From NCBI RefSeq assembly GCF_002085925.2, contig NZ_CP053562.1, positions 910,001-974,000 of the forward strand: a DNA stretch of 64,000 bases, in the 5' to 3' direction. The notes under the pieces were generated by a model. The model was not told the DNA's origin. It searched no databases and saw only the letters and a program-made list of their open reading frames with translations. The position numbers were made by a program, and so were the translations under genes. Below, piece by piece: positions 1 to 64,000 of this stretch (positions within the stretch are counted from its first letter, which is position 1; every line of letters starts with the position of its first letter). The DNA comes from Thioclava electrotropha (GTDB taxonomy: Bacteria > Pseudomonadota > Alphaproteobacteria > Rhodobacterales > Rhodobacteraceae).

Positions 1-887
1 ACGAAGCCCTTGCCCGGCGTGGGCCAGCACAGGAAATCCTGTTCCGGTACTTTGCCGGCGGCAAGGAATTCGCCCTTCGCCCAGTCGCCCATGATCTGGA
101 AACCGGCCTCGCCGCGCATTACCATCGCGGTCGCGAGGTTCCAGTCGCGTCCCGAGAAGTTCGGATCGACATAGCCGCGCAGCTTGCGCAGCTGGTCGAA
201 GGACTTGACCATCATGTCCGAGGTCAGAGCCTCCGGATCGAGCTCCACCAGCGCCTTGCGGAAGAAATCGGCGCCGCCGATGCCAAGCACCACGTCTTCG
301 AACAGCGTCGCGTCCTGCCACGGCTGACCGCCATGGGCGAGCGGTACGATGCCCGCCGCCTGCAGCTTGTCGGCGGCGGCGTTGAACTCGTCCCATGTCG
401 TGGGCATCTCCTCGACGCCCGCTTTCTTGAGCGCCTCGGGGTTGGCCCACATCCAGTCGACGCGGTGGATGTTGACCGGGGCTGCGACGTATTTGCCCTG
501 ATATTTCATGATCTCGGCCAGCGCCGGCGGCAGCACCGAGTCCCAGTTGCCTTCGTCCGCGACGGACTGAACGTCGTTCAGCGCGCCTTGCTCGGCCCAT
601 TCCTGGATACCCGGCCCTTTGAGCTGCACGGCCGTCGGCGGATTGCCGGCCACGACGCGGGCGCGCAGCGCCGTCATCGCGGCATCGCCGCCACCGCCCG
701 CGATCGGCGAGTCGATCCATTCGCCGCCCTCGGCCTCGAAGGCTTTCTTCAGTTCTCCGACGGCCTTGGCCTCGCCGCCCGAAGTCCACCAGTGCAGGAC
801 CTCGACCGTGCCATCCGCCCGTGCCGCGCTCGCTGAGAGCGCGCCGGCGACACTCACGACCGCCATCATGGCTTTACAAATGTGCAT
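1..887 (-). CDS. Sugar ABC transporter periplasmic substrate-binding protein (N-terminal part, cut by window edge)
   Basis: Reading the minus strand from the ATG at 885-887 gives MHICKAMMAVVSVAGALSAS, a Sec-type signal peptide with an AxA-like end. The mature part continues with a stretch typical of family 1 extracellular sugar-binding proteins (VEVLHWWTSGGEAKAV, then WMWANPEALKKAG). The gene runs off the left edge, so about 295 codons are visible of an expected 400-430. The start is supported by a purine-rich GGAGGAGGAGG just upstream. By family it would deliver a mono- or oligosaccharide to an ABC permease pair encoded further left. It is divergent from the P-type ATPase gene, and the two share the region with the FNR-type box. 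The exact sugar cannot be told. Confidence 0.85.
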   Translation of the reverse strand, partial: MHICKAMMAVVSVAGALSASAARADGTVEVLHWWTSGGEAKAVGELKKAFEAEGGEWIDSPIAGGGGDAAMTALRARVVAGNPPTAVQLKGPGIQEWAEQGALNDVQSVADEGNWDSVLPPALAEIMKYQGKYVAAPVNIHRVDWMWANPEALKKAGVEEMPTTWDEFNAAADKLQAAGIVPLAHGGQPWQDATLFEDVVLGIGGADFFRKALVELDPEALTSDMMVKSFDQLRKLRGYVDPNFSGRDWNLATAMVMRGEAGFQIMGDWAKGEFLAAGKVPEQDFLCWPTPGKGF

Positions 888-974
888 GTTTTCCTCCTCC
901 TCCCGGTCGAGTTCGCGGTCCATGATCGCAGCCCGACACGAGATTTAGGCTGAGACGACAGGCGCAGAACGTCA

Positions 975-988
975 TTGATCTCGATCAA
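975..988. promoter_or_regulatory. FNR/FnrL-type box TTGATCTCGATCAA
   Basis: A perfect palindrome TTGAT-N4-ATCAA, equal to the FNR/FnrL consensus, lies in the divergent region between the sugar-binding-protein gene and the P-type ATPase gene. It could serve either side. On the minus strand a weak -10-like CTAAAT follows at class II distance; on the plus strand no clear -10 is visible. Similar boxes lie at 3773 and 36400. Confidence 0.7.
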
Positions 989-1103
989 CGATTTGTGAAT
1001 CACGGGTGAGGCGGACGGGGGCAGAGGCGAGTGTGACCCGTGGCATCCCTACACAGGTCCGGGCGATTGCGCTGCCTGCCGAAAGGCTTACCATCGCCGC
1101 GGG

Positions 1104-3758
1104 ATGACTGAAGGCCTCGTGATGCAGGATACCGACGCCGCGCCAGCTTTTGCCGAAACCGCCGAGGCGGTGATCGCGCGTCTGTCCGTCCCTTTTCCGA
1201 ACGGGCTGAGCGCTGAGGAGGCCGCCACGCGCCTCGCGCGCCACGGCCCGAACGCTCTGCGTCGTCCCAAGCCCCGAAGTGCATTGCGCATCCTGCTGCA
1301 TCAGTTTCAGGGGGTGATCGTCGCGCTTCTCGTTCTGGCAACGATATTCTCGCTGGTCATCAACGATATCGTCGAGGCGCTGGCGATCCTCGTCGTGCTG
1401 CTCTTGAACGGCGCGATCGGGTTTTTCACGGAGTTGCGCGCCACCCGCTCGATGGAGGCGCTGTTCAGCGTCGCCGAGGTCCGCACCCGCGTCCGTCGGG
1501 ACGGGATGCTGATCGAGGTGGATGCCCGCGATCTCGTGCCGGGCGATCTCGTGATGCTCGAAGCGGGCGATGTGGTGACCGCCGATCTGCGGCTCGTCGA
1601 GGCGTCGGGGCTTCATTGTGACGAATCCGTGCTGACCGGCGAGTCCCTTCCGGTGCTCAAGACCACCAAACCGCTGCCATCCGATGCGGTGCTGGGGGAT
1701 CGCACCAATATGGGGTTCAAGGGCGCGGCCGTCACACGGGGGGCCGGAACCGGCGTGGTGGTGCGGACCGGCATGGAGACCGAGATCGGCAAGATCAGCC
1801 AGCTTGCGATGGCGGCCAGTACGGAACCCACACCGCTCGAACACCAATTGACGCGGCTCGGGCAGCGACTGGTCTGGCTGACGATCGTTCTTGCCGTCGC
1901 GATCATCGTGACGGGGCTGGCGCAGGGCCACCCGCTCACCAGTATGATCCAGACCGGGGTCGCGCTTGCCGTGGCCGCGATCCCCGAAGGCATCCCCGTC
2001 GTGGCCACCTTGTCGCTTGCGCGCGGGATGTGGCGCATGGTGCAGCGCAATGCCCTGATCAGTCGCCTGTCCTCGGTCGAGACGCTCGGGGCGACGACGC
2101 TGATCCTGACGGACAAGACCGGGACACTGACCGAGAACCGGATGAGCGTGGTGCAGGTCTTGCTCGATGGGGGGAGCGTGGATCTGGATGGGCCGGAGAC
2201 CGGTATCGCGGAGGACCGTCTGCGCGCCGCGTTGAAGATCGGCATGCTGTGCAACAATGCCGAGTTGGGCGATGGCGATGAGGGCCGGATCGGCGACCCG
2301 ACCGAACTGGCCTTGCTGAGTGCGGCAAGACAGGCGGGGGTGACAGAGGACGAAGCGGAGCCACGCCTGCTCCAACATGCTTTCGAGAGCGACAGCCTGA
2401 TGATGGCGACGGTCCATGCGTTGCCGGACGGGCGCGCGCTCTATGCGGTGAAGGGCGCGCCCGAGGCGGTGATCGCCTCTTGCTCCGAGGTTCTGGGGGC
2501 GGAAGGCCCGCGCCATCTGAGCGCCGAAGACAAGGCCGACTGGATCGCGCGGAACGCGGACGCCGCGAGCGAGGGGCTGCGTGGGATCGGCCTCGCGATG
2601 AAGCGGACGGACGGGACGGAGGACGCGCCCTATGAGGGGCTGACGCTTGTCGCGATTGCCTGCCTTGCCGATCCGTTGCGCGAGGATGTGCCCCCCGCGA
2701 TCGCGGCCTGCCAGAGCGCGGGGGTCCGGGTGATCATGCTGACAGGCGATCATGCCGAGACCGCCGCGCGCATCGCGAAAGATGCCGGGATCAGCGGAAA
2801 TTGTGCGGTGGCGATCGAGGGGCGAGACCTCACCGGGCTCGATCTGGAAAACGCCCCGGAGGAAACGCTCGACCGCCTGCGCAAGGCCAGCGTCTTTGCC
2901 CGCGTGGCTCCGGCGACGAAGCTGGACCTCGTCAGCTTCTATCAGCGCGAGGGGGAGACTGTCGCGATGACCGGCGACGGGGTGAATGACGCGCCGGCGC
3001 TGAAGAAAGCCGATATCGGCATCGCGATGGGCCAACGCGGCACCCAAGTCGCCCGCGAGGCCGCGCATATGGTGCTCAAGGACGACGATTTCGCGACCAT
3101 CGTCGAGGCGGTGCGACAGGGCAGGGTGATCTTCGGCAATATCCGCAAGTTCATCGTCTACCTGATGTCGTGCAATCTCTCGGAGATCCTTGTGGTCGGG
3201 ATCGCCGTGGGAGTGGGGCTTCCTTCACCGCTCCTGCCGCTGCAGATCCTCTTTCTCAATCTCGTCACCGATGTCTTCCCCGCGCTGGCGCTCGGCTTGG
3301 GGCATGGGGACGGTCATGAGATGCGCCGTCCGCCCCGTGACCGCGCCGAGCCGATCCTCGCGCGCAGGGAATGGGGGCGCATCATTGCGCTCGGGGCGAT
3401 CGTCACGCTGGCGACGATGCTGGCTTTCGGGGGGGCGCTCTATGGTTTGCAGCTTGCGCCCGCCGCTGCCGTCACCGTGGCCTTCGTCACACTCGCGCTG
3501 GGCCAGCTGTGGAATGTGTTCAACATGCGCGAGGCCGACACCCACGCCCTGCGCAACGATGTGACGCGCAACCCCTATGTCTGGGGGGCGCTTGTCCTGT
3601 GTCTCGTGCTGATCGCCGGGGCGCTGTGGCTGCCGGGGCTCTCCGATGTGCTGCAGCTACCGTCGCCCGGTATCGCGGGGCTGACGCTCGCCGGGGCGAT
3701 GAGCCTGCTTCCGCCGCTGCTGGGGCATCTGGTCGTATCGCGCGCAACCCGCAGATAA
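1104..3758 (+). CDS. Cation-transporting P-type ATPase (P2-type, Ca2+/Na+ pump-like)
   Basis: An 884-residue membrane pump with the full P-type ATPase set: actuator TGES at residues 178-181, PEGIP in the fourth membrane helix at 294-298, phosphorylation motif DKTGTLT with Asp337, and the hinge TGDGVNDAP near 623. The N-terminus has a cation-ATPase N domain ([18 protein letters not shown]) and lacks the Cys-rich metal domains of heavy-metal pumps. PEGIP and a ten-helix-like C-terminus place it with P2 pumps (Ca2+, or Na+/K+ types); the ion is not settled. An in-frame second ATG at 1122 is an alternative start. It is followed after 119 nt by the acyl-CoA ligase gene on the same strand. Pumps of this type beside low-oxygen metabolic genes would fit ion homeostasis when respiration slows, which is an inference. 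Confidence 0.9.
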
Positions 3759-3772
3759 TTTCCGCTCCCGCG

Positions 3773-3786
3773 TTGAGCCACATCAA
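3773..3786. promoter_or_regulatory. FNR-like box TTGAG-CCAC-ATCAA
   Basis: One mismatch from TTGAT-N4-ATCAA, in the 119-nt gap before the acyl-CoA ligase gene. Its centre is about 42 nt upstream of a possible start site near 3822, with a weak TAGGGA -10-like hexamer at 3810. That spacing matches class II FNR activation. Confidence 0.5.
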
Positions 3787-3877
3787 TGAAACTGCCTCCT
3801 GTCTTCGCCTAGGGAAGTTCATGGCCGTTCGTGACAGGGGCGGCCCATCGACTGGCATCACCTTGGGAGGAGGCGTG

Positions 3878-5617
3878 ATGACTTGGGCGATTATCCAGAA
3901 GTCGGATGCCGAACGGGCAGCCGCCACGCTGACCGATGAGGTCCGCGAGGCGTTCACATGGGACACCGCGCGGGCGATGCTCGACGGCTTTCCCGATGGC
4001 GGGTTGAACATCGCCTACGAGGCGGTGGATCGGCATGTCGCCTCGGGGCACGGCGGTGACGAGGCGATCCTGTGGCTGGGCAAGGACGGCGCGCGAGAAA
4101 GCCTGAGCTATGGCGATCTCGCTGCCCGGACCGCACGCTTCGCCAATGTGCTGACAAGCCACGGGCTGAAACCGGGCGATCGGCTCTTCGGTCTCGCAGG
4201 GCGCGTGCCCGATCTCTATGTCGCGGCGCTGGGCACGCTGAAGGCGGGGATGATCTTCTCGCCGCTCTTTTCCGCCTTCGGGCCTGAACCCTTGCGCACC
4301 CGGCTCGAGATCGGCGAGGCCAATGCGCTGATCACCACCGTCTCGATCTATCGCCGTAAGATCGCGGCGTGGCGCGACGAGATTCCCTCCCTGAAACTGG
4401 TGCTGATCATCGGCGACGAAGCGCCCGACGATTGCGTCGCACTCGGCCCTGCGATGGCGGCGGCCTCGGAGGAGTTCGAGACGGTCCACACGGCCCCCGA
4501 AGACCCCGCGCTGATCCATTTCACCTCCGGCACCACGGGCCGCCCGAAAGGCGCGGTGCATGTGCATAATGCAGTAGTGATGCATGCCGCCGCGGGGCGC
4601 TACGCGCTCGAGCTGACGCCGGGCACGCGCTACTGGTGCACCGCCGATCCGGGCTGGGTGACGGGCACCTCCTTCGGGATCATCTCGCCGCTGGTGAACC
4701 GGGTGCGGATGGTCATCGACGAGGCCGATTTCGATCTCGACCGCTGGTATGGCATTCTCGAGCGAGAGCAGATCGAGGTCTGGTACACCGCGCCCACCGC
4801 GATCCGGATGATGATGCGCGCAGGGAAAGAGGCGGCCGAGCCTTACGATTTCTCGAAGCTGCGGTTCATGGCCTCGGTGGGCGAGCCGCTCAACCCCGAG
4901 GCCGTGGTCTGGGGCAACGAGGTCTTCGGCAAACCCTTCCACGACAATTGGTGGCAGACCGAGACCGGCGGGATCATGATCGCCAATACCCGCGCGATGG
5001 ATGTGCATCCCGGCTCGATGGGCAAGCCGTTGCCCGGGATCGAGGCGGGGATCGTGGAGCGTGTCGATGATGGGCTGCGCGACTGCAAGCCCGGTGAGAT
5101 CGGCGAACTGGCGCTGCGCCCCGGCTGGCCCTCGATGATGCGTGCCTATCTGCACGAAGAGGCGCGCTACAAGAAGTGTTTCGTGGGTGGCTGGTATCTC
5201 TCGGGCGATCTCGCGATGCGCGACGCGGAGGGGTATTTCTGGTTCGTCGGCCGGGCCGATGACCTCATCAAATCTTCCGGTCACCTGATCGGCCCCTTCG
5301 AGGTCGAAAGCGCGCTGATCGAGCACCCGGCGGTGGCCGAGGCCGCCGTGATCGGCCTGCCCGACGAGACCGCAGGCGAGGTCGTGAAGGCCTATGTCGC
5401 GCTCAATCCGGGGTTCGAGCCCTCCGAGGACCTCGAACGCGACATCCGGGGCCTCGCGCGCAAAAAGCTCGGCGCGGCGGTCGCCCCGCGCGAGGTGGTG
5501 TTCCGCAAAACCCTGCCAAAGACCCGTTCGGGCAAGATCATGCGCCGTCTGCTGAAGGCGCGCGAGCTGGGCCTGCCGGAAGGCGATATTTCGACGCTGG
5601 AGAGTGACGAGACATGA
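3878..5617 (+). CDS. Acetyl/acyl-CoA synthetase-like AMP-forming ligase
   Basis: A 579-residue member of the ANL (AMP-forming acyl-CoA synthetase) superfamily, which activates a carboxylic acid with ATP and passes it to CoA. Visible motifs are the phosphate loop [10 protein letters not shown] near residue 216, WWQTETGG in the middle, [12 protein letters not shown] and [16 protein letters not shown] in the hinge region, and the C-terminal catalytic lysine in [10 protein letters not shown] near 551. It resembles short acetyl-CoA synthetases but is about 70 residues shorter than canonical AcsA. The ATG at 3878 is chosen because GGGAGGAGG lies just upstream; the open frame extends further left without support. 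Its stop overlaps the next start (ATGA), so it is translationally coupled to the fused E1 gene. The acyl acceptor might be CoA or the ACP encoded at the operon end; this is open. Confidence 0.88.
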
Positions 5618-7611
5618 CTGCCGATAAACCGCATCTGACCCATGACTACATCCGCGAATTGCTCACGGCGATGATCCGTGTGCGCCATTTCGAGGATAAA
5701 TGCGCCGAGCTCTACACGCAGGAGAAAATCCGCGGCTTCCTCCATCTCTACGATGGCGAGGAGGCGGTGGCCTCTGGCGTGATCCCGCGGCTTGGCCCCG
5801 AGGATCGCGTTGTGGCGACCTATCGCGAGCACGGCCATGCGTTGGTGCGCGGCGTGCCGATGGAGCGCGTGATGGCCGAGATGTATGGCAAGGCCACCGG
5901 TGCCTCGGGCGGGCGGGGCGGCTCGATGCATATCTTCGACGCTGAGCGAAATTTCTACGGCGGCAACGCGATCGTGGGGGGCGGGCTGCCGCTGGCCGTG
6001 GGGCTCGCGCTGCGCGACCGGATGATGGGTGCGCCCAATGTCACCGCCTGCTTCTTCGGCGAAGGCGCGGTAGCCGAGGGCGAGTTCCACGAGTCGATGA
6101 ACCTCGCGCAGCTCTGGTCGCTGCCGGTGCTCTTCGTCTGCGAGAATAACGGCTACGCGATGGGCTCGGCCCTGGCGCGCACCGAGGCTGTGACCGACAT
6201 CCGGCGCAAGGCGGCCGCCTATGGCACGGTGACGGAACAGGTGGACGGGATGGACGTGGTCGCGGTCGAAGCCGCCACCCGCCGCGCGCTCGCCGCGATC
6301 CGCGAGACCGGCAAGCCCTATTTCCTTGAATGCCTGACCTATCGGTTCCGGGCGCATTCGATGTTCGACGCCCAGCTCTATCGCGACAAGGACGAGGTGG
6401 CCGCGTGGCGCGAGAAAGGGCCGATCGTGCGGTTCCAGTCATGGCTCTACAAGAGCGGGCTTATGCATCCCGAGGAGGTCGCGCAGATCGAGGCGGACGT
6501 CGAAGACGAGATCGCCGCCGCCGTGGCCTATGCCGAGGCGAGCGAGTGGGAGCCGCTCGAGACGCTCACCCGTCATGTCATGGCCGAGGATCGCCCCGCG
6601 CCGCCCGCGCCGCCAGAGCCAAGCACCGAGACCGTCGAGATGACCTATCGCGAGGCGGTCAAGCAGGGCATTCGCGACGCGATGAGCCGTGACGAGCGGG
6701 TCTTCCTGATGGGCGAGGATGTGGGCGCATACGGTGGCTGCTACGCGGTCTCGAAAGGGTTGATGGACGAGTTTGGCGAAGATCGCATACGCGACACGCC
6801 GCTGTCGGAGTCCGGCTTCACCGGGGCTGGAATTGGCGCTGCGGCGGCGGGGATGCGACCCATCGTCGAGGTGATGACGGTGAATTTCTCGCTGCTCGCG
6901 CTCGACCAGATCATGAACACCGCCGCCACGATCCGGCATATGTCGGGCGGGCAGTTCGGCGCGCCCGTAGTGATCCGCCTCGCGACCGGCGCGGGCAAGC
7001 AGCTGGCGGCGCAGCATTCCCATTCGCTCGAAGGGTGGTACGCGCATATTCCTGGGCTGCGGGTCTTGGCGCCTGCCACGCTGGAGGACGCGCGCGGGAT
7101 GCTCTGGACCGCTATTGAGGATCCCGATCCGGTGCTGATCTTCGAGAACGTCATGCTCTACAACATGACGGGCCAGATCGCGGCGAATGCCGGGCCGGTC
7201 GATATCGACAGGGCCGCGATCCGGCGCGCGGGCAAGGATATCAGCCTGATCACCTATGGCGGATCGCTGTGGAAGACGCTGGAGGCGGCCGAGGTGCTGG
7301 CAGGCGAGGGGATCGAGGCGGAAGTGATCGACCTGCGGTCCCTGCGGCCGCTCGATGACGAGACGATCATGGCCTCGCTCGCGCGCACGCGCCGCGCGGT
7401 GATCGTGGATGAGGGCTGGCGGTCGGGCTCGCTTTCGGCCGAGATCGCGGCCCGGATCGGCGAGAAATCCTTCTGGCATCTCGATGCGCCGGTGGGGCGG
7501 GTTGGCTCGGCCGAGGTGCCGATCCCCTATCCCAAACATCTCGAGGACGCCGCCATTCCGCAGGTGCCCGCCATTGCCGCCGCCGTGAAGGCGGCGCTCG
7601 GGAAAGGGTGA
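5614..7611 (+). CDS. 2-oxoacid dehydrogenase E1, fused alpha and beta subunits
   Basis: A 665-residue thiamine-diphosphate enzyme that decarboxylates a 2-oxoacid (pyruvate or acetoin-type substrate) and transfers the acyl group to the lipoyl arm of E2. Residues 1 to about 325 are the alpha half: [20 protein letters not shown] at the start and the ThDP motif from [10 protein letters not shown] to [10 protein letters not shown] at about 148-180. After a Pro-rich linker ([10 protein letters not shown]) the beta half begins near residue 343 with [17 protein letters not shown] and carries GEDVGAYGG and [15 protein letters not shown]. Alpha and beta are separate proteins in most acetoin and pyruvate dehydrogenases, so this is a natural fusion. 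It overlaps the ligase gene by 4 nt and is followed 4 nt later by E2. No E3 (dihydrolipoyl dehydrogenase) is encoded here, so E3 must come from elsewhere. Confidence 0.93.
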
Positions 7612-7615
7612 CGCG

Positions 7616-8797
7616 ATGGCCGTTTTCAAGATGCCCTCGCTCGGCGCGGATATGGAGGCGGGCAAGCTGGTCGAATGGCTGGTGAAGCCCGGCGATACGG
7701 TCAAGCACGGCGATATCGTCGCGGTGGTCGAGACCCAGAAGGGCGCGATCGAGATCGAGGTTTTCGAGGACGGCGTGGTCGAAAAGCTGATGGCAGAGCT
7801 TGGGCAAGACTTGCCCGTCGGCGCGCCGCTCGCCATTATTCAGGCACCGGGGGAGGCTGCGGAGGCCCCAACGCAGACCGCGCCGCCAGTTGCGCCGCAG
7901 GCCCCCGCCGAACCTGCCGCGCCTGCGGCGGAAGCAGCGCCGCCAACCGCTCCGCCCGCAGCAACCCCATCAGGGATCGCCGCATCACCTGCCGCCAAGG
8001 CGCGCGCGGCGGAATTGGGGATCGCGCTGGAGAGCCTCACCGGCAGCGGGCCGGGAGGCGCAATCGTCCTCGCCGATGTCGAGGCGACGAAACCCGCCGC
8101 GGCAACGTCCCCGGCGCAAGATCGCGGTGCCTATCTCGCCGAGATGCGCAAGGCGATCGCCGCCGCGATGGCCCGGTCGAAACGCGAGATCCCGCATTAC
8201 TACGTCACCCACACGATCGACCTCAGCGCCGCGAGCGATTGGCTGAGCGCCGCCAATGCGGACCGCCCACCCGAAGAGCGCATCCTGATGGGCGCGCTCC
8301 TGATGAAGGCGATGGCGCTGGCCGCGCGTGAGGAAAAGGCGGTGAACGGGCATTTCGGGGAAGACGGGTTCACGCCCTCCGCGGCGATCCATCTCGGGCT
8401 GGCCATTGCGCTCAGGGGCGGTGGGCTTGTCGCGCCTGCTATCCTCGATGCCGACAAGAAGAGCCTGCAGGATTTGATGGAGGCGATGCGCGACCTCACG
8501 ATGCGCGCGCGTGCCGGGCGGCTCAAAAGCTCGGAGATGAGCATGGCGACGCTGACCTTCTCGGCGCTCGGCGAAAGCGGGGTCGAGGCGATGGCCGGTA
8601 TCATCGTGCCGCCGCAGGTCGCCATCGTGACGGCCGGTGCGCCCGGCCTGCAAGCGTTGGTGCGCGAAGGCAAGGTGATCGCCGCGCAGGCCGTCACGCT
8701 GACCCTCGCCGCCGATCACCGCGTGAGCGATGGGCGGCTGGGCTCGAAATTCCTGGCCGCGATCGACGCGAAGCTGCAAACCCCGGAGGAGCTATGA
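7616..8797 (+). CDS. Dihydrolipoamide acyltransferase E2
   Basis: A 393-residue E2 core of a 2-oxoacid dehydrogenase complex. Residues 1-78 form a lipoyl domain with the modified lysine in ETQKGAIEIE (Lys42). A long Ala/Pro linker follows (about 80-120), then a short peripheral-subunit-binding domain (ASPAAKARAAELGI near 125, GPGGAIVLADVEA). The acyltransferase domain fills about 165-393. The catalytic motif reads ADHRVSDGR with His368 and Asp372. It receives the acyl group from the fused E1 just upstream and would pass it to CoA. The stop overlaps the ACP start by 4 nt, an arrangement expected for fixed stoichiometry. Substrate (pyruvate, acetoin or branched 2-oxoacid) cannot be told from motifs. 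Confidence 0.92.
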   Translation: MAVFKMPSLGADMEAGKLVEWLVKPGDTVKHGDIVAVVETQKGAIEIEVFEDGVVEKLMAELGQDLPVGAPLAIIQAPGEAAEAPTQTAPPVAPQAPAEPAAPAAEAAPPTAPPAATPSGIAASPAAKARAAELGIALESLTGSGPGGAIVLADVEATKPAAATSPAQDRGAYLAEMRKAIAAAMARSKREIPHYYVTHTIDLSAASDWLSAANADRPPEERILMGALLMKAMALAAREEKAVNGHFGEDGFTPSAAIHLGLAIALRGGGLVAPAILDADKKSLQDLMEAMRDLTMRARAGRLKSSEMSMATLTFSALGESGVEAMAGIIVPPQVAIVTAGAPGLQALVREGKVIAAQAVTLTLAADHRVSDGRLGSKFLAAIDAKLQTPEEL

Positions 8798-9036
8798 CCG
8801 AAGACGAAATCCGCAGCGCCTATATCGAGGAACTCGTGCGCGTCGCCCCCGATCTCGATCCCGCCGAAATCGCGGGATCGGACCATCTTCAGGACGATCT
8901 CGAGCTCGACTCGATGGATATCCTGAACCTGGTGATCGCGCTCAACCAGCGCTTCGGCGTCGCGATTGCAGAGGCGGATTATCCCCAGATCGCCACACCG
9001 GATCTTGCTGCGGCGTTTCTAGCCAAGCGGGTTTGA
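8794..9036 (+). CDS. Acyl carrier protein
   Basis: An 80-residue acidic protein with the ACP fold signature: ELDSMDILNLVIALNQRFG, in which Ser40 of the DSMD motif is the expected 4'-phosphopantetheine site. Its start overlaps the E2 stop (ATGA), so it is the fourth translationally linked gene of the cluster. It is not next to fatty-acid synthesis genes and differs from housekeeping AcpP (ELGADSLDTVE). This suggests a dedicated carrier for the product of the ligase or of the oxoacid dehydrogenase. That role is inference from position. A phosphopantetheinyl transferase is not seen in the window. Confidence 0.88.
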   Translation: MTEDEIRSAYIEELVRVAPDLDPAEIAGSDHLQDDLELDSMDILNLVIALNQRFGVAIAEADYPQIATPDLAAAFLAKRV

Positions 9037-9427
9037 AGGATCGGCTTAGGCGGTCAGTTGCGGCATCCGATGTCTGATGGCGGTCGAACCGGGCTGATGC
9101 TGATGGGGAGCACCGCCGCACGTATCGCTCTAAGTCGGGGCACAAATCGGGGGGCTTCGCTTCTCGCCCGGAGGCCAGCCACTCCAAACTGACCCTGCCG
9201 GACCACCCGCTGAGCATTCAACTCAGAGGGGATTTCGGCACGCCGTGAGTCAATTCGCTGTTACCGCGGAAAAAACTGAGGAAATCCGCAATGCGCGGAG
9301 TCGCATTCCTTTGTTAACAGTGGGTTATTCGCAACAATTGTCTATTAGCAAAAATGTTATTTTCGGGAGGGCCCCGGCTGTATCACGAGCCTCTTGCGCC
9401 CTTGACGAGTTAGAGATGGAGATCGTT
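9037..9427. other. Non-coding gap with an AT-rich stretch before a small gene
   Basis: No convincing gene in 391 nt. The first half is GC-rich with no clear structure. Positions 9290-9370 are unusually AT-rich for this genome (TTGTTAACAG, CAATTGTCTATTAGC, AAAAATGTTATT) and probably hold the promoter of the small gene at 9428. No box could be assigned with confidence. Confidence 0.5.
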
Positions 9428-9631
9428 ATGATCGAAACGCGTATCGAAGTAGAGTGCTTGGAAGACGGGGCCATCCGGGTACGCAGAGGTGCGTGGTCGG
9501 ACCGTGTGCCGCGTGCGCGGATCGACCACTGGGCAGACCACTATGAGCTGATGCATCTCAATAATGGCAATGCCGGCTATCTCGAACTCGCGCATGCCCT
9601 GCGGGAGGCCAAGGCGAAACTCCTGTCTTGA
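9428..9631 (+). CDS. Small hypothetical protein
   Basis: A 67-residue protein beginning MIETRIEVECLEDGAIRVRR. The start at 9428 is favoured because GGAG lies 6 nt upstream; an in-frame ATG at 9416 would give 71 residues. The sequence suggests a short beta hairpin followed by two helices (DHWADHYELMHL and LELAHALREAKAKLL). It has no signal peptide, membrane segment or metal motif. I do not recognise the family. It sits alone between the oxoacid-dehydrogenase cluster and the amidase gene, under an AT-rich upstream region that suggests its own promoter. Amino-acid usage looks like real coding sequence. Confidence 0.55.
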   Translation: MIETRIEVECLEDGAIRVRRGAWSDRVPRARIDHWADHYELMHLNNGNAGYLELAHALREAKAKLLS

Positions 9632-9776
9632 TTGAACTGGACAGGCTGTCGCGGCTGCCTTCGTCCTGACCCGTTCTCCAGACGTCTATCGCCCGTAGGC
9701 AGAGTTTTCCGGCTTTGCTCAGGGTGACGGGCTGCGACGCAAGCGATACGCTTGTTTGTCGAGAATGGAGACAAAC

Positions 9777-10550
9777 ATGAGAATCGCGCTCGTCCAGCCG
9801 CTGCCGCTTCCCTCTGACCCGGCGCAGATTTTTGCGCATATCGAGACCTGGGTGAGCGGCCTGTCGTCGCTCGGAGCCGATCTCGTCGTGCTGCCCGAGC
9901 TGATCTTGCCCGGCTACAACCGGCCCGAGGATCATCGCGCGCAGGCGCAGCCGCTCGGGGGAGAGTGGTGCGCCACGATGGGCGATATCGCGCGCAAATA
10001 CGAATGCGCGATCTGCTATGGCTGGGCCGAACGGCTGGGCGATGACGTGTTCAACGCGGCGTCTGTGCTAGAAAAGACAGGCGCGCGGGTCGGGCACTAT
10101 CGCAAGATCCAGCTTTTTGGCGAGATGGAGCGCGCGAGCTTCGCCTTCGGGACGGAAACGCCGCCCGTCTTCGAGTTGAATGGCGTCCGGACCGGCCTGC
10201 TGATCTGCTACGACATCGAGTTCCCGGAACACGCACGGACCTTGGCGAGAGCGAAGGCGGAGTTGATCCTCGTGCCGACGGCGAACCCGGTTGGCTACGA
10301 TCACGTCCCCGATCTGCTCGTGCGGGCGCGCGCGAATGAGAACGCGGCCGTCGTGGTCTATGCGAATTACGCCGGTCCTGATCGCGATATCGACTTCGGT
10401 GGCAAGTCCATCATCGCGGGCCCAGACGGGCAGGCGGTGGCGCAGGCAGGAAGCGGGCCGACGACGTTGATTGCCGAGCTGCCGAAATCCGCGGAATATC
10501 CAAGCGAGGTCATCTCGGTTCAGCTCGATGATCTGCGCAGCGTCGAATAG
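9777..10550 (+). CDS. Nitrilase-superfamily carbon-nitrogen hydrolase (amidase)
   Basis: A 257-residue cytoplasmic amidase of the nitrilase superfamily. The catalytic triad is complete: Glu41 in LPELILPGY, Lys110 in YRKIQLF and Cys144 in LLICYDIEFPE. The family hydrolyses amides or N-carbamoyl compounds to acid plus ammonia. The length and CYDIEFPE motif are closest to R-amidase or omega-amidase-like members, not true nitrilases. ATG 9777 is chosen over upstream in-frame codons because ATGGAG lies about 7 nt before it. A cupin gene and a flavin amine oxidase follow on the same strand, suggesting oxidation of an amine followed by hydrolysis of an amide or related product. Substrate unknown. 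Confidence 0.87.
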   Translation: MRIALVQPLPLPSDPAQIFAHIETWVSGLSSLGADLVVLPELILPGYNRPEDHRAQAQPLGGEWCATMGDIARKYECAICYGWAERLGDDVFNAASVLEKTGARVGHYRKIQLFGEMERASFAFGTETPPVFELNGVRTGLLICYDIEFPEHARTLARAKAELILVPTANPVGYDHVPDLLVRARANENAAVVVYANYAGPDRDIDFGGKSIIAGPDGQAVAQAGSGPTTLIAELPKSAEYPSEVISVQLDDLRSVE

Positions 10551-10638
10551 CCGAGGGGCTTCGCGGCTCCGCAGCATTTGAAATTCTGCCTTCCGAGCAT
10601 AGCTCCGGATTAGGCGCGGCTTAGGGCGGGGCGACAGT

Positions 10639-10652
10639 CCAACCTAGGTTGG
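10639..10652. promoter_or_regulatory. Perfect 14-bp palindrome CCAACCTAGGTTGG
   Basis: A perfect inverted repeat with no spacer, 21 nt upstream of the cupin start codon and just before its ribosome-binding site. Its position fits an operator that blocks transcription or early elongation. No regulator can be assigned. Confidence 0.45.
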
Positions 10653-10673
10653 GGCAGATATTTCGGAGGGCAC

Positions 10674-11342
10674 ATGGAAATCAACGCGGAATTCTCGGAG
10701 CGCGTGCTCGTTCATTCCGACACGCTCGACTGGCACGGCTCGCCGTCGGCGGGTGTCGAGCGGCGGATGCTCGACCGGATCGGCGACGAGGTGGCGCGGG
10801 CGACGAGCATCGTGCGCTTCGCCCCGGGGCACAGTTTCTCGGCGCACACGCATGGCGGCGGCGAGGAATATCTCGTGCTCGAAGGCGTGTTCCAGGACGA
10901 GAGCGGCGATTATCCGGCGGGGACTTATGTGCGCAATCCGCCGCAGACCCGGCACCGGCCGGGATCGGAAGGTGGCTGCACGATCTTCGTGAAGCTCTGG
11001 CAGTTCGACCCGGACGACCGCAACCAGTTTCACAAGGATATGCGGGCCGATCTGACCCAGACCGGCGAGGGCGTGGAGTGCGCTGAACTTCATCGCGACG
11101 CGCGGGAGATCGTCCGCTATTTCCGGCTCGCGCCGGATGCGACCCTGTCGCTAGATGATCCGGGCGGGATGGAGTTGCTCGTGCTAGGCGGAACGCTGTC
11201 CGAAGGCGGCGATGACCTGCGCGAGGGATCGTGGCTGCGCTTGCCTGACGGGCAGCCGCTGCAGGTTCAGGCCGGGTCGGGCGGCGCCGAGTTCTGGATC
11301 AAGACGGGGCATCTGCGCTTTGTTGCCGCGCCGGATCAGTGA
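10674..11342 (+). CDS. ChrR-like cupin-domain protein
   Basis: A 222-residue soluble protein. The first cupin barrel carries the metal motif in [16 protein letters not shown] (His-x-His then Glu) and a second half [13 protein letters not shown] with the later histidine. The second half of the protein ([18 protein letters not shown] onwards) looks like a degenerate second cupin without the histidines. This matches the ChrR-type cupin family, whose members bind zinc and act as anti-sigma or sensor domains, although this one lacks the N-terminal anti-sigma helix region. RBS GGAGG is present before the ATG. It lies between the amidase and the amine oxidase genes. It may sense or bind a small molecule; no enzyme activity can be claimed. 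Confidence 0.8.
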
Positions 11343-11375
11343 CGGGAAACGATCTCTCACAATGACGAGGCTTCC

Positions 11376-12440
11376 ATGAAAACGCAGGTCGCGATCGTGG
11401 GCGGCGGGCTCGCGGGCTTGGCGCTCGCGCGGCATCTGCACGCGCGCGGTGTCTCTTTCGAATTGTTCGAGGCGCGGCCGCGCTTTGGCGGTCGGATCAA
11501 GGCGCTTGAGACCGCAACGGGCAGGGTCGATCTCGGCCCGTCATGGTTCTGGCCCGGCCAGCCCCGGATCGCCGCGCTCACCGAGGCGCTGAACCTGCGC
11601 AAGTTCGAGCAGTTCGCGCGCGGCGCGGTGTCGCTGGAAGATGCGAGCGGCGACGTTCACCGCAATATGGGCTTTGCCAGCATGGCGGGGTCGTGGCGTC
11701 TCGAAGGCGGCATGGTCGCGCTGACGAATGCGCTTGCCGCTGAGCTTCCCCCCGCGCAGCTTCATCCCGGGGCGCGCGTCGTCGGGATCGGGGCAGGGCC
11801 CTCGGTCACACTCGAGGACGGCCAGGCCTGCGAGGCCGAGAATGTCGTGCTTGCCGTGCCGCCGCGCGTCGCAGAGCAGATGACCTTTGAACCGGAGCTG
11901 AGCGATGCGCAGAGGCAGGTGCTCCGCGCGATCCCTACTTGGATGGCGGGGCACGCGAAATTCGTAGCCCTCTACGAGCGACCGTTCTGGCGCGAAGCCG
12001 GGCTGTCGGGCGATGCGATGAGTCAGCGCGGGCCTCTGGCGGAAATCCACGATGCGTCCGGGCCGGACGGCACGCCCGCCGCTCTGTTCGGCTTTCTGGG
12101 CGTGCCGGCGCGGGCACGGATCGGGCAGGAGGAGGTGGTCAAAGCTGCGGCCCTCGAGCAGCTTGGCCGGATATTTGGGCCCGAGGCGGCCAACCCGCTG
12201 ACCTATGCGCTCGAAGACTGGGCCGTCGCGCCCGAAACGGCGACGGAGGCCGATCTCGAACCGCTCAGGTTCCACCCCGATTACGGCCTGCCGTCGGTGC
12301 TGCGCGGGCTCCGTGAGGGCCGTGTGCATTTCGCGTCTTCGGAAACCGCGCCCGAGATGGGCGGCTACATGGAAGGCGCGCTGGCGGCGGCGGAGCGCGT
12401 GGTGCGTGACCTCGTGGGAGGGTTCGGGGCGACCCCATAG
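11376..12440 (+). CDS. Flavin-dependent amine oxidase family protein
   Basis: A 354-residue FAD enzyme. The N-terminal dinucleotide motif is GGGLAGLALARHLHARGVSF followed by the ribose-binding Glu in ELFEARPRFGGR, and DLGPSWFWPG matches the second FAD contact of monoamine oxidases. The C-terminal flavin segment reads VHFASSETAPEMGGYMEGAL, close to the family's GE(T/A)xxxxxxGYMEGA motif. The protein is about 80-100 residues shorter than eukaryotic or tryptophan monooxygenase-type members. It would oxidise a primary or secondary amine using O2 or another acceptor. It starts 33 nt after the cupin gene and probably shares its transcript. Confidence 0.85.
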   Translation: MKTQVAIVGGGLAGLALARHLHARGVSFELFEARPRFGGRIKALETATGRVDLGPSWFWPGQPRIAALTEALNLRKFEQFARGAVSLEDASGDVHRNMGFASMAGSWRLEGGMVALTNALAAELPPAQLHPGARVVGIGAGPSVTLEDGQACEAENVVLAVPPRVAEQMTFEPELSDAQRQVLRAIPTWMAGHAKFVALYERPFWREAGLSGDAMSQRGPLAEIHDASGPDGTPAALFGFLGVPARARIGQEEVVKAAALEQLGRIFGPEAANPLTYALEDWAVAPETATEADLEPLRFHPDYGLPSVLRGLREGRVHFASSETAPEMGGYMEGALAAAERVVRDLVGGFGATP

Positions 12441-12473
12441 CCCGACGCGCCCAGCCCCCCTGTCACAACACGA

Positions 12474-12501
12474 TTGACCCGCCCCGGATTGACCATATTC
12501 T
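12474..12501 (+). promoter_or_regulatory. Candidate sigma-70 promoter for the RHH gene
   Basis: TTGACC and TATTCT hexamers separated by 16 nt, 60 nt before the start of the ribbon-helix-helix gene. The match is by eye only; no other good promoter lies in the gap. Confidence 0.35.
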
Positions 12502-12560
12502 TGAGTCTCGGGTGAATCTTGGTTCGCCTCGGCAATCGGATCTGAGGGAGGAGAGACGAT

Positions 12561-12854
12561 ATGTGCCATGTTTTTGCGGGTCAGGACCCGGAGCGCTATT
12601 CCAGCGAGACGCGCAGGCTGCGGCTCAACGGCCAGAGCACGAGCATCCGGCTCGAGAACGCATTCTGGGACATTCTCGACGAGATCGCCGCGCGCGATGG
12701 GGTGTCCACGCCGACCTTTATCTCGACGCTGCATGCGGAAGTGCTGGAGCTGCGCGGGGAGCCGTCGAACTTCACGTCGCTGCTGCGCTGTGCGTGCCTG
12801 AAATTCATGGAAATCTCGACCGATCGTGCCCCGCTCGCGGTCGCCGCAGAGTAA
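12561..12854 (+). CDS. Ribbon-helix-helix domain protein
   Basis: A 97-residue protein starting MCHVFAGQDPERYSSETRRL, a hallmark beginning shared by a conserved alphaproteobacterial family. The core RLNGQSTSIRLENAFWDILD is the ribbon strand plus first helix of an RHH_4 domain, followed by a second helix and a conserved SLLRCACLKFMEI segment. RHH proteins are usually dimeric DNA-binding repressors, though the targets of this family are not established. The start is supported by GGGAGGAGAG 6-10 nt upstream; a longer frame from 12512 exists but is not needed. It is monocistronic between the amine oxidase gene and the glyoxalase gene. Confidence 0.85.
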   Translation: MCHVFAGQDPERYSSETRRLRLNGQSTSIRLENAFWDILDEIAARDGVSTPTFISTLHAEVLELRGEPSNFTSLLRCACLKFMEISTDRAPLAVAAE

Positions 12855-12883
12855 GCGCAAGCCTGACGTCAAACATTCTTCAG

Positions 12884-12905
12884 GGGTAGTATAGACCTAC
12901 TACCC
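12884..12905. promoter_or_regulatory. Inverted repeat GGGTAGTA-N6-TACTACCC
   Basis: Perfect 8-bp arms with a 6-nt spacer, 63 nt upstream of the glyoxalase/Tat/GMC dehydrogenase genes. The size and symmetry fit the operator of a dimeric regulator, for example a LuxR-type response regulator. The lack of a T-run argues against a terminator for the RHH gene. Confidence 0.55.
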
Positions 12906-12968
12906 GCCCCACCGCGGCCCGCTGCTAGGCTCTCAGGACAACTGACAGCACTACAGCGGGAGCAACCG

Positions 12969-13364
12969 GTGGCAAAATCCATTCATTCCATGATCCGTGT
13001 CCTCGACGAGGACCGCTCGGTCGCGTTTTACGACAAGGCTTTCGGCCTCAAGGTCGCCGACCGTCTCGACTTTCCGGATTTCACGCTCGTCTATCTGAGC
13101 AATCCCGAAAGCGAGTTCGAACTGGAACTCACCGTCAACAAGGGCCGGACCGAGCCCTATGACCTCGGCGATGGCTATGGCCATTTCGCGGTCTCGGTCG
13201 ATGATCTCGAAGCCGAACACAAGCGCTTCGAGGCGGAGGGCCTCGCGCCTCGCAAACTCGTGGAATTCGCGCCGGCAGGGGAGGTCGTCGCGAAGTTCTT
13301 TTTCGTGGCCGATCCGGACGGATACCAGATCGAGGTGCTCGCGCGCGAAGGCCGCTTCAAGTGA
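12969..13364 (+). CDS. gloA: Glyoxalase I-like VOC-family protein (lactoylglutathione lyase)
   Basis: A 131-residue vicinal-oxygen-chelate protein of the same size as E. coli GloA, which isomerises the hemithioacetal of methylglyoxal and glutathione. The four metal ligands can be placed: His6 in IHSMIRVLD, Glu53 in FELELTVN, His72 in GYGHFAVSVDD, and the late Glu in DPDGYQIEVLA. The start is a GTG at 12969. It is the first gene of a likely transcript with the Tat-signal small subunit (37 nt downstream) and the GMC dehydrogenase, with a strong inverted repeat upstream. Detoxification of aldehydes formed by the dehydrogenase is a possible link. Other VOC functions (dioxygenase, epimerase) are less likely given the ligand set. 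Confidence 0.85.
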   Translation: MAKSIHSMIRVLDEDRSVAFYDKAFGLKVADRLDFPDFTLVYLSNPESEFELELTVNKGRTEPYDLGDGYGHFAVSVDDLEAEHKRFEAEGLAPRKLVEFAPAGEVVAKFFFVADPDGYQIEVLAREGRFK

Positions 13365-13400
13365 GATTTTCCTAAGGGAGACATCAGGGAGGAGACGACA

Positions 13401-13925
13401 ATGGCAACCAAGGCAAGCTCGAAAGGGCTGACCAGACGGCAGCTGCTGGCGCGGGCAACCGTGGCGGGGGCGAGCTTCGTCGTGGGTTCGGGGTTCATGG
13501 CGGCGCGCAATGCCGCCTGGGCCACCGAGCTCTCGGCGCTCAAGCCCACCACTTTCGCGACGCTCGTGCAGATGGCGCGCGATATCTATCCGCACGACAA
13601 GATCGACGACCAGTATTATGTCATCGCGGTGAAGGGCTACGACACTGCCGATACAGCTGACGAAATCGAAGCGGGGATTGCCGCGCTCGATGCGGCGGCA
13701 CGCGGCAAAGGCTTCGCGAATTACCTCGAGACGGGCTGGGAGAAGGATCGCGTCGCGATCCTGCGGGGCATGGAGGAGAGCCCCTTCTTCCAGAAGATCC
13801 GGGGTGGTCTGGTGACCGGCCTCTACAACCAGAAAGCGGTCTGGCCGATCTTCGGCTACGAGGGCGAGTCCTATTCCAAGGGCGGCTACATCAACCGCGG
13901 TTTTGACGACATCGACTGGCTGTGA
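13401..13925 (+). CDS. Tat-exported small subunit of a GMC dehydrogenase (gluconate 2-dehydrogenase subunit 3 family)
   Basis: A 174-residue protein with a twin-arginine signal ([19 protein letters not shown]) ending near AAWA. The mature region, about 135 residues, has the aromatic-rich pattern of gluconate 2-dehydrogenase subunit 3 proteins (TFATLVQMARDIYPHDKIDD; GLYNQKAVWPIFGYEGESY). In known FAD-dependent sugar dehydrogenases this subunit carries the Tat signal for the folded, cofactor-loaded catalytic subunit, which has none (hitch-hiker export). The next gene, 11 nt downstream, is exactly such a GMC subunit without a signal peptide. [11 protein letters not shown] precedes the ATG. Confidence 0.85.
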   Translation: MATKASSKGLTRRQLLARATVAGASFVVGSGFMAARNAAWATELSALKPTTFATLVQMARDIYPHDKIDDQYYVIAVKGYDTADTADEIEAGIAALDAAARGKGFANYLETGWEKDRVAILRGMEESPFFQKIRGGLVTGLYNQKAVWPIFGYEGESYSKGGYINRGFDDIDWL

Positions 13926-13936
13926 GGGAGGCAGAC

Positions 13937-15508
13937 ATGGTTGCGAAATTTGATCTGAGCGACGACAGCGTCGTCGTCATCATCGGTACTGGCGCGGGCG
14001 GCGGCGTGCTGGCAAACGAACTGGCGCAAAAGGGCGTCAAGGTCGTGGCGCTCGAAGCGGGCGGTCGCTATCTGCCCGAGGATTACATCAACGACGAATG
14101 GGAAAGCTTCGGCCAGCTCGCCTGGACCGAGCCACGCACGACGAGCGGCGACTGGCGCGTAGCGAAGGACTTCTCGGGTCTGCCCGCGTGGATCGTGAAA
14201 GCGGTCGGCGGCACCTCGATCCACTGGGCCGGGGCGAGCCTTCGCTTTCAGGACCACGAGTTCAAGACGAAGACCCATTACGGCAATGTCGACGGGGCGA
14301 ACCTGCTCGACTGGCCGATCGATCCGGCCGAGCTTGCGCCCTATTACGACAAGGCCGAGGCCAAGCTGGGCGTGACCCGCACCGGCGACCGTCCGGGCCT
14401 GCCGGGCAACAACAACTTCAAGGTTCTGGAGAAAGGCGCGAAGTCGCTTGGCTACGAGGAAGTGAATACCGGTCATATGGCGATCAACTCGATCGACTAT
14501 GACGACCGGATGTCGTGCCAGCAGACGGGCTTCTGTTTCCAGGGCTGCAAATGGGGCGCCAAGTGGTCGTCGGCCTACACGGACATCCCGCGCGGCGAGG
14601 CGACGGGCAATCTGGAGGTGCGCGATCATTGCCACGTCGCCCGCATCCTGCATAACGATCAGGGCATGGCCTCCGGCGTCGAGTATTTCGACAAGGACGG
14701 CAATCTGCAGATGCAGAAGGCCAAGATCGTCTGCGTCGCGGGCAACTCGATCGAGAGCCCGCGCGTGCTCCTGAATTCGCATTCGGCGATGTTCCCCGAC
14801 GGGCTTGCGAACTCCTCGGGGCAGGTGGGGCGCAACTACATGCGTCACACCACGGGCTCGGTCTATGGCGTGTTCGACAAGCCGGTGAAGATGTGGCGTG
14901 GCACGACGATGGCGGGCATCGTCCGCGACGAGGCGCGCCACGATCCCTCGCGCGGGTTCGTGGGCGGGTATGAGCTGGAGACGCTCAGCCTCGGTCTGCC
15001 CTTCATGGCGGCCTTCCTCGATCCGGGCGGCTGGGGGCGCGAGTTCACCTCGGCGCTCGACAGCTACGAGAACATGGCCGGGATGTGGATCGTCGGCGAG
15101 GACATGCCGCAGGAGACCAACCGCATCACGCTCAACCACAAGGTCGAGGACGCCTACGGGCTGCCGGTGGCCAACGTGAACTACACCGATCACCCGAACG
15201 ACCGGGCGATGCGCGATCACGCTTATGCTCGCGGGAAGGCGATCTACGAGGCGGTGGGCGCGACCCGGACGCTGCCGACGCCGCCCTATCCGTCGACGCA
15301 TAACCTCGGCACCAACCGGATGTCCGAGAACCCGCGCGACGGGGTGGTGAACAAGCACGGCCAGACCCATGATGTGCCGAACCTGTTCATCTCGGACGGC
15401 TCGCAATTCACGACCGGCGCTGCGGAGAACCCGACGCTGACCATCGTCGCGCTCGCGATCCGGCAGGCGGATTTCATCGCCGGGGAATTGTCCAAGGGTA
15501 ACATCTGA
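13937..15508 (+). CDS. GMC-family FAD dehydrogenase with Cys-x5-Cys-x3-Cys Fe-S motif
   Basis: A 523-residue GMC oxidoreductase. The FAD-binding start reads VVVIIGTGAGGGVLANELAQ with LEAGGRYLPED after it, and the C-terminal GMC segment THNLGTNRMSENPRDGVVN carries the active-site His, with ENPTLTIVALA at the end. Between these, Cys194, Cys200 and Cys204 (CQQTGFCFQGC) match the spacing of the [3Fe-4S] ligands in bacterial FAD-glucose dehydrogenase. It has no signal peptide and is expected to be exported with the Tat subunit encoded just upstream. ATG 13937 is chosen over the GTG at 13922 because GGGAGG lies between them. A terminator follows; no cytochrome c electron-acceptor subunit is encoded beside it. 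Substrate is a sugar, polyol or alcohol, undetermined. Confidence 0.9.
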   Translation: MVAKFDLSDDSVVVIIGTGAGGGVLANELAQKGVKVVALEAGGRYLPEDYINDEWESFGQLAWTEPRTTSGDWRVAKDFSGLPAWIVKAVGGTSIHWAGASLRFQDHEFKTKTHYGNVDGANLLDWPIDPAELAPYYDKAEAKLGVTRTGDRPGLPGNNNFKVLEKGAKSLGYEEVNTGHMAINSIDYDDRMSCQQTGFCFQGCKWGAKWSSAYTDIPRGEATGNLEVRDHCHVARILHNDQGMASGVEYFDKDGNLQMQKAKIVCVAGNSIESPRVLLNSHSAMFPDGLANSSGQVGRNYMRHTTGSVYGVFDKPVKMWRGTTMAGIVRDEARHDPSRGFVGGYELETLSLGLPFMAAFLDPGGWGREFTSALDSYENMAGMWIVGEDMPQETNRITLNHKVEDAYGLPVANVNYTDHPNDRAMRDHAYARGKAIYEAVGATRTLPTPPYPSTHNLGTNRMSENPRDGVVNKHGQTHDVPNLFISDGSQFTTGAAENPTLTIVALAIRQADFIAGELSKGNI

Positions 15509-15532
15509 TCCCGAGAGGGTCAGCTAAGGCAA

Positions 15533-15572
15533 AAGAAGACCGGGCTGCCGAAGGGTGGCCCGGTTCTTTTTG
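15533..15572 (+). terminator. Rho-independent terminator after the GMC dehydrogenase gene
   Basis: CCGGGC (15540-15545) pairs with GCCCGG (15558-15563), extended by AAGA/TTCTT flanks, and is followed by a run of T to 15571. Confidence 0.75.
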
Positions 15573-15681
15573 CGGAACCTTTGCCCGTCTGCGCGCTTGC
15601 GCACAGGACATGCGGGACCTTCGCTAGTTCAAATTTCCACGGGAAGCCCCACACTATCACCAACGATATTTGGAGGCTCCC

Positions 15682-16590
15682 ATGACCTTTCGACCTGTCT
15701 CGGCCACCAGCCAAGCGCAACCCGCGCTCGAAGGCGCTGGCGTGCACCTGCACCGTGTCTTCGGCTTCGGCGACCCGTCGCTGACCGATCCGTTCCTGAT
15801 GATGGACGACTTCCGCAACGACGATCCGCGGCTCTATTCCAAGGGCTTCCCGTGGCACCCGCATCGGGGCATCGAGACGATTACCTATGTGCTCGACGGC
15901 CAGGTGGAGCACGCGGATTCGCTCGGCAATCGCGGTCTTCTCGGCGCGGGCAGTGTGCAATGGATGACGGCCGGCTCCGGCATCGTCCATCAGGAGATGC
16001 CCTCGGGCAATGCCAAGGGGCAGATGCACGGGTTTCAGCTTTGGGCGAACCTGCCCGGCGCGCTCAAGATGACGGCGCCGCGCTATCAAGACATTACCGG
16101 CAGCGACATTCCGATCGAGGGCGACGAGGACGGTACCACCGTCAAGGTCATCATCGGTTCGTTCTGGGGCAAGACCGGCCCGGTCGACGGGATCGCCGCC
16201 AATCCGATGCTGCTCGACGTGTCGATCCCCGCGGGGCGCCGCAAGGTGCTGCCGGTCGATACGCGCTCGAACGCGCTCGCCTATGTGTTTGCAGGTTCCG
16301 GCACCTTCCGCGACGCCAGCGATCCGGTCGGCATCAAGGTCGAGAAGGAATATCGCGGTCAGGAGCTGAATATCCGCGACATGACCGGCAACCGCACGCT
16401 GGTCCGCTTCGGCGCGGGCGATGAGATCACGGTGCAGGCCGGGGACGAAGGTCTCCGCTTCCTGCTGATGACCGGTCGCCCGATCCAGGAGCCCGTCGCA
16501 TGGCACGGCCCCATCGTCATGAACACGCAAGACGAACTGCGTCAGGCGCTGACTGAACTCAACAACGGCACGTTCATCAAACACGGCTGA
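15682..16590 (+). CDS. Pirin family protein
   Basis: A 302-residue double-cupin protein. The N-terminal pirin motif is present with the metal ligands in [16 protein letters not shown] (two His), the later His in GIVHQEMP and a Glu in the same strand. Pirins bind Fe or other metals. Bacterial members often show quercetinase activity or modulate metabolic enzymes such as pyruvate dehydrogenase, but the in-cell role of this one is not known. ATG 15682 is supported by GGAGG 5 nt upstream. The next gene, 44 nt away, is a WrbA quinone reductase. A pirin gene next to a flavodoxin-like quinone reductase is a recurring pairing and suggests a shared oxidative or quinone stress response. Confidence 0.92.
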
Positions 16591-16634
16591 GGGCGCCGTT
16601 GCCCCTCAGTCCCTTCCCAACACAGGAGTTAGAA

Positions 16635-17228
16635 ATGGCACAACCGAAGATCGCAATCGTCTTTTATTCCACCTATGGCACGAACCACGCTGTCGCGCTG
16701 GCGGCAGCGGAAGCCGCCGAGGCAGCCGGGGCCGAGGTGCGCCTGCGCCGCATTCCCGAGACGGCCCCGAAAGCCGTCGTCGAGGGGCAGGACGCCTGGA
16801 AGAACCAGCTCGAGAAGATGAGCGATATTCCGGAAGTGACCGCCGACGACATGGAGTGGGCCGAGGGCTATTTCTTCTCCGGGCCGACCCGCTACGGCGT
16901 CTCCGCGAGCCAGATGCGCGCCTTCATCGACACGCTGGGCGGTCTCTGGGGCGCGGGCAAGCTCGCCAACAAGACCTTCACCGCGACGACCAGCGCGCAG
17001 AACGCGCATGGCGGGCAGGAGGCGACCATCCTCGGCCTCTACACCACGGCCATGCATTGGGGCTGCGTCATCGTTCCGCCGGGCTATACCGACGAGGCGA
17101 TCTTCAATGCGGGCGGCAACCCCTACGGCTTCTCGACCAATGCCGGGGGCGTCGACGAGGCTGGCAAGGCCGCGATCGCCCATCAGGCGAAACGCCTCGT
17201 CGAGATGACGGCGAAACTCGTCGCCTGA
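16635..17228 (+). CDS. wrbA: WrbA-type NAD(P)H:quinone oxidoreductase
   Basis: A 197-residue flavodoxin-like protein. The FMN phosphate loop is [12 protein letters not shown] near residue 11 and the WrbA-specific segment is [39 protein letters not shown] is the typical strand-loop of the NAD(P)H:quinone oxidoreductase type IV family. It catalyses two-electron reduction of quinones, avoiding semiquinone radicals, and acts as a cytoplasmic tetramer in known cases. ATG 16635 has AGGAG about 7 nt upstream; the in-frame extension to 16599 is not needed. It lies downstream of the pirin gene and upstream of a terminator hairpin. Confidence 0.94.
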
Positions 17229-17249
17229 TCTGACTTAACGTCCATTAAG

Positions 17250-17275
17250 CGCCCCCACCTCTCTCGGCGGGGGCG
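17250..17275 (+). terminator. Terminator hairpin after wrbA
   Basis: CGCCCCC (17250-17256) pairs with GGGGGCG (17269-17275) across a 12-nt loop, 21 nt after the wrbA stop. The following TGCTTGTCT is only weakly T-rich. Confidence 0.55.
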
Positions 17276-17353
17276 TGCTTGTCTCCCGATCGCAAAGTGT
17301 CCAAACCTTTCAATTCCCCGTGCGTCCGCCGATCAGCGTGGTATTTCGACTGA

Positions 17354-19870
17354 ATGGATATCGTCGTCATCACCACGATTGTCGCGTCGCTTTTCCTCGT
17401 CATCGGGGTGGCGGAGCCATTGGCAGCGCGCCTCCGCCTTCCGTTCAGCGTGATCCTTGCGGGCATCGGTATTCTCATCGGTGTGGCGGCTGTGTTTTTC
17501 CTCCGGACCGAGCTGACCGACGCGCTCAATCCGGTGGCGGAAGCGATCCTGAACCTTCCGATCCGCTCGAACGTGTTTCTCTACGTGTTCCTGCCCACGC
17601 TGCTGTTTCAGGCGACGTTGGGGATGGACCTGCGCAGGATGCTGGACGACTGGGTTCCCATCCTGATGCTTGCGGTGGTGGCGGTCGTCGCGGCCACCCT
17701 CAGCGTCGGTTACGCGCTGTCCTGGGTCAGTTCGATCCCGCTCACCGCGTGCCTGCTCATCGGCGCGATCGTGTCCACGACCGATCCGTCCGCCGTCGTC
17801 TCGATCTTCCGCTCGATCTCTGCCCCGCGCCGGCTGTCGCGGATCATCGAAGGGGAAAGCCTGCTCAACGATGCCGCGGCCATCGCGCTGTTCGGGCTTT
17901 TCATGGGCTTCGTCATGATGGGCGTGCCCGATCCGAAGCTGGGCGACGCGCTCGCCCGGTTTCCGTATCTCATCCTCGGCGGCGCGTTCACGGGCTGGCT
18001 GGTCGCGCGTATCGCCGTCGGGATGATGTCGTTCTTCCGGCGCCATGAGCTCGCCCAGCTCTCGATCTCGGTGGCACTGCCTTACCTGGCCTATATCGGC
18101 GCGGAGCAAAGCATCGGCGCTTCGGGCGTCATCGCGGTGGTCGCCGCCGGTCTGACGCTGAACCTGACCGGGCCCGGACGTCTGCAACCGCAGACATGGA
18201 TCAATCTGCGCGAGCTCTGGGGCGTCCTGGCGCATTGGGCGGGAGCCCTCATCTTCGTTCTGGCAGCACTGTTGATCCCGCGACTTCTGGAGGAAATCCG
18301 GATCGGGGATATCGCCCTCGTCGGTGTCGTGGTCGTTGCGTCCATTTTCGCGCGCGCGGTGATCCTGTTCGGGCTTCTGCCACTTCTCACGGCGCTGCGG
18401 GTCTCACCCACGGTCGAGCGGCCCTATCGGGTCGCCATCCTCTGGGGCGGATTGCGTGGGGCGGTGACGCTCGCGCTGGCGCTGGCCGTGACCGAGAGTT
18501 TCCGCGTCCCCGACGAGGTTCAGCGCATGGTCGGCATCCTCGCCACCGGCTTTACGCTATTCACACTGATCGGGCAGGGCACCACGCTGCGCTGGATCAT
18601 CGGTCGGCTGGGGCTCGACCGGCTGTCGCCGATCGACGATGCGCTGTCGCGTCAGGTGGTCGCCGTCTCGCTGCAGAAAGTGCGCGAAGACCTCGCGCGG
18701 ACCACCGAGAATTATGAACTCAGCCGAGACGTCGTCCGCTCCGAAGCCAAGCGGTTCGGGGAGCGGCTGGAGGGCGCGGTCAAGGCCGCCGACGACAGTC
18801 AGGACATCCACGACCGCGACCGCATCACCCTGGGGCTTATCGCGCTCGCCGGCCATGAACGCGACACCATCCTGATGCGGGTGCGGGAGCGGACGATCGC
18901 CTCTCGCATCGCCGAACAGGTTCTGTCGAATGCCGACCGTCTGATCGAGGGCGCACGCGCGGACGGGCGGCACGGCTATAACCGGATCGCGCGGCGCAGC
19001 GTCAAATATGGCTTCGGCTTCCGCGTCGCGAATATCCTGCATCGCCGCCTCCACCTGTCGCGCCCCCTCGCGCGGATGACGGCGGACCGGTTCGAGATGC
19101 TCCTGTCGCAGCGGCTGGTACTGCGCGATCTCGGCGGCTTCATCAGCGGCCGCATCCGCCGCATTCATGGCAAGCGCGTGAGCGACCTGCTCTCTGACCT
19201 GCTGTCGCGCCGCATCGAAATCGTCGAAACCGCGCTGCAGGGGCTGCGTCTGCAATATCCCGGCTACGCCGAAGAGCTCGAACGGCGCATCATTCGCCGG
19301 ACCGCGCTGCGGCTGGAGGAGCGCGAATACGAGACGATGCGCGAAGACGGCCTGATCGGCGATGAGGTCTACACCAAGCTCCGGGCCGCCCTTGCCCAGA
19401 AGCGGTCACGCGCGGAGGATCGCCCCAAGCTCGATATCGCGCTGCGGCGCATCGAGCTCGTTCGGCAGTTTCCGCTGTTCTCCGGTCTCGATGCTCGGGA
19501 CCAGAAACGCTTGAGCCGGTTGCTCAAGGCGCGGCACGCCAACGCGGGGGAGGTCATTCTCGGCCGCGACAGCGTCGCGAAAAGCGTGTTTTTCATCGCC
19601 TCCGGGGCGGTCGAGGTTGAGGCTGCCAACCAGACGTGGCGGCTGGGTCGCGGCGAGATGTTCGGTCAGCTGTCGATCCTGATGAGACGGACGCGCAGGA
19701 CCGAAGTGCGCGCGATTACCCCATCGACCCTTCTGGAATTGGACGAAGCCCGGTTCCGTCGCCTGCTGAGCCGTAGCAAGTCACTGCAGCAAGCCGTCCG
19801 CGCCAGTGCGGAGAAACGCGGGATCGCTCCTGACGCGCTCCTCGCGGATGTCGAGAGGGCGCGTCAGTAG
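17354..19870 (+). CDS. CPA1-family Na+/H+ antiporter with C-terminal cyclic-nucleotide-binding domain
   Basis: An 838-residue protein in three parts. Residues 1 to about 415 are a CPA1 (NhaP/SOS1-like) antiporter domain with 12-13 hydrophobic helices and the key acidic motifs STTDPSAVVSIF and GESLLNDAAAIALF, whose Asp residues are expected to handle Na+ and H+. A long helical cytoplasmic region follows (about 420-695). The C-terminus (about 700-825) is a cyclic-nucleotide-binding fold: QFPLFSGLDARDQKRLSRLL, then FFIASGAVEVEA and RGEMFGQLSILMRRTRRTEV. Part order matches plant SOS1-type exchangers and some bacterial homologues. The canonical cNMP phosphate cassette (GELAL with Arg) is only partly kept as GEMFGQLSIL, so ligand binding is uncertain. 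It exports Na+ in exchange for protons and stands alone between two terminator-like hairpins. Confidence 0.9.
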   Translation: MDIVVITTIVASLFLVIGVAEPLAARLRLPFSVILAGIGILIGVAAVFFLRTELTDALNPVAEAILNLPIRSNVFLYVFLPTLLFQATLGMDLRRMLDDWVPILMLAVVAVVAATLSVGYALSWVSSIPLTACLLIGAIVSTTDPSAVVSIFRSISAPRRLSRIIEGESLLNDAAAIALFGLFMGFVMMGVPDPKLGDALARFPYLILGGAFTGWLVARIAVGMMSFFRRHELAQLSISVALPYLAYIGAEQSIGASGVIAVVAAGLTLNLTGPGRLQPQTWINLRELWGVLAHWAGALIFVLAALLIPRLLEEIRIGDIALVGVVVVASIFARAVILFGLLPLLTALRVSPTVERPYRVAILWGGLRGAVTLALALAVTESFRVPDEVQRMVGILATGFTLFTLIGQGTTLRWIIGRLGLDRLSPIDDALSRQVVAVSLQKVREDLARTTENYELSRDVVRSEAKRFGERLEGAVKAADDSQDIHDRDRITLGLIALAGHERDTILMRVRERTIASRIAEQVLSNADRLIEGARADGRHGYNRIARRSVKYGFGFRVANILHRRLHLSRPLARMTADRFEMLLSQRLVLRDLGGFISGRIRRIHGKRVSDLLSDLLSRRIEIVETALQGLRLQYPGYAEELERRIIRRTALRLEEREYETMREDGLIGDEVYTKLRAALAQKRSRAEDRPKLDIALRRIELVRQFPLFSGLDARDQKRLSRLLKARHANAGEVILGRDSVAKSVFFIASGAVEVEAANQTWRLGRGEMFGQLSILMRRTRRTEVRAITPSTLLELDEARFRRLLSRSKSLQQAVRASAEKRGIAPDALLADVERARQ

Positions 19871-19907
19871 CGGGTCGGCTTCGGAGCTGCGAAACGGCTC
19901 CGATCGC

Positions 19908-20054
19908 TTACATCGGGTTTTCGATGTTCGCCTTCATGTTCGGAACGTTTGCAGCGGTCGCCGTGCCTTCGGTTTGGCTGCAGGCGGCCAGAATGCCCAT
20001 GGCGCAGCATGCGACCAGAGCGAGTACGGCTTTTTTCTTCATCGGGCTTTGCAT
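19908..20054 (-). CDS. Small putative lipoprotein
   Basis: On the minus strand an ATG at 20052-20054 opens a 48-residue frame: a basic start MQSPMKKK, a hydrophobic segment AVLALVACCAMGILAAC and a short polar tail of about 24 residues. ILAAC is a good lipobox, so signal peptidase II would leave a 24-residue lipid-anchored peptide. AAGGA lies about 8 nt before the start, which favours it over the ATG at 20042. The gene is convergent with the antiporter gene; a 7-bp hairpin at 19881-19903 separates them. The tail has no family signature I recognise. It resembles entericidin-type tiny lipoproteins only in size and layout. Confidence 0.55.
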   Translation of the reverse strand: MQSPMKKKAVLALVACCAMGILAACSQTEGTATAANVPNMKANIENPM

Positions 20055-20426
20055 GTCGGGTTCCTTTCAAAACGACTCGGGTCCTCAAAGTGAACGGACC
20101 AGTTCAACTATTTGAGGCGCACCGTGGCCTCGGCAAGATTTTTCTGTTGCTGTGGATGTATTTAGCCTCACTGACGCAGCGGCGCCACGCAGAGGATTTC
20201 CCGGCGCACATGAGCGGGAGATTGCCGCAAGGGTATTTCTCGATGGAAGGCCCCGCAGATGGAGGCCTAATCGTCAGCTCGAAAGGTCACGCAGCGTCAG
20301 AAACTAACTTTGACATGTTTGCCCAATTCAAGTCACAACATCGCCGCTCTTGCATGTGATCCAGCCGTCGTAGGCGAGCCGCACAGGTCCATTCGGAGCC
20401 ACTCGCGCCCAACGGAGGTATTGATT
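20055..20426. other. Non-coding gap of about 370 nt
   Basis: It holds the upstream regions of the small lipoprotein gene (minus) and of the gene at 20427 (plus). The part around 20290-20340 is more AT-rich than the surroundings. No gene, clear promoter or palindrome could be supported. Confidence 0.4.
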
Positions 20427-20843
20427 ATGAATGTTAAAAACGTGTCGCTTGAATTGTTGGTTAAGCTTGATGAGCGCGGTGTGGCTGAAGTGGGCAAATT
20501 CTCCCTTAATTTCCAGGACGACACCCGTGACGCTCTTGGGGACTCGATCAACTTGAAAGGTCTGGCGACGCTGGCGCAGCCGGAAAAGGTCTTCACCGCG
20601 GCCCTGCGCACCGAATTGCTCGACCAACGCGCGACTTTCGATCCGCAGAAATTCTCGGTCTCCGTCAACGTGAGTTCCTTCGCCACCTCCGATCCGTATA
20701 TCGAGATCGAACGCCGTTGGCGCATCGCCCTTGTCACCTTCCTCGAGGAATACATCATGCAGTCCCAACCGATGCTCTCGTCGCTCAAGGTTCGGGGCGC
20801 GTATGCGGAACAGCTCGCGGCCTCGAATGCGCCGCTGCACTGA
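20427..20843 (+). CDS. Hypothetical protein
   Basis: A 138-residue soluble protein starting MNVKNVSLELLVKLDERGVA. ATG 20427 is supported by GGAGG 8 nt upstream; an in-frame extension to 20310 lacks such support. The first half alternates hydrophobic and polar residues as in beta strands (VSLELLVKL, KFSLNF) and the second has two likely strands (KFSVSVNVSSF) and helices (RWRIALVTFLEEYIMQ). There is no signal peptide, membrane segment or cysteine. I do not recognise the family. It is convergent with the carbamoylase operon on the other strand (28 nt apart), so it is a single-gene unit. Confidence 0.6.
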   Translation: MNVKNVSLELLVKLDERGVAEVGKFSLNFQDDTRDALGDSINLKGLATLAQPEKVFTAALRTELLDQRATFDPQKFSVSVNVSSFATSDPYIEIERRWRIALVTFLEEYIMQSQPMLSSLKVRGAYAEQLAASNAPLH

Positions 20844-20871
20844 TCGGTAGCCCTCACCCTCATCGACTTTC

Positions 20872-21786
20872 TTATCCCGCACAGATGTCGCGGTAGTCGT
20901 CCGGCTCGCGGTGAAGCGCGAAGTTGAAGACGTTCTCGCGCAGCTCGCGGCAGCGGTCGAGGTCGATTTCGGCCATCGCCAACTCATCGCCGAACCCTTG
21001 GGTCTTGGCGATGATCTCGCCGGTGGGCGCGATGATGCACGTGCCGCCGATCAGATCACAACCCTCTTCGCGCCCCGCTTTCGCGGTGCCGATCACCCAG
21101 CACCCATTCGCGTAAGCCCCCGCCTGCATCGACAGGTGGTTGTGGAAGTCCTGCAGGTGATCATGCTCGGGCGCGAGCGGGTAGTGCACCGGCGTATTGT
21201 AGCCCAGCATCACCAGCTCCGCCCCGCGCAGACCGAGCACGCGGAACGTCTCGGGCCAGCGGCGGTCGTTGCACAGGCACATGCCCAGCTTGCCGCCGAA
21301 CCCGTCGAAGACGCCAAAGCCCAGATTGCCATGCTCGAAATAGCGCTTCTCCAGATGCTGGAAGGGGCGCCAGTCTTCGTATTCGGGATGGCCGGGCAGG
21401 TGGATCTTGCGATATTTGCCGATGATCTGGCCGGTCTTCTCGACGGTGATCGACGTGTTGAACCGGCGCTTCTGGCCGTTCTCGTAGGCGATCTCCGCAT
21501 AGCCGAGATAGAAGCCGACACCGAGCTCGCGGGCGGTATCGAACAGCGGCTGCACCTCCGCGTTCGGCATCTCGGTCTCGTAGAATGCGTCGAGCTCGGC
21601 CTCGTCCTCGATCAGCCAGCGCGGAAAGAAGGTGGTTAGCGCCAGTTCGGGAAAGACGACCAGTTCCGCGCCGCGCCGATGGGCGTCGATCAAAAGCTTC
21701 TGCATCCGCGCCACGGCGGAGGCGCGCGGCTCGTCACGCGCAATCGGTCCAAGCTGTGCGGCGGCGGCAATGAATTTGCGGGTCAT
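20872..21786 (-). CDS. N-carbamoyl-D-amino acid hydrolase (D-carbamoylase)
   Basis: A 304-residue nitrilase-superfamily enzyme of exactly the length of Agrobacterium D-carbamoylase. The triad falls at the same numbers: Glu47 (VVFPELALTTFF), Lys127 (GKYRKIHLPG) and Cys172 (GMCLCNDRRWPE). NDRRWPE after the cysteine is diagnostic for this subgroup. It cleaves N-carbamoyl-D-amino acids to the amino acid, CO2 and ammonia; related ureido acids are possible substrates. It is the last gene of a seven-gene minus-strand operon, overlapping the preceding M20 hydrolase gene by 4 nt (ATGA). The context (uptake system, diaminopropionate lyase, second carbamoyl hydrolase) points to scavenging of a ureido or carbamoylated amino acid. 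Confidence 0.92.
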   Translation of the reverse strand: MTRKFIAAAAQLGPIARDEPRASAVARMQKLLIDAHRRGAELVVFPELALTTFFPRWLIEDEAELDAFYETEMPNAEVQPLFDTARELGVGFYLGYAEIAYENGQKRRFNTSITVEKTGQIIGKYRKIHLPGHPEYEDWRPFQHLEKRYFEHGNLGFGVFDGFGGKLGMCLCNDRRWPETFRVLGLRGAELVMLGYNTPVHYPLAPEHDHLQDFHNHLSMQAGAYANGCWVIGTAKAGREEGCDLIGGTCIIAPTGEIIAKTQGFGDELAMAEIDLDRCRELRENVFNFALHREPDDYRDICAG

Positions 21787-23054
21787 GGCAATTGTCCTGT
21801 CTCGGTCGTTTGAAATTCGGGCGCGTTCTGAAGCTCCGCCTGCTGGCAGACGACATCCATCAGCACCTGTGCCCCGCCCGCGATGTCCGAGGGGGCGGTA
21901 TATTCGTGAATGTTGTGGCTGACCCCGTCCTGCGAGGGCACGAAGATCATGGCCGAGGGGCAATTCGGCGCGAACATCTGCGCGTCATGGCCCGCGCCCG
22001 AGGGCATCCGGCGATGGCCCAGCCCGCGCGCATGGGCGGCGGCCTCGACGCTGTCGACCAGCGCCGGGTCGAACTCCACCGGCTCGAAGCGGGCCAGTGT
22101 CCGGCGCGTGATCGCGCAGCCCCCCGTGCGTGCGAAATCCTGCGCGGCGCGCCAGAGCCGGGTCTCGGCCTTTTGCAGCGTGGCCTCGTCGGTATGGCGC
22201 AGATCGACGGTCATCACCGCTTCCTGCGGCACCACGTTCACCAGATCGGGCGAGACGCGTAGGCGCCCCACGGTCGCGACCTGCGGCGGGCCGTGATCGG
22301 CGGCGATCTGCTGCGCCTCGACCGAGATCCGTGCCGCCACCGCGCCTGCATCATGGCGCAGCGCCATCGGCGTCGTGCCCGCATGGGCCGAGGCGCCCGT
22401 GACGGTGATCTCGGTCCAGGAAATGCCCTGCACGCCGGTGACGACGCCGATCTGCAGCTCCTCGGTCTCCAGCACCGGGCCCTGCTCGATATGCAGCTCC
22501 AGATAGCTATGGGGTTTCAGCGCGCCGACCGGGGCGCGGCCTGCGGCATCGATGGCGGCGAGCGCATCGCGCAGGCGCACCCCGTCGATGCCTTCCACCT
22601 CCAGCATCTCGTCGAGCGGCAGCGCGCCTTGCGCCACGCCCGAGCCCATCATGTCCGGGGCGAAGCGCGCGCCTTCCTCATTGGTGAAGAACGCGACCGC
22701 AACGGGGCGGCGGGTGCGCGCGCCAGCCGCATTGAGCGCCTCGATCACTTCCAGCCCGGCCAATACACCGAGGCTGCCGTCATAGAGACCGCCCGTCGCG
22801 ACCGTATCGATATGCGAGCCCATCAGAACCGGCGGGCCGTCTTCCTCGCCCACGCGGATGCCCCAGCAATTGCCGATGACGTCCGTGGTGATCTCGAGGC
22901 CCAGCTCGCGCATCCAGCGCATCACGAGGGCGCGGCCTTCGGCGTCTTCAGGGGAAAGGGCGAGGCGCTTCACGCCGCCGCCGGGCAGGGCGCCGATCTG
23001 TGCCAGCCGCTCCAATCGCGCCATCAGACGCTCGATGTCGATCGCGATACTCAT
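21783..23054 (-). CDS. M20-family N-carbamoyl-L-amino acid hydrolase / amidase
   Basis: A 423-residue dinuclear-metal amidohydrolase of the HyuC/allantoate amidohydrolase/beta-ureidopropionase group. Metal-site motifs are visible: GSHIDTV near residue 80 (His), GGLYDGSLGVLAGLE (bridging Asp), TNEEGARF (Glu-Glu), LELHIEQGP (His), and the C-terminal SGAGHDAQMFA and SHNIHEYTAP with the last His. The dimerisation domain carries GASAHAGTTPM. The enzyme removes an N-carbamoyl group from an L-amino acid or a ureido compound. It overlaps diaminopropionate ammonia-lyase upstream and D-carbamoylase downstream by 4 nt each, so the three enzymes are made together. Confidence 0.92.
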   Translation of the reverse strand: MSIAIDIERLMARLERLAQIGALPGGGVKRLALSPEDAEGRALVMRWMRELGLEITTDVIGNCWGIRVGEEDGPPVLMGSHIDTVATGGLYDGSLGVLAGLEVIEALNAAGARTRRPVAVAFFTNEEGARFAPDMMGSGVAQGALPLDEMLEVEGIDGVRLRDALAAIDAAGRAPVGALKPHSYLELHIEQGPVLETEELQIGVVTGVQGISWTEITVTGASAHAGTTPMALRHDAGAVAARISVEAQQIAADHGPPQVATVGRLRVSPDLVNVVPQEAVMTVDLRHTDEATLQKAETRLWRAAQDFARTGGCAITRRTLARFEPVEFDPALVDSVEAAAHARGLGHRRMPSGAGHDAQMFAPNCPSAMIFVPSQDGVSHNIHEYTAPSDIAGGAQVLMDVVCQQAELQNAPEFQTTETGQLP

Positions 23055-24286
23055 GCCGCGCCCCGCACTTCAGCAGCGCTGCGGCCGACGAGGGTTTTGA
23101 ACAGCGCGGCGTCGGTGTCGCCTTCCGTGCCGAAACACAGGATGCGGGAATTCGCGTCGATCCCGAGGGCTGCGCGCGCCTCATCATTCTCGGCGGCGGC
23201 GAGGAAGGCTGCGAGCCCCGCCACGGCGGATTCCCCGGCGGCCACCGGCGGATCGCCCCCCTCGGGTTTGGCCAGCGCGCGCATCACCGCAACGGCATCG
23301 GGGTCGGCGACGGACATCACCGCGAAGGTCAGTGGCTCCAGCACGTCCCACGCCAGCAGCGAGACCTCGCCACAGGCCAGACCTGCCATCAGCGTGTCCA
23401 GATCGCCCTCGACGGCGGTGGGTTTGCTTTCGCGGATCGTCTCGAGCCAGCAGGCCGATTGGTCGGGATCGGCGAGGATCACGCGCGGCGCCTCGGGGCC
23501 GTAACGGCGCGCGAATTGCGCCGCGACCGCCGCCGCCAGCCCGCCGACGCCGGTCTGGATGAAGATATGGGTGGGCGGTGTGCCAAGCGTATCGGCCGCC
23601 TCCGCCGCCATGAGCTCGTAGCCCTGCATCACGTCTTTCGGGATCTCGGTGTAGCCCGGATAGGAGGTGTCGGAGACGACGAACCAACCCTCGCGCGTTG
23701 CGGTCTCCTGCGCCTCGCGGACGCTGTCATCGTAATTGCCTGCGCAGCGGCGAACTTCGGCGCCATAGGCCTCGATCGCTTCCTTGCGGCCTTCGGAGAC
23801 GGTGGCGTGGATGAAGATCACGCAGCGGCAGCCGAAGCGTTGCGCGCCCCATGCGACCGAGCGCCCGTGATTGCCGTCGGTGGCGCAGCAGACGGTCAGT
23901 TGCGAGGCGATATCGGCATATTTGCCCGCCACGATGTCTTCTGCGCTGGGTTCGGGGATGTTCTTGGCCTTCGCGATCTCGCGGGCCAGAAGGCGCAGCA
24001 CCGCATAGGCGCCGCCAAGCGCCTTGAAGCTGCCGAGGCCGAAGCGCCCGCCCTCGTCCTTGAACTGGATCTCGGCCACGCCCGCCTTTTCCGCCATTGC
24101 GGGCAGCGAGACGAGGGGCGTCGGCGCATAGCCTTCCCACGAAGAAATCGTGCGCTTGGCCAGATCGAAGGCGGCGTCGTTCAGAACGGCCTCCTGCTTG
24201 GGCCCATAGCCTTTCGCGGTGTCGTAATGCGGGTTCAGAATGAGCTCGTTGGATTGCCCCTCTCCGAGGGCATTTTCGAAAATCAT
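23051..24286 (-). CDS. dpaL: Diaminopropionate ammonia-lyase
   Basis: A 411-residue fold-type II PLP enzyme that converts 2,3-diaminopropionate to pyruvate and two ammonia. The PLP lysine lies in GLGSFKALGGAYAV (about Lys88), preceded by QFKDEGGRFG; the phosphate-binding loop is TGVGGLAAAVA and the product-side motif CCATDGNHGRSVAWGAQ matches E. coli YgeX. ATG 24286 has AAGGA 6 nt upstream. An in-frame ATG at 24310, closer to the previous stop, would add 8 residues. It is the fifth gene of the operon, after the ABC transporter genes and before the two carbamoyl hydrolases. Confidence 0.93.
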   Translation of the reverse strand: MIFENALGEGQSNELILNPHYDTAKGYGPKQEAVLNDAAFDLAKRTISSWEGYAPTPLVSLPAMAEKAGVAEIQFKDEGGRFGLGSFKALGGAYAVLRLLAREIAKAKNIPEPSAEDIVAGKYADIASQLTVCCATDGNHGRSVAWGAQRFGCRCVIFIHATVSEGRKEAIEAYGAEVRRCAGNYDDSVREAQETATREGWFVVSDTSYPGYTEIPKDVMQGYELMAAEAADTLGTPPTHIFIQTGVGGLAAAVAAQFARRYGPEAPRVILADPDQSACWLETIRESKPTAVEGDLDTLMAGLACGEVSLLAWDVLEPLTFAVMSVADPDAVAVMRALAKPEGGDPPVAAGESAVAGLAAFLAAAENDEARAALGIDANSRILCFGTEGDTDAALFKTLVGRSAAEVRGAA

Positions 24287-24315
24287 GGTGGGGTCCTTGT
24301 GGTTGGTCATCGCGC

Positions 24316-25092
24316 TCAGGCCCCCGTCTTGGAGGCACGGCGGCGGATCAGCTCGGCCAGCGCCACGAGGGCGATGTTGCCGAAGACGATCATCACGGCG
24401 AGCGCGTTGAGTGAGGGAGAGAGCGCGAAGCGGAAGTCGGAGGCGACGAGCACCGAAAGCGGTTGCGCGCGGCCCGAGACGAAAGCGGTCAGGACGTATT
24501 CGGCCGAGGACAGCACGAAGGCCACGACCCACGACGCCATCAGCCCGTTGGCCATCAGTGGCAGCACCACCCGGCGGAAGGCCGAGAGGCCCGAGGCGCC
24601 CAGATCGGCGGCGGCTTCCAGCAGCCCGCGGTCGATCCGGATCAGCACCGAGGCGATCACCAGCGTCGAGAAGGGCAGCACGATCACCGTCTGCGCGGCG
24701 ATCACCGTGAGCAGGCTGCGCGCCACCCCGGTCTCGTTGAACATGATCAGCTGCGCGACCGCGAGGATCAGCTTCGGGATCAGGAAGGGCGCGAGCAACA
24801 GCACCGCGAAGATGCCGCGTCCGCGCATCGGGTAGAAGCTGATCGCCAAAGCGGCGAGCCCGCCCAGAAGCGTCGCGCAGATCGCGACGGGGAAGGCGAC
24901 ACTCAGCGTGGTCAGGAAGCCCCCGCCCAGACGCCCATCGCCCATCACCTCGGCATACCATTTCAGCGTGAAGCCCGAGAAGGGCAGGGACATGATCTTG
25001 GAATCGTTGACCGAAAACAGCGCGATCATCGCGATTGGCAGATACATGAAGGCGAAGACCGCCCAGACCCAAAGGGTGGAGAGGCGCGACAT
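24316..25092 (-). CDS. ABC transporter permease, PotC-like (spermidine/putrescine type)
   Basis: A 258-residue inner-membrane permease with six predicted helices. The EAA loop that contacts the ATPase reads EAAADLGASGLSAFRRVVLP, typical of the polyamine/Fe3+/thiamine importer class. The N-terminus has FMYLPIAMIALFSVNDSKI, as in PotC/YdcV proteins. ATG 25092 is chosen for the GGGAGGG about 7 nt upstream; the longer frame to 25110 runs into the partner permease. It pairs with the permease ending at 25094 and the ATPase encoded before it. Confidence 0.92.
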   Translation of the reverse strand: MSRLSTLWVWAVFAFMYLPIAMIALFSVNDSKIMSLPFSGFTLKWYAEVMGDGRLGGGFLTTLSVAFPVAICATLLGGLAALAISFYPMRGRGIFAVLLLAPFLIPKLILAVAQLIMFNETGVARSLLTVIAAQTVIVLPFSTLVIASVLIRIDRGLLEAAADLGASGLSAFRRVVLPLMANGLMASWVVAFVLSSAEYVLTAFVSGRAQPLSVLVASDFRFALSPSLNALAVMIVFGNIALVALAELIRRRASKTGA

Positions 25093-25093
25093 G

Positions 25094-25945
25094 TCAGGAC
25101 CCTCCCACAAGGCTCGAGCGGCGGATCAGCATCGCGCCCACGGCAAAGAAAGCCATCAGGATCGCGAGCATCGTCCAGGCGATGGCCGAGCCCAGCGGCC
25201 AGTCGAAGGCGGTGCCGAAGAGGTCGTTGATCGCCGAGATCACGGTGATCCCCGAGGCTCCGCCCAGAAGCTGCGGCGTGAGGTAATCGCCCACCACCAT
25301 CACGAAGACCATCAGCCCGCCCGCCACGAGGCCGGGGAAGGTCAGCGGCAGGGTTACGCGGGCGAAGCGGCTGGGGCTGCGCGCGCCCAGATCGGCGGCG
25401 GCTTCCAGCCACGCGTCATCGAGGCTCTCGAAGGCGAGCCACAGCCCGATCACCATGAAGGGCAGATAGTTGTAGGTCAGCGCGATATGGGTCGCGAGGG
25501 GCGAGAACAGCAGCCCCTGAATGGGCGCGTCGGTGACACCTGCCCAGATCAGCGAACGATTGATCACCCCCTCGGCGCCCAGAAGCACGCGCCAAGCGAA
25601 CACGCGCACCAAGTCGCCCGAATAAAGCGGCACGAGCAACAGCGTCAGCAGCGCGGATTTCATCGCGCCCGCGCGTTTGGCGAGGAACCACGCGACCGGG
25701 TAGCCGATCACGGCGGTGATCGCGACGACGAGCGCGCCCGAGCCGAAGGCTTTCAGGATCAGCCCGCGATAGGTCGCAGAGCCCGCGATCTTTGCGTAAT
25801 TGGCGAAGGACGGGTCGTAGGAGATCGCGACGAAATCGACGCGGAAGAAACTGTAGGCGAACAGGATCAGCAGCGGCGCCACGCAAAGCGCCAGCAGGAA
25901 GGCCGTCACCGGGGCGGCGAGGAGCGTGCCGACTCGCAGGCTCAT
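25094..25945 (-). CDS. ABC transporter permease, PotB-like
   Basis: A 283-residue permease with six predicted helices and the EAA motif EAAADLGARSPSRFARVTLP. The N-terminal SLRVGTLLAAPVTAFLLALC and the first-loop FFRVDFVAISYDPSFANY match PotB/YdcU-type proteins. It forms the channel with the PotC-like protein. Its start overlaps the ATPase stop (ATGA) and its stop is 1 nt from the next start. Confidence 0.92.
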   Translation of the reverse strand: MSLRVGTLLAAPVTAFLLALCVAPLLILFAYSFFRVDFVAISYDPSFANYAKIAGSATYRGLILKAFGSGALVVAITAVIGYPVAWFLAKRAGAMKSALLTLLLVPLYSGDLVRVFAWRVLLGAEGVINRSLIWAGVTDAPIQGLLFSPLATHIALTYNYLPFMVIGLWLAFESLDDAWLEAAADLGARSPSRFARVTLPLTFPGLVAGGLMVFVMVVGDYLTPQLLGGASGITVISAINDLFGTAFDWPLGSAIAWTMLAILMAFFAVGAMLIRRSSLVGGS

Positions 25946-27072
25946 GGCTTGGCCTCCGTGGCCCGGTCCGCCCTCTGTTCGGCCTCGGTCCGCGCGATCC
26001 AGACCTGCGCGGGGTCGAAACCGATGCGGATCTCCGCACCGATCTCGGGCACGTCGTCATGGCCTACGGTCAGCGCCAGCGTGATGCCCGCGGCCTCGGC
26101 TTCCACCAGCCACTCCGCGCCGCGATAGACGGCATGGGTCACGCGGGCTGAGATTCGGCCTTGCGGGTCGAGGAACAGTTGCTCGGGGCGCAGGCAGAGC
26201 ACGGCGGGAGAGCCGGCTTTGAGGTCGCGCACGCCGGGTGTCGCGAAGGGGCCCAAGGGGGTCTCGATCTCGTAGGCGCCGATGGCGGTGTCGATGATCT
26301 TGCCCGGCACGCAGGCCGCGCCGCCGATGAAATCGGCCACATAAGCGGTCTCGGGGCGGCGATAGATCGTATCCGGCGCGCCTTGTTGTTCAATGATCCC
26401 GTCACGCATCACGATGATCCAGTCCGAGAGCGCGAAGGCCTCTTCCTGATCGTGGGTGACATGGAGAAAGGTCATTTTCAGCCGACGCTGCAGGTCTTTC
26501 AGCTCGATCTGCATGTCCTTGCGCATCCGCCGGTCGAGCGCGGAAAGCGGCTCGTCCAGCAGCAGAAGGCGCGGCTCGTTGGCGATCGCGCGGGCCAGCG
26601 CCACGCGCTGTTGCTGCCCGCCCGAGAGCTGGCGCGGGCGACGGTCGGCCATCGCGGTCATCTGCACGGTTTCCAGTGCGGCGCGGGCCTTCTCGCGCTC
26701 TTCCTTGCGGCTCAGCCCCTTGTAGCGCAGGCCGAAGCCCACGTTTTCCAGCACGCTCAGATGCGGGAAGAGGGCATAGCTCTGGAAGACGGTGTTGATC
26801 GGGCGGGCGCTTGCGGACACGTCGTTGATCTTTTTGCCGTCGAGCTCGAGCATCCCCTCGCTCACCTCCTCGAACCCGCCGATCATGCGCAGGATCGAGG
26901 TCTTGCCGCAGCCCGAAGGCCCCAGCAGCGTGACGTAGGAATTCTCGTCGAGCCGGAAATTCACACCGCGCACGGCCTGCACGGTGCCATATGTCTTACA
27001 CAGGGCACGCGCGCGGAGCAGGGGCATTGTCTGCCCCTGCCCACCCGTCGGCCCGGAACCTGCCTCGGTCAT
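25942..27072 (-). CDS. ABC transporter ATP-binding protein, PotA-like
   Basis: A 376-residue ATPase. Walker A GPSGCGKTS, signature LSGGQQQRVALARA, Walker B RLLLLDEPLSALD and the switch histidine in FLHVTHDQEEA are all intact. The C-terminal part (about 255-376) is a TOBE domain, as in PotA. ATG 27072 lies 2 nt after the binding-protein stop; an ATG 15 codons later is an alternative. It energises import by the two permeases encoded after it. Confidence 0.93.
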   Translation of the reverse strand: MTEAGSGPTGGQGQTMPLLRARALCKTYGTVQAVRGVNFRLDENSYVTLLGPSGCGKTSILRMIGGFEEVSEGMLELDGKKINDVSASARPINTVFQSYALFPHLSVLENVGFGLRYKGLSRKEEREKARAALETVQMTAMADRRPRQLSGGQQQRVALARAIANEPRLLLLDEPLSALDRRMRKDMQIELKDLQRRLKMTFLHVTHDQEEAFALSDWIIVMRDGIIEQQGAPDTIYRRPETAYVADFIGGAACVPGKIIDTAIGAYEIETPLGPFATPGVRDLKAGSPAVLCLRPEQLFLDPQGRISARVTHAVYRGAEWLVEAEAAGITLALTVGHDDVPEIGAEIRIGFDPAQVWIARTEAEQRADRATEAKP

Positions 27073-27074
27073 TC

Positions 27075-28142
27075 TTAGCTGGCCTTCACTTCGTTCCAGA
27101 GTGCGACCCAGTCGTTGTAGCGCGGCGGATTTTGCTTCCAGACGAAGTTGTCCATCACCGACAGATCCTTGATGAAGATCTTTTCCTGCTGGGCTTCGTC
27201 GATCTCGTCGCGCGCGGCGGAGGTCGATTGCGCATAGGGGCCGCCATAGGCGAGCATTTTGCCGTAGGTTGGGCCGAGCAGGTAGTTGACCAGTTCGAAG
27301 ACCGAGTCCCGGCGCGCGCCCTCGACGCCCTTGGGTACGGCGATCGTGTCGCACCAGCCGATGACGCCCTGCTTGGGTTTGGCCATGCCCATTTCGAGAC
27401 CCTTTTCCTTCAGGTCGTAATAGGGCGGCACCCAGGAGAAGGCGCAGACCACTTCGCCGGTCGCGAAGAGGTTGGTCAGGTCGCCGATGGAATTCCAGTA
27501 GGTGCGCAGCTTGCTCTTCTGGATCATCAGCACCTTTTTCACTTCGGCGAGCTGCTTGTCGTCCATCGTGAACATTTCGTCGCGCGGGATGCCCAGATAC
27601 ATCGCGGCGATCATGATCCCTTCGAGCGCGTAGTCGCGCATCGCGAGCTTGCCGTTGTACTTGTCGCCCTCGAAGAAGACCGACCAGTCGGGCTCTTCAT
27701 CCATCAGGTCGGCGCGGTAGACGATCGGGTTGATGCCCCAATAGAAGGGGATGCCGTAGGTCTGTCCGTCCGTCTTGCCCAGTTCGGTCTTCTTGAACGT
27801 GTCGTAGAGGAGCTTCGCGTTCGGCACCTTGTCGAAGTCGATCGGCTGCAGAAGGTCCGAGGCGGTGTAGTAGGAAACCTTGTCGAGACCGGGCGTGATC
27901 AGGTCGACCGAGGAGGCCCCGCCGGCGCGCAGTTTCGCGAATTGCTCGTCATCGGTGCCGATGAAGGTCTTCGTCAGGTCGACGTCATGGCTGTCGAGGA
28001 AGGGCGCGAGATAGTCGTCCTTCGCGAGGTTCTCCCAGGTCATCCACAGAAGATCGGTCGCGGCCAGCGCTCGTCCCGCTGGGCCGAACGCCCCGAGAGC
28101 GGTGCCCGCAAGCGCAGATTTCAGGAATAGTCGGCGATCCAT
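27075..28142 (-). CDS. ABC transporter periplasmic binding protein, PotD/PotF-like
   Basis: A 355-residue binding protein with a twin-arginine signal (MDRRLFLKSALAGTALGAFG, cut after RALAA). The mature protein starts DLLWMTWENLAKDDYLAPFL and contains the polyamine-binding-protein pattern VDLITPGLDKVSYYTASDLL and YGIPFYWGINPIVYR. PotD-type proteins bind polyamines, but this subgroup also covers other small cationic compounds. With diaminopropionate lyase in the same operon, a diamino or ureido amino acid is a likely ligand (inference). AAAGGA lies 7 nt before the ATG. It is the first gene of the seven-gene operon, with a palindromic operator candidate 72 nt upstream. Confidence 0.92.
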   Translation of the reverse strand: MDRRLFLKSALAGTALGAFGPAGRALAATDLLWMTWENLAKDDYLAPFLDSHDVDLTKTFIGTDDEQFAKLRAGGASSVDLITPGLDKVSYYTASDLLQPIDFDKVPNAKLLYDTFKKTELGKTDGQTYGIPFYWGINPIVYRADLMDEEPDWSVFFEGDKYNGKLAMRDYALEGIMIAAMYLGIPRDEMFTMDDKQLAEVKKVLMIQKSKLRTYWNSIGDLTNLFATGEVVCAFSWVPPYYDLKEKGLEMGMAKPKQGVIGWCDTIAVPKGVEGARRDSVFELVNYLLGPTYGKMLAYGGPYAQSTSAARDEIDEAQQEKIFIKDLSVMDNFVWKQNPPRYNDWVALWNEVKAS

Positions 28143-28213
28143 GGCATATCCTTTCGCTGCATGAGATGGCGAGGTCACCTTCGCAGGAAAGAATTATTTC
28201 ACAAAATCCTAAA

Positions 28214-28233
28214 AATGAAAATACACTTTCATT
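28214..28233. promoter_or_regulatory. Inverted repeat AATGAAA-N6-TTTCATT (operator candidate)
   Basis: Perfect 7-bp arms in an AT-rich gap between the RpiR gene and the binding-protein gene it probably controls. TGAAA/TTTCA half-sites are common for RpiR/SIS regulators, and the site is correctly placed for the operon starting at 28142. Confidence 0.55.
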
Positions 28234-28257
28234 CGGGCTATGCGCAGTTTTTAGGCG

Positions 28258-29220
28258 CTATTTCTCCTGTTTTGCAGCCTTGGTGAGCGCCTCAAGGCTC
28301 TCCGGGGGCGGTCCGAGGTCGTCGAACCGCGCATGAAGGTCCTCGATCCGGGCGAGTCGGGCGCGCGCTTCGGGGCCAAGCGAGTCCACCAGGCTCGAGC
28401 AGAGGAAGTTGATCAGGCTCATCGCGACGACCGTGCTGTCGAAGATGCCTTGGCCGCGATTGTGGCAGCGCAGGGTGATCGTCGCGTGCCGCGCGGTCTG
28501 CGCCACGGTGGGGTCGCCGATCAGGATCGTCGGGATGCCCGCCTCGCGCGCGACCGTCATCACCTCTCCCAGCGCGCGCGGCCTGCGCCGCAGCCCGATC
28601 GCCAGCAGCACATCGCCCGGTGCGAACCCCGCGACATCCTCGGCGAGCGAGGCGCCCTCATAGGGCAGAAGCTGCACGTCTGATTTCAGATTGAGCAGCA
28701 AGGCGCGGGCATAGATCGCAAGCGCCCGCGAGTTCCGATAGCCCAGCACCCAGATCCGGCGCGCCGAGGCGAGGTGCTCGACCGCGTCGGCGACCGCCTC
28801 TTCCGAGAGGATCTCGGTGCTGCGGGTCAGGTTCTGCATATCCTGCGCGAAATGATCGGCCAGCTGTCCCGGCTCGGTACCGTCGCTCAACTCGCTCAGC
28901 GGCGAGCCCCAGCTTCCATTGCGCCGTGAATGCAGCCGCGCCTCGTTGTAATTGCGATAGCCCAGCCGCTTGAAGAAGCGCGCCGCCGTGGCCGAGGAAA
29001 TCCCCGCGCTCTCGGCCAGCTCCGCAGCCGTATAGCTCGACAGGGTCGACTGCGCTTCGAGCACGACCTCGGCAAGGCGTTTCTCGCTGGGGGTCAACTC
29101 GGGAAAAATCGCCATGATCCGCATGTCGATCGGATCATCTCCCGACCCGGGTTGCGCCTCGGGGGACATCTCTTGCGTCACATCGGCCTCGTTTCTGCTC
29201 GAGCCCAAGTCTTGTTGCAT
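28258..29220 (-). CDS. RpiR/MurR-family transcriptional regulator
   Basis: An N-terminal HTH_6 domain (IFPELTPSEKRLAEVVLEAQ, then AAELAESAGISSATAARFFK) followed by a SIS sugar-isomerase-type sensor domain from about residue 130 (ARRIWVLGYRNSRALAIYAR; GDVLLAIGLRRRPRALGEVM). The start is uncertain: the ATG at 29220 gives 320 residues, a GTG at 29271 would give 337 and lies 3 nt after the atpG stop, and an ATG at 29169 gives 303. None has a strong ribosome-binding site, which suggests translation coupled to atpG. RpiR proteins usually sense phosphorylated sugars, but members beside amino-acid or polyamine operons are also known. It is likely to control the downstream uptake/carbamoylase operon through the palindrome at 28214. 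Confidence 0.85.
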   Translation of the reverse strand: MQQDLGSSRNEADVTQEMSPEAQPGSGDDPIDMRIMAIFPELTPSEKRLAEVVLEAQSTLSSYTAAELAESAGISSATAARFFKRLGYRNYNEARLHSRRNGSWGSPLSELSDGTEPGQLADHFAQDMQNLTRSTEILSEEAVADAVEHLASARRIWVLGYRNSRALAIYARALLLNLKSDVQLLPYEGASLAEDVAGFAPGDVLLAIGLRRRPRALGEVMTVAREAGIPTILIGDPTVAQTARHATITLRCHNRGQGIFDSTVVAMSLINFLCSSLVDSLGPEARARLARIEDLHARFDDLGPPPESLEALTKAAKQEK

Positions 29221-29274
29221 GCGGGCGCGCTTTTCAAGCGATGCCTGTGTACGGCGGGGCTGTGGGGGCACATC

Positions 29275-30077
29275 TCAGCTGGACGTGACACCCGCCGACA
29301 GCTCCAGAATTTCCGTCGTCACCGACTCCTGCCGCGAAATCCGCGCGGTCTGTTGCAACGCGTCGAGCTTGCGTTCGGTCATTCCCTGAGCGGAGGCCAT
29401 GGCGAGCATCCGGGCGGTGTTTTCCGCCGCCGTGGCATGCAACGCCACGCGGCACAGCTCCGCGTGCAGCAGCTCGGCAAAGAGCGACGCGCAAAGCTGC
29501 GCGGGCGGTAGCGTCAGCAGGGGCGGCTGGCTTGGCGGCGGGGTCGACCGGGTCGGGCGGGGAAGATGCGGCGGCGGCGGGCCTTCCAGCTGCCATCCTC
29601 CGTCTGGGCGTAGAAGGCGTCGATCGGGGCGCGCCCGGCCAGTTGCAGCAGCGTCTCGGCCAGCCGGTCGGCGAAGGGCGGAACCGCCGGGCCATGCGAG
29701 GGCAGGGGGAACTGCGCAAGCGCATTCAGGCCTTGCTCGGCGGCCAGCGCCGCGCCGCGCGTGCCGATTACGACGAGACCGCCGGGCGGCGTGCCCAGCT
29801 CGCTCAGAAGCCGGGCGTTGAACGATCCCGCAAAGCCTTGTTCGGCGAGAAACAGAACGGTGAGCGGCGGCCCTTCGGGTTTGGGCGGTATGGGCGCGAG
29901 CGACAGAACCCGGTCGAGCGCACGGCTCACCGTCGCCGCATGCAGATCCACCGAGGCAAGCTCTCCCTCTGTCTGACGCACGCGCGCGCCCGCGATGGCG
30001 CGCATCGCCCGGATCACCGAGGCGAGCGTGCGGATGCTGCCGATCCGCGCTTCGATCTCGGCAAGCTGCTCGCTCAT
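29275..30077 (-). pseudogene. atpG: N-ATPase gamma subunit, reading frame broken as given
   Basis: The first frame starts at 30077 ([20 protein letters not shown]) and codes a clear gamma-subunit N-terminus, then ends early at 29514. The expected C-terminus is intact in another frame, ending at 29275: LLTLPPAQLCASLFAELLHA, then AENTARMLAMASAQGMTERK and RQESVTTEILELSAG. The gene is 803 nt, not a multiple of 3; one more base would restore a 267-residue protein of normal N-ATPase gamma length. The break lies between about 29516 and 29590, in GC-rich repeats (a GCG run at 29568-29580). It is last in atpDCQRBEFAG and overlaps the atpA stop by 4 nt. Options are a sequencing or assembly error (most likely), programmed slippage, or real decay. 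Confidence 0.75.
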
Positions 30078-31576
30078 TTCTCAGGCTCCGGCAAAAGCCC
30101 CTTCAGGCATTGCACGATCTGATCGTGCAGCCCCTCGCTGAGCGTGGCGGAGAAATCCGCGCCCGACAGCCCCGCCGCATCGAGCGCATCGGGCAGCGCC
30201 GCGCGCAGGGCGTCGATCTGCGCAGGCTCCAACCCGTCGAGAAGCCCCGTCTGCACCGCCAGAACCAGCGCCACCTCATCGGCGAGGCGCAGCGGCGCGT
30301 GCTGGATCTGGGCCAGCACCGCGCGCACCGCCCGCCCGCGCGCAAGCTGCGCCTTCACCCGCGTGTCCGGCATCCCCCCGAAGCGCGTGAAGATCTCCAG
30401 TTCGAGGAACTGCGCATAATCGAGCCGCATCGACTCCGCGGCGTCGCGCAGACTGCGCGCCTGCGTCTTGCCGCCCACCCGGCTGACCGAAGTGCCGACA
30501 TCCACGGCAGGTTTCTGGCCGCGGTTGAACAGCTTGGCGTCCAGCGCGATCTGCCCGTCGGTGATCGAGATCAGGTTGGTTGGTATGAAGGCTGCGAGGT
30601 TGCCTGCATCGGTCTCCGCAATCGGCAGCGCGGTCAGCGTGCCGCTGCCCAATGCATCCGACAGCCGCGCGGCGCGTTCCAGAAGCCGGGCGTGCAGATA
30701 GAAGATATCGCCTGGATAGGCCTCGCGCCCCGGCGTCTGGCGGGTCAGCAGCGCAAGCTCGCGATGCGAGGCGGCGTGGCGCGTGAGGTCGTCGAGCACG
30801 ATCAGCGCGTGGCCGCCGGTGTCGCGCAGCTCCTCGGCCATCGTCATGCCTGCGAAGGGCGCGAGCCATTGCATCCCCGGTGGTGTCGACGGCCCGGCCA
30901 CCACGACGATGGTGCGCGCCAGCGCCCCGTTGCGCCGAAGGGTCTCGATCACGCGCTCCACCGAGGAGGTCTTCTGCCCGATGGCGACATAGACCGAGGT
31001 CACGTCGCCGTCCTTCTGGTTCAGGATCGTGTCGAGCGCGATCGTCGTCTTGCCGGTCGCGCGGTCGCCCACGATCAATTCGCGCTGGCCGCGGCCAAGC
31101 GCGAAGAGGGCATCCACGACCAGCGTGCCGGTCTGCATCGGCTCCACCACCGCGGCACGGTCGATGATCGCCGGGGCGGGGCGTTCGACCGGGTGTTTTG
31201 CACTGGTCGTGATTGGGCCGAGCCCGTCGAGGGGCCGCCCGAGCGGATCGACGATCCGGCCCAGCAGTTCCGGCCCGACCGGCACCCGCATCACGTCGCC
31301 CGTGCCAGTGACCGCATCGCCCTGCGCGACGCCCGCGATATCGTCGAGCAGCACCGCCGCGAGGGTCTCTTCGTCGAGCACATGTACGAAGCCCGATTGC
31401 CCGCCCTCGAAGACCAGCCGTTCGCCGGCGCGGGCCTCGGGCAGGCCCGACACCATCGCGACGCCGTCGGACACGCGCTCCACCCGCCCGCTGCGGCGCA
31501 CGACGGGGCCGAGCGGCGCACGCGCGATGGCCTCGAGGCTGCGGTCCAGCCACTCGTCGGGATCATTGGGTGTCAT
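30074..31576 (-). CDS. atpA: N-ATPase alpha subunit
   Basis: A 500-residue F1 alpha-type subunit with the non-catalytic nucleotide site [13 protein letters not shown] and the alpha signature region [20 protein letters not shown] and [20 protein letters not shown]. It is intact from [11 protein letters not shown] to GLLPEPEK. In N-ATPases alpha and beta form the catalytic hexamer, driven by or driving ion flow through the c ring. The start overlaps atpF by 14 nt and the stop overlaps atpG by 4 nt. Confidence 0.94.
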
Positions 31577-32297
31577 TGGCCACCTCCTTGCGCATCCGGG
31601 CGAGATCGGCGGCCCATGAGCTTTCGAGGTGCAGGTGCTTGGTCTCCAGCGCGAGGCCGCAGATCAGCTCCGCATCCGTTTTGATCGCGGGGCGGATCTC
31701 TTCGCCCAAGGTCTTCCCGAGGCGGTCGGCGAAGGCCTCTCCGTAACCGGCCTCTGTCGCCTCGCTGATCCGCAGCATGAGTTTCTCCGAGCCGAGTGCC
31801 GCGCGATCCTCCGTGTCGAGGGCCGCGACCTGCGCCAGAAGATCCGTCGCATAGGCTTCGAGCAATGCGGGCCGCGACAGGCGCGCGCCGATGCGCTCGG
31901 CCATGCGCTGCGCCAGATCGGCGGCGCGCGCGGCATAGCGCTTCTCGGCCTCCTCTGCGCGGGCAGCGCGTTCGGCCTCTGCGGTGCGGGCCATATCGGC
32001 GGCCTCTGCGCGGGCATGGTCCAGAAGCGCCTTGCGCGCGGCTTCGGCCTCGGTCTGGGCCTGCGCGAGCATCTCGGACTTACGCGTGCCGACCTGGTCC
32101 AGCGCCGCCTCGGCCTGCGCCTTCGCCTCATCGGCCTTGCGCGCGGTCTCGCTCGCGTCGCTCAATTGCTTGTCCGCTTCGGCCTGACGCGCCTGAATGG
32201 CACTCACGATCGGGCGCCAAAGCACCCGGCTCAGAAGCCAGATCAGCACCGCCGCATTGAGCGTCTGCAGCCCGAGCGTCCACCAGTCCAGTGTCAT
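31563..32297 (-). CDS. atpF: N-ATPase b subunit (extended, delta-like C-terminus)
   Basis: A 244-residue stalk protein: one N-terminal membrane helix ([18 protein letters not shown]), a long Ala/Glu/Lys/Arg-rich coiled coil (about 35-140) and a C-terminal domain of about 90 residues. N-ATPase operons have no separate delta gene, and the extended b subunit is thought to take over its stator role; no atpH is present here either. It lies 2 nt after atpE and overlaps atpA. Confidence 0.92.
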
Positions 32298-32299
32298 GA

Positions 32300-32545
32300 T
32301 CAGCCGATGAACGGGTTGGCGAACAGCAGCAGAAGCGCGATCACGAGGCAGTAGATCGCCGTCGTCTCGATCATCGCGAGCCCGACGAAGAGCGTGCGCG
32401 AGATCGCGTTCGCGGCCTCGGGCTGACGGGCGATCGCGTCCATTGCAGCCGCGACCGAGCGCCCCTCGCCAAGCGCGGGACCAAGCGCCCCGAAGGCAAC
32501 CGCCGCGGCGGCCGAGATGACGCTCGCCACTTCAATATATTCCAT
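32300..32545 (-). CDS. atpE: N-ATPase c subunit with Na+-type ion site
   Basis: An 81-residue two-helix hairpin. Aligned to the Na+-binding c subunit of Ilyobacter tartaricus without gaps, the ligand positions are Glu27 (for Gln32), Glu60 (Glu65), Thr61 (Ser66), Thr62 (Thr67) and Tyr65 (Tyr70), in AMIETTAIYCLV. Ser66 is replaced by Thr, which keeps the hydroxyl. The loop ARQP is the c-ring polar loop. The set supports Na+ (or H+ under some conditions) translocation. It sits 2 nt from both atpB and atpF. Confidence 0.93.
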   Translation of the reverse strand: MEYIEVASVISAAAAVAFGALGPALGEGRSVAAAMDAIARQPEAANAISRTLFVGLAMIETTAIYCLVIALLLLFANPFIG

Positions 32546-32547
32546 AG

Positions 32548-33234
32548 TCAGTCCTTTCCGGATCCGTGGGAGGTTTGGGATTCCGCCACTGCCGCCGCGA
32601 TGAAGACCATGGCGAGGACGGTAAAGATGTAGGCTTGGACAAGGCCGGTCAGCAGATCGAGCGCCATGAAGGGGATCGGCACGAACAGCCCCGCAAGCGA
32701 GAGCACGATCCCGATCACGAAGACCCCGCTCATGATATTGCCGAACAGGCGGATCAGCAGCGAAAAGCTGCGCGTCAGCGTCTCGACGAGGTTCAGCGGG
32801 ATCATCAGCGGCGTCGGCATCGCAAAGCTGCGCAGGTAGCCACGCACGCCGCCCGCGCGGATGCCGTAGACGATCACCGCTACGAAGACGAGCAGCGCAA
32901 GGGCCGCGTCGGTTTCGAGGTTGGCGGTCGGCGGCTCAACGCCCGGGATCAGCGAGGACCAGTTCGCGATCAGGATGAACAGGAACAGCCCGCCGAGGAA
33001 GGTGCGGTAGCGGTCGGGCGCGACGCTCATCGTCTCGCGGATCTGGGTGTCGAGCACCGTCACCAGCAGTTCCAGCGCCGCTTGGCGTCGCCCGGGCTTG
33101 AGGCTCAGGTTCCGGGTCAGCGCGTAGCATCCGGCCACGATCACCACCATCAGCACCCATGTCGTGACGACGGGTTGCGTGATCGGCACGGGGCCGATCC
33201 AGAACAGGACGGTGGTCTCCAGCGGCGAATTCAT
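32548..33234 (-). CDS. atpB: N-ATPase a subunit
   Basis: A 228-residue membrane protein with five to six helices. The helix with the essential Arg reads LNLVETLTRSFSLLIRLFGNIMSG, in which the Arg of SLLIRLFGN is the conserved proton/Na+ gate residue. The start (MNSPLETTVLFWIGPVPITQ) overlaps the atpR stop by 4 nt. Confidence 0.94.
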   Translation of the reverse strand: MNSPLETTVLFWIGPVPITQPVVTTWVLMVVIVAGCYALTRNLSLKPGRRQAALELLVTVLDTQIRETMSVAPDRYRTFLGGLFLFILIANWSSLIPGVEPPTANLETDAALALLVFVAVIVYGIRAGGVRGYLRSFAMPTPLMIPLNLVETLTRSFSLLIRLFGNIMSGVFVIGIVLSLAGLFVPIPFMALDLLTGLVQAYIFTVLAMVFIAAAVAESQTSHGSGKD

Positions 33235-33503
33235 GCAGACCTCGCGCGGCGCAGGGTGAGCATCCGCCCGATGCCGATCCCGAGCGCCGCCGCCAGCAGC
33301 GGCACGGCACCAAGACGCGCGCAGCCCACGAGAATCCCGATCGTCAGCCCGAAACGCAGCACGGTCAGCACGATCGCCTTCAGCGCCTTGCTTTCGAGGA
33401 GCATCGCATCCGTGCCCGCCCGCAGCAGGGCGAAATGCACGAGGCCGACGCCGATGCCGAGGATCAGCGCGCCTGCGCCAAAAAGAAACTCAACCCCACT
33501 CAT
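33231..33503 (-). CDS. atpR: N-ATPase AtpR membrane protein
   Basis: A 90-residue protein with two to three hydrophobic helices (FLFGAGALILGIGVGLVHFA; AVPLLAAALGIGIGRML). It holds the position and size of AtpR, found only in N-ATPase operons, where it is proposed to help c-ring assembly with AtpQ. ATG 33503 overlaps the atpQ stop; the longer frame to 33653 is a shadow inside atpQ. Confidence 0.85.
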   Translation of the reverse strand: MSGVEFLFGAGALILGIGVGLVHFALLRAGTDAMLLESKALKAIVLTVLRFGLTIGILVGCARLGAVPLLAAALGIGIGRMLTLRRARSA

Positions 33504-33792
33504 TGCTGCTGCACCCAGCGCCAGCCCAGCCAGCACCCCACGACAAGCCCCACCATCATCAGCGCGGCGGTCCAGAAGATGCCCGACTGGGCGCTCCGGT
33601 CGATCCATCTGCCGCCCGCAGCCCCCGCGAGCATCGGCAGCACGACGATCCATCCGAGCACACCGATTTGGCCCAGCCGTCTTGCCAGTGGGATGTCACC
33701 CTCCTCTCGGGCTTTCTCGATCCGGGCGGCGTGGCGGCGCGCGGCGCTCTCCATCGGCTCCTCCGTCTGTTCCCGGTCTTCCGGCGGGTGGG

Positions 33793-33796
<4 letters not shown>
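33500..33796 (-). CDS. atpQ: N-ATPase AtpQ (AtpI/AtpZ-like) membrane protein
   Basis: A 98-residue protein: an acidic and basic N-terminal half (MTHPPEDREQTEEPMES; ARIEKAREEGDIPLARRLGQ) and two C-terminal helices (VLGWIVVLPMLAGAAGGRWI; FWTAALMMVGLVVGCWLGW). This is the AtpI/AtpZ layout seen as AtpQ in N-ATPase operons. Its ATG overlaps the atpC stop and its stop overlaps the atpR start. Confidence 0.85.
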
Positions 33797-36340
<2,544 letters not shown>

Positions 36341-36399
36341 AGCAGTCCCGGCCTCCGTTTTGGATGCAGGAAGGGTAACGATCTCGATGCGTTGAGACT

Positions 36400-36413
36400 T
36401 TGACGGGGATCAA
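36400..36413. promoter_or_regulatory. FNR-like box TTGAC-GGGG-ATCAA upstream of the SDR/N-ATPase operon
   Basis: On the transcribed (minus) strand it reads TTGAT-CCCC-GTCAA, one mismatch from TTGAT-N4-ATCAA. A TACCCT -10-like hexamer at 36372-36377 puts a start site near 36365, with the box centred about -41.5, the class II position. Confidence 0.55.
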
Positions 36414-36495
36414 GCGGGGCGGGCCCGGTTGAGATGCACACGAACTCGTGATTGCGGTGCATGGTTCGTGGCGTCTGAAGACCAGCGAAACTGAA

Positions 36496-36528
36496 ACCGC
36501 CCGCGACTCTGCTCGAGCCGCGGGCGGT
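36496..36528 (-). terminator. Terminator hairpin after gnd
   Basis: ACCGCCCGCG and CGCGGGCGGT form a 10-bp stem with a 13-nt loop, 25 nt past the gnd stop on the minus strand, followed by TTCAGTTTC. Confidence 0.65.
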
Positions 36529-36552
36529 GATCTTTCAGCGTAGAGGGCGCGC

Positions 36553-37962
36553 TTACATCGCCCAGGGGCCGTGGAAGTCGGTGCCCTCGCGGTCGGTGCG
36601 CTCGAACCCATGCGCACCGAAGAAATCGCGCTGGCCCTGGATCATGTTCGCGGTGCCACGCGCGGTGCGCATCGTGTCGAAATAGCTCAGCGCCATCGAC
36701 AGGGCCGGAACCGCCAGCCCGTGGGCTGCGGCGATGCTGACGACCTTGCGCAGCGCGCCGTGATGCGCCTTCAGCAGATCCGCGAAATAGGGCGCATACA
36801 TCAGGTTGCGATCGGGCGACTCGCTCAGCGCGCTCGCCATATCGTCGAGCATCGCCGAGCGGATGATGCAGCCGTCGCGCCAGACCAGCGCGATGTCGGG
36901 CAGCGGCAGATCCCAGTCGAAGGGCGCATTGGCCGAGCGCAGCAGCTCGAAGCCTTGCGCATAGCACAGGATCTTGCCCGCGATCAGCGCGTTCTCCAGA
37001 TCCTCCGCGCTCAGTGCGCCCTCGGGCAGCGCCTCGGGGGCCGCGCCGAACATATCCTCGCCCTGCTTGCGCGCGTCGAGCCGCGACGACAGGTTGCGCG
37101 CCATCACCGCCGCTTCGATCACCGGCACGGGGGCGGCCAGATGCTGCGCCTCGATCACGGTCCAGCGGCCGGTGCCTTTCTGGCCTGCGCGGTCGAGGAT
37201 GATGTCGAGCATCGGCTCCCCGCTCTCGGGATCGGTGGCGCGGGCGACCTTGCCGGAAATCTCGATCAGATAGGATTTCAGCGCGCCTTCGTCCCATTTC
37301 GCGAAGATATCGCCGCAGGCCTGCGAATTCAGCCCCATGCCGTCGCGCATCACGCCGTAGGTCTCGGCGATCATCTGCATATCGGCATATTCGATGCCGT
37401 TATGCACGGCTTTGACAAAATGCCCCGAGCCGCCCTTACCCATGAAGCCTGCGCAGGGCGTGCCGTCGAATTTCGCCGCGATCGCATTGAGGATCGGAGC
37501 CACGCGGTCCCAGTCCTGCTGCTCGCCGCCGCCCATGATCGCGGGTCCGTGGCGCGCGCCTTCTTCACCGCCGGAGACGCCGATGCCGAGGAAACGGGGC
37601 CCTGCCTTCGCTGCTTCTTCCGCGCGGCGCTCGGTGTCGTGGAAATTCGCATTGCCCGCGTCGATGATCAGATCGTCCGCGTCGAGATGGGCGCGCAGCG
37701 CCGCGATCTGCTGATCGACCGGGTCGCCTGCGGGGACCATCAGGATGATCGCGCGGGGTTTCGCGATCGAGGCCACGAGGTCTTCGAGATTTTCGCAGGG
37801 CGTGATCTTCGACGCCAGTTCGCCCGCGTTTTCATGGAAGGACTTGGTGACGCTGGTGGTGCGGTTGAACACCGAAATGTCAAAGCCTTTTTCCGCGATA
37901 TTAAGGGCGAGCATGCCGCCCATGGTGCCAAGGCCGATCAGCCCGATTTGCGATTGTGCCAA
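36553..37962 (-). CDS. gnd: 6-phosphogluconate dehydrogenase (decarboxylating)
   Basis: A 469-residue enzyme of the oxidative pentose phosphate pathway: 6-phosphogluconate + NADP+ to ribulose 5-phosphate, CO2 and NADPH. Motifs are GLIGLGTMGGMLALNIAEKG at the N-terminus, GVSGGEEGARHGPAIMGGG, and the catalytic Lys and His in GHFVKAVHNGIEYADMQ. The start is a TTG at 37962, supported by GGAGG 7 nt upstream and by the correct family length. The ATG at 38151 would add 63 residues of unlikely sequence. It is divergent from efeU and ends before a terminator. Confidence 0.95.
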   Translation of the reverse strand: MAQSQIGLIGLGTMGGMLALNIAEKGFDISVFNRTTSVTKSFHENAGELASKITPCENLEDLVASIAKPRAIILMVPAGDPVDQQIAALRAHLDADDLIIDAGNANFHDTERRAEEAAKAGPRFLGIGVSGGEEGARHGPAIMGGGEQQDWDRVAPILNAIAAKFDGTPCAGFMGKGGSGHFVKAVHNGIEYADMQMIAETYGVMRDGMGLNSQACGDIFAKWDEGALKSYLIEISGKVARATDPESGEPMLDIILDRAGQKGTGRWTVIEAQHLAAPVPVIEAAVMARNLSSRLDARKQGEDMFGAAPEALPEGALSAEDLENALIAGKILCYAQGFELLRSANAPFDWDLPLPDIALVWRDGCIIRSAMLDDMASALSESPDRNLMYAPYFADLLKAHHGALRKVVSIAAAHGLAVPALSMALSYFDTMRTARGTANMIQGQRDFFGAHGFERTDREGTDFHGPWAM

Positions 37963-38148
37963 GATACGGCCTCCGAAACTGTTGCATGCGGGCCACTTCA
38001 GGCGCCCGGATCGTGTCTCTTTCGCTGCGCCGGACCGCCTGATTGCGCGGCGCTGCGAGGGCGACCTGCACGAATTGCCCCAAGATGGCGGAAGTTGCAA
38101 ATCGCCCGCAACGGCAGGGGCGAAGAAATGCGATAACGAGTTTCTGAG

Positions 38149-38218
38149 CAATTTACTCGGAAAAGGGGTTGCGCCCGCCGATCTGCGCCACTAACGAATA
38201 CCCAATCAATTTACTCGG
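38149..38218. repeat. 12-bp direct repeat CAATTTACTCGG upstream of efeU
   Basis: Two identical copies, 38149-38160 and 38207-38218, start 58 nt apart in the gnd/efeU gap. The second ends 22 nt before the efeU start codon. The flanks are also alike (GAG or AAT before; GAAA or GAAT after). The spacing is close to a whole number of helix turns (5.5), and position suggests iron-regulator binding sites. Confidence 0.6.
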
Positions 38219-38240
38219 GAATCGACGGGGTGCCCACAGC

Positions 38241-39785
38241 ATGTTGGCAACATTCATCATCGGCCTGCGCGAAGGGCTCGAGGCGGCGCTGATCGTCGGG
38301 ATCATCGCGGCCTTCCTTCGCGCCCGGGGCGAGCGTTTGACCGAGATGTGGCTTGGCGTCGCTGCCGCCGTGGCGCTGGCCGTCGGCGTCGGCGCGGGGC
38401 TCGCGCTGGTCGAGGCCGCGCTTCCGCATAGCGCGCAGGAAAAGCTCGAATGCGTGATCGCAGCCGTCGCGGTCGTCTTCGTGACGCTGATGGTGCTCTG
38501 GATGACGCGCCACGCGGCGGGCCTGAAGGGCCAGATCGAGCGCGACGCCGATGCGGCGCTGGGGCGGGGGAGCCGGGTCGCACTGGCGGCGATGGCTTTC
38601 CTCGCCGTGCTGCGCGAGGGGTTCGAGACCGCCGTCTTCCTGCTTGCCACGATCTCCGGCGCGCAGACCGGGCATTGGGCGGGGCTTGGTGCAGCATTTG
38701 GCCTCGCGGCATCGGTCGTGCTTGGCTGGGCGATCGCGCAGGGCGGGATGCGGCTCAATCTGGGGCGCTTCTTCCGCTGGACCGGCGTGTTCCTGATCCT
38801 CGTCGCGGCGGGGCTGGTGTTGCAGACGCTGCGCTCCGCCCATGAGGCGGGCTGGTTGCTGGCGGGTCAGCAGCGCATCGCCGATCTGAGCTGGCTCGTG
38901 GCTCCCGGCACAGTGCGCTCGGCGCTGATCACCGGCGTTTTGGGCATTCCCGCCGATCCGCGCCTGATCGAGGTGTTGGGCTGGATCGCCTATCTGATCC
39001 CGGTTGCGGCGCTGACCTATTGGCCGCGTGCACTGCGTCCCGATTCCCGCACGGCGCAATGGCTGCGCGGTGGGCTGGCGGTCGCCTTCGCGGCATTGGC
39101 CGTCGGTATCGCGGCGCTTTGGCCTCAGCCGCAGGTGACGCTGCCCGATCATGCGCCGCGTGTGCTGGAAAGCGATGTCGACACCTCCGCCGGGCCTGAC
39201 CTGCGCTTGCAGGGACAGGTGCTCGAGATGGGCGCGACCCGCGTCGATCTGACGGGCGCCGAGGCCACGCCGGAGCGGCATCTGGGCCTGCCAAGCCTGC
39301 ATCGCGAAGTGCAGACCCAAACCGAAATTGCGGGCGCCCCGGGTCAGATCGATCTCGCAACGCTTGCGCAGCTCGCGGGTGGGCGGCTGCCGGTGGGCGT
39401 CAGCCCGGCGCGCAATCCCGGGCCTTTCGTCGCCGAATGGACGCGGCTGGAGCAGGTGACCGTCTGGACCGCAGGCGATGCGCTTCTCGACGCGCAGGGC
39501 CGTAGCGCGGTGACGCTGCGCCTCTCGGGTGGTGGGCTGACGACGCCGCGCACGTTGCGCGTCGATATGGCCCCCGGTGGCATGGCGACCGGCGCCTGGG
39601 TCATGGCCCCCGCCGCCGCGCAAGGCGCTGCCGATGCGCTGCGTTCCGTGCGCCGTGCCCGTATCGAGCATCAGTTCTGGGCCCGAGAGTTGCCCGTGAT
39701 CCTCTTCCTCATCGCGCTCGCACTGGCGGCCTCCGCGCTCGCCCGTGCGCGCCCCGCACCGTTTTTCCCCGCCAGGTCCCTCTGA
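38241..39785 (+). CDS. efeU: EfeU iron permease (FTR1 family) with extended C-terminal domain
   Basis: A 514-residue membrane protein that imports ferric or ferrous-derived iron. The two iron-binding motifs are REGLE at residues 10-14 and REGFE at 125-129. Seven helices fill the first ~300 residues. After them comes a periplasmic-looking domain of about 190 residues (HAPRVLESDVDTSAGPDLRL onwards) and one last helix (LPVILFLIALALAASALA). E. coli EfeU is about 276 residues, so the C-terminal extension is extra. ATG 38241 is at the natural first hydrophobic helix. It starts the efeUOB operon. Confidence 0.93.
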   Translation: MLATFIIGLREGLEAALIVGIIAAFLRARGERLTEMWLGVAAAVALAVGVGAGLALVEAALPHSAQEKLECVIAAVAVVFVTLMVLWMTRHAAGLKGQIERDADAALGRGSRVALAAMAFLAVLREGFETAVFLLATISGAQTGHWAGLGAAFGLAASVVLGWAIAQGGMRLNLGRFFRWTGVFLILVAAGLVLQTLRSAHEAGWLLAGQQRIADLSWLVAPGTVRSALITGVLGIPADPRLIEVLGWIAYLIPVAALTYWPRALRPDSRTAQWLRGGLAVAFAALAVGIAALWPQPQVTLPDHAPRVLESDVDTSAGPDLRLQGQVLEMGATRVDLTGAEATPERHLGLPSLHREVQTQTEIAGAPGQIDLATLAQLAGGRLPVGVSPARNPGPFVAEWTRLEQVTVWTAGDALLDAQGRSAVTLRLSGGGLTTPRTLRVDMAPGGMATGAWVMAPAAAQGAADALRSVRRARIEHQFWARELPVILFLIALALAASALARARPAPFFPARSL

Positions 39786-39823
39786 CCAAGCCAAAACCGC
39801 AGAGCAAATACAGGAGCCTGACA

Positions 39824-41023
39824 ATGAACATGTCGTCCCGCGCGCGCCGCCGCGCCATTCCCCTTCTCGCCGCGTCCGCGTTCTTCGCGCAGCCCGCACT
39901 GGCCGATGCGCCCACGAATAACGGCGCCGCGCAGGTCGCGATCACGCTGACCGGCGATAACGGCGGCGCATGCGTACTCGATCACGACAGCGCGGCGGCC
40001 GGGCCGATCACCTTCACTGTGACCAATGAATCCGCCCCGGCGATCTCCGAGCTGGAGCTGCTGTCGGACAGCCGCATTCTCGGCGAGAAAGAGAACCTCG
40101 CCCCCGGTCTGCCCGCGTCGAGCTTCACCGTCACGCTCGACGGTGGCGACTATCGCATATATTGCCCGGGCGCGGCCGAAGACACCGTGGCCTTCACCGT
40201 GACCGGTGAGAGCAAGCAGCGCGCGCAAAGCGCGATCGGCGATCTCTTGGACGAAGGCACCGCAGGCTACGCCAACTACGTCGAAGGCATGGTTGGCGCG
40301 ATGGTCACGGCAAGCGAACGCCTCGCCGCGAAAGTGGACGAAGGCGACGTGGAGGGCGCGAAGGCGGCCTATGCGCAAGCCCGTCCGTTCTACGAGCGGA
40401 TCGAACCCGACGTTGAAGGCTTCGTCCTGCCCGGCACCGACCCGACCGACAACTCGGGCAACCTCGATTACCTGATCGACATGCGCGCCTCGAACCTCGA
40501 CCCGGCGGTCGGCTGGCACGGCTTCCACGCGGTGGAGCGCGACCTGTTCGAGAGTGGAGAAATCACCGACGAGACCAAGGCCTATGCGGCGGAGCTGGTG
40601 AAGAACGTCAAGATGCTCGCTGATCTGTCGGGCGGGATCGAGTATCGCCCTGAAGATCTCGCGAACGGCGCTGCAGCCCTTCTGGAAGAGGTGCAAAGCG
40701 GCAAGATCAGCGGCGAGGAAGAGGCCTACAGCCATATCGACCTTGTGGACTTCGCGGCCAATATCGAAGGCGCGCATCAGGCCTTCGCCTTCCTCGAGCC
40801 GGGGCTGAAGCGGATCGACCCGGACGTGGCCGAGACCATCGCGCAGCGCTTCGCGGATGTGCAGACGATGCTCGAAGACTACCGCGATCCCGACGCTCTG
40901 GGCGGCTACAAGATCTACGATGCCGAGCTGCGCAAATCCGACGCGGTGAAGCTGAGCCGCGCGATCCAGATGCTGCAGGAGCCGCTGTCGCGGATCGCCG
41001 AAAAAGTCGCCACGGCAAGCTGA
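39824..41023 (+). CDS. efeO: EfeO periplasmic iron-uptake protein
   Basis: A 399-residue exported protein with a Sec signal (RRRAIPLLAASAFFAQPALA). Residues about 35-125 form a cupredoxin-like domain, and the rest is the M75 imelysin-type domain with HxxE: His235-Ala-Val-Glu238 in WHGFHAVERDLFESG. EfeO binds iron and hands it to EfeU. It is 38 nt from efeU and 14-17 nt from efeB. Confidence 0.94.
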   Translation: MNMSSRARRRAIPLLAASAFFAQPALADAPTNNGAAQVAITLTGDNGGACVLDHDSAAAGPITFTVTNESAPAISELELLSDSRILGEKENLAPGLPASSFTVTLDGGDYRIYCPGAAEDTVAFTVTGESKQRAQSAIGDLLDEGTAGYANYVEGMVGAMVTASERLAAKVDEGDVEGAKAAYAQARPFYERIEPDVEGFVLPGTDPTDNSGNLDYLIDMRASNLDPAVGWHGFHAVERDLFESGEITDETKAYAAELVKNVKMLADLSGGIEYRPEDLANGAAALLEEVQSGKISGEEEAYSHIDLVDFAANIEGAHQAFAFLEPGLKRIDPDVAETIAQRFADVQTMLEDYRDPDALGGYKIYDAELRKSDAVKLSRAIQMLQEPLSRIAEKVATAS

Positions 41024-41040
41024 AGACGAAGGAGGCCATG

Positions 41041-42297
41041 ATGCGCGGGCAAGACGATAAACCGGCAGGACTGTCGCGGCGTGGGCTGTTTCTGGGCGCG
41101 GCAGCGCTTGGCGGCACCATCGCCGCGGCGGGGCAGGCGGCGGAGACCGGCAAGGTTGCGCCCGACGCCATGCCCGACCCGGACCAGAGGCGCTACGCCT
41201 TTTACGGCACCGGGCCGCAGGCCGGGATCGCCACGCCGCCGCAGCAGCATCTGATGGCCATGGCCTTCGACCTGACCGGGACCGATCCGCGCGCGCTGCA
41301 AGTGCTGCTCGCGCGCTGGTCGGCCTCGATCGGGCTGATGATGGAAGGGCAGCCGGTCGGTCCGGCAGAGCCCGACCGCGACACGGCCACCGCGCTCGAG
41401 ACCGGCGAGGCGCTTGGGCTTGGCCCGGCGGGTCTGACCGTGACCGTGGGTCTTGGCCCGCGGGTTTTCTCCAAGGAGATGGGGCTGGCGGCGAAAGCCC
41501 CGCCGCATCTGCGTCCGCTGGTCGATCTGCCCTCGGACGCGTTGCGCCCCGAGATCAGCGGCGGCGATCTCTCGCTGCAGGCCTGCGCCGACGATCCGCA
41601 GGTCGCCTATCACGCGGTGCGCATCCTCGCGCGGATCGCGAAACGCACCGGCGCCGCGACCGTGCGCTGGACCCAGCTTGGCTTCGGGCGCGCCTCGGCT
41701 GGGGCCGGGCAGGAGACGCCGCGCAACCTCTTTGGCTATCGCGACGGCACCCGCAACATCACCACGCCCGGGCAGTTCGCGCAGCATGTCTGGGTCAATG
41801 ACGGTCCCGAATGGCAGCATGGCGGCACCTATCAGGTGATGCGCCGGATCGAGATGCATATCGAGAACTGGGACAACGCGCAGGTCAGCCACCAGAATGA
41901 CGTCTTCGGGCGGCACAAGCTCACCGGCGCGCCGCTGACCGGAGAGAACGAATTCGACACACCCGATTTCAAGGCGAAGAACGCGGAAGGCGAGCCGGTC
42001 ATCCCGACGCATGCGCATATCCGTCTGTCAGCGCATGAAACCAATGACGGCATCCGCATCCTGCGGCGCGGCTACAACTTCACCGGCGGGCTGAATGCGG
42101 TCGGACGGCTCGATGCGGGGCTGTTCTTTATCAGCTACCAGAACGATCCCGCGCATTTCGAGGCGCTGCAACGGCGGCTCGGCGCGTCGGATCTGCTGAA
42201 TGAATACATCTCCCACACCGGGTCGGGACTGTTCTGGGTGCCGCCTGCCGCGCCGAAAGGGTCCTATATCGGAGCACCGCTTTTCGCGGCGGTCTAA
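41041..42297 (+). CDS. efeB: EfeB deferrochelatase/DyP-type heme peroxidase
   Basis: A 418-residue DyP-type peroxidase with a Tat signal (LSRRGLFLGAAALGG). The distal catalytic Asp is in FGYRDGTRN (Asp235) and GGTYQVMRRIEMHIENWD leads to the heme His. EfeB oxidises Fe2+ or recovers iron from heme in the periplasm for the EfeUO system. AAGGAGG at 41029-41035 sits 5 nt from the second ATG (41041) and only 2 nt from the first (41038), so the second is preferred. Confidence 0.94.
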   Translation: MRGQDDKPAGLSRRGLFLGAAALGGTIAAAGQAAETGKVAPDAMPDPDQRRYAFYGTGPQAGIATPPQQHLMAMAFDLTGTDPRALQVLLARWSASIGLMMEGQPVGPAEPDRDTATALETGEALGLGPAGLTVTVGLGPRVFSKEMGLAAKAPPHLRPLVDLPSDALRPEISGGDLSLQACADDPQVAYHAVRILARIAKRTGAATVRWTQLGFGRASAGAGQETPRNLFGYRDGTRNITTPGQFAQHVWVNDGPEWQHGGTYQVMRRIEMHIENWDNAQVSHQNDVFGRHKLTGAPLTGENEFDTPDFKAKNAEGEPVIPTHAHIRLSAHETNDGIRILRRGYNFTGGLNAVGRLDAGLFFISYQNDPAHFEALQRRLGASDLLNEYISHTGSGLFWVPPAAPKGSYIGAPLFAAV

Positions 42298-42530
42298 GCC
42301 TCCGGGGCTGAGCCTGAGTTGAGGCCGTTGCGCGCCGTCGTCGCGGAGAGACCAAGAAGCATCAGAAACCTCAGGAAGTCTGAGCTGTGCCGGGGGCATA
42401 GGTGACGGGGGCTGGCGGTTTACAGCAGTTGACTCGGTCGGGGGAAAGGTCACTGTGTCGGGCCGGGCCATTTGGCTCCGCGCCCCGCTCATCCTCCCCC
42501 GCACATCGTCAGTACCGAGGTTTCCCCAGC

Positions 42531-43475
42531 ATGTCGCTTCCCCCCATCGGCCTCGAGGACGCATTCGGCATTGCCGGGATCGGCCGCTGGGAATTCTCGG
42601 TCGAGGCGCGCCGCTTGGTAATCGACGAGCCGTGTCGTCTGCTCTTCGACATCTCCGAGGGAGAGATGGACTTGCAGGACGCAGTGCGGACCCGGGTGAT
42701 CGAGGAAGATCGCGAGCGCGTTTTCGAGGCGCTCGACAGTGCCGTGAGCGATGGCGACATCTATGACGAGGTCTTCCGGATCACCCTTCCCTCGGGCGAG
42801 CAGCGCTGGATCCGTGGCGTTGGAAAATACCGCGCGCAGGCGGGCCAGCGCAAAGTCATCGGTGTCAGCTTCGACATCACCTCCGAGCAGGAGTTGCTGG
42901 CCGAGCGCGAGCTGCACCTCGCCGAGATGAACCACCGCATCAAGAACCTCTTTGCGCTCGTCTCCGCAATGATTTCCAGCGCGGCCCGCGCGAGCGAAAC
43001 CAAGGAGGAAATGCTGGACGAGTTGCGCGGTCGCGTGACTGCCCTCGATCGCGCGCACTCCATGATGCTGCGAACGGACAGCACCCAACCGGTTGCGCTC
43101 GGCGGGCTGTTGGAGCGGGTGCTTGCGCCTGCACGCGCCGAGCAAACCATTCTGCTGTCTGGCGCAGAGGTGATGATCCCCGCGCGGGCGCTGACCTCGC
43201 TGGCCTTGATCTTGCATGAATGGGTGACAAACTCCGCCAAATACGGCGCGCTGCGATCTGTGGACGGCCAGATCAATGTGACATGGGAGCCCTATGAGAA
43301 CGGCGTTCACCTCACCTGGAAAGAGCAGGTCCCGGATTACGACGCGGCTGCCGAACAGGGCTTCGGCTCACGCCTGATCCTCGCCTCTGCGATGCAACTG
43401 CGCGCGGAGAAAGAGCGCCGCTATGAGGATGGCTGGCTCATCATCGACATGAAGCTGCCGCTCGACGGGTACTGA
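42531..43475 (+). CDS. PAS-domain sensor histidine kinase, HWE/HisKA_2 type
   Basis: A 314-residue soluble kinase without membrane helices. Residues about 5-120 form a PAS fold (IGRWEFSVEARRLVIDEPCR; GEQRWIRGVGKYRAQAGQRK). The phospho-acceptor is His135 in ELHLAEMNHRIKNLFALVSA, and the N box is LHEWVTNSAKYGAL with Asn234; QGFGSRLI serves as the G box. These features match the HWE/HisKA_2 group common in alphaproteobacteria, often in light, redox or general-stress sensing. No response regulator lies beside it. ATG 42531 gives the natural PAS start; an in-frame GTG at 42402 would add residues with no domain. Confidence 0.87.
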   Translation: MSLPPIGLEDAFGIAGIGRWEFSVEARRLVIDEPCRLLFDISEGEMDLQDAVRTRVIEEDRERVFEALDSAVSDGDIYDEVFRITLPSGEQRWIRGVGKYRAQAGQRKVIGVSFDITSEQELLAERELHLAEMNHRIKNLFALVSAMISSAARASETKEEMLDELRGRVTALDRAHSMMLRTDSTQPVALGGLLERVLAPARAEQTILLSGAEVMIPARALTSLALILHEWVTNSAKYGALRSVDGQINVTWEPYENGVHLTWKEQVPDYDAAAEQGFGSRLILASAMQLRAEKERRYEDGWLIIDMKLPLDGY

Positions 43476-43653
43476 CGCGCGAGACCCCCGGGGGGGAAAT
43501 CGGGCAACAGCCGAGACTTTCTGCACGATCGGCTCCGCGATGCAGGAACAAGCGTCGCACCCATTGGTTCCCCTACACGATACGATTGAAGTCCCATTAC
43601 CGAAACAGCCCGTTCATCGCCCGGAGCCCATGCGTTTCCGGGAAGGGAGGCAC

Positions 43654-44796
43654 ATGCGCATCGCTATCATTTCCCCAATTCGTCACCCCATTTCGGCGCC
43701 CTTCATGGGTGGGATGGAGGCTCATTCCTACGCGCTCGCAGGCGCCCTCGTCGCGCGAGGGCATGAGGTGACACTGTTTGCGTCGGGCGACAGTCAGCCG
43801 CCTGAAGGGGTGGAACTGTATCCGGTCACGGAGCACCATGTCGACAGTGCCTATCCGTCGAAAGGCGGCCGCGAGTCCGATGTGCCCGATACCCATCTCG
43901 ACAGCGCCTTCGCGGGCATCCTGCAAAAGTTGGAGATGGGAGGCTTCGACATCATTCACAACAATTCGCTGCACCGCTATCCGCCGCGGCTGGCGCGGCG
44001 GGAGCGGATCGCGATGCTGACGTCCCTGCATGTGCCGCCCCTTGAGACGCTGCGCGACGCCGTCCACGATGCCCGCGCGCCATGGTGTCGTTTCACCGTC
44101 TGCACGGGGGCGCAACGCGAGCGTTGGGCCAAGCCCGACTGCGATCTGTCCTTCCATGTCGTGCCGAACGGGATCGATACCGGCGTCTGGGGCTTCTGCC
44201 CTCATGCCGATGGCTCGGCGGTCTGGTTCGGGCGCATCACTCCCAACAAGGGCACCGCCGAAGCGGTGCAGGCCGCGCGGATCGCGGAGCTGCCGCTGCG
44301 GATTTACGGGCCAATCGAGGATCGTGCGTATTTCGACGACACCATCGCCCCCTATCTCGGGGCGCAGATCACCTACGGTGGCAATCTGACGGCGGAGGAC
44401 CTGAGCGCCGAGGTCGCCAGGGCGTCGGTCTGCTTTTTCACGCCGGTCTGGGATGAACCTTTCGGGCTCGCCGCAGCCGAGGCGATGTCCTGCGGGGTGC
44501 CCGTCGCTGCCTTCGATTCCGGCGCGGTGCGCGAGGTCGTGGGCGAGGCGGGCGTGATTGTTCCCACAGGCGATGTGTCCGCGCTTGCGAGTGCTGCACG
44601 CAAGGCGATGACCTGCGACCGACAATTCGTGCGCGACCGGGCGGTTGCCCGCTTCGGGGTGGAGCGGATGGTCGACCGCTACGAAGAGCTCTATCGCATG
44701 TGCATGGCGGGGCTTTCGGAGCCCGCGCCCGAGGTCGATTTCGCGCCGGACGATCTGCCGCCGGCAGAGGTCGGTGTCAGGCTGGCGGTGGAATAG
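43654..44796 (+). CDS. GT4-family glycosyltransferase
   Basis: A 380-residue GT-B fold enzyme. N-terminal MRIAIISPIRHPISAPFMGG and GGMEAHSYALAGALVARGHE form the acceptor side. The donor side has VVPNGIDTGVWGF, GRITPNKGTAEAVQAA and the retaining-GT4 catalytic signature EPFGLAAAEAMSCGVPVAAF. GGAAGGGAGG precedes the ATG by 3-4 nt; the in-frame extension to 43540 is not supported. Donor and acceptor cannot be read off. It is convergent with the GlgC-like gene and close to trehalose/glycogen genes. Confidence 0.9.
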   Translation: MRIAIISPIRHPISAPFMGGMEAHSYALAGALVARGHEVTLFASGDSQPPEGVELYPVTEHHVDSAYPSKGGRESDVPDTHLDSAFAGILQKLEMGGFDIIHNNSLHRYPPRLARRERIAMLTSLHVPPLETLRDAVHDARAPWCRFTVCTGAQRERWAKPDCDLSFHVVPNGIDTGVWGFCPHADGSAVWFGRITPNKGTAEAVQAARIAELPLRIYGPIEDRAYFDDTIAPYLGAQITYGGNLTAEDLSAEVARASVCFFTPVWDEPFGLAAAEAMSCGVPVAAFDSGAVREVVGEAGVIVPTGDVSALASAARKAMTCDRQFVRDRAVARFGVERMVDRYEELYRMCMAGLSEPAPEVDFAPDDLPPAEVGVRLAVE

Positions 44797-44806
44797 CGCT
44801 GGAACG

Positions 44807-44837
44807 AAAAAGGCGCGGACCGCTGAAGGTCCGCGCC
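44807..44837 (-). terminator. Strong terminator for the GlgC-like gene
   Basis: A perfect 10-bp stem (GGCGCGGACC / GGTCCGCGCC) with a 6-nt loop. The A-run at 44807-44811 becomes a T-run on the minus strand, so it ends the gene finishing at 44861. It could also block read-through from the GT4 gene. Confidence 0.85.
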
Positions 44838-44860
44838 CGAAAGCGTCTCGGAATTGGCAG

Positions 44861-45973
44861 CTAGTGCAGCCGCTCTCTGGAGCGATCGACCATCGCCTGC
44901 GTGATCAGGTTGGTGTCGCCGCTGCGGCGGAACCAGCGCATATTCGTGCGTCCGATACCTTCGACTATAGTTCCGGCTGGCAATGAGACATCGGGCGCCA
45001 GCAGCGTATCGGTCAGGTGGCAATCGCGCGAGACGGCGCCTTTCGCCGTCAACGCGGAACGCCGACCGACCCCGATGACGCCCGGCTGCGCCTCGAGATG
45101 AAGGCAGCTCAGCGGCGGGCTTCCCCGTGCCGTGCCGCCCTGTGGTGCCGCGAAATCCAGAAGGGCAGAGCGATAGTCGTCGAGCGTGTCGATATCGCGC
45201 CAATAGGCTTCGCGCCCGGCGTCGCTGCGCGGCAGGCGGTAGGCTTGCAGGGCCTTCTCGCGCAGCGCGGCTTCCAGCAGGTCGGCCTCGATCGAAATAT
45301 CGAACCGGCCCAGCGATAGGTCCGGCAGTTCCTTGCGCAGCCACGCGGTCTTGAAAAGGTAGATCCCCGTCGCGACCAAACTGCGCCCCGAGTTTTCGCC
45401 GATCTCGGCGGGCGCGTTCGGGCGATGGGTGAGCGCGCTGACATGCCCATCTCGCGCGACTTCCAGCACCGAATGATGCTCCGCATCTGACGATGAGAGC
45501 GTTGCGGCGACCAGCGTCGCGGGCGCGTCACTCAGGCGATGGTGCTGGATGAACGGACGCAGATCGATGTCGCAAATCTGATCGGCGGGCATCACCAGAA
45601 CATCGTTAACGCCTTCGCGCTCGAGCAGGTTGAGATTGGCGAGAAGCGCATGGGCCGTGCCGCGATAGCCGCCGCGCGAGAGCCGTGTCGCATCGCGGAT
45701 GAGCAGCCCGTCTGGGAAGGCATCCGCCCATTTGTCGCGCAGATGCCGGATCAGCGGCGCGGGACGATATTGCGTCGCGATTATCGCCCGCGTGAACCCG
45801 GCAGCACGCAGCGAAGCAAGAGTGAAATCCACCAATCGCTGGCCGCCAGCGCCGAAGGGCAGGGCAGGTTTGCAACTCTCCTCGGTCAGCTCGTACAGAC
45901 GCTTTCCGCGCCCGCCGGCCAAGACCATGGGAAGACAGCCGTTCAATAAATTGGGTCTTTTCTGAGTCAGCAT
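44861..45973 (-). CDS. GlgC-like sugar-1-phosphate nucleotidyltransferase
   Basis: A 370-residue NDP-sugar pyrophosphorylase. The nucleotide loop is MVLAGGRGKRLYELTEESCK, and YWRDIDTLDDYRSALLDF matches the GlgC motif around the metal-binding Asp. The C-terminal part (VIGVGRRSALTAKGAVSRDC) is a short left-handed beta-helix. It is about 50 residues shorter than bona fide glucose-1-phosphate adenylyltransferase and diverges around the regulatory sites, so the product may be ADP-glucose or another NDP-sugar. GGAGGAG lies 6 nt before the ATG at 45973. It is transcribed in the same direction as treY/treZ/glgX, 222 nt after treY. Confidence 0.8.
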   Translation of the reverse strand: MLTQKRPNLLNGCLPMVLAGGRGKRLYELTEESCKPALPFGAGGQRLVDFTLASLRAAGFTRAIIATQYRPAPLIRHLRDKWADAFPDGLLIRDATRLSRGGYRGTAHALLANLNLLEREGVNDVLVMPADQICDIDLRPFIQHHRLSDAPATLVAATLSSSDAEHHSVLEVARDGHVSALTHRPNAPAEIGENSGRSLVATGIYLFKTAWLRKELPDLSLGRFDISIEADLLEAALREKALQAYRLPRSDAGREAYWRDIDTLDDYRSALLDFAAPQGGTARGSPPLSCLHLEAQPGVIGVGRRSALTAKGAVSRDCHLTDTLLAPDVSLPAGTIVEGIGRTNMRWFRRSGDTNLITQAMVDRSRERLH

Positions 45974-46194
45974 CAGAGCTCCTCCACCGTGACGCTGCGA
46001 CATGAATAAGCTTAACGCTTTTCAAAAATGAAAGCCATGAAACGGGTCCGTGGTTCCCGGATTTCCGCCGGTTCGCGGTAAGATTTTCGCGTATGTTTTT
46101 TGACCATTTCGAGAGCTTCCCGATAACCCTTTGAGTCTAGGGGACGGTCTCGGACGATGTGTCAAAAAGCAGGTCGCGCTGATCCGCCGATCAA

Positions 46195-48477
46195 TTAGGC
46201 AGGCGGCGGAAATGCGAGGCGGGTGGCAGTGTCCTCTGCTGCCGAATCGCGAATCTCGAAGAGCGCGCCATCGCTCAGATCGCGCAGGTCACGCCGGAAG
46301 CGCAGGGTGATTTCGCGCCCGTCCGCGCGACGGGTGAGCGTAAAGATACCGTCACGCTCTGCCGCCTCGGCGGTGCCTGCGCGGAACACGTCCTCCGCCT
46401 GTCGTCGCAGCTTCAGGAGGTGTCGCGTTGTGTCCGATTTCGCCTGCTCGAAGGACGTCAGGGTTTCCGGCAAAGCGAAAGGGCGGCGGTTGTCGGGGTC
46501 GGTCAATTCGTAGAGGGCGCGCTCCCCGCGCTGGTAGATGTCGGGTATGCCGGGCAGCATCATCTTCAGTGCCAGTTGCAGCAGCGACATCCGTTGTCCC
46601 GTCGCGATCAGGGGCGCGAGCTCGGCCGGCGGCTGCGCCTCCCATGCCGCGCAGATGCGCCGCGCGGTGTCCAGTGCGGCGTCCTCGGCTTCGATGTCGG
46701 GGAAGGACCAGCGCGTGATCTCCCCTCCCTCGCGTAGCGCTTTGCGAAGATGCTCGGTCAGGCGCTCGCACACGTCCGGACCGGGCGCTGGGTCGTCCCA
46801 GATGCCCAGAAGGCTTTGCGTGGCATACCAGACGAAACCGGCATCCGAGATTGCGGCGTCCTGCATCGCCCCATCGAACAAAGCGGCAAAGGTCTCGGGG
46901 TGATACGAGATCGCGGCGATCCGCATCCGTGTGTCCTCAGCGCGTTTCGTGTCGTGGCTCGAGGTGAGCGTCAGCGCCGTATCTCGCTGGCCCTGCGCGC
47001 TGGAGAACCACGCGTTCAACCCTTCTGCATCCAGCAGCGGCGTATCGGGTTCCGCGCCGACCTCGTTCGCGGCGAGGTAACGGGTGTGGCGGAAGAAGGC
47101 CGTGTCCTCCTGCGCCTTCGCCACCACCGCCCCCGTGACCTGCTGGAACCGGATGCGGAACTTGAGGCTCGGCTTGTCCTTCCCGTCGAGCAGCAGCCCG
47201 GCAAGCAGATCGAGCGCCTCGCGCTGCGGCAAGGTCTCTGCCGCCGCTTCCACCGTCTCTTCGATGATGGCGCGGTCTTCGGGCGTTGCGGGCGGTGTGG
47301 TGATGTAGCTGCGATAGCGCGGGAAAAAGATCAGCAGCGCCAGCATCGCCTCGCGCAGCGTCTCGGCATCGGGCGGGTCGAGCCGATCCACCACGAGTGC
47401 CGCCTGCGCGAGGTCGATCAGTTGGTGCAACTCGGCCGCGAGGTCTTCGGGGATCACCTGCGCGCGCGCCTCGCGGCACATCGTCTCGTAATCGTCGCAG
47501 CCGCCGGTGCGGTCGCGCCAAAGTGCGTCGAGCCGCGCGAAGCCTTCGGGTTCGGTGAGCAGGCGACAAATCTGGCGTCCCGCCTCGTAGCCCGTGGTGC
47601 CGTCGGTCTGCCACTCGGCGGGCATCGCCTCGTCGCCGGTCAGGATCTTCTCGACCCAGATCGGGACTGCATCGCCGACCGTGTGGCGCAGCCGCTCCAG
47701 ATAGGTGGCGGGATCGGCGAGCCCGTCGATGTGATCGATCCGTAGCGCGTGGGCGAGCCCCTCGCGCACCAGTCGCGCAGGCAGTTCGGTCATCGCGGCG
47801 AATACCGCCGGATCCTCGATGCGCATCCCGATCAGCCCGGTGACGTTGAAGAAGCGCCGATGCGAGAGCGCGCCGCGTTCGCGCGTCCAGTCGCGCAGTT
47901 GCCAGTGCTGGTGCGTCAGGACCGTAGCGATGTCTCCCAGCGCCGCCGTGCCGGGCGCGAGCGGAAGCCAGCCGCCCTCCCATTCCACCGCGCCACCGTG
48001 AACCTCAGTCAGTCGCAGCTCACCCTTCGCCAGCATGTCGTCGAGCGGCTCCGGCAGGAAAGGCAGGATCAGTTTTTGCGACCAGTCGATCGCGAAGTAA
48101 TCGGCATAGGCGCTGTCGGGGCCATGGCGCATCGCGTCGCGCATCCACGGATTGTCGAGCGAGAGTGCGGTGTGGTTCGGCACGAGGTCGAGCACGATGC
48201 CGAGCCCCACCGCCTGCGCGGCATCCGACAGCGCACGAAACCCGTCCTCGCCGCCAAGCGCCGGGTCGATCTCCTGCGGATTGGCCACGTCGTATCCGTG
48301 GGTCGAACCTTCTGTCGCAGTGAAGATCGGCGACAGGTAGAGATGGCTCACGCCCAGATCGGCGAGATAGGGCAGGAAGGTTTTCGCAGCCGCGAAGTCG
48401 ATGCCGTTTCGCAATTGCAGCCGGTAGGTCGCGATCATGGGGCGGGCGGTGGCAGCGGGCAGATCGGACGGCATCAC
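46195..48477 (-). CDS. treY: Malto-oligosyltrehalose synthase
   Basis: A 760-residue GH13 enzyme that turns the reducing-end alpha-1,4 glucose of maltodextrin into an alpha,alpha-1,1 trehalosyl end. The start TYRLQLRNGIDFAAAKTFLP and YLADLGVSHLYLSPIFTATE are diagnostic; catalytic-region motifs are LDLVPNHTALS and LRIDHIDGLADP (nucleophile Asp). The start is either GTG at 48477 or ATG at 48474. It overlaps treZ by 4 nt. Confidence 0.95.
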   Translation of the reverse strand: MMPSDLPAATARPMIATYRLQLRNGIDFAAAKTFLPYLADLGVSHLYLSPIFTATEGSTHGYDVANPQEIDPALGGEDGFRALSDAAQAVGLGIVLDLVPNHTALSLDNPWMRDAMRHGPDSAYADYFAIDWSQKLILPFLPEPLDDMLAKGELRLTEVHGGAVEWEGGWLPLAPGTAALGDIATVLTHQHWQLRDWTRERGALSHRRFFNVTGLIGMRIEDPAVFAAMTELPARLVREGLAHALRIDHIDGLADPATYLERLRHTVGDAVPIWVEKILTGDEAMPAEWQTDGTTGYEAGRQICRLLTEPEGFARLDALWRDRTGGCDDYETMCREARAQVIPEDLAAELHQLIDLAQAALVVDRLDPPDAETLREAMLALLIFFPRYRSYITTPPATPEDRAIIEETVEAAAETLPQREALDLLAGLLLDGKDKPSLKFRIRFQQVTGAVVAKAQEDTAFFRHTRYLAANEVGAEPDTPLLDAEGLNAWFSSAQGQRDTALTLTSSHDTKRAEDTRMRIAAISYHPETFAALFDGAMQDAAISDAGFVWYATQSLLGIWDDPAPGPDVCERLTEHLRKALREGGEITRWSFPDIEAEDAALDTARRICAAWEAQPPAELAPLIATGQRMSLLQLALKMMLPGIPDIYQRGERALYELTDPDNRRPFALPETLTSFEQAKSDTTRHLLKLRRQAEDVFRAGTAEAAERDGIFTLTRRADGREITLRFRRDLRDLSDGALFEIRDSAAEDTATRLAFPPPA

Positions 48478-50201
48478 TCAATCCTCATGTCGATGGCGAA
48501 GGCGTCCCGGCGCGGGTCGCTTATCGAGAATAGCGCAGGCTCCCGGCGCGGCGCATTGGATGCGGGTGCCCCGAGGCTGACGAGACTATCGAGCGTCCCC
48601 GCCGCGAAAGGCCAGCGCGCGTGGAAGGCCTTCGCCCCGTGGCGCGTGACCTCGCCGGGCCCGGTCTTGCCGCTGCGCAAAAGCGGCAGCAGATGCGCCC
48701 GGCGCAGGCTCAGAAGCTGGCGCGTCAGCTGCAGCCACTCCTGCGCGCGGGGCCCGGTGTCACCGTAAGGGTAGCACAGGCGCGGCGTGTCGGGAGAGGC
48801 GGGGTCGATCATCGCCCCCGTGTCGTAGCCGATGCCTTGCAGCTCTTTCGTCCGGCCCGCGCGCAGCGCGGCGATGGCGTCGTCCGGCGGGTCTGCGAAG
48901 AAGGGGAAGGGCGCGGTCGAGCCGACCTCTTCGCCCATGAATAGCATCGGCGTGAAGGGCATCAGCAACAACAGCGCATGGATCACCGCACCCGCCTCAT
49001 CCCCGATCAGCCTCAGGAGGCGCTTGCCCTCGGGGCGGTTGCCCGCTTGGTCATGGGTGAGATTGGCGTTCACGAAAGCGGACCATGGCAAATGGGCGGC
49101 GGGCGCGCCGCGCGCTTTCGTCCCGTCGGCCCGCGTCTGGCCTTCCTCGACTTGGCCCTGCGCCATCGCCCGCGCTAGATCGCCGAACGGGTCGGCGGCA
49201 TGGCCCGCGTAATAACCCTGTGTCTCGCGGGTCAGCGCAACATGCAGCGCGTTATGCCAATCGTCGTTCCACTGCGCGTCGTACCCGGCGTGACGCAGAT
49301 CGGGGAGGTTGCGCTCGTCTTCAAGGATCAGATGGATCGGACGGCCTCGATCCTGCGCGCGGATCGTTTGCAGAAGCTCGATCAGGAAATGCGGCTCGGA
49401 CGGATCGCGGATTGCATGGACCGCATCGAGCCGCAGCCCGTCGAGACGGTATTCGTCGATCCATCCTGTCGCCGTGTCGCGCAGCAGGGCGCGCAGCTCG
49501 GGCCGTGTGAAGTCGATCGCATCGCCCCAAGGCGTGGCCTCCCCGCCGAAGGTCTGGGGCGCATAGGCGTGCAGGTAGTTCCCGAAGGGGCCGAAATGGT
49601 TCAGCACCAGATCGAGGATCACCATGATCCCGTGGCCCTGCGCTGTGCGAATGAAGGCGCGCATCTCGTCGGGGCTGCCATAGTCGGGATGCGGCGCGCG
49701 CAGCAAAACCCCGTCATAGCCCCAGCCATGAGCGCCGTGGAATTGCGAGACCGGCATAATCTCGATGGCCGTGATGCCGAGCTCTGCCAGTTCGGGCAAG
49801 CGTTCCGAAGCAGCAGCGAACGTGCCCTCGGGGGTGAAGGTGCCGATGTGGATTTCGAGGATCACCGCCTCGTCCCATGGCCGCCCTTGCCACGTCGCGC
49901 CCCAATCGAAAGTGGCCGGATCAGCGGTCAGGGAGGGGCCGTGCACATCGCCTTGCTGGCGGCGTGCGGCGGGATCGGGGTAGTCGGTGCCGTCGAGGCG
50001 GAATGCGTAGGGCAGTCCGTCGCGGGCCGCGACTGAGACCTGCCAGCCGCCGTTGCCCATTGGCGCCATCTCGTGCACCGATCCGTCCAGCACCAGCTCT
50101 GCGCGCTTCGCGGCAGGGGCCCAGATGGCGAAGTCCCAGTTACCCTCCGCCCCCGGATGCGCACCCCAGCGAAGGGGCCGCCGATCGCCTGCCGCCGTCA
50201 C
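48474..50201 (-). CDS. treZ: Malto-oligosyltrehalose trehalohydrolase
   Basis: A 575-residue GH13 enzyme that releases trehalose from the TreY product. It has an N-terminal CBM48-like domain (GNWDFAIWAPAAKRAELVLD), GAHGWGYDGVLLRAPHPDYG, the nucleophile region YRLDGLRLDAVHAIRD, the acid/base Glu in IHLILEDERNLP and VNANLTHDQAGN. It uses a GTG start at 50201 that overlaps the glgX stop. Confidence 0.95.
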   Translation of the reverse strand: MTAAGDRRPLRWGAHPGAEGNWDFAIWAPAAKRAELVLDGSVHEMAPMGNGGWQVSVAARDGLPYAFRLDGTDYPDPAARRQQGDVHGPSLTADPATFDWGATWQGRPWDEAVILEIHIGTFTPEGTFAAASERLPELAELGITAIEIMPVSQFHGAHGWGYDGVLLRAPHPDYGSPDEMRAFIRTAQGHGIMVILDLVLNHFGPFGNYLHAYAPQTFGGEATPWGDAIDFTRPELRALLRDTATGWIDEYRLDGLRLDAVHAIRDPSEPHFLIELLQTIRAQDRGRPIHLILEDERNLPDLRHAGYDAQWNDDWHNALHVALTRETQGYYAGHAADPFGDLARAMAQGQVEEGQTRADGTKARGAPAAHLPWSAFVNANLTHDQAGNRPEGKRLLRLIGDEAGAVIHALLLLMPFTPMLFMGEEVGSTAPFPFFADPPDDAIAALRAGRTKELQGIGYDTGAMIDPASPDTPRLCYPYGDTGPRAQEWLQLTRQLLSLRRAHLLPLLRSGKTGPGEVTRHGAKAFHARWPFAAGTLDSLVSLGAPASNAPRREPALFSISDPRRDAFAIDMRIE

Positions 50202-52273
50202 GCGTCGCCCTCGTCGCTCGCAGCTTCACCCTCACGGCAAAACGCGTGCAGCGATTGCCACGGCAGCGACTGCACTCCGTCGACTGCCTCGTCGCAGCGC
50301 GGATCGTCCCGGGTCGTGTCGAGGATATGGTGCCAGCCGTCGCCGGGCAGGGTGAACTCGCATGCATCGCCCGCATTGGCGACGATCAGCAACTCGGGGT
50401 AGCCTGCCAACCGGTGCCGCGATCCGACGCAGCACTGCCCCGCTTCCTGCCAGTCGCCATCCTCCATCTGCCGCCCCGACGCGTGCCACCAATCGCTGAC
50501 CGGGGTCGCGGCGTTGGGCGCAAAGGCGGGCGGTGCGAGGTGATAGCGCCAGTCCTGCCGGAAAGCGACCATCGCGCTGAAACTGTCGCGCAGATCGGTC
50601 CGCGCGCCCTCCCAGTCGATCCATGTCGTCTCGTTGTCCTGACAATAGGCGTTGTTGTTGCCGTTCTGGCTCTGGCCCATCTCGTCGCCTGCGAGGATCA
50701 TTGGCACGCCGTGGCTGACCAGCAGCGAGCCCAGCATCGCGCGCGCCCTACGCAGGCGGGCGGCGTTGATCTCGGGATCGTCGCTCGGCCCTTCTACGCC
50801 CATATTGTCGGACAGGTTATGGTCGTGGCCGTCGCGATTGCCCTCGCCATTGGCCTCGTTGTGCTTGTGGTTGTAGCTGAGCGTATCCCAGAGCGTGAAC
50901 CCGTCATGAGCGGCAAGGAAATTGATCGAGGAGGTCGCGGGGCGATGCGTGTGGTCGAACTGCACCGGCGAGCCCATCAGCCGCTGGGAAATCTTCGGCA
51001 AGAGCCCCGGATCGCGCCGCCAGAACGCGCGGGTGTCATCGCGGAACTTGTCGTTCCACTCGCGGAAGGGCCAGGGAAAGCCGCCCACCTGATAACCGCC
51101 TTCGCCGATATCCCACGGCTCGGCGATCAGCTTCACGCCGGACAGCACCGGATCCTGCCGGATTGCGTTGAAGAAAGCCCCCTCGCGTTCGAAGCCGGCG
51201 GGTTCGCGGCCCAGCGTCGAGGCGAGGTCGAAGCGGAAGCCGTCGACATGCACCGCCTCCACCCAGTAGCGCAGGCTATCCATCACGAGGCGCAGCACCA
51301 TCGGATGGGCGACGTTGAGCGTGTTCCCGGTGCCGGTCGTGTCGAAGCCGTGGCGTTTGTTTTCCGGCGACAGCAGGTAGTAGCTGCGATTGTCGATGCC
51401 CTTGAAGCTGAGCGTCGGGCCAAGCTCGTTACCCTCGGCTGTGTGGTTGTAGACCACGTCGAGGATCACCTCGATCCCGGCCTCGTGGAAGCGTTTCACT
51501 GCGGCGCGCACCTCGCGCACGTCCTCGCCGGCGAGATAGCTGCGATTGGGCGCGAAGAACCCGATGGAGTTGTAGCCCCAGTAGTTCGACAGGCCGTTCT
51601 CGACCAAGTGGCGATCCTGCACGATGGCATGGATCGGCAAAAGCTCGATCGTGGTCACGCCGAGCGTCAGCAGGTGGTCGATGATCTGCGGCGAGGCGAG
51701 CGCGCGGAAGGTTCCGCGATCGGCCTGAACGACGCCGGGATGGCGCATCGTCAGGCCCTTCACATGGGCCTCGTAGATCACCGTTTCGGACCACGGGCGG
51801 TGCAGCACCTGATCCTGATCCCAGTCGAACTGCGTGTCGACGACGATGGCTTTCGGCATGAACGGGGCGGAGTCGCGGGTGTCCTGCTTCAGATCGGAGC
51901 CACCAATGGGATAGCCGAATAGCGCGTCATCCCATTTCAGATAGCCCCGCATCGCCATCGCGTAAGGGTCGAGAAGCAGTTTGTTCGGGTTGAAGCGCAG
52001 ACCTTCTTCGGGCGCAAACCGCCCGTGAACGCGGTAACCATAGGCGAGGCCCTCCTGCGCGCCGGGCAAATGGCCGAACCAGATCCCGCCCTCCTGCTGC
52101 GGCATCTCCAGCCGCGCGAGTTCCTCCTGGCCCTCATCATCGAAAAGGCACAGCTCCACCTTCTCGGCCTCTTCGGAGAAAATCGCGAAATTCACACCGT
52201 CTCCGGTGACGCGCGCGCCAAGAGTATCGGGTCGCCCCGCATACGGATCGAAACGCAGCGAACTGGGGGTCAT
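50198..52273 (-). CDS. glgX: Glycogen debranching enzyme GlgX
   Basis: A 691-residue isoamylase-type GH13 enzyme that removes short side chains from glycogen and so supplies linear maltodextrin for TreY/TreZ. Motifs: CBM48 start GVNFAIFSEEAEKVELCLFD, VIYEAHVKGLTMRHPG, nucleophile region VDGFRFDLASTLGRE and WDIGEGGYQVGGFP. ATG 52273 has GGAG about 11 nt upstream; the longer frame to 52576 has no support. It is first in the glgX-treZ-treY operon and divergent from the catalase gene. Confidence 0.94.
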   Translation of the reverse strand: MTPSSLRFDPYAGRPDTLGARVTGDGVNFAIFSEEAEKVELCLFDDEGQEELARLEMPQQEGGIWFGHLPGAQEGLAYGYRVHGRFAPEEGLRFNPNKLLLDPYAMAMRGYLKWDDALFGYPIGGSDLKQDTRDSAPFMPKAIVVDTQFDWDQDQVLHRPWSETVIYEAHVKGLTMRHPGVVQADRGTFRALASPQIIDHLLTLGVTTIELLPIHAIVQDRHLVENGLSNYWGYNSIGFFAPNRSYLAGEDVREVRAAVKRFHEAGIEVILDVVYNHTAEGNELGPTLSFKGIDNRSYYLLSPENKRHGFDTTGTGNTLNVAHPMVLRLVMDSLRYWVEAVHVDGFRFDLASTLGREPAGFEREGAFFNAIRQDPVLSGVKLIAEPWDIGEGGYQVGGFPWPFREWNDKFRDDTRAFWRRDPGLLPKISQRLMGSPVQFDHTHRPATSSINFLAAHDGFTLWDTLSYNHKHNEANGEGNRDGHDHNLSDNMGVEGPSDDPEINAARLRRARAMLGSLLVSHGVPMILAGDEMGQSQNGNNNAYCQDNETTWIDWEGARTDLRDSFSAMVAFRQDWRYHLAPPAFAPNAATPVSDWWHASGRQMEDGDWQEAGQCCVGSRHRLAGYPELLIVANAGDACEFTLPGDGWHHILDTTRDDPRCDEAVDGVQSLPWQSLHAFCREGEAASDEGDA

Positions 52274-52499
52274 AGGGGGAGGCTCCATGTGCGGAAGAAA
52301 CGGTGACGCGCCAACGGGTTCAATGCGCCGTAACGTAAACGGTTCCCGGGCATGCGGTGCAAAGAAATGGTTCGGGGAAGGGCCGCACACACTTCGACCA
52401 ACATATCGGAGCCGTGAATTCAGTCGTGGAAACTTCAAGGAACTGCGCCACGCCCCCTGCGTTTCTGAACCGATATTTTCCAAAATCTGAGGTTCCGAC

Positions 52500-54014
52500 A
52501 TGACGAACGACAAGCGCGGACGCCCCGCCACCACAGACGGGGGCGCCCCCGTCCAAAGTCTCGAACATTCGCTCACGGTCGGTTCCGACGGTCCGATCGT
52601 TCTGAACGATCACTACCTCATTGAGCAGATGGCGAATTTCAACCGCGAGCGCATCCCGGAGCGCCAGCCCCACGCCAAAGGCTCGGGCGCCTTCGGCCAT
52701 TTCCAAGTGACGGGCGACGTCTCGAAATACACCAAGGCGAAGGTGTTCCAGCCGGGCGCGAAGACCGACATCGTGGCGCGCTTCTCGACCGTGGCAGGCG
52801 AACGCGGCAGCCCCGACACATGGCGCGACCCGCGCGGCTTCTCGGTGAAGATGTATACCGAAGAAGGCAACTTCGACATGGTGGGCAACAACACCCCCGT
52901 CTTCTTCGTGCGCGACCCGTTGAAATTCCAGAGCTTCATCCGCAGCCAGAAGCGCCGCGCCGATAACGGTCTGCGCGACCACGACATGCAGTGGGACTTC
53001 TGGACCCTCTCGCCCGAGAGCGCGCATCAGGTCACCTATCTGATGGGCGATCGCGGCATCCCGCGGACCTGGCGTGAGATGAACGGCTATTCGAGCCACA
53101 CCTATTCGCTCGTCAACGAAGCGGGCGAGATGTTCTGGGTGAAGTTCCACTTCAAGACCGATCAGGGCGACGGCAACGCGCATTTCACGCAGGAAGAAGC
53201 GGACGAGATGGCGGGGGCCGATAGCGACTATCACCGCCGCGACCTGTTCAACGCGATCGCCGAGGGCAACGCTCCGAGCTGGACGCTCTATTTCCAGATC
53301 ATGCCCTTCGAGGATGCCAAGACCTATCGCATCAACCCGTTCGACCTGACGAAGGTCTGGCCGCATAAGGACTATCCGCTGATCGAGGTCGGCAAGATGG
53401 TGCTCGACCGCAACCCGACCGATTTCCACACCGAAATCGAGCAGGCGGCCTTCGAGCCCAACAACATGGTCCCCGGCGTCGGCCTCTCGCCCGACAAGAT
53501 GCTGTTGGCACGTGGCTTCTCCTATGCCGATGCGCACCGCGCGCGGCTCGGGGTGAACTACAAGCAGATCCCGGTGAACAAGCCGCAGGCCGAAACCAAC
53601 GCCTACACCAAGGACGGCGCGCTGCGGGTCAACAAGTCCGAAGACCCGGTCTATTTCCCGAACTCCTATGGCGGCCCGGAAGCGCATCCGCAGAAATCCG
53701 AAGCCGGTCTGTGGTACTCCGATGGCGAGATGGTCCGGCAGGCCTACACGCTGCGTGAGGATGACGACGACTGGAGCCAGGCAGGTTCGCTCGTGCGGGA
53801 CGTGATGGACGACGCGGCGCGCGAGCGTCTCGTGAACAACGTCACCGGTCACCTCTGCGACGGTGTGAGCGAGAAGATTTTGCAGCGTGCGTTCGAGTAC
53901 TGGCGCAACATCGACGGCGATATCGGCGCGCGCATCGAGAAAGCGGTCCGCGACAAGCTGGGCGGTGAATCGAAAGCGCCGGGCATGGCCTCGGCCAAGA
54001 GCATCGGCGGCTGA
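52500..54014 (+). CDS. katA: Monofunctional heme catalase
   Basis: A 504-residue small-subunit (clade 3-like) catalase. The catalytic His58 lies in [18 protein letters not shown] and the Asn in [17 protein letters not shown]; the heme-ligand Tyr region is [14 protein letters not shown]. It breaks H2O2 into water and O2. GAGG lies 7-8 nt before the ATG at 52500. It is monocistronic with a strong terminator and divergent from glgX. The residues before the His read QPH where many catalases have VVH. Confidence 0.95.
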
Positions 54015-54043
54015 CCTGATCGTTAGACATGCCACCAAAGGAA

Positions 54044-54070
54044 AAGGCGGGGCCGCGGCTCCGCCTTTTT
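54044..54070 (+). terminator. Rho-independent terminator after the catalase gene
   Basis: AAGGCGGGGCC pairs with GGCTCCGCCTT (one G-T pair) around a very short loop, followed by a T-run, 30 nt past the stop. Confidence 0.85.
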
Positions 54071-54095
54071 GCTATCCGCTTAGCTTAGAGAGGCG

Positions 54096-54563
54096 TCACT
54101 CCTCGCCATCGACATAGAGCGCGACGACATCCTCCTCCAACACGCCGCCGATCGCTTCGAAGGCTTCGCCTGCGTCGCGGAACTCGGACAGGGTCAGATC
54201 GGGGAACACGAAATACTTCCCGGCGACGTTTTCCTTTTGCGCCCCAAAGACGATCCGCTTGATCCCGGAGAACCGCGCCGCCGAGAGGCACATCTCGCAG
54301 GGCTGCAGGGTCGTCAGCAGCACGCAGCCCGCGAGCGACGGATCGTCCTGCGCCCGTGTCGCCTTCGCGATCGCCACGATCTCGGCATGGCGGGTCGGGT
54401 CGCAGTTCAGATGCACCTCATTCTCCCCCTCGGCGATGATCTCCCCGTCGCGCAGGATCGCGGCGGCGATCCCCGCCTTGCCCGGCTCCTGTGCGGCCTC
54501 TTTCGCTTTGGCGATCAAGCGGGCCATCGCCTCGCGTTCGGTCGGCGTGGGGTGCTCGGGCAT
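54096..54563 (-). CDS. Nucleoside/guanine deaminase-like cytidine deaminase family protein
   Basis: A 155-residue zinc deaminase. His59-Ala-Glu61 (TRHAEIVAIA) and Pro88-Cys89-Glu-Met-Cys92 (TLQPCEMCLSAARFSG) form the Zn site and proton shuttle. The length and AGIAAAILRDGEIIAEGENE start resemble guanine deaminase (GuaD/YkfE-like) more than TadA, but substrate is not fixed. ATG 54563 has AAAGGA upstream. It is convergent with the catalase gene. Confidence 0.85.
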   Translation of the reverse strand: MPEHPTPTEREAMARLIAKAKEAAQEPGKAGIAAAILRDGEIIAEGENEVHLNCDPTRHAEIVAIAKATRAQDDPSLAGCVLLTTLQPCEMCLSAARFSGIKRIVFGAQKENVAGKYFVFPDLTLSEFRDAGEAFEAIGGVLEEDVVALYVDGEE

Positions 54564-54999
54564 GGATGCGATCCTTTCGGCGGTCTGAGAAAGAGGGGCG
54601 GGCGCGGCGGGCGCGCAGGGACGAACGCCCACGGCTGCGCGCTGTTCCCCGCTTGCGGTTGCGACCAATCCCACACGCGCGCCGGTTTTTTCGGGAACCC
54701 ATGTCGACATTCGGCGTTGGACGAGACTTACAGGTGACCGAAAGGCGCGCCGCGAAGCTGCTGCGTCTTCGTGGGGTCCAAGTCTCCACGGGGCGAATCG
54801 GGTGGTGGTTTCAGGTGCGGTCACGTGTCCGGAAGCCAAAATCCGGCCTCTCCCCCGTGTGAGGCTGTCCTCGCGCTCCCTCGCGCCTGCGTGACCTGCA
54901 AGGGCTTCGCGGGGTTTCAAGAGGTAACATCCGTTCAGATGACCTTGAGGTGAGGGCGTCTGTCGGCAACTCCCTGCTGAGCTCTCGGCATTTGGCTGC

Positions 55000-55019
55000 C
55001 GGTTCCATCGATGGAACCG
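55000..55019. promoter_or_regulatory. Perfect 20-bp palindrome CGGTTCCATCGATGGAACCG
   Basis: A spacerless perfect inverted repeat, 73 nt before the DUF882 start codon. It fits an operator for a dimeric regulator; no owner is known. Confidence 0.5.
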
Positions 55020-55060
55020 CGTGCGGCCCTTTTGTTCGTCCCCGAAATTTCGAATTTGCG

Positions 55061-55083
55061 CCCTTCGACACGCATTCGAAGGG
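55061..55083 (+). promoter_or_regulatory. Hairpin covering the ribosome-binding site of the DUF882 gene
   Basis: CCCTTCGA (55061-55068) and TCGAAGGG (55076-55083) form an 8-bp stem with a 7-nt loop. The AAGGGA that serves the ATG at 55093 lies in the 3' arm, so the mRNA could hide its ribosome-binding site. Confidence 0.45.
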
Positions 55084-55092
55084 ACATCTATC

Positions 55093-55629
55093 ATGGCAAA
55101 GGCAACAGGACTGCTCCGTCGCGAGTTTCTCCTGGGCGCGGCGGGCGCCCTCGCAACCCCCTACATCGTCACCCCGGCACAGGCAGGCCAGACGGACGAG
55201 CGTCGCCTGCGCTTCCACAATCCGCATACCAACGAGAATTTCGACGCGGTCTATTTCGCGAAGGGGCAGTATGACGACGACGCGATGCGCGAGTTCTACC
55301 GGATCGCCCGCGATTGGCGTCAGGAAAAAGAGGTGAAGATCGACAACCGCACGGTCAACATCGCCTACAACATGCAGAACATGCTCGAGCAGAGCACGCC
55401 GCTGATGCTGGTGTCGGGCTATCGCACGCCCAAGACGAACCGTCTCGTGCATGGCGCGACGCATAGCTACCACATGCGGGGCGAGGCGCTCGATCTGACG
55501 CATCCGCATGTCTCGACCAGCACGCTGCACAAAGTGGCTCTGCGCATCCGTGGCGGCGGTGTCGGCTACTATCCGAGCGAGCATTTCGTGCATGTCGATT
55601 GCGGCCCGGTCCGCACCTGGCGCGGCTGA
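55093..55629 (+). CDS. DUF882 / M15-type Tat-exported murein peptidase-like protein
   Basis: A 178-residue protein with a Tat signal (LLRREFLLGAAGALATPYIV). The mature part matches the DUF882/YcbK (MepK-like) family: MLVSGYRTPKTNRLVHG, SYHMRGEALDLTHP and HFVHVDCGPVRTW supply the His/Asp/His zinc site of M15 peptidases. Family members cut peptidoglycan cross-links in the periplasm. ATG 55093 with AGGGA upstream is the natural start. It is a single gene. Confidence 0.88.
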   Translation: MAKATGLLRREFLLGAAGALATPYIVTPAQAGQTDERRLRFHNPHTNENFDAVYFAKGQYDDDAMREFYRIARDWRQEKEVKIDNRTVNIAYNMQNMLEQSTPLMLVSGYRTPKTNRLVHGATHSYHMRGEALDLTHPHVSTSTLHKVALRIRGGGVGYYPSEHFVHVDCGPVRTWRG

Positions 55630-55858
55630 ACGCAGACCTTCGAAAGACCATCGGCGCGGCGCGCGGTTTCCCTGCCTTCACGGGATCGAAACGAGGGCAG
55701 GGCGCCGCGCCGCGCTGACGCGCCGGCACCCCCGGCGGTTCCATCTCCTCGCGAAGTTTTCACGAAAAATTAGTGCCTCGCGCCACTCGTGCCCTAGGTG
55801 GAGAGCGGCCAACCAGCGCCGCGCGAGCGCTCACCGATGAAACGGCGAGGAGGAATTC

Positions 55859-56332
55859 ATGAAATTGAAAATCAACGGCAAGTCCGTCGACGTGCAGTCC
55901 GGCCCGGACACCCCGCTCCTTTGGGTGATCCGCGATGAGCTTGGCATGACCGGCACGAAATTCGGCTGCGGGATCGCACAATGCGGCGCCTGTTCGGTGC
56001 TGCTTGATGGCACGGTTCAGCGCAGCTGTGTCCTGCCCGTCAGTGCCGTCGGCGACAGCGAAGTGACCACCATCGAAGAGATCGAGAACGACCCCGTCGG
56101 CAAGCGTGTCGTCGAGGCCTGGGTCGACAAGGAAGTGCCGCAATGCGGCTATTGCCAGTCGGGACAGGTGATGGCGGCGACCTCGCTGCTGAAGTCGAAC
56201 GACAAGCCCACCGAAGATGACATCACGGCAGCTATGACCAACCTGTGCCGCTGCGGCACCTATAACGCGATCAACGACACGATCGCCTCGATTGCCGGTA
56301 CCGATGCAGCGAAAGCGGGGGACGCGCAATGA
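55859..56332 (+). CDS. iorA: Isoquinoline 1-oxidoreductase-like Fe-S subunit (alpha)
   Basis: A 157-residue protein with two [2Fe-2S] clusters: plant-type Cys37, Cys42, Cys45 and Cys57 (FGCGIAQCGACSVLLDG), and the C-terminal cluster in QCGYCQSGQVMAA and LCRCGTYNAI. It passes electrons from the molybdenum subunit of a xanthine-dehydrogenase-family hydroxylase. GAGGAGG lies 6 nt upstream. It overlaps the large subunit by 4 nt. Confidence 0.92.
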   Translation: MKLKINGKSVDVQSGPDTPLLWVIRDELGMTGTKFGCGIAQCGACSVLLDGTVQRSCVLPVSAVGDSEVTTIEEIENDPVGKRVVEAWVDKEVPQCGYCQSGQVMAATSLLKSNDKPTEDDITAAMTNLCRCGTYNAINDTIASIAGTDAAKAGDAQ

Positions 56333-58596
56333 ACGACCACGATCCCAAAATCTCCGATCCCGGCTACCCGACCGGCGCGCCCGAGAACGTCTCGCGCCGC
56401 CGCTTCCTGCTGGCCTCGGCTGGCATCACCGCGGGTTCGCTCGTGCTGGGCTTCGGCCTGAGCGTCGCGCCCAACAAAGCCGCGGCCGCCGCCGCGAAGG
56501 ACATGCCGCCCGGCTCGAACGTTCCGGCCTTCCTCGAGCTGCGCAAAGACGGCAAGGTCCGCCTGCTGAGCCCGTTCAACGAGGGCGGCCAAGGTGTCTT
56601 CACCGCGATGGCGCAGATCGTGGGCGAGGAAATGGACGTGGCCCCCGATAGCTTCATTGTCGAGAACGCGCCTGCGGGCAGCGATTACCTCGTGGTCTAT
56701 GGCAAGATGCGGATCACCGGCGGCTCGATGTCGGTGCGCACCAGCTACGACACGATGCGCAAGCTCGGTGCGGCGGCACGGCAGATGATGCTCGAAGCGG
56801 CGGCGAAGAAGCTTGACGCGCCGGTCTCTGACCTCTCGACCGAGCCGGGCAAGGTGGTCCACAAGGCCTCCGGCAAGTCGCTGGGCTATGGCGAACTGGC
56901 GGGCGATGCGCTCGACCAGGAGGTGCCGAGCCCCGACTCCGTGACGCTGAAAGACCCGAAAGACTTCAAGTGGATCGGCGAGCCGGTGAAACGCGTCGAT
57001 GTCTACGAGAAATCGACCGGCAAGGCGATCTATGCGATGGATGCCAAGGTCGACGGCATGCTCCACGCCGCCGTCCAGCACGCGCCGCGTCTGGGCCTGA
57101 AGCCCGGCGACATCAGCAACCTCGATAAGGTGAAGGGCATGGCCGGCGTCATGTCGGTGCACAAGCTCGACGGGGCGGTGGCTGTCGTGGCCGAGCGCTT
57201 CTGGGATGCGAAAACGGCGGTCGAAGCTGCCAAGGTCGACTGGCAGGAGCCGAGCGAGGACGAGAAGTCCAAGATCCGCTACATGCCCGCCGATTTCTCG
57301 ACCGAGGAGTTCGCCAAGCAACTGGCCAATACCAAGGGCGACGGCACCGAGGCCGAGAGCGAGGGCGACATCACCTCGGGCTTCGAGGGCGCGGCCAAGA
57401 CGGTCGATGCGACCTATCAGAGCCAATATCTGCACCACGCCCAGATCGAGCCTGCCTCGACGCTGGCGCGGTTCAACGAGGATGGCACGCTCGACATCTG
57501 GCTGCCCAATCAGGCGCCCGAGCAGTTCCAGGCTCAGATCGCGGATGCGGCCGGGATCAAGCCTGAGCAGGTGAAGGTCAACTCGCCGATGCTCGGTGGC
57601 TTCTTCGGGCGGCACTTCCTCTATCCGGCGGCGAACCCCTTCCCGCAGGCGGTCCAGCTTGCGAAAGAGGTCGGCAAGCCGATCAAGGTGATCTGGACGC
57701 GCGAGCAGGAGTTCCTGCGCGATCCGCTGCGCCCGATGGCAGCGGTGCGCTTCCGTGGTGCGCTGGACGAGCAGGGCATGCCGGTGGCGCTGGAGGCGAT
57801 CTCTGCCTGTGAAGGCCCGACCGAGGCGCTCAACGGCCACAACCCCGACAAGGTCGACGCGATGGCCGTCGAAGGGCTGACCGGCAAGAGCTACGCGATC
57901 CCGAACCGCCGCATTGCGCAGAACTTTGTCGAGAACCCGACCTCGCTCGCCTATTGGCGTTCGGTCGGCCATTCGATGAACGACTTCTTCTATGAAGCCT
58001 TCCTCGATGAGATGGCCGATGCGGGCGGTCAGGACCCCTATGAGCTGCGCATGAAGCTGCTCGAAGGGAACGAGCGTCTGACCAATCTGCTCAAAGCCGT
58101 GGGCGATCTGTCGGGCGGCTGGAAGCGCGGTCCCTTCGATGCCGAGGACGGCACTCGCCGCGCCCGTGGTGTCGCGATGGCGTCGCCCTTCGGCAGCGAG
58201 GCGGCGGCGATTGCCGAAGTCTCGATTCAGGACGGTCAGATCGTCGTGCATGACATCTGGGACGTGCTCGATCCGGGCAGCATCGTGAACCCGGCGATCA
58301 TCAAGGCGCAGATCATGGGGGCCGCGACGCTCGGCACCTCCGAGGCGCTGATCGAAGAGGTCGCCTACAAGAACGGCGAGCCGACCGCGCGCAACTTCGA
58401 CTACTACCCGATCCTTGGTGGGGCGCGGGCGCCGCGCATCCATGCGAAGGTGATCGAGAGCGGCGCGAAGATGGGCGGCGTGGGCGAGCCGCCGCTGCCC
58501 GCCGTGCCGCCGGCGATCGCGAATGCGGTCTCGGTGCTGACCGGGCAGCGCGTGCGTTCGATGCCGATGGACAAGCTCGACCTGAAGAAGGGCTGA
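56329..58596 (+). CDS. iorB: Isoquinoline 1-oxidoreductase-like molybdopterin subunit (beta)
   Basis: A 755-residue molybdenum-cofactor subunit that hydroxylates an N-heterocycle or aldehyde. A Tat signal (SRRRFLLASAGITAGSLVLG) shows export as in IorB-type enzymes; the Fe-S subunit has none and probably goes along. Moco-contact segments include PFNEGGQGVFTAMAQIVGEE, PMLGGFFGRHFLYPAANPFP and GAKMGGVGEPPLPAVPPAIA, the last holding the active-site Glu. There is no FAD subunit, also as in IorAB. Substrate is unknown; electrons probably go to a cytochrome. A terminator follows the gene. Confidence 0.92.
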   Translation: MNDHDPKISDPGYPTGAPENVSRRRFLLASAGITAGSLVLGFGLSVAPNKAAAAAAKDMPPGSNVPAFLELRKDGKVRLLSPFNEGGQGVFTAMAQIVGEEMDVAPDSFIVENAPAGSDYLVVYGKMRITGGSMSVRTSYDTMRKLGAAARQMMLEAAAKKLDAPVSDLSTEPGKVVHKASGKSLGYGELAGDALDQEVPSPDSVTLKDPKDFKWIGEPVKRVDVYEKSTGKAIYAMDAKVDGMLHAAVQHAPRLGLKPGDISNLDKVKGMAGVMSVHKLDGAVAVVAERFWDAKTAVEAAKVDWQEPSEDEKSKIRYMPADFSTEEFAKQLANTKGDGTEAESEGDITSGFEGAAKTVDATYQSQYLHHAQIEPASTLARFNEDGTLDIWLPNQAPEQFQAQIADAAGIKPEQVKVNSPMLGGFFGRHFLYPAANPFPQAVQLAKEVGKPIKVIWTREQEFLRDPLRPMAAVRFRGALDEQGMPVALEAISACEGPTEALNGHNPDKVDAMAVEGLTGKSYAIPNRRIAQNFVENPTSLAYWRSVGHSMNDFFYEAFLDEMADAGGQDPYELRMKLLEGNERLTNLLKAVGDLSGGWKRGPFDAEDGTRRARGVAMASPFGSEAAAIAEVSIQDGQIVVHDIWDVLDPGSIVNPAIIKAQIMGAATLGTSEALIEEVAYKNGEPTARNFDYYPILGGARAPRIHAKVIESGAKMGGVGEPPLPAVPPAIANAVSVLTGQRVRSMPMDKLDLKKG

Positions 58597-58620
58597 GCCC
58601 GTCCAGACGGAGAGAATTGG

Positions 58621-58648
58621 GGGAGGCGGCGCGATCCGCCTCCCTTTT
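58621..58648 (+). terminator. Terminator between iorB and the MarR gene
   Basis: GGGAGGCGG and CCGCCTCCC form a 9-bp stem with a 6-nt loop followed by TTTT, 25 nt past the iorB stop. Confidence 0.85.
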
Positions 58649-59079
58649 CAGTCCTGCGGGGCGACCGCCTTGCGGGCAAGCGCGATGAACTGCGCGGCCT
58701 CCTCCTCGCTCAACCCTTCCAGGATTTCCGCCTGCAGCCGCGTCACCACGGGCCGCGCGCCCTCCAGTGCGGCTGCCCCCTCGGGCGTCAGATGCAGGCT
58801 GCGCGCGCGCCGATCCGTCTCGCTGACGGCCCGCGCGACAAGCCCCTTCTGCACCAGCCGCTTCACCACGTCGCCGATCGTCGCGCGGTCATAGGCGATG
58901 CGCGCGGCCAGCTGCGCCTGATCCATTCCCGGCTCACGCGACAGAGCGTCGAGCGCCGCGAATTGCACCGAGGTCAGTTCCACCGGGGCGTCCTTGATCC
59001 GCTTCTGGAACACCGCCGTCGAACGCTGGTTCAGCCGCCGGATCAGGTGGCCGGGCATGGTCTCAAATTCGTTCGGCAT
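58648..59079 (-). CDS. MarR-family transcriptional regulator
   Basis: A 143-residue winged-helix regulator: VQFAALDALSREPGMDQAQL, LAARIAYDRATIGDVVKRLV (recognition helix) and GLVARAVSETDRRARSLHLT (wing). It is divergent from the MobA-like gene with two similar palindromes between them. In Comamonas the MarR-type MobR represses mobA and is released by 3-hydroxybenzoate; the same logic is likely here. GGAG lies about 8 nt before the ATG. Confidence 0.92.
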   Translation of the reverse strand: MPNEFETMPGHLIRRLNQRSTAVFQKRIKDAPVELTSVQFAALDALSREPGMDQAQLAARIAYDRATIGDVVKRLVQKGLVARAVSETDRRARSLHLTPEGAAALEGARPVVTRLQAEILEGLSEEEAAQFIALARKAVAPQD

Positions 59080-59109
59080 GGGATGCGCTCCGGGTCTTCT
59101 GTGATTTAG

Positions 59110-59123
59110 GTAAGTGTACTTAC
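59110..59123. promoter_or_regulatory. MarR operator candidate 1: GTAAGT-GT-ACTTAC
   Basis: An inverted repeat with 6-bp arms in the MarR/mobA divergent promoter region, sharing its core TAAGTRTACWTA with the second site at 59157. Confidence 0.6.
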
Positions 59124-59156
59124 TATATTGACGCCGCGCCAGCCTTTCCGCTAATG

Positions 59157-59170
59157 ATAAGTATACATAT
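59157..59170. promoter_or_regulatory. MarR operator candidate 2: ATAAGTATACATAT
   Basis: An imperfect 14-bp palindrome (12 of 14 symmetric) just before the mobA ribosome-binding site. It matches site 1 in core sequence and is 47 nt from it. Confidence 0.6.
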
Positions 59171-59188
59171 CAATTGGGAGGGCGCGCT

Positions 59189-61072
59189 ATGCAGTTTCAT
59201 CTGAACGGGTTCACTACCGGCGATCCGGCCATCGCGCCGCGTCATCCGCAGGCGGGGGAGACGCTCGACACGGTCGATGTGCTGATCGTCGGCTGCGGCC
59301 CGGCAGGGCTGACCCTTGCGGCGCAGCTTGCAGCCTTCCCCGAGATTTCCGTGCGCATCACCGAGCGCAAACCCGGCCCGCTCGAAGTCGGGCAGGCGGA
59401 TGGCATCGCCTGCCGCTCGGTCGAGATGTTCGAGGCCTTCGGGTTCGCCGAGAAGGTGATGAAAGAGGGTTATTGGGTGAACGAGGTCGCCTTCTGGCGG
59501 CCCGGTGCGCAAGGCGAGGGGCTGCAACGGGCCGACCGGATTCAGGACGTGGCCGATGATCTCTCAGAGATGCCGCATGTCATCCTCAATCAGGCGCGGG
59601 TCCATGATTTCTACCTCGAGAAGATGCAAAACGGTGCACGCCGTCTGACCCCGGATTACGATCGCGCGCTGACCACGCTCACCCGCACCGACGATCCCGA
59701 TTACCCGCTCGTCGCGACATTCGACTGCCTCGATGCGCCGGGCGAGACCGAGACGATCCGCGCGCGCTATGTCGTCGGCTGCGACGGTGCGCGCAGCACG
59801 GTGCGCAAATCCATCGGGCACGAATTGCACGGCGAATCCGCGCGCCAGCTTTGGGGCGTGATGGATGTGCTGCCGGTCACCGATTTTCCCGATATCCGGC
59901 TCAAGGCGGCGATCCAGTCGGCAACCGAGGGCAGCATCCTGATCATCCCGCGCGAGGGCGGCTATCTGGTGCGGCTCTATATCGAGCTCGACGCGCTGCA
60001 TGGCGACGAGCGCGCCGCGGATCGCAATGTCAGCGCCGAGATGCTGATCGAGAAGGCGCAGGCCATCCTTGCCCCCTATACGCTGGAGGTTAAGGAGGTC
60101 GCGTGGTGGTCGGCCTATGAGATCGGCCAGCGTGTGTGCGACGGGTTCGACGACAGCGACAGGGGCGGGAACGGCGCGTCCGAGCCGCGTATCTTCATCG
60201 CGGGTGACGCCTGCCACACCCATAGCCCGAAGGCGGGGCAGGGGATGAACGTCTCGATGGCCGACACGTTCAACCTCGGCTGGAAAGTGGCCGCCGTGCT
60301 GCGCGGACAGGCGCGGCCCGAGCTTCTGCAGAGCTATTCGGAGGAGCGGCAGGCCAAGGCGCAGGAATTGATCGATTTCGACCGCGACATGGCGCGGCTG
60401 TTCAGCGCGAAGCCGCAGACCAAGGAGGAAGAGGCGCAGTTTCAGGCCTATTTCCAGAAGCACGGGCGCTATACCGCCGGGGTCGAGACGCAATACGCGC
60501 CGGGGCTTCTGATCGGCGACGCGGCGCATCAGGCGCTGGCCGCCGGGCAGATCGTGGGCAAGCGCTTCCACTCCGCGCCGGTGGTGCGTTTGGCGGATGC
60601 GAAGCCGGTTCAGCTGGGACATGCGTTCAAGGCGGATGGGCGCTGGCGGCTTCTGGCGTTTGCGCCGACGGAAGACACCGGCGAGGCGGGCGGGGCGATC
60701 GCGCAGCTATGCGACCGGCTCGATGGGCCGGAGGAGCTGCTTCATCGCTTCACGCCGGAGGGCACGGATATCGACAGCGTCATCGACCTGCGCGCGGTCT
60801 TCCAGACGCCCCATCGCGAGATGCGCATCGAGGCACTGCCCGCGCTCCTGCGTCCCAAGAAGGGGCGCTACGGGCTGGTCGATTACGAGAAGGCCTTCTG
60901 TCCCGCCGTCACCGGCCCGGACATATTCGATCTGCGCGGCATCAACCGGGCGCAGGGCGCCTTGCTGGTGCTGCGGCCCGATCAATATGTTGCGCAGGTC
61001 TTGCCGCTCGATGCGGTGGATGCGGTCGCGGATTTCTTCGACCGCATCCTGATCCCGCAATCGGCAGGCTGA
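59189..61072 (+). CDS. mobA: FAD monooxygenase, 3-hydroxybenzoate 4-monooxygenase (MobA)-like
   Basis: A 627-residue phenol-hydroxylase-type flavoprotein. FAD motifs: VDVLIVGCGPAGLTLAAQLA, GCDGARSTVRKSIGHEL (the DG motif) and RIFIAGDACHTHSPKAGQGM (the GD motif). A thioredoxin-like C-terminal domain starts near residue 450. The beginning MQFHLNGFTTGDPAI matches 3-hydroxybenzoate 4-hydroxylase, which makes protocatechuate using NADPH and O2. ATG 59189 has GGGAGG about 8 nt upstream. The next gene, convergent, is a beta-hydroxyacid dehydrogenase. Ring-cleavage genes are not in the window. Confidence 0.88.
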   Translation: MQFHLNGFTTGDPAIAPRHPQAGETLDTVDVLIVGCGPAGLTLAAQLAAFPEISVRITERKPGPLEVGQADGIACRSVEMFEAFGFAEKVMKEGYWVNEVAFWRPGAQGEGLQRADRIQDVADDLSEMPHVILNQARVHDFYLEKMQNGARRLTPDYDRALTTLTRTDDPDYPLVATFDCLDAPGETETIRARYVVGCDGARSTVRKSIGHELHGESARQLWGVMDVLPVTDFPDIRLKAAIQSATEGSILIIPREGGYLVRLYIELDALHGDERAADRNVSAEMLIEKAQAILAPYTLEVKEVAWWSAYEIGQRVCDGFDDSDRGGNGASEPRIFIAGDACHTHSPKAGQGMNVSMADTFNLGWKVAAVLRGQARPELLQSYSEERQAKAQELIDFDRDMARLFSAKPQTKEEEAQFQAYFQKHGRYTAGVETQYAPGLLIGDAAHQALAAGQIVGKRFHSAPVVRLADAKPVQLGHAFKADGRWRLLAFAPTEDTGEAGGAIAQLCDRLDGPEELLHRFTPEGTDIDSVIDLRAVFQTPHREMRIEALPALLRPKKGRYGLVDYEKAFCPAVTGPDIFDLRGINRAQGALLVLRPDQYVAQVLPLDAVDAVADFFDRILIPQSAG

Positions 61073-61079
61073 GGGCGCG

Positions 61080-61940
61080 TCAGTCGCGGTTCACCTGCAC
61101 GACGCCGGTCATGTTCTCTGCGCCATGACCGGCCTCGCTGGCCCGCGCGAAGAGGCGTTTCGCGGCCTCGGTCATCGGCATCCGTGCGTCCCCGCCCTCG
61201 GCGATGGCATAGCGGAAGTCCTTCGAGATCAGATCGACCGGGAATTGCGGCGTGAAATCCGAGCGCTCCATCGTGCCGGTGATATAGGGCGCGTTCTGCG
61301 TCCAGATCGGGGTGGAGGACAGCGCCTCCAGCGCGAGATCGATATCCATGCCGCCGCGCTCCAGCATCGGAATGATCTCGGCCCAAGCGGCGACCTGAAC
61401 GCCCAGCATCGCATTCGTCGCAAGCTTCATCCGCGCGCCCATGCCCCAGGTGCCGACATGGTGCTGCGCCTTGGCGAGCGGGTCCAGCACGTCATGCACA
61501 CGGCCTGCGGTCTCGGCCTCACCGCCGAGGAAATAGACCAGCACACCGTTCTCGGCTTGCGGCAGGGTGCCCGAGACCGGCGCTTCGAGAAAGCGTCGCT
61601 GCTGCGCGGTGGCATAGCTGGCGAGCTCTGCCGCCCCCTCGGGCGTGATGGTCGAGCTTTCGATCGCAATGGCCTCTTCGGGCAGCCCGGCGAAGGCACC
61701 GGTCTCGGGGTCGCACCAGACCTCGCGCGAGACCTCGGTGTCGCGCAGCATCGAGATCGTGAACTCGGCCTGTGCTGCGGCGTCGCGCGGGGTGTCGGCC
61801 TGCGTGGCCCCGGCCTCGACGAGCGGCGCGCAGCGCTCCGGCGTCCGGTTCCAGACGATCAGATCGTGGCCCGCATCCATAAGGGTCCGCGCCATCCGCG
61901 AGCCCATCGCGCCCATGCCTAGAAATGCGATCTTTGCCAT
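61080..61940 (-). CDS. 3-hydroxyisobutyrate dehydrogenase-family NAD(P) oxidoreductase
   Basis: A 286-residue beta-hydroxyacid dehydrogenase: IAFLGMGAMGSRMARTLMDA at the N-terminus, substrate motif FLEAPVSGTLPQAENG and the catalytic Lys in GARMKLATNAMLG. Family members act on 3-hydroxyisobutyrate, tartronate semialdehyde or similar acids; the substrate is not resolved. AGGAG lies 6 nt before the ATG at 61940. It is convergent with mobA, 8 nt away. Confidence 0.88.
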   Translation of the reverse strand: MAKIAFLGMGAMGSRMARTLMDAGHDLIVWNRTPERCAPLVEAGATQADTPRDAAAQAEFTISMLRDTEVSREVWCDPETGAFAGLPEEAIAIESSTITPEGAAELASYATAQQRRFLEAPVSGTLPQAENGVLVYFLGGEAETAGRVHDVLDPLAKAQHHVGTWGMGARMKLATNAMLGVQVAAWAEIIPMLERGGMDIDLALEALSSTPIWTQNAPYITGTMERSDFTPQFPVDLISKDFRYAIAEGGDARMPMTEAAKRLFARASEAGHGAENMTGVVQVNRD

Positions 61941-62316
61941 GCTCTGCTCCTGTTTGTGAGGGTGTTGCTGGCCGAATGCGAGGTGCCTTCGCGAAGTTCC
62001 GGGCGTGGTGCGCACATCCCGGTGACCGGGCCGATTTCAGACGCGGCCGCGTTCGTTTGCGAGAAAACGTGAGGGGATATTGAACGCGCATCCCGCGGCC
62101 TTTGTTCCTTGACGATAACGTGCGGTAGCGGGCGGTTGCTGGCCCCGACTGCGGCCCTACCGTCAACCTACGCCACCCCGAATGCGTGAAAGCGTCACGA
62201 TTATGACGAAGGCAGCCACGACCCGACCGCTCCATCCGCGCGATTGCGCGGGGATTGAGGGTCACTGCGCATGGCTGTTGCTTACGCTCCGTTTTTAGCC
62301 CCGGGAGGAGGATGCC
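61941..62316. other. Non-coding divergent region of about 375 nt
   Basis: It holds the upstream regions of the dehydrogenase gene (minus) and the second Tat/GMC pair (plus). A short inverted repeat CGTCA-N6-TGACG lies at 62193-62208. No gene or firm promoter was seen. Confidence 0.4.
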
Positions 62317-63033
62317 ATGAGCCTCGACCGCAGACATTTCCTGATCGCCCTGGCAGGCACCGTGCCACTTGCAAGTTTGACACCCGGTTTCGCCCGCGCC
62401 GCCGATAGCGCCGCGCCCAGCGATGCCTTTCTTTCCGTGAGCCGCGCGATCTGCGGCAATGACAGCCTCTCGAAGGAAACCGCCGCGCGGATCGAGAAGC
62501 TTCTGGCCGGCGCCGATGCAGGCTTTGCCGGCAAGCTGGACGGCCTCGCAAAAGCGTTCGACGGCAAGGACCGCGCCGCCGCGATCGACGGGCTGAGCGA
62601 CGACCAGACCACCTTCGCGCTGAACATCGCGAAGCCGTGGTATCTCGGGTTCACCGGCTCCCCCTCCGCGCGCATCCTGAAAGACGATGCTGAATTCGCG
62701 ACCTTCCTCGAGGCGCAGGCCCTGACGAAGGTGAGCGACATCGTACCCCTGCAGACTTACCCCTCCGGCGGGGCAGGCTGGTGGGAAGCGGTGCCCGAAG
62801 GTGTCGATGCCTCGGACCTTCCCGAGGAGGCCACGAGCTGGGAGTACCAGCCGAAATCCAGCTACGAGCTGCAAGTTCCCGATCCGGCATGGCTGGCCTA
62901 TGCCAAGGGCGAGGCCGACAGCGTCGACGCCGCCCGCAAAGCGCAAGGCGCGGACAGCGGAGACGGCTCCCGAGGTGCCAGTGGCTCGCCGAACCCCGCA
63001 TCCAATTCCGACTCCCAGCAGGAGGCACAGTAA
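62317..63033 (+). CDS. Tat-exported small subunit of a FAD sugar/sorbitol dehydrogenase
   Basis: A 238-residue protein with a twin-arginine signal (LDRRHFLIALAGTVPLASLT) cut after GFARA. The mature part resembles the small subunit of FAD-dependent sorbitol dehydrogenase-type complexes (FLSVSRAICGNDSLSKETAA; IAKPWYLGFTGSP). A low-complexity Ser/Asn/Gln/Gly tail ends it. GGGAGGAGG precedes the ATG. Its TAA overlaps the ATG of the GMC gene, so the pair is coupled, as at 13401-13937. Confidence 0.87.
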   Translation: MSLDRRHFLIALAGTVPLASLTPGFARAADSAAPSDAFLSVSRAICGNDSLSKETAARIEKLLAGADAGFAGKLDGLAKAFDGKDRAAAIDGLSDDQTTFALNIAKPWYLGFTGSPSARILKDDAEFATFLEAQALTKVSDIVPLQTYPSGGAGWWEAVPEGVDASDLPEEATSWEYQPKSSYELQVPDPAWLAYAKGEADSVDAARKAQGADSGDGSRGASGSPNPASNSDSQQEAQ

Positions 63034-64000
63034 TGGCTGATTTCGATGCAGACGTGATTGTGGTCGGGTCGGGCTCGCTCGGCGGTCTGGCCGCGCAGCA
63101 GATCGCACAGGCGGGCCATTCGGTGATCGTGCTGGAGGCAGGCCCCGACATCCCCGATTGGAAAGTCACCGAGAACTGGCGCAACTCGCCGCGCAAGAAC
63201 AACTTCAACGATCCCTTCGGCGATGTGCCCTATGCGCCCAACAGCTTCACGCCGGGCTATGTCGATCCGCATCTGACCGGCGGGCTGGATGTGTTTCCCG
63301 GCACGCTGCGGGTGTTGGGCGGTACGTCGCGGCACTGGACGGCGGCGACGTGGCGGCTCTTGCCCGAGGACATGGCAATGCACTCGACCTATGGCATCGC
63401 CGAGGACTGGCCGATCAGCTACGACGATCTGGAGCCCTTCTACACGCAGGCCGAATACGAGATCGGCGTGAACGGCCAGAAAGGCTTCGACGAGAGCGGT
63501 CTGGGCAAGGGCGAGACCTATCCGCCGCGCTCGAAACCCTATCCGCTGCCGCCCGAGGCGAAACCCTATGCGACCCAGAGGTTGCAGCAGCAGGTGGCGT
63601 CGATGGGGTTCCGCGTCGATATCGCGCCCTCGTCACGGCTGTCGCAACCCTACGATAACCGGCCCGCCTGTATCGGCAACAATATCTGCAACTGGAACTG
63701 CCCGATCGGTGCGAAGCATTCGGGCTATCACGTGGTTCAGAAGATCCGCGATCTGGGCGTCGAGATCCGCACGCAGGCCATCGTCGACAAGATCGAGACC
63801 GGCGACAACGGCAAGATCACGGCGCTCTCCTATATCAATCCCGAAGGCGACCGCACGCGACTGACCGCGAAGATGTTCGTGATCGCCGCGCATGGCTATG
63901 AGACGCCGAAGCTCCTGTTGATGAACGATCTCGCGAACAGCTCCGACATGGTCGGGCGGCGGCTGATGATCCACCCGACGATCGACATGACATGGCTTTC
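63033..64000 (+). CDS. GMC-family FAD dehydrogenase with Fe-S motif (N-terminal part, cut by window edge)
   Basis: The first ~322 residues of a GMC oxidoreductase. FAD motif DVIVVGSGSLGGLAAQQIAQ and VLEAG, then LRVLGGTSRHWTAATWRL. Cys213, Cys219 and Cys223 (CIGNNICNWNC) repeat the C-x5-C-x3-C spacing of the [3Fe-4S] cluster in FAD-glucose dehydrogenase, and numbering is nearly the same as in that enzyme. It has no signal peptide and depends on the Tat subunit just upstream. AGGAGG lies inside the end of the previous gene. Any cytochrome subunit would lie right of the window. Confidence 0.9.
   Translation, partial: MADFDADVIVVGSGSLGGLAAQQIAQAGHSVIVLEAGPDIPDWKVTENWRNSPRKNNFNDPFGDVPYAPNSFTPGYVDPHLTGGLDVFPGTLRVLGGTSRHWTAATWRLLPEDMAMHSTYGIAEDWPISYDDLEPFYTQAEYEIGVNGQKGFDESGLGKGETYPPRSKPYPLPPEAKPYATQRLQQQVASMGFRVDIAPSSRLSQPYDNRPACIGNNICNWNCPIGAKHSGYHVVQKIRDLGVEIRTQAIVDKIETGDNGKITALSYINPEGDRTRLTAKMFVIAAHGYETPKLLLMNDLANSSDMVGRRLMIHPTIDMTWL

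Follow-up and report, generated by a model that had tools for sequence, protein, structure and literature searches.

In citrate lyase and malonate decarboxylase, an acyl carrier protein (ACP) subunit acts as a private carrier, which an AMP-forming acetate:ACP ligase loads with acetyl. ACPs are also structural or regulatory subunits of some respiratory complexes, and LipB enzymes take octanoyl-ACP as substrate. Although pyruvate dehydrogenase (PDH) ranks among the best-studied complexes, one branch of it is accompanied by an acyl carrier of its own and by an acetate ligase; this branch occurs in alpha-, beta-, gamma- and deltaproteobacterial records as well as in Streptomyces. The part of the literature covered by our search held no description of such a cassette of acetate–CoA ligase (ACS), PDH E1, E2 and ACP. 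We analysed a copy from Thioclava electrotropha; the window is the whole stretch of 64,000 nt (NZ_CP053562.1, positions 910,001 to 974,000), and positions below are counted within it.

3-923, minus strand: solute-binding-protein gene, divergent from the P-type ATPase (gene call)
975..988, no strand assigned: FNR-type box TTGATCTCGATCAA, 0 mismatches, between the P-type ATPase and the divergent solute-binding-protein gene
1104 (or 1122)..3758, plus strand: P-type cation ATPase; best profile PMR1-type, below every equivalog cut-off
3773..3786, no strand assigned: FNR-type box TTGAGCCACATCAA, 1 mismatch, upstream of ACS
3878..5617 (GTG alternative at 3875), plus strand: AMP-forming acetate–CoA ligase (ACS), short AcsA/PRK04319 type (NF003313)
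5614..7611, plus strand: pyruvate dehydrogenase E1, alpha and beta fused in one chain (TIGR03182, NF006667)
7616..8797, plus strand: E2 dihydrolipoyl acyltransferase with lipoyl, E3-binding and catalytic domains (Pfam domains, conserved residues)
8794..9036, plus strand: ACP, DSMD site with Ser40 (PF00550); helix II unlike AcpP

ACS and E1 overlap by 4 nt, as do E2 and ACP, and the gap between E1 and E2 is 4 nt. ORF and domain checks bore out the gene content, overlaps, 4-nt gap and FNR-type boxes given in a preliminary description of this DNA, and a domain search of the five genes from ATPase to ACP agreed with it in finding no E3, ketosynthase, Pta or Ack domain.

At least 583 relatives were found and the best 80 were kept; they are not a census, their genes were called with our own codon-usage caller, and all counts of loci, relatives and aligned rows below refer to these best 80. 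The whole ACS-E1-E2-ACP set is present in 67 of 79 loci, 53 with fused and 14 with split E1. ACP occurs in 69/70 evaluable module loci, the sole exception having fragmentary genes (a missing ACP is uninformative in loci L063 and L066, which stop at E2), and the E2/ACP overlap is exactly 4 nt in 65 of 69. The neighbourhood comparison, a check set beforehand, thus identifies ligase, E1, E2 and ACP as one conserved unit. Module-type E1 was found in 11 genomes of a class survey (142 genomes) and in 11 of a phylum survey (299 genomes), and in each survey exactly those 11 genomes also carried this ACP type; with two genomes common to both surveys, 20 distinct genomes remain. Because no more than 8 and 4 first-look candidates were scored per genome in these surveys, they could miss a module. 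Their queries were the E1 of the window and an alignment of 19 ACPs taken from the window and the relatives' loci, which makes the surveys not independent of those loci. Copies of the cassette are also present in beta-, gamma- and deltaproteobacterial records and on plasmids, among them a Streptomyces plasmid, and from this patchy and plasmid-borne occurrence we infer that the cassette is horizontally mobile. Celeribacter baekdonensis and a Rhodovulum strain are among its hosts. Protein distances in 54 sets correlate for ACP-E2 (r 0.80), ACP-ACS (0.78) and ACP-E1 (0.64), values that are high but unspecific and uncorrected for kinship.

The ACP matches PF00550, and its predicted model (pLDDT 95.8) has the four-helix ACP fold; with the phosphopantetheine Ser this marks it as a carrier protein. 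Ser40 is kept in 70/70 ACPs. Fold and DSxD site are common with the AcpP of type II fatty-acid synthesis (FAS), but acidic residues at positions 45, 51, 52 and 53 are found in only 1, 4, 17 and 7 of 70 cassette ACPs versus 30/30 each in AcpPs (the 30 best-scoring of a family survey of 149 genomes, and hence the most typical AcpPs). Moreover, the cassette ACP has an invariant Ala-Pro after helix I, where AcpP differs, and scores 37.9 bits against TIGR00517, below the cut-off of 70.45. Acidic helix-II residues are a feature of fatty-acid-synthesis ACPs. Because they are lost here, we rejected a FAS-type identity, and the ACP looks dedicated. Phage records held no relative of it at 1e-6.

The gene first described as an acyl-CoA ligase does encode a ligase, whose identity we narrow to acetate–CoA ligase: it scores 867 bits against NF003313 (cut-off 729), matches PDB 9g79, and has the catalytic Lys and acetate pocket of the AcsA type, residues whose roles we assume. 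The Trp pair of NWWQTE is kept in 72/72 ACS rows, and the catalytic Lys553 in every one of the 70 rows that have a residue at that position. Arg528, which aligns with Salmonella Acs R584 and presumably shares its CoA role, is Arg in each of the 71 rows that cover the position, so ACS can probably use CoA. E1, with alpha and beta parts, passes the pyruvate-type profiles TIGR03182 (421.5 > 393.85) and NF006667 (402 > 321). E2 falls below every NCBIfam E2 cut-off (best TIGR01349, 225 bits versus 445) and so outside the named acetyltransferase equivalog; it is lipoylatable, has an E3-binding domain, and keeps lipoyl Lys42 (71/72), catalytic His368 (70/72) and Asp372 (69/72). E3 gave no tblastn match at 1e-4 in the 79 loci, and two E3 genes (lipoamide dehydrogenases) over cut-off lie elsewhere in the genome. 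The genome also has its own alpha/beta-type PDH set (C1:2429870-2433591), to which the cassette PDH is accessory. Since ACS is of acetate type and E1 of pyruvate type, the acyl group handled is probably acetyl.

FNR-type boxes at ≤2 mismatches number 15 in the window versus a mean of 10.6 expected, and 7/100 shuffles reach 15; the count is not clearly above chance. Support from boxes therefore comes from the two good ones in promoter regions and from those in relatives. A box (TTGAYN4RTCAA, ≤1 mismatch, –160 to –30 of ACS) precedes ACS in 44/69 loci, versus 127/957 other genes of the loci and 72/3160 random stretches, an enrichment that upholds the earlier observation of FNR-type boxes ahead of the module; the 25/69 loci with no such box in that interval count against FNR/FixK control. 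The genome encodes two Crp/Fnr proteins, each carrying a Cys cluster at the N terminus and an ETVSR helix. A promoter-region box, enrichment in relatives and a regulator in the genome together suggest that the cassette is probably switched on at low oxygen. The box at 975-988 lies ~52 nt from the called start of the divergent solute-binding-protein gene and may serve that gene.

Overall, we suggest, with a probability of roughly 0.4, that ACS-E1-E2-ACP is an accessory, horizontally mobile acetyl module under FNR/FixK-type control, in which the ACP would be a private acetyl carrier between E2 and ACS. E1 would decarboxylate pyruvate and then acetylate the lipoyl arm of E2, which a housekeeping E3 encoded elsewhere would reoxidise, and the ligase would interconvert acetate and activated acetyl via acetyl-AMP. 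ACP is probably made in step with E2 through translational coupling. Holo-ACP, private to the module, would take acetyl from E2 (or the ligase) and hand it to the other enzyme, the transfer and its direction both being part of the proposal, and acetyl on ACP would thereby be kept from the common CoA and fatty-acid pools. Against a private carrier count the probable use of CoA by ACS, the retained catalytic residues of E2, which would still allow the ordinary CoA reaction, and the finding that every counted locus encodes E2 and ACP separately, with no fusion seen there. In an unlikely variant, ACP would replace CoA as the acetyl acceptor of PDH: E2 would acetylate holo-ACP, and the ligase would run backwards, with AMP and pyrophosphate, to acetate and ATP. 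If true, this would give oxygen-short cells a CoA-sparing, self-contained path from pyruvate to acetate, ATP and NADH.

The rival that survives best, though we find it doubtful, is that the enzymes use CoA normally while the ACP serves the E2 core as a structural or regulatory subunit, its acyl chain, if it has one, not being a metabolic intermediate. The Arg that ACS keeps at the putative CoA site, the conserved catalytic residues of E2 and the overlap of the ACP gene with E2 all fit, as do fold-search hits on the mitochondrial ACPs of complex I, though the latter follow from the common fold; an invariant phosphopantetheine Ser (70/70) goes beyond the need of a purely structural role.

Quite unlikely is a transfer of acetyl from the ACP to fatty-acid, polyketide or PHA synthesis, as primer or low-oxygen carbon store. 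The ACP fold and acetyl-forming partners would suit it, but the acidic helix-II residues are lost, which also makes the fatty-acid or polyketide link of the preliminary description less likely, and the five genes include no ketosynthase; nor is one among the 25 commonest Pfam families (25 out of 107 and out of 104) of the immediate flanking genes. We judge it still less likely that the ACP is the octanoyl donor for lipoylation of the E2 lipoyl domain. The substrate of LipB and the E2/ACP overlap speak for such a donor; an ACP lacking the AcpP acidic helix II makes elongation on it unlikely, LipB is encoded elsewhere in the genome, a piece of it gave no tblastn match at 1e-4 in the 79 loci, and the ligase would be left unexplained.

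It is highly improbable that all five genes form one functional module with the pump serving ion balance. FNR-type boxes precede both pump and ACS, and P-type ATPase homologues occur in 6/59 long loci (tblastn, few query proteins), but a P-type ATPase lies directly upstream of ACS in just 2/63 relatives, one of them on the opposite strand (63 of 66 upstream neighbours were taken, leaving out one very short and two overlong and doubtful). The 119-nt gap between pump and ACS, which holds its own box, indicates that they are probably not one operon. We therefore dropped the pump as a core member, which the first description had made it: the conserved unit is the four genes ACS-E1-E2-ACP, and the pump is peripheral. 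That the ACP is a chance neighbour is refuted by its presence in 69/70 evaluable loci and by the identical genome sets of the two surveys.

At least one of six stress/low-oxygen markers occurs in 20/59 long loci (tblastn, few query proteins): stress protein 3, Crp/Fnr 2, Hsp20 3, phosphoenolpyruvate synthase 12, P-type ATPase 6 and LonB-type 6. This count weighs against the module reading; with the diverse families of the immediate flanking genes, it led us to reject a uniform stress island round the cassette. Phosphoenolpyruvate synthase is the most recurrent marker, counted in long loci only, and in Photobacterium it lies 12 nt downstream of ACP. The Streptomyces plasmid copy lies amid universal stress proteins and an alcohol dehydrogenase. 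Its likeness to the OsdR region of Streptomyces, a hypoxia/dormancy island, consists in the kinds of neighbouring genes: predicted OsdR targets include stress proteins, zinc dehydrogenases and pyruvate phosphate dikinase, and the main text of the paper that lists them lacks the term 'acyl carrier' (PMC5069765).

If the carrier takes acetyl from E2, the cassette would be a variant of textbook CoA chemistry and a new means of sustaining energy metabolism at low oxygen. Otherwise, an ACP that binds this PDH complex would still represent a new role for the protein.

Among known systems, citrate lyase and malonate decarboxylase offer a works-like analogy only; the five genes encode no subunit of either enzyme, and the cassette belongs to neither system. 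With the short AcsA type (NF003313) the cassette ACS shares the catalytic Lys and Trp pair, passing its cut-off, and differs in that its gene overlaps PDH genes and has an ACP nearby. With the alpha/beta-type PDH complex (PdhA/PdhB/PdhC) the cassette has in common E1, a lipoyl-E2 with E3-binding domain and an external E3, and the same chemistry is expected of it. It differs from that complex in the fusion of E1 alpha and beta in most loci, in an E2 below the cut-offs, in the acetate ligase and in what appears to be a dedicated ACP.

The five genes and two FNR-type boxes of the preliminary description, with their coordinates and overlaps, were all borne out by ORF, domain and box checks. They are listed here with other features of the window.

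975-988: FNR-type box, no mismatch, before the P-type ATPase gene
1104-3758, + strand: P-type ATPase (pump)
3773-3786: FNR-type box, one mismatch, before ACS
3878-5617, + strand: acetate--CoA ligase (ACS)
5614-7611, + strand: fused pyruvate dehydrogenase E1
7616-8797, + strand: dihydrolipoyl acyltransferase (E2)
8794-9036, + strand: acyl carrier protein (ACP)
9416-9631: short ORF (71 aa) past the ACP gene, called as coding; matches neither Pfam nor NCBIfam
17354-19870: sodium/hydrogen exchanger whose C-terminus carries a cyclic-nucleotide-binding domain (domain match)
30074-31576 and 34200-35591, - strand: two ATP-synt_ab genes (domain match) with small called genes between, within 29514-36340; these may belong to a second ATP synthase operon, N-ATPase-like in type
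46195-52273, - strand: three consecutive genes of the alpha-amylase family (domain match), probably a glycogen/trehalose cluster

By profile, the ligase belongs to the short AcsA type of AMP-forming acetate--CoA ligases (NF003313, 867 bits versus a cut-off of 729). The fused E1 scores above the cut-offs of both the pyruvate-specific alpha profile TIGR03182 (421.5 versus 393.85) and the beta profile NF006667 (402 versus 321). Family searches found lipoyl, E3-binding and catalytic domains in E2, which reached none of the named E2 cut-offs in the family profile search, and a PP-binding domain in the ACP. As previously noted, E3 is absent here; two lipoamide dehydrogenases score over the cut-off elsewhere in the genome.

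We searched for relatives with E1 as the query, one genome per species. At least 583 were found, and the best kept represent 79 distinct loci, two of which (L055 and L076) are MAG contigs whose labels, Chitinophaga and Bacteroidetes, are taken as given. E1 identity over the best segment is at least 61% in 73 of the 79. The order ACS, E1, E2, ACP is found in 67 of these 73 (53 with a fused and 14 with a split E1), and two further loci have E1, E2 and ACP but start too late for a called ACS. Three of the 73 (L010, L018 and L068) stop before the ACP position and were left out of the evaluable loci. The sole remaining exception is L049, where the ACS and E1 ORFs are fragmentary and neither E2 nor ACP was found. 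Hence, the ACP is present in 69 of 70 evaluable loci, and its association with E1, which a random neighbour would not keep, is retained. Neither ACS nor ACP was found in the other six of the 79 loci (E1 identity ≤44%), in two of which, L063 and L066, the contig ends at E2. Four-nucleotide overlaps join E2 to ACP in 65/69 loci and ACS to the fused E1 in 51/56. The conserved unit is thus four genes. Of the five-gene module proposed initially, ACS, E1, E2 and ACP are conserved together but the pump is not: a P-type ATPase is the immediate upstream gene in only 2 of 63 loci examined (once on the opposite strand), and homologues occur within 6 of 59 long loci.

In a separate survey of the class (142 genomes), 11 genomes, with 12 modules between them, have E1 matches of at least 60% identity, and exactly these 11 exceed 80 bits with the ACP profile (next best, 50.5 bits). 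Eleven of the 12 ACPs lie 1.1–1.4 kb downstream of E1; the twelfth (genome G235) was located at the beginning of a different contig. In a second survey, of the phylum (299 genomes), module E1 and ACP are found in the same 11 genomes, all adjacent, with two more ACP matches at 56 bits in genomes where no module E1 was listed. The surveys share two genomes, G176 and that of the window, giving 20 together. In the 13 genomes per survey whose listed E1s have only 36–46% identity, no module-type ACP was found at those scores. One genome of the class survey (G264) carries two module-type E1 sets, on contigs C29 and C122, each followed by its own ACP.

Occurrence of the cassette is patchy (11/142 genomes), and it is also plasmid-borne. 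Records of Leisingera, Sinorhizobium fredii, Photobacterium, Azospirillum and Streptomyces fungicidicus contain all four genes, a distribution that suggests horizontal spread; E1 was also matched on a plasmid of Embleya. On S. fungicidicus plasmid p1 (L132:1-13889), the genes around the cassette include four for universal stress proteins and one for an alcohol dehydrogenase.

The enzymes retain their key residues. Both Trp of the ACS motif NWWQTE are invariant (72/72), one being the acetate-pocket Trp of Salmonella Acs, and the catalytic Lys is unchanged wherever a row has a residue there (70/70). The Arg aligned with Acs R584 is likewise kept in 71/71, which argues that the ligase could still use CoA. 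E2 keeps the lipoyl Lys (71/72), catalytic His (70/72) and Asp (69/72). Arg222 and Arg267 are common to module E2s; in four control rows taken from E2-like ORFs of the window's genome, two of them the same gene, position 222 is Lys in three and Arg in the fourth, and position 267 is Glu or Pro.

In the ACP, the phosphopantetheine serine Ser40, Ala18-Pro19 and Asp39 are invariant (70/70), and Asp42 is found in 68/70. In the more distant copy from Streptomyces, Ser40, both aspartates and Pro19 are unchanged, but Val replaces Ala18. Structure prediction confidently yields a four-helix ACP (pLDDT 95.8) in which Ser40 lies where helix II begins; TM to known ACPs reaches 0.90. The protein falls far short of the cut-off for AcpP, the ACP of type II fatty-acid synthesis (37.9 versus 70.45). 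Acidic residues at positions 45, 51, 52 and 53, E41, E47, E48 and E49 in E. coli numbering, occur in 1, 4, 17 and 7 of 70 module ACPs versus 30/30 each in the AcpPs with the 30 highest scores in the family survey. Most module ACPs have Arg at position 53 (52/70). Fatty-acid-synthesis enzymes use such acidic AcpP residues. Given the invariant serine, the predicted fold and the loss of most of these acidic residues, the module ACP should be converted to a holo-protein that fatty-acid synthesis would use poorly.

Most likely, E1 and E2 would produce acetyl from pyruvate, the ligase would make or use activated acetyl, and the ACP would serve as a private holo-carrier within reach of both enzymes. 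The carried group would be acetyl because both enzymes are of acetate/pyruvate type; the ACP may then move it between E2 and the ligase, in either direction. A place at the pyruvate/acetate node fits the recurrence of phosphoenolpyruvate synthase as a neighbour (12/59 long loci). In Photobacterium sp. DA100 (L135:9526-11934), a co-oriented phosphoenolpyruvate synthase/dikinase-type gene lies 12 nt past the ACP, as though it belonged to the cassette operon. The main rival explanation, a plausible one, is that the ACP has a structural or regulatory role on the E2 core, with the CoA chemistry being ordinary.

The motif TTGAYN4RTCAA (≤1 mismatch) lies 30–160 nt upstream of ACS in 44/69 loci, versus 127/957 other genes of the loci and 72/3160 random stretches. 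For the strict TTGATN4ATCAA (≤1 mismatch), the counts are 25/69, 82/957 and 28/3160. Two Crp/Fnr proteins encoded in the genome combine an N-terminal Cys cluster with an ETVSR helix. Together, boxes and regulators support a predicted FNR/FixK-type control of the cassette. The perfect FNR box lies ~52 nt from the called start of a divergent solute-binding-protein gene (3-923, - strand) and may serve this gene beside or in place of the P-type ATPase.

A full-text search of open papers, seen mostly as listings and covering little of the subscription literature, returned no description of the cassette. In Rhodobacter capsulatus, FnrL activates pdhA indirectly, and the passages concerned leave the cassette unmentioned (PMC9603517). 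Overall, the cassette can be described as pyruvate dehydrogenase plus acetate ligase in a variant form whose new element is the dedicated carrier.
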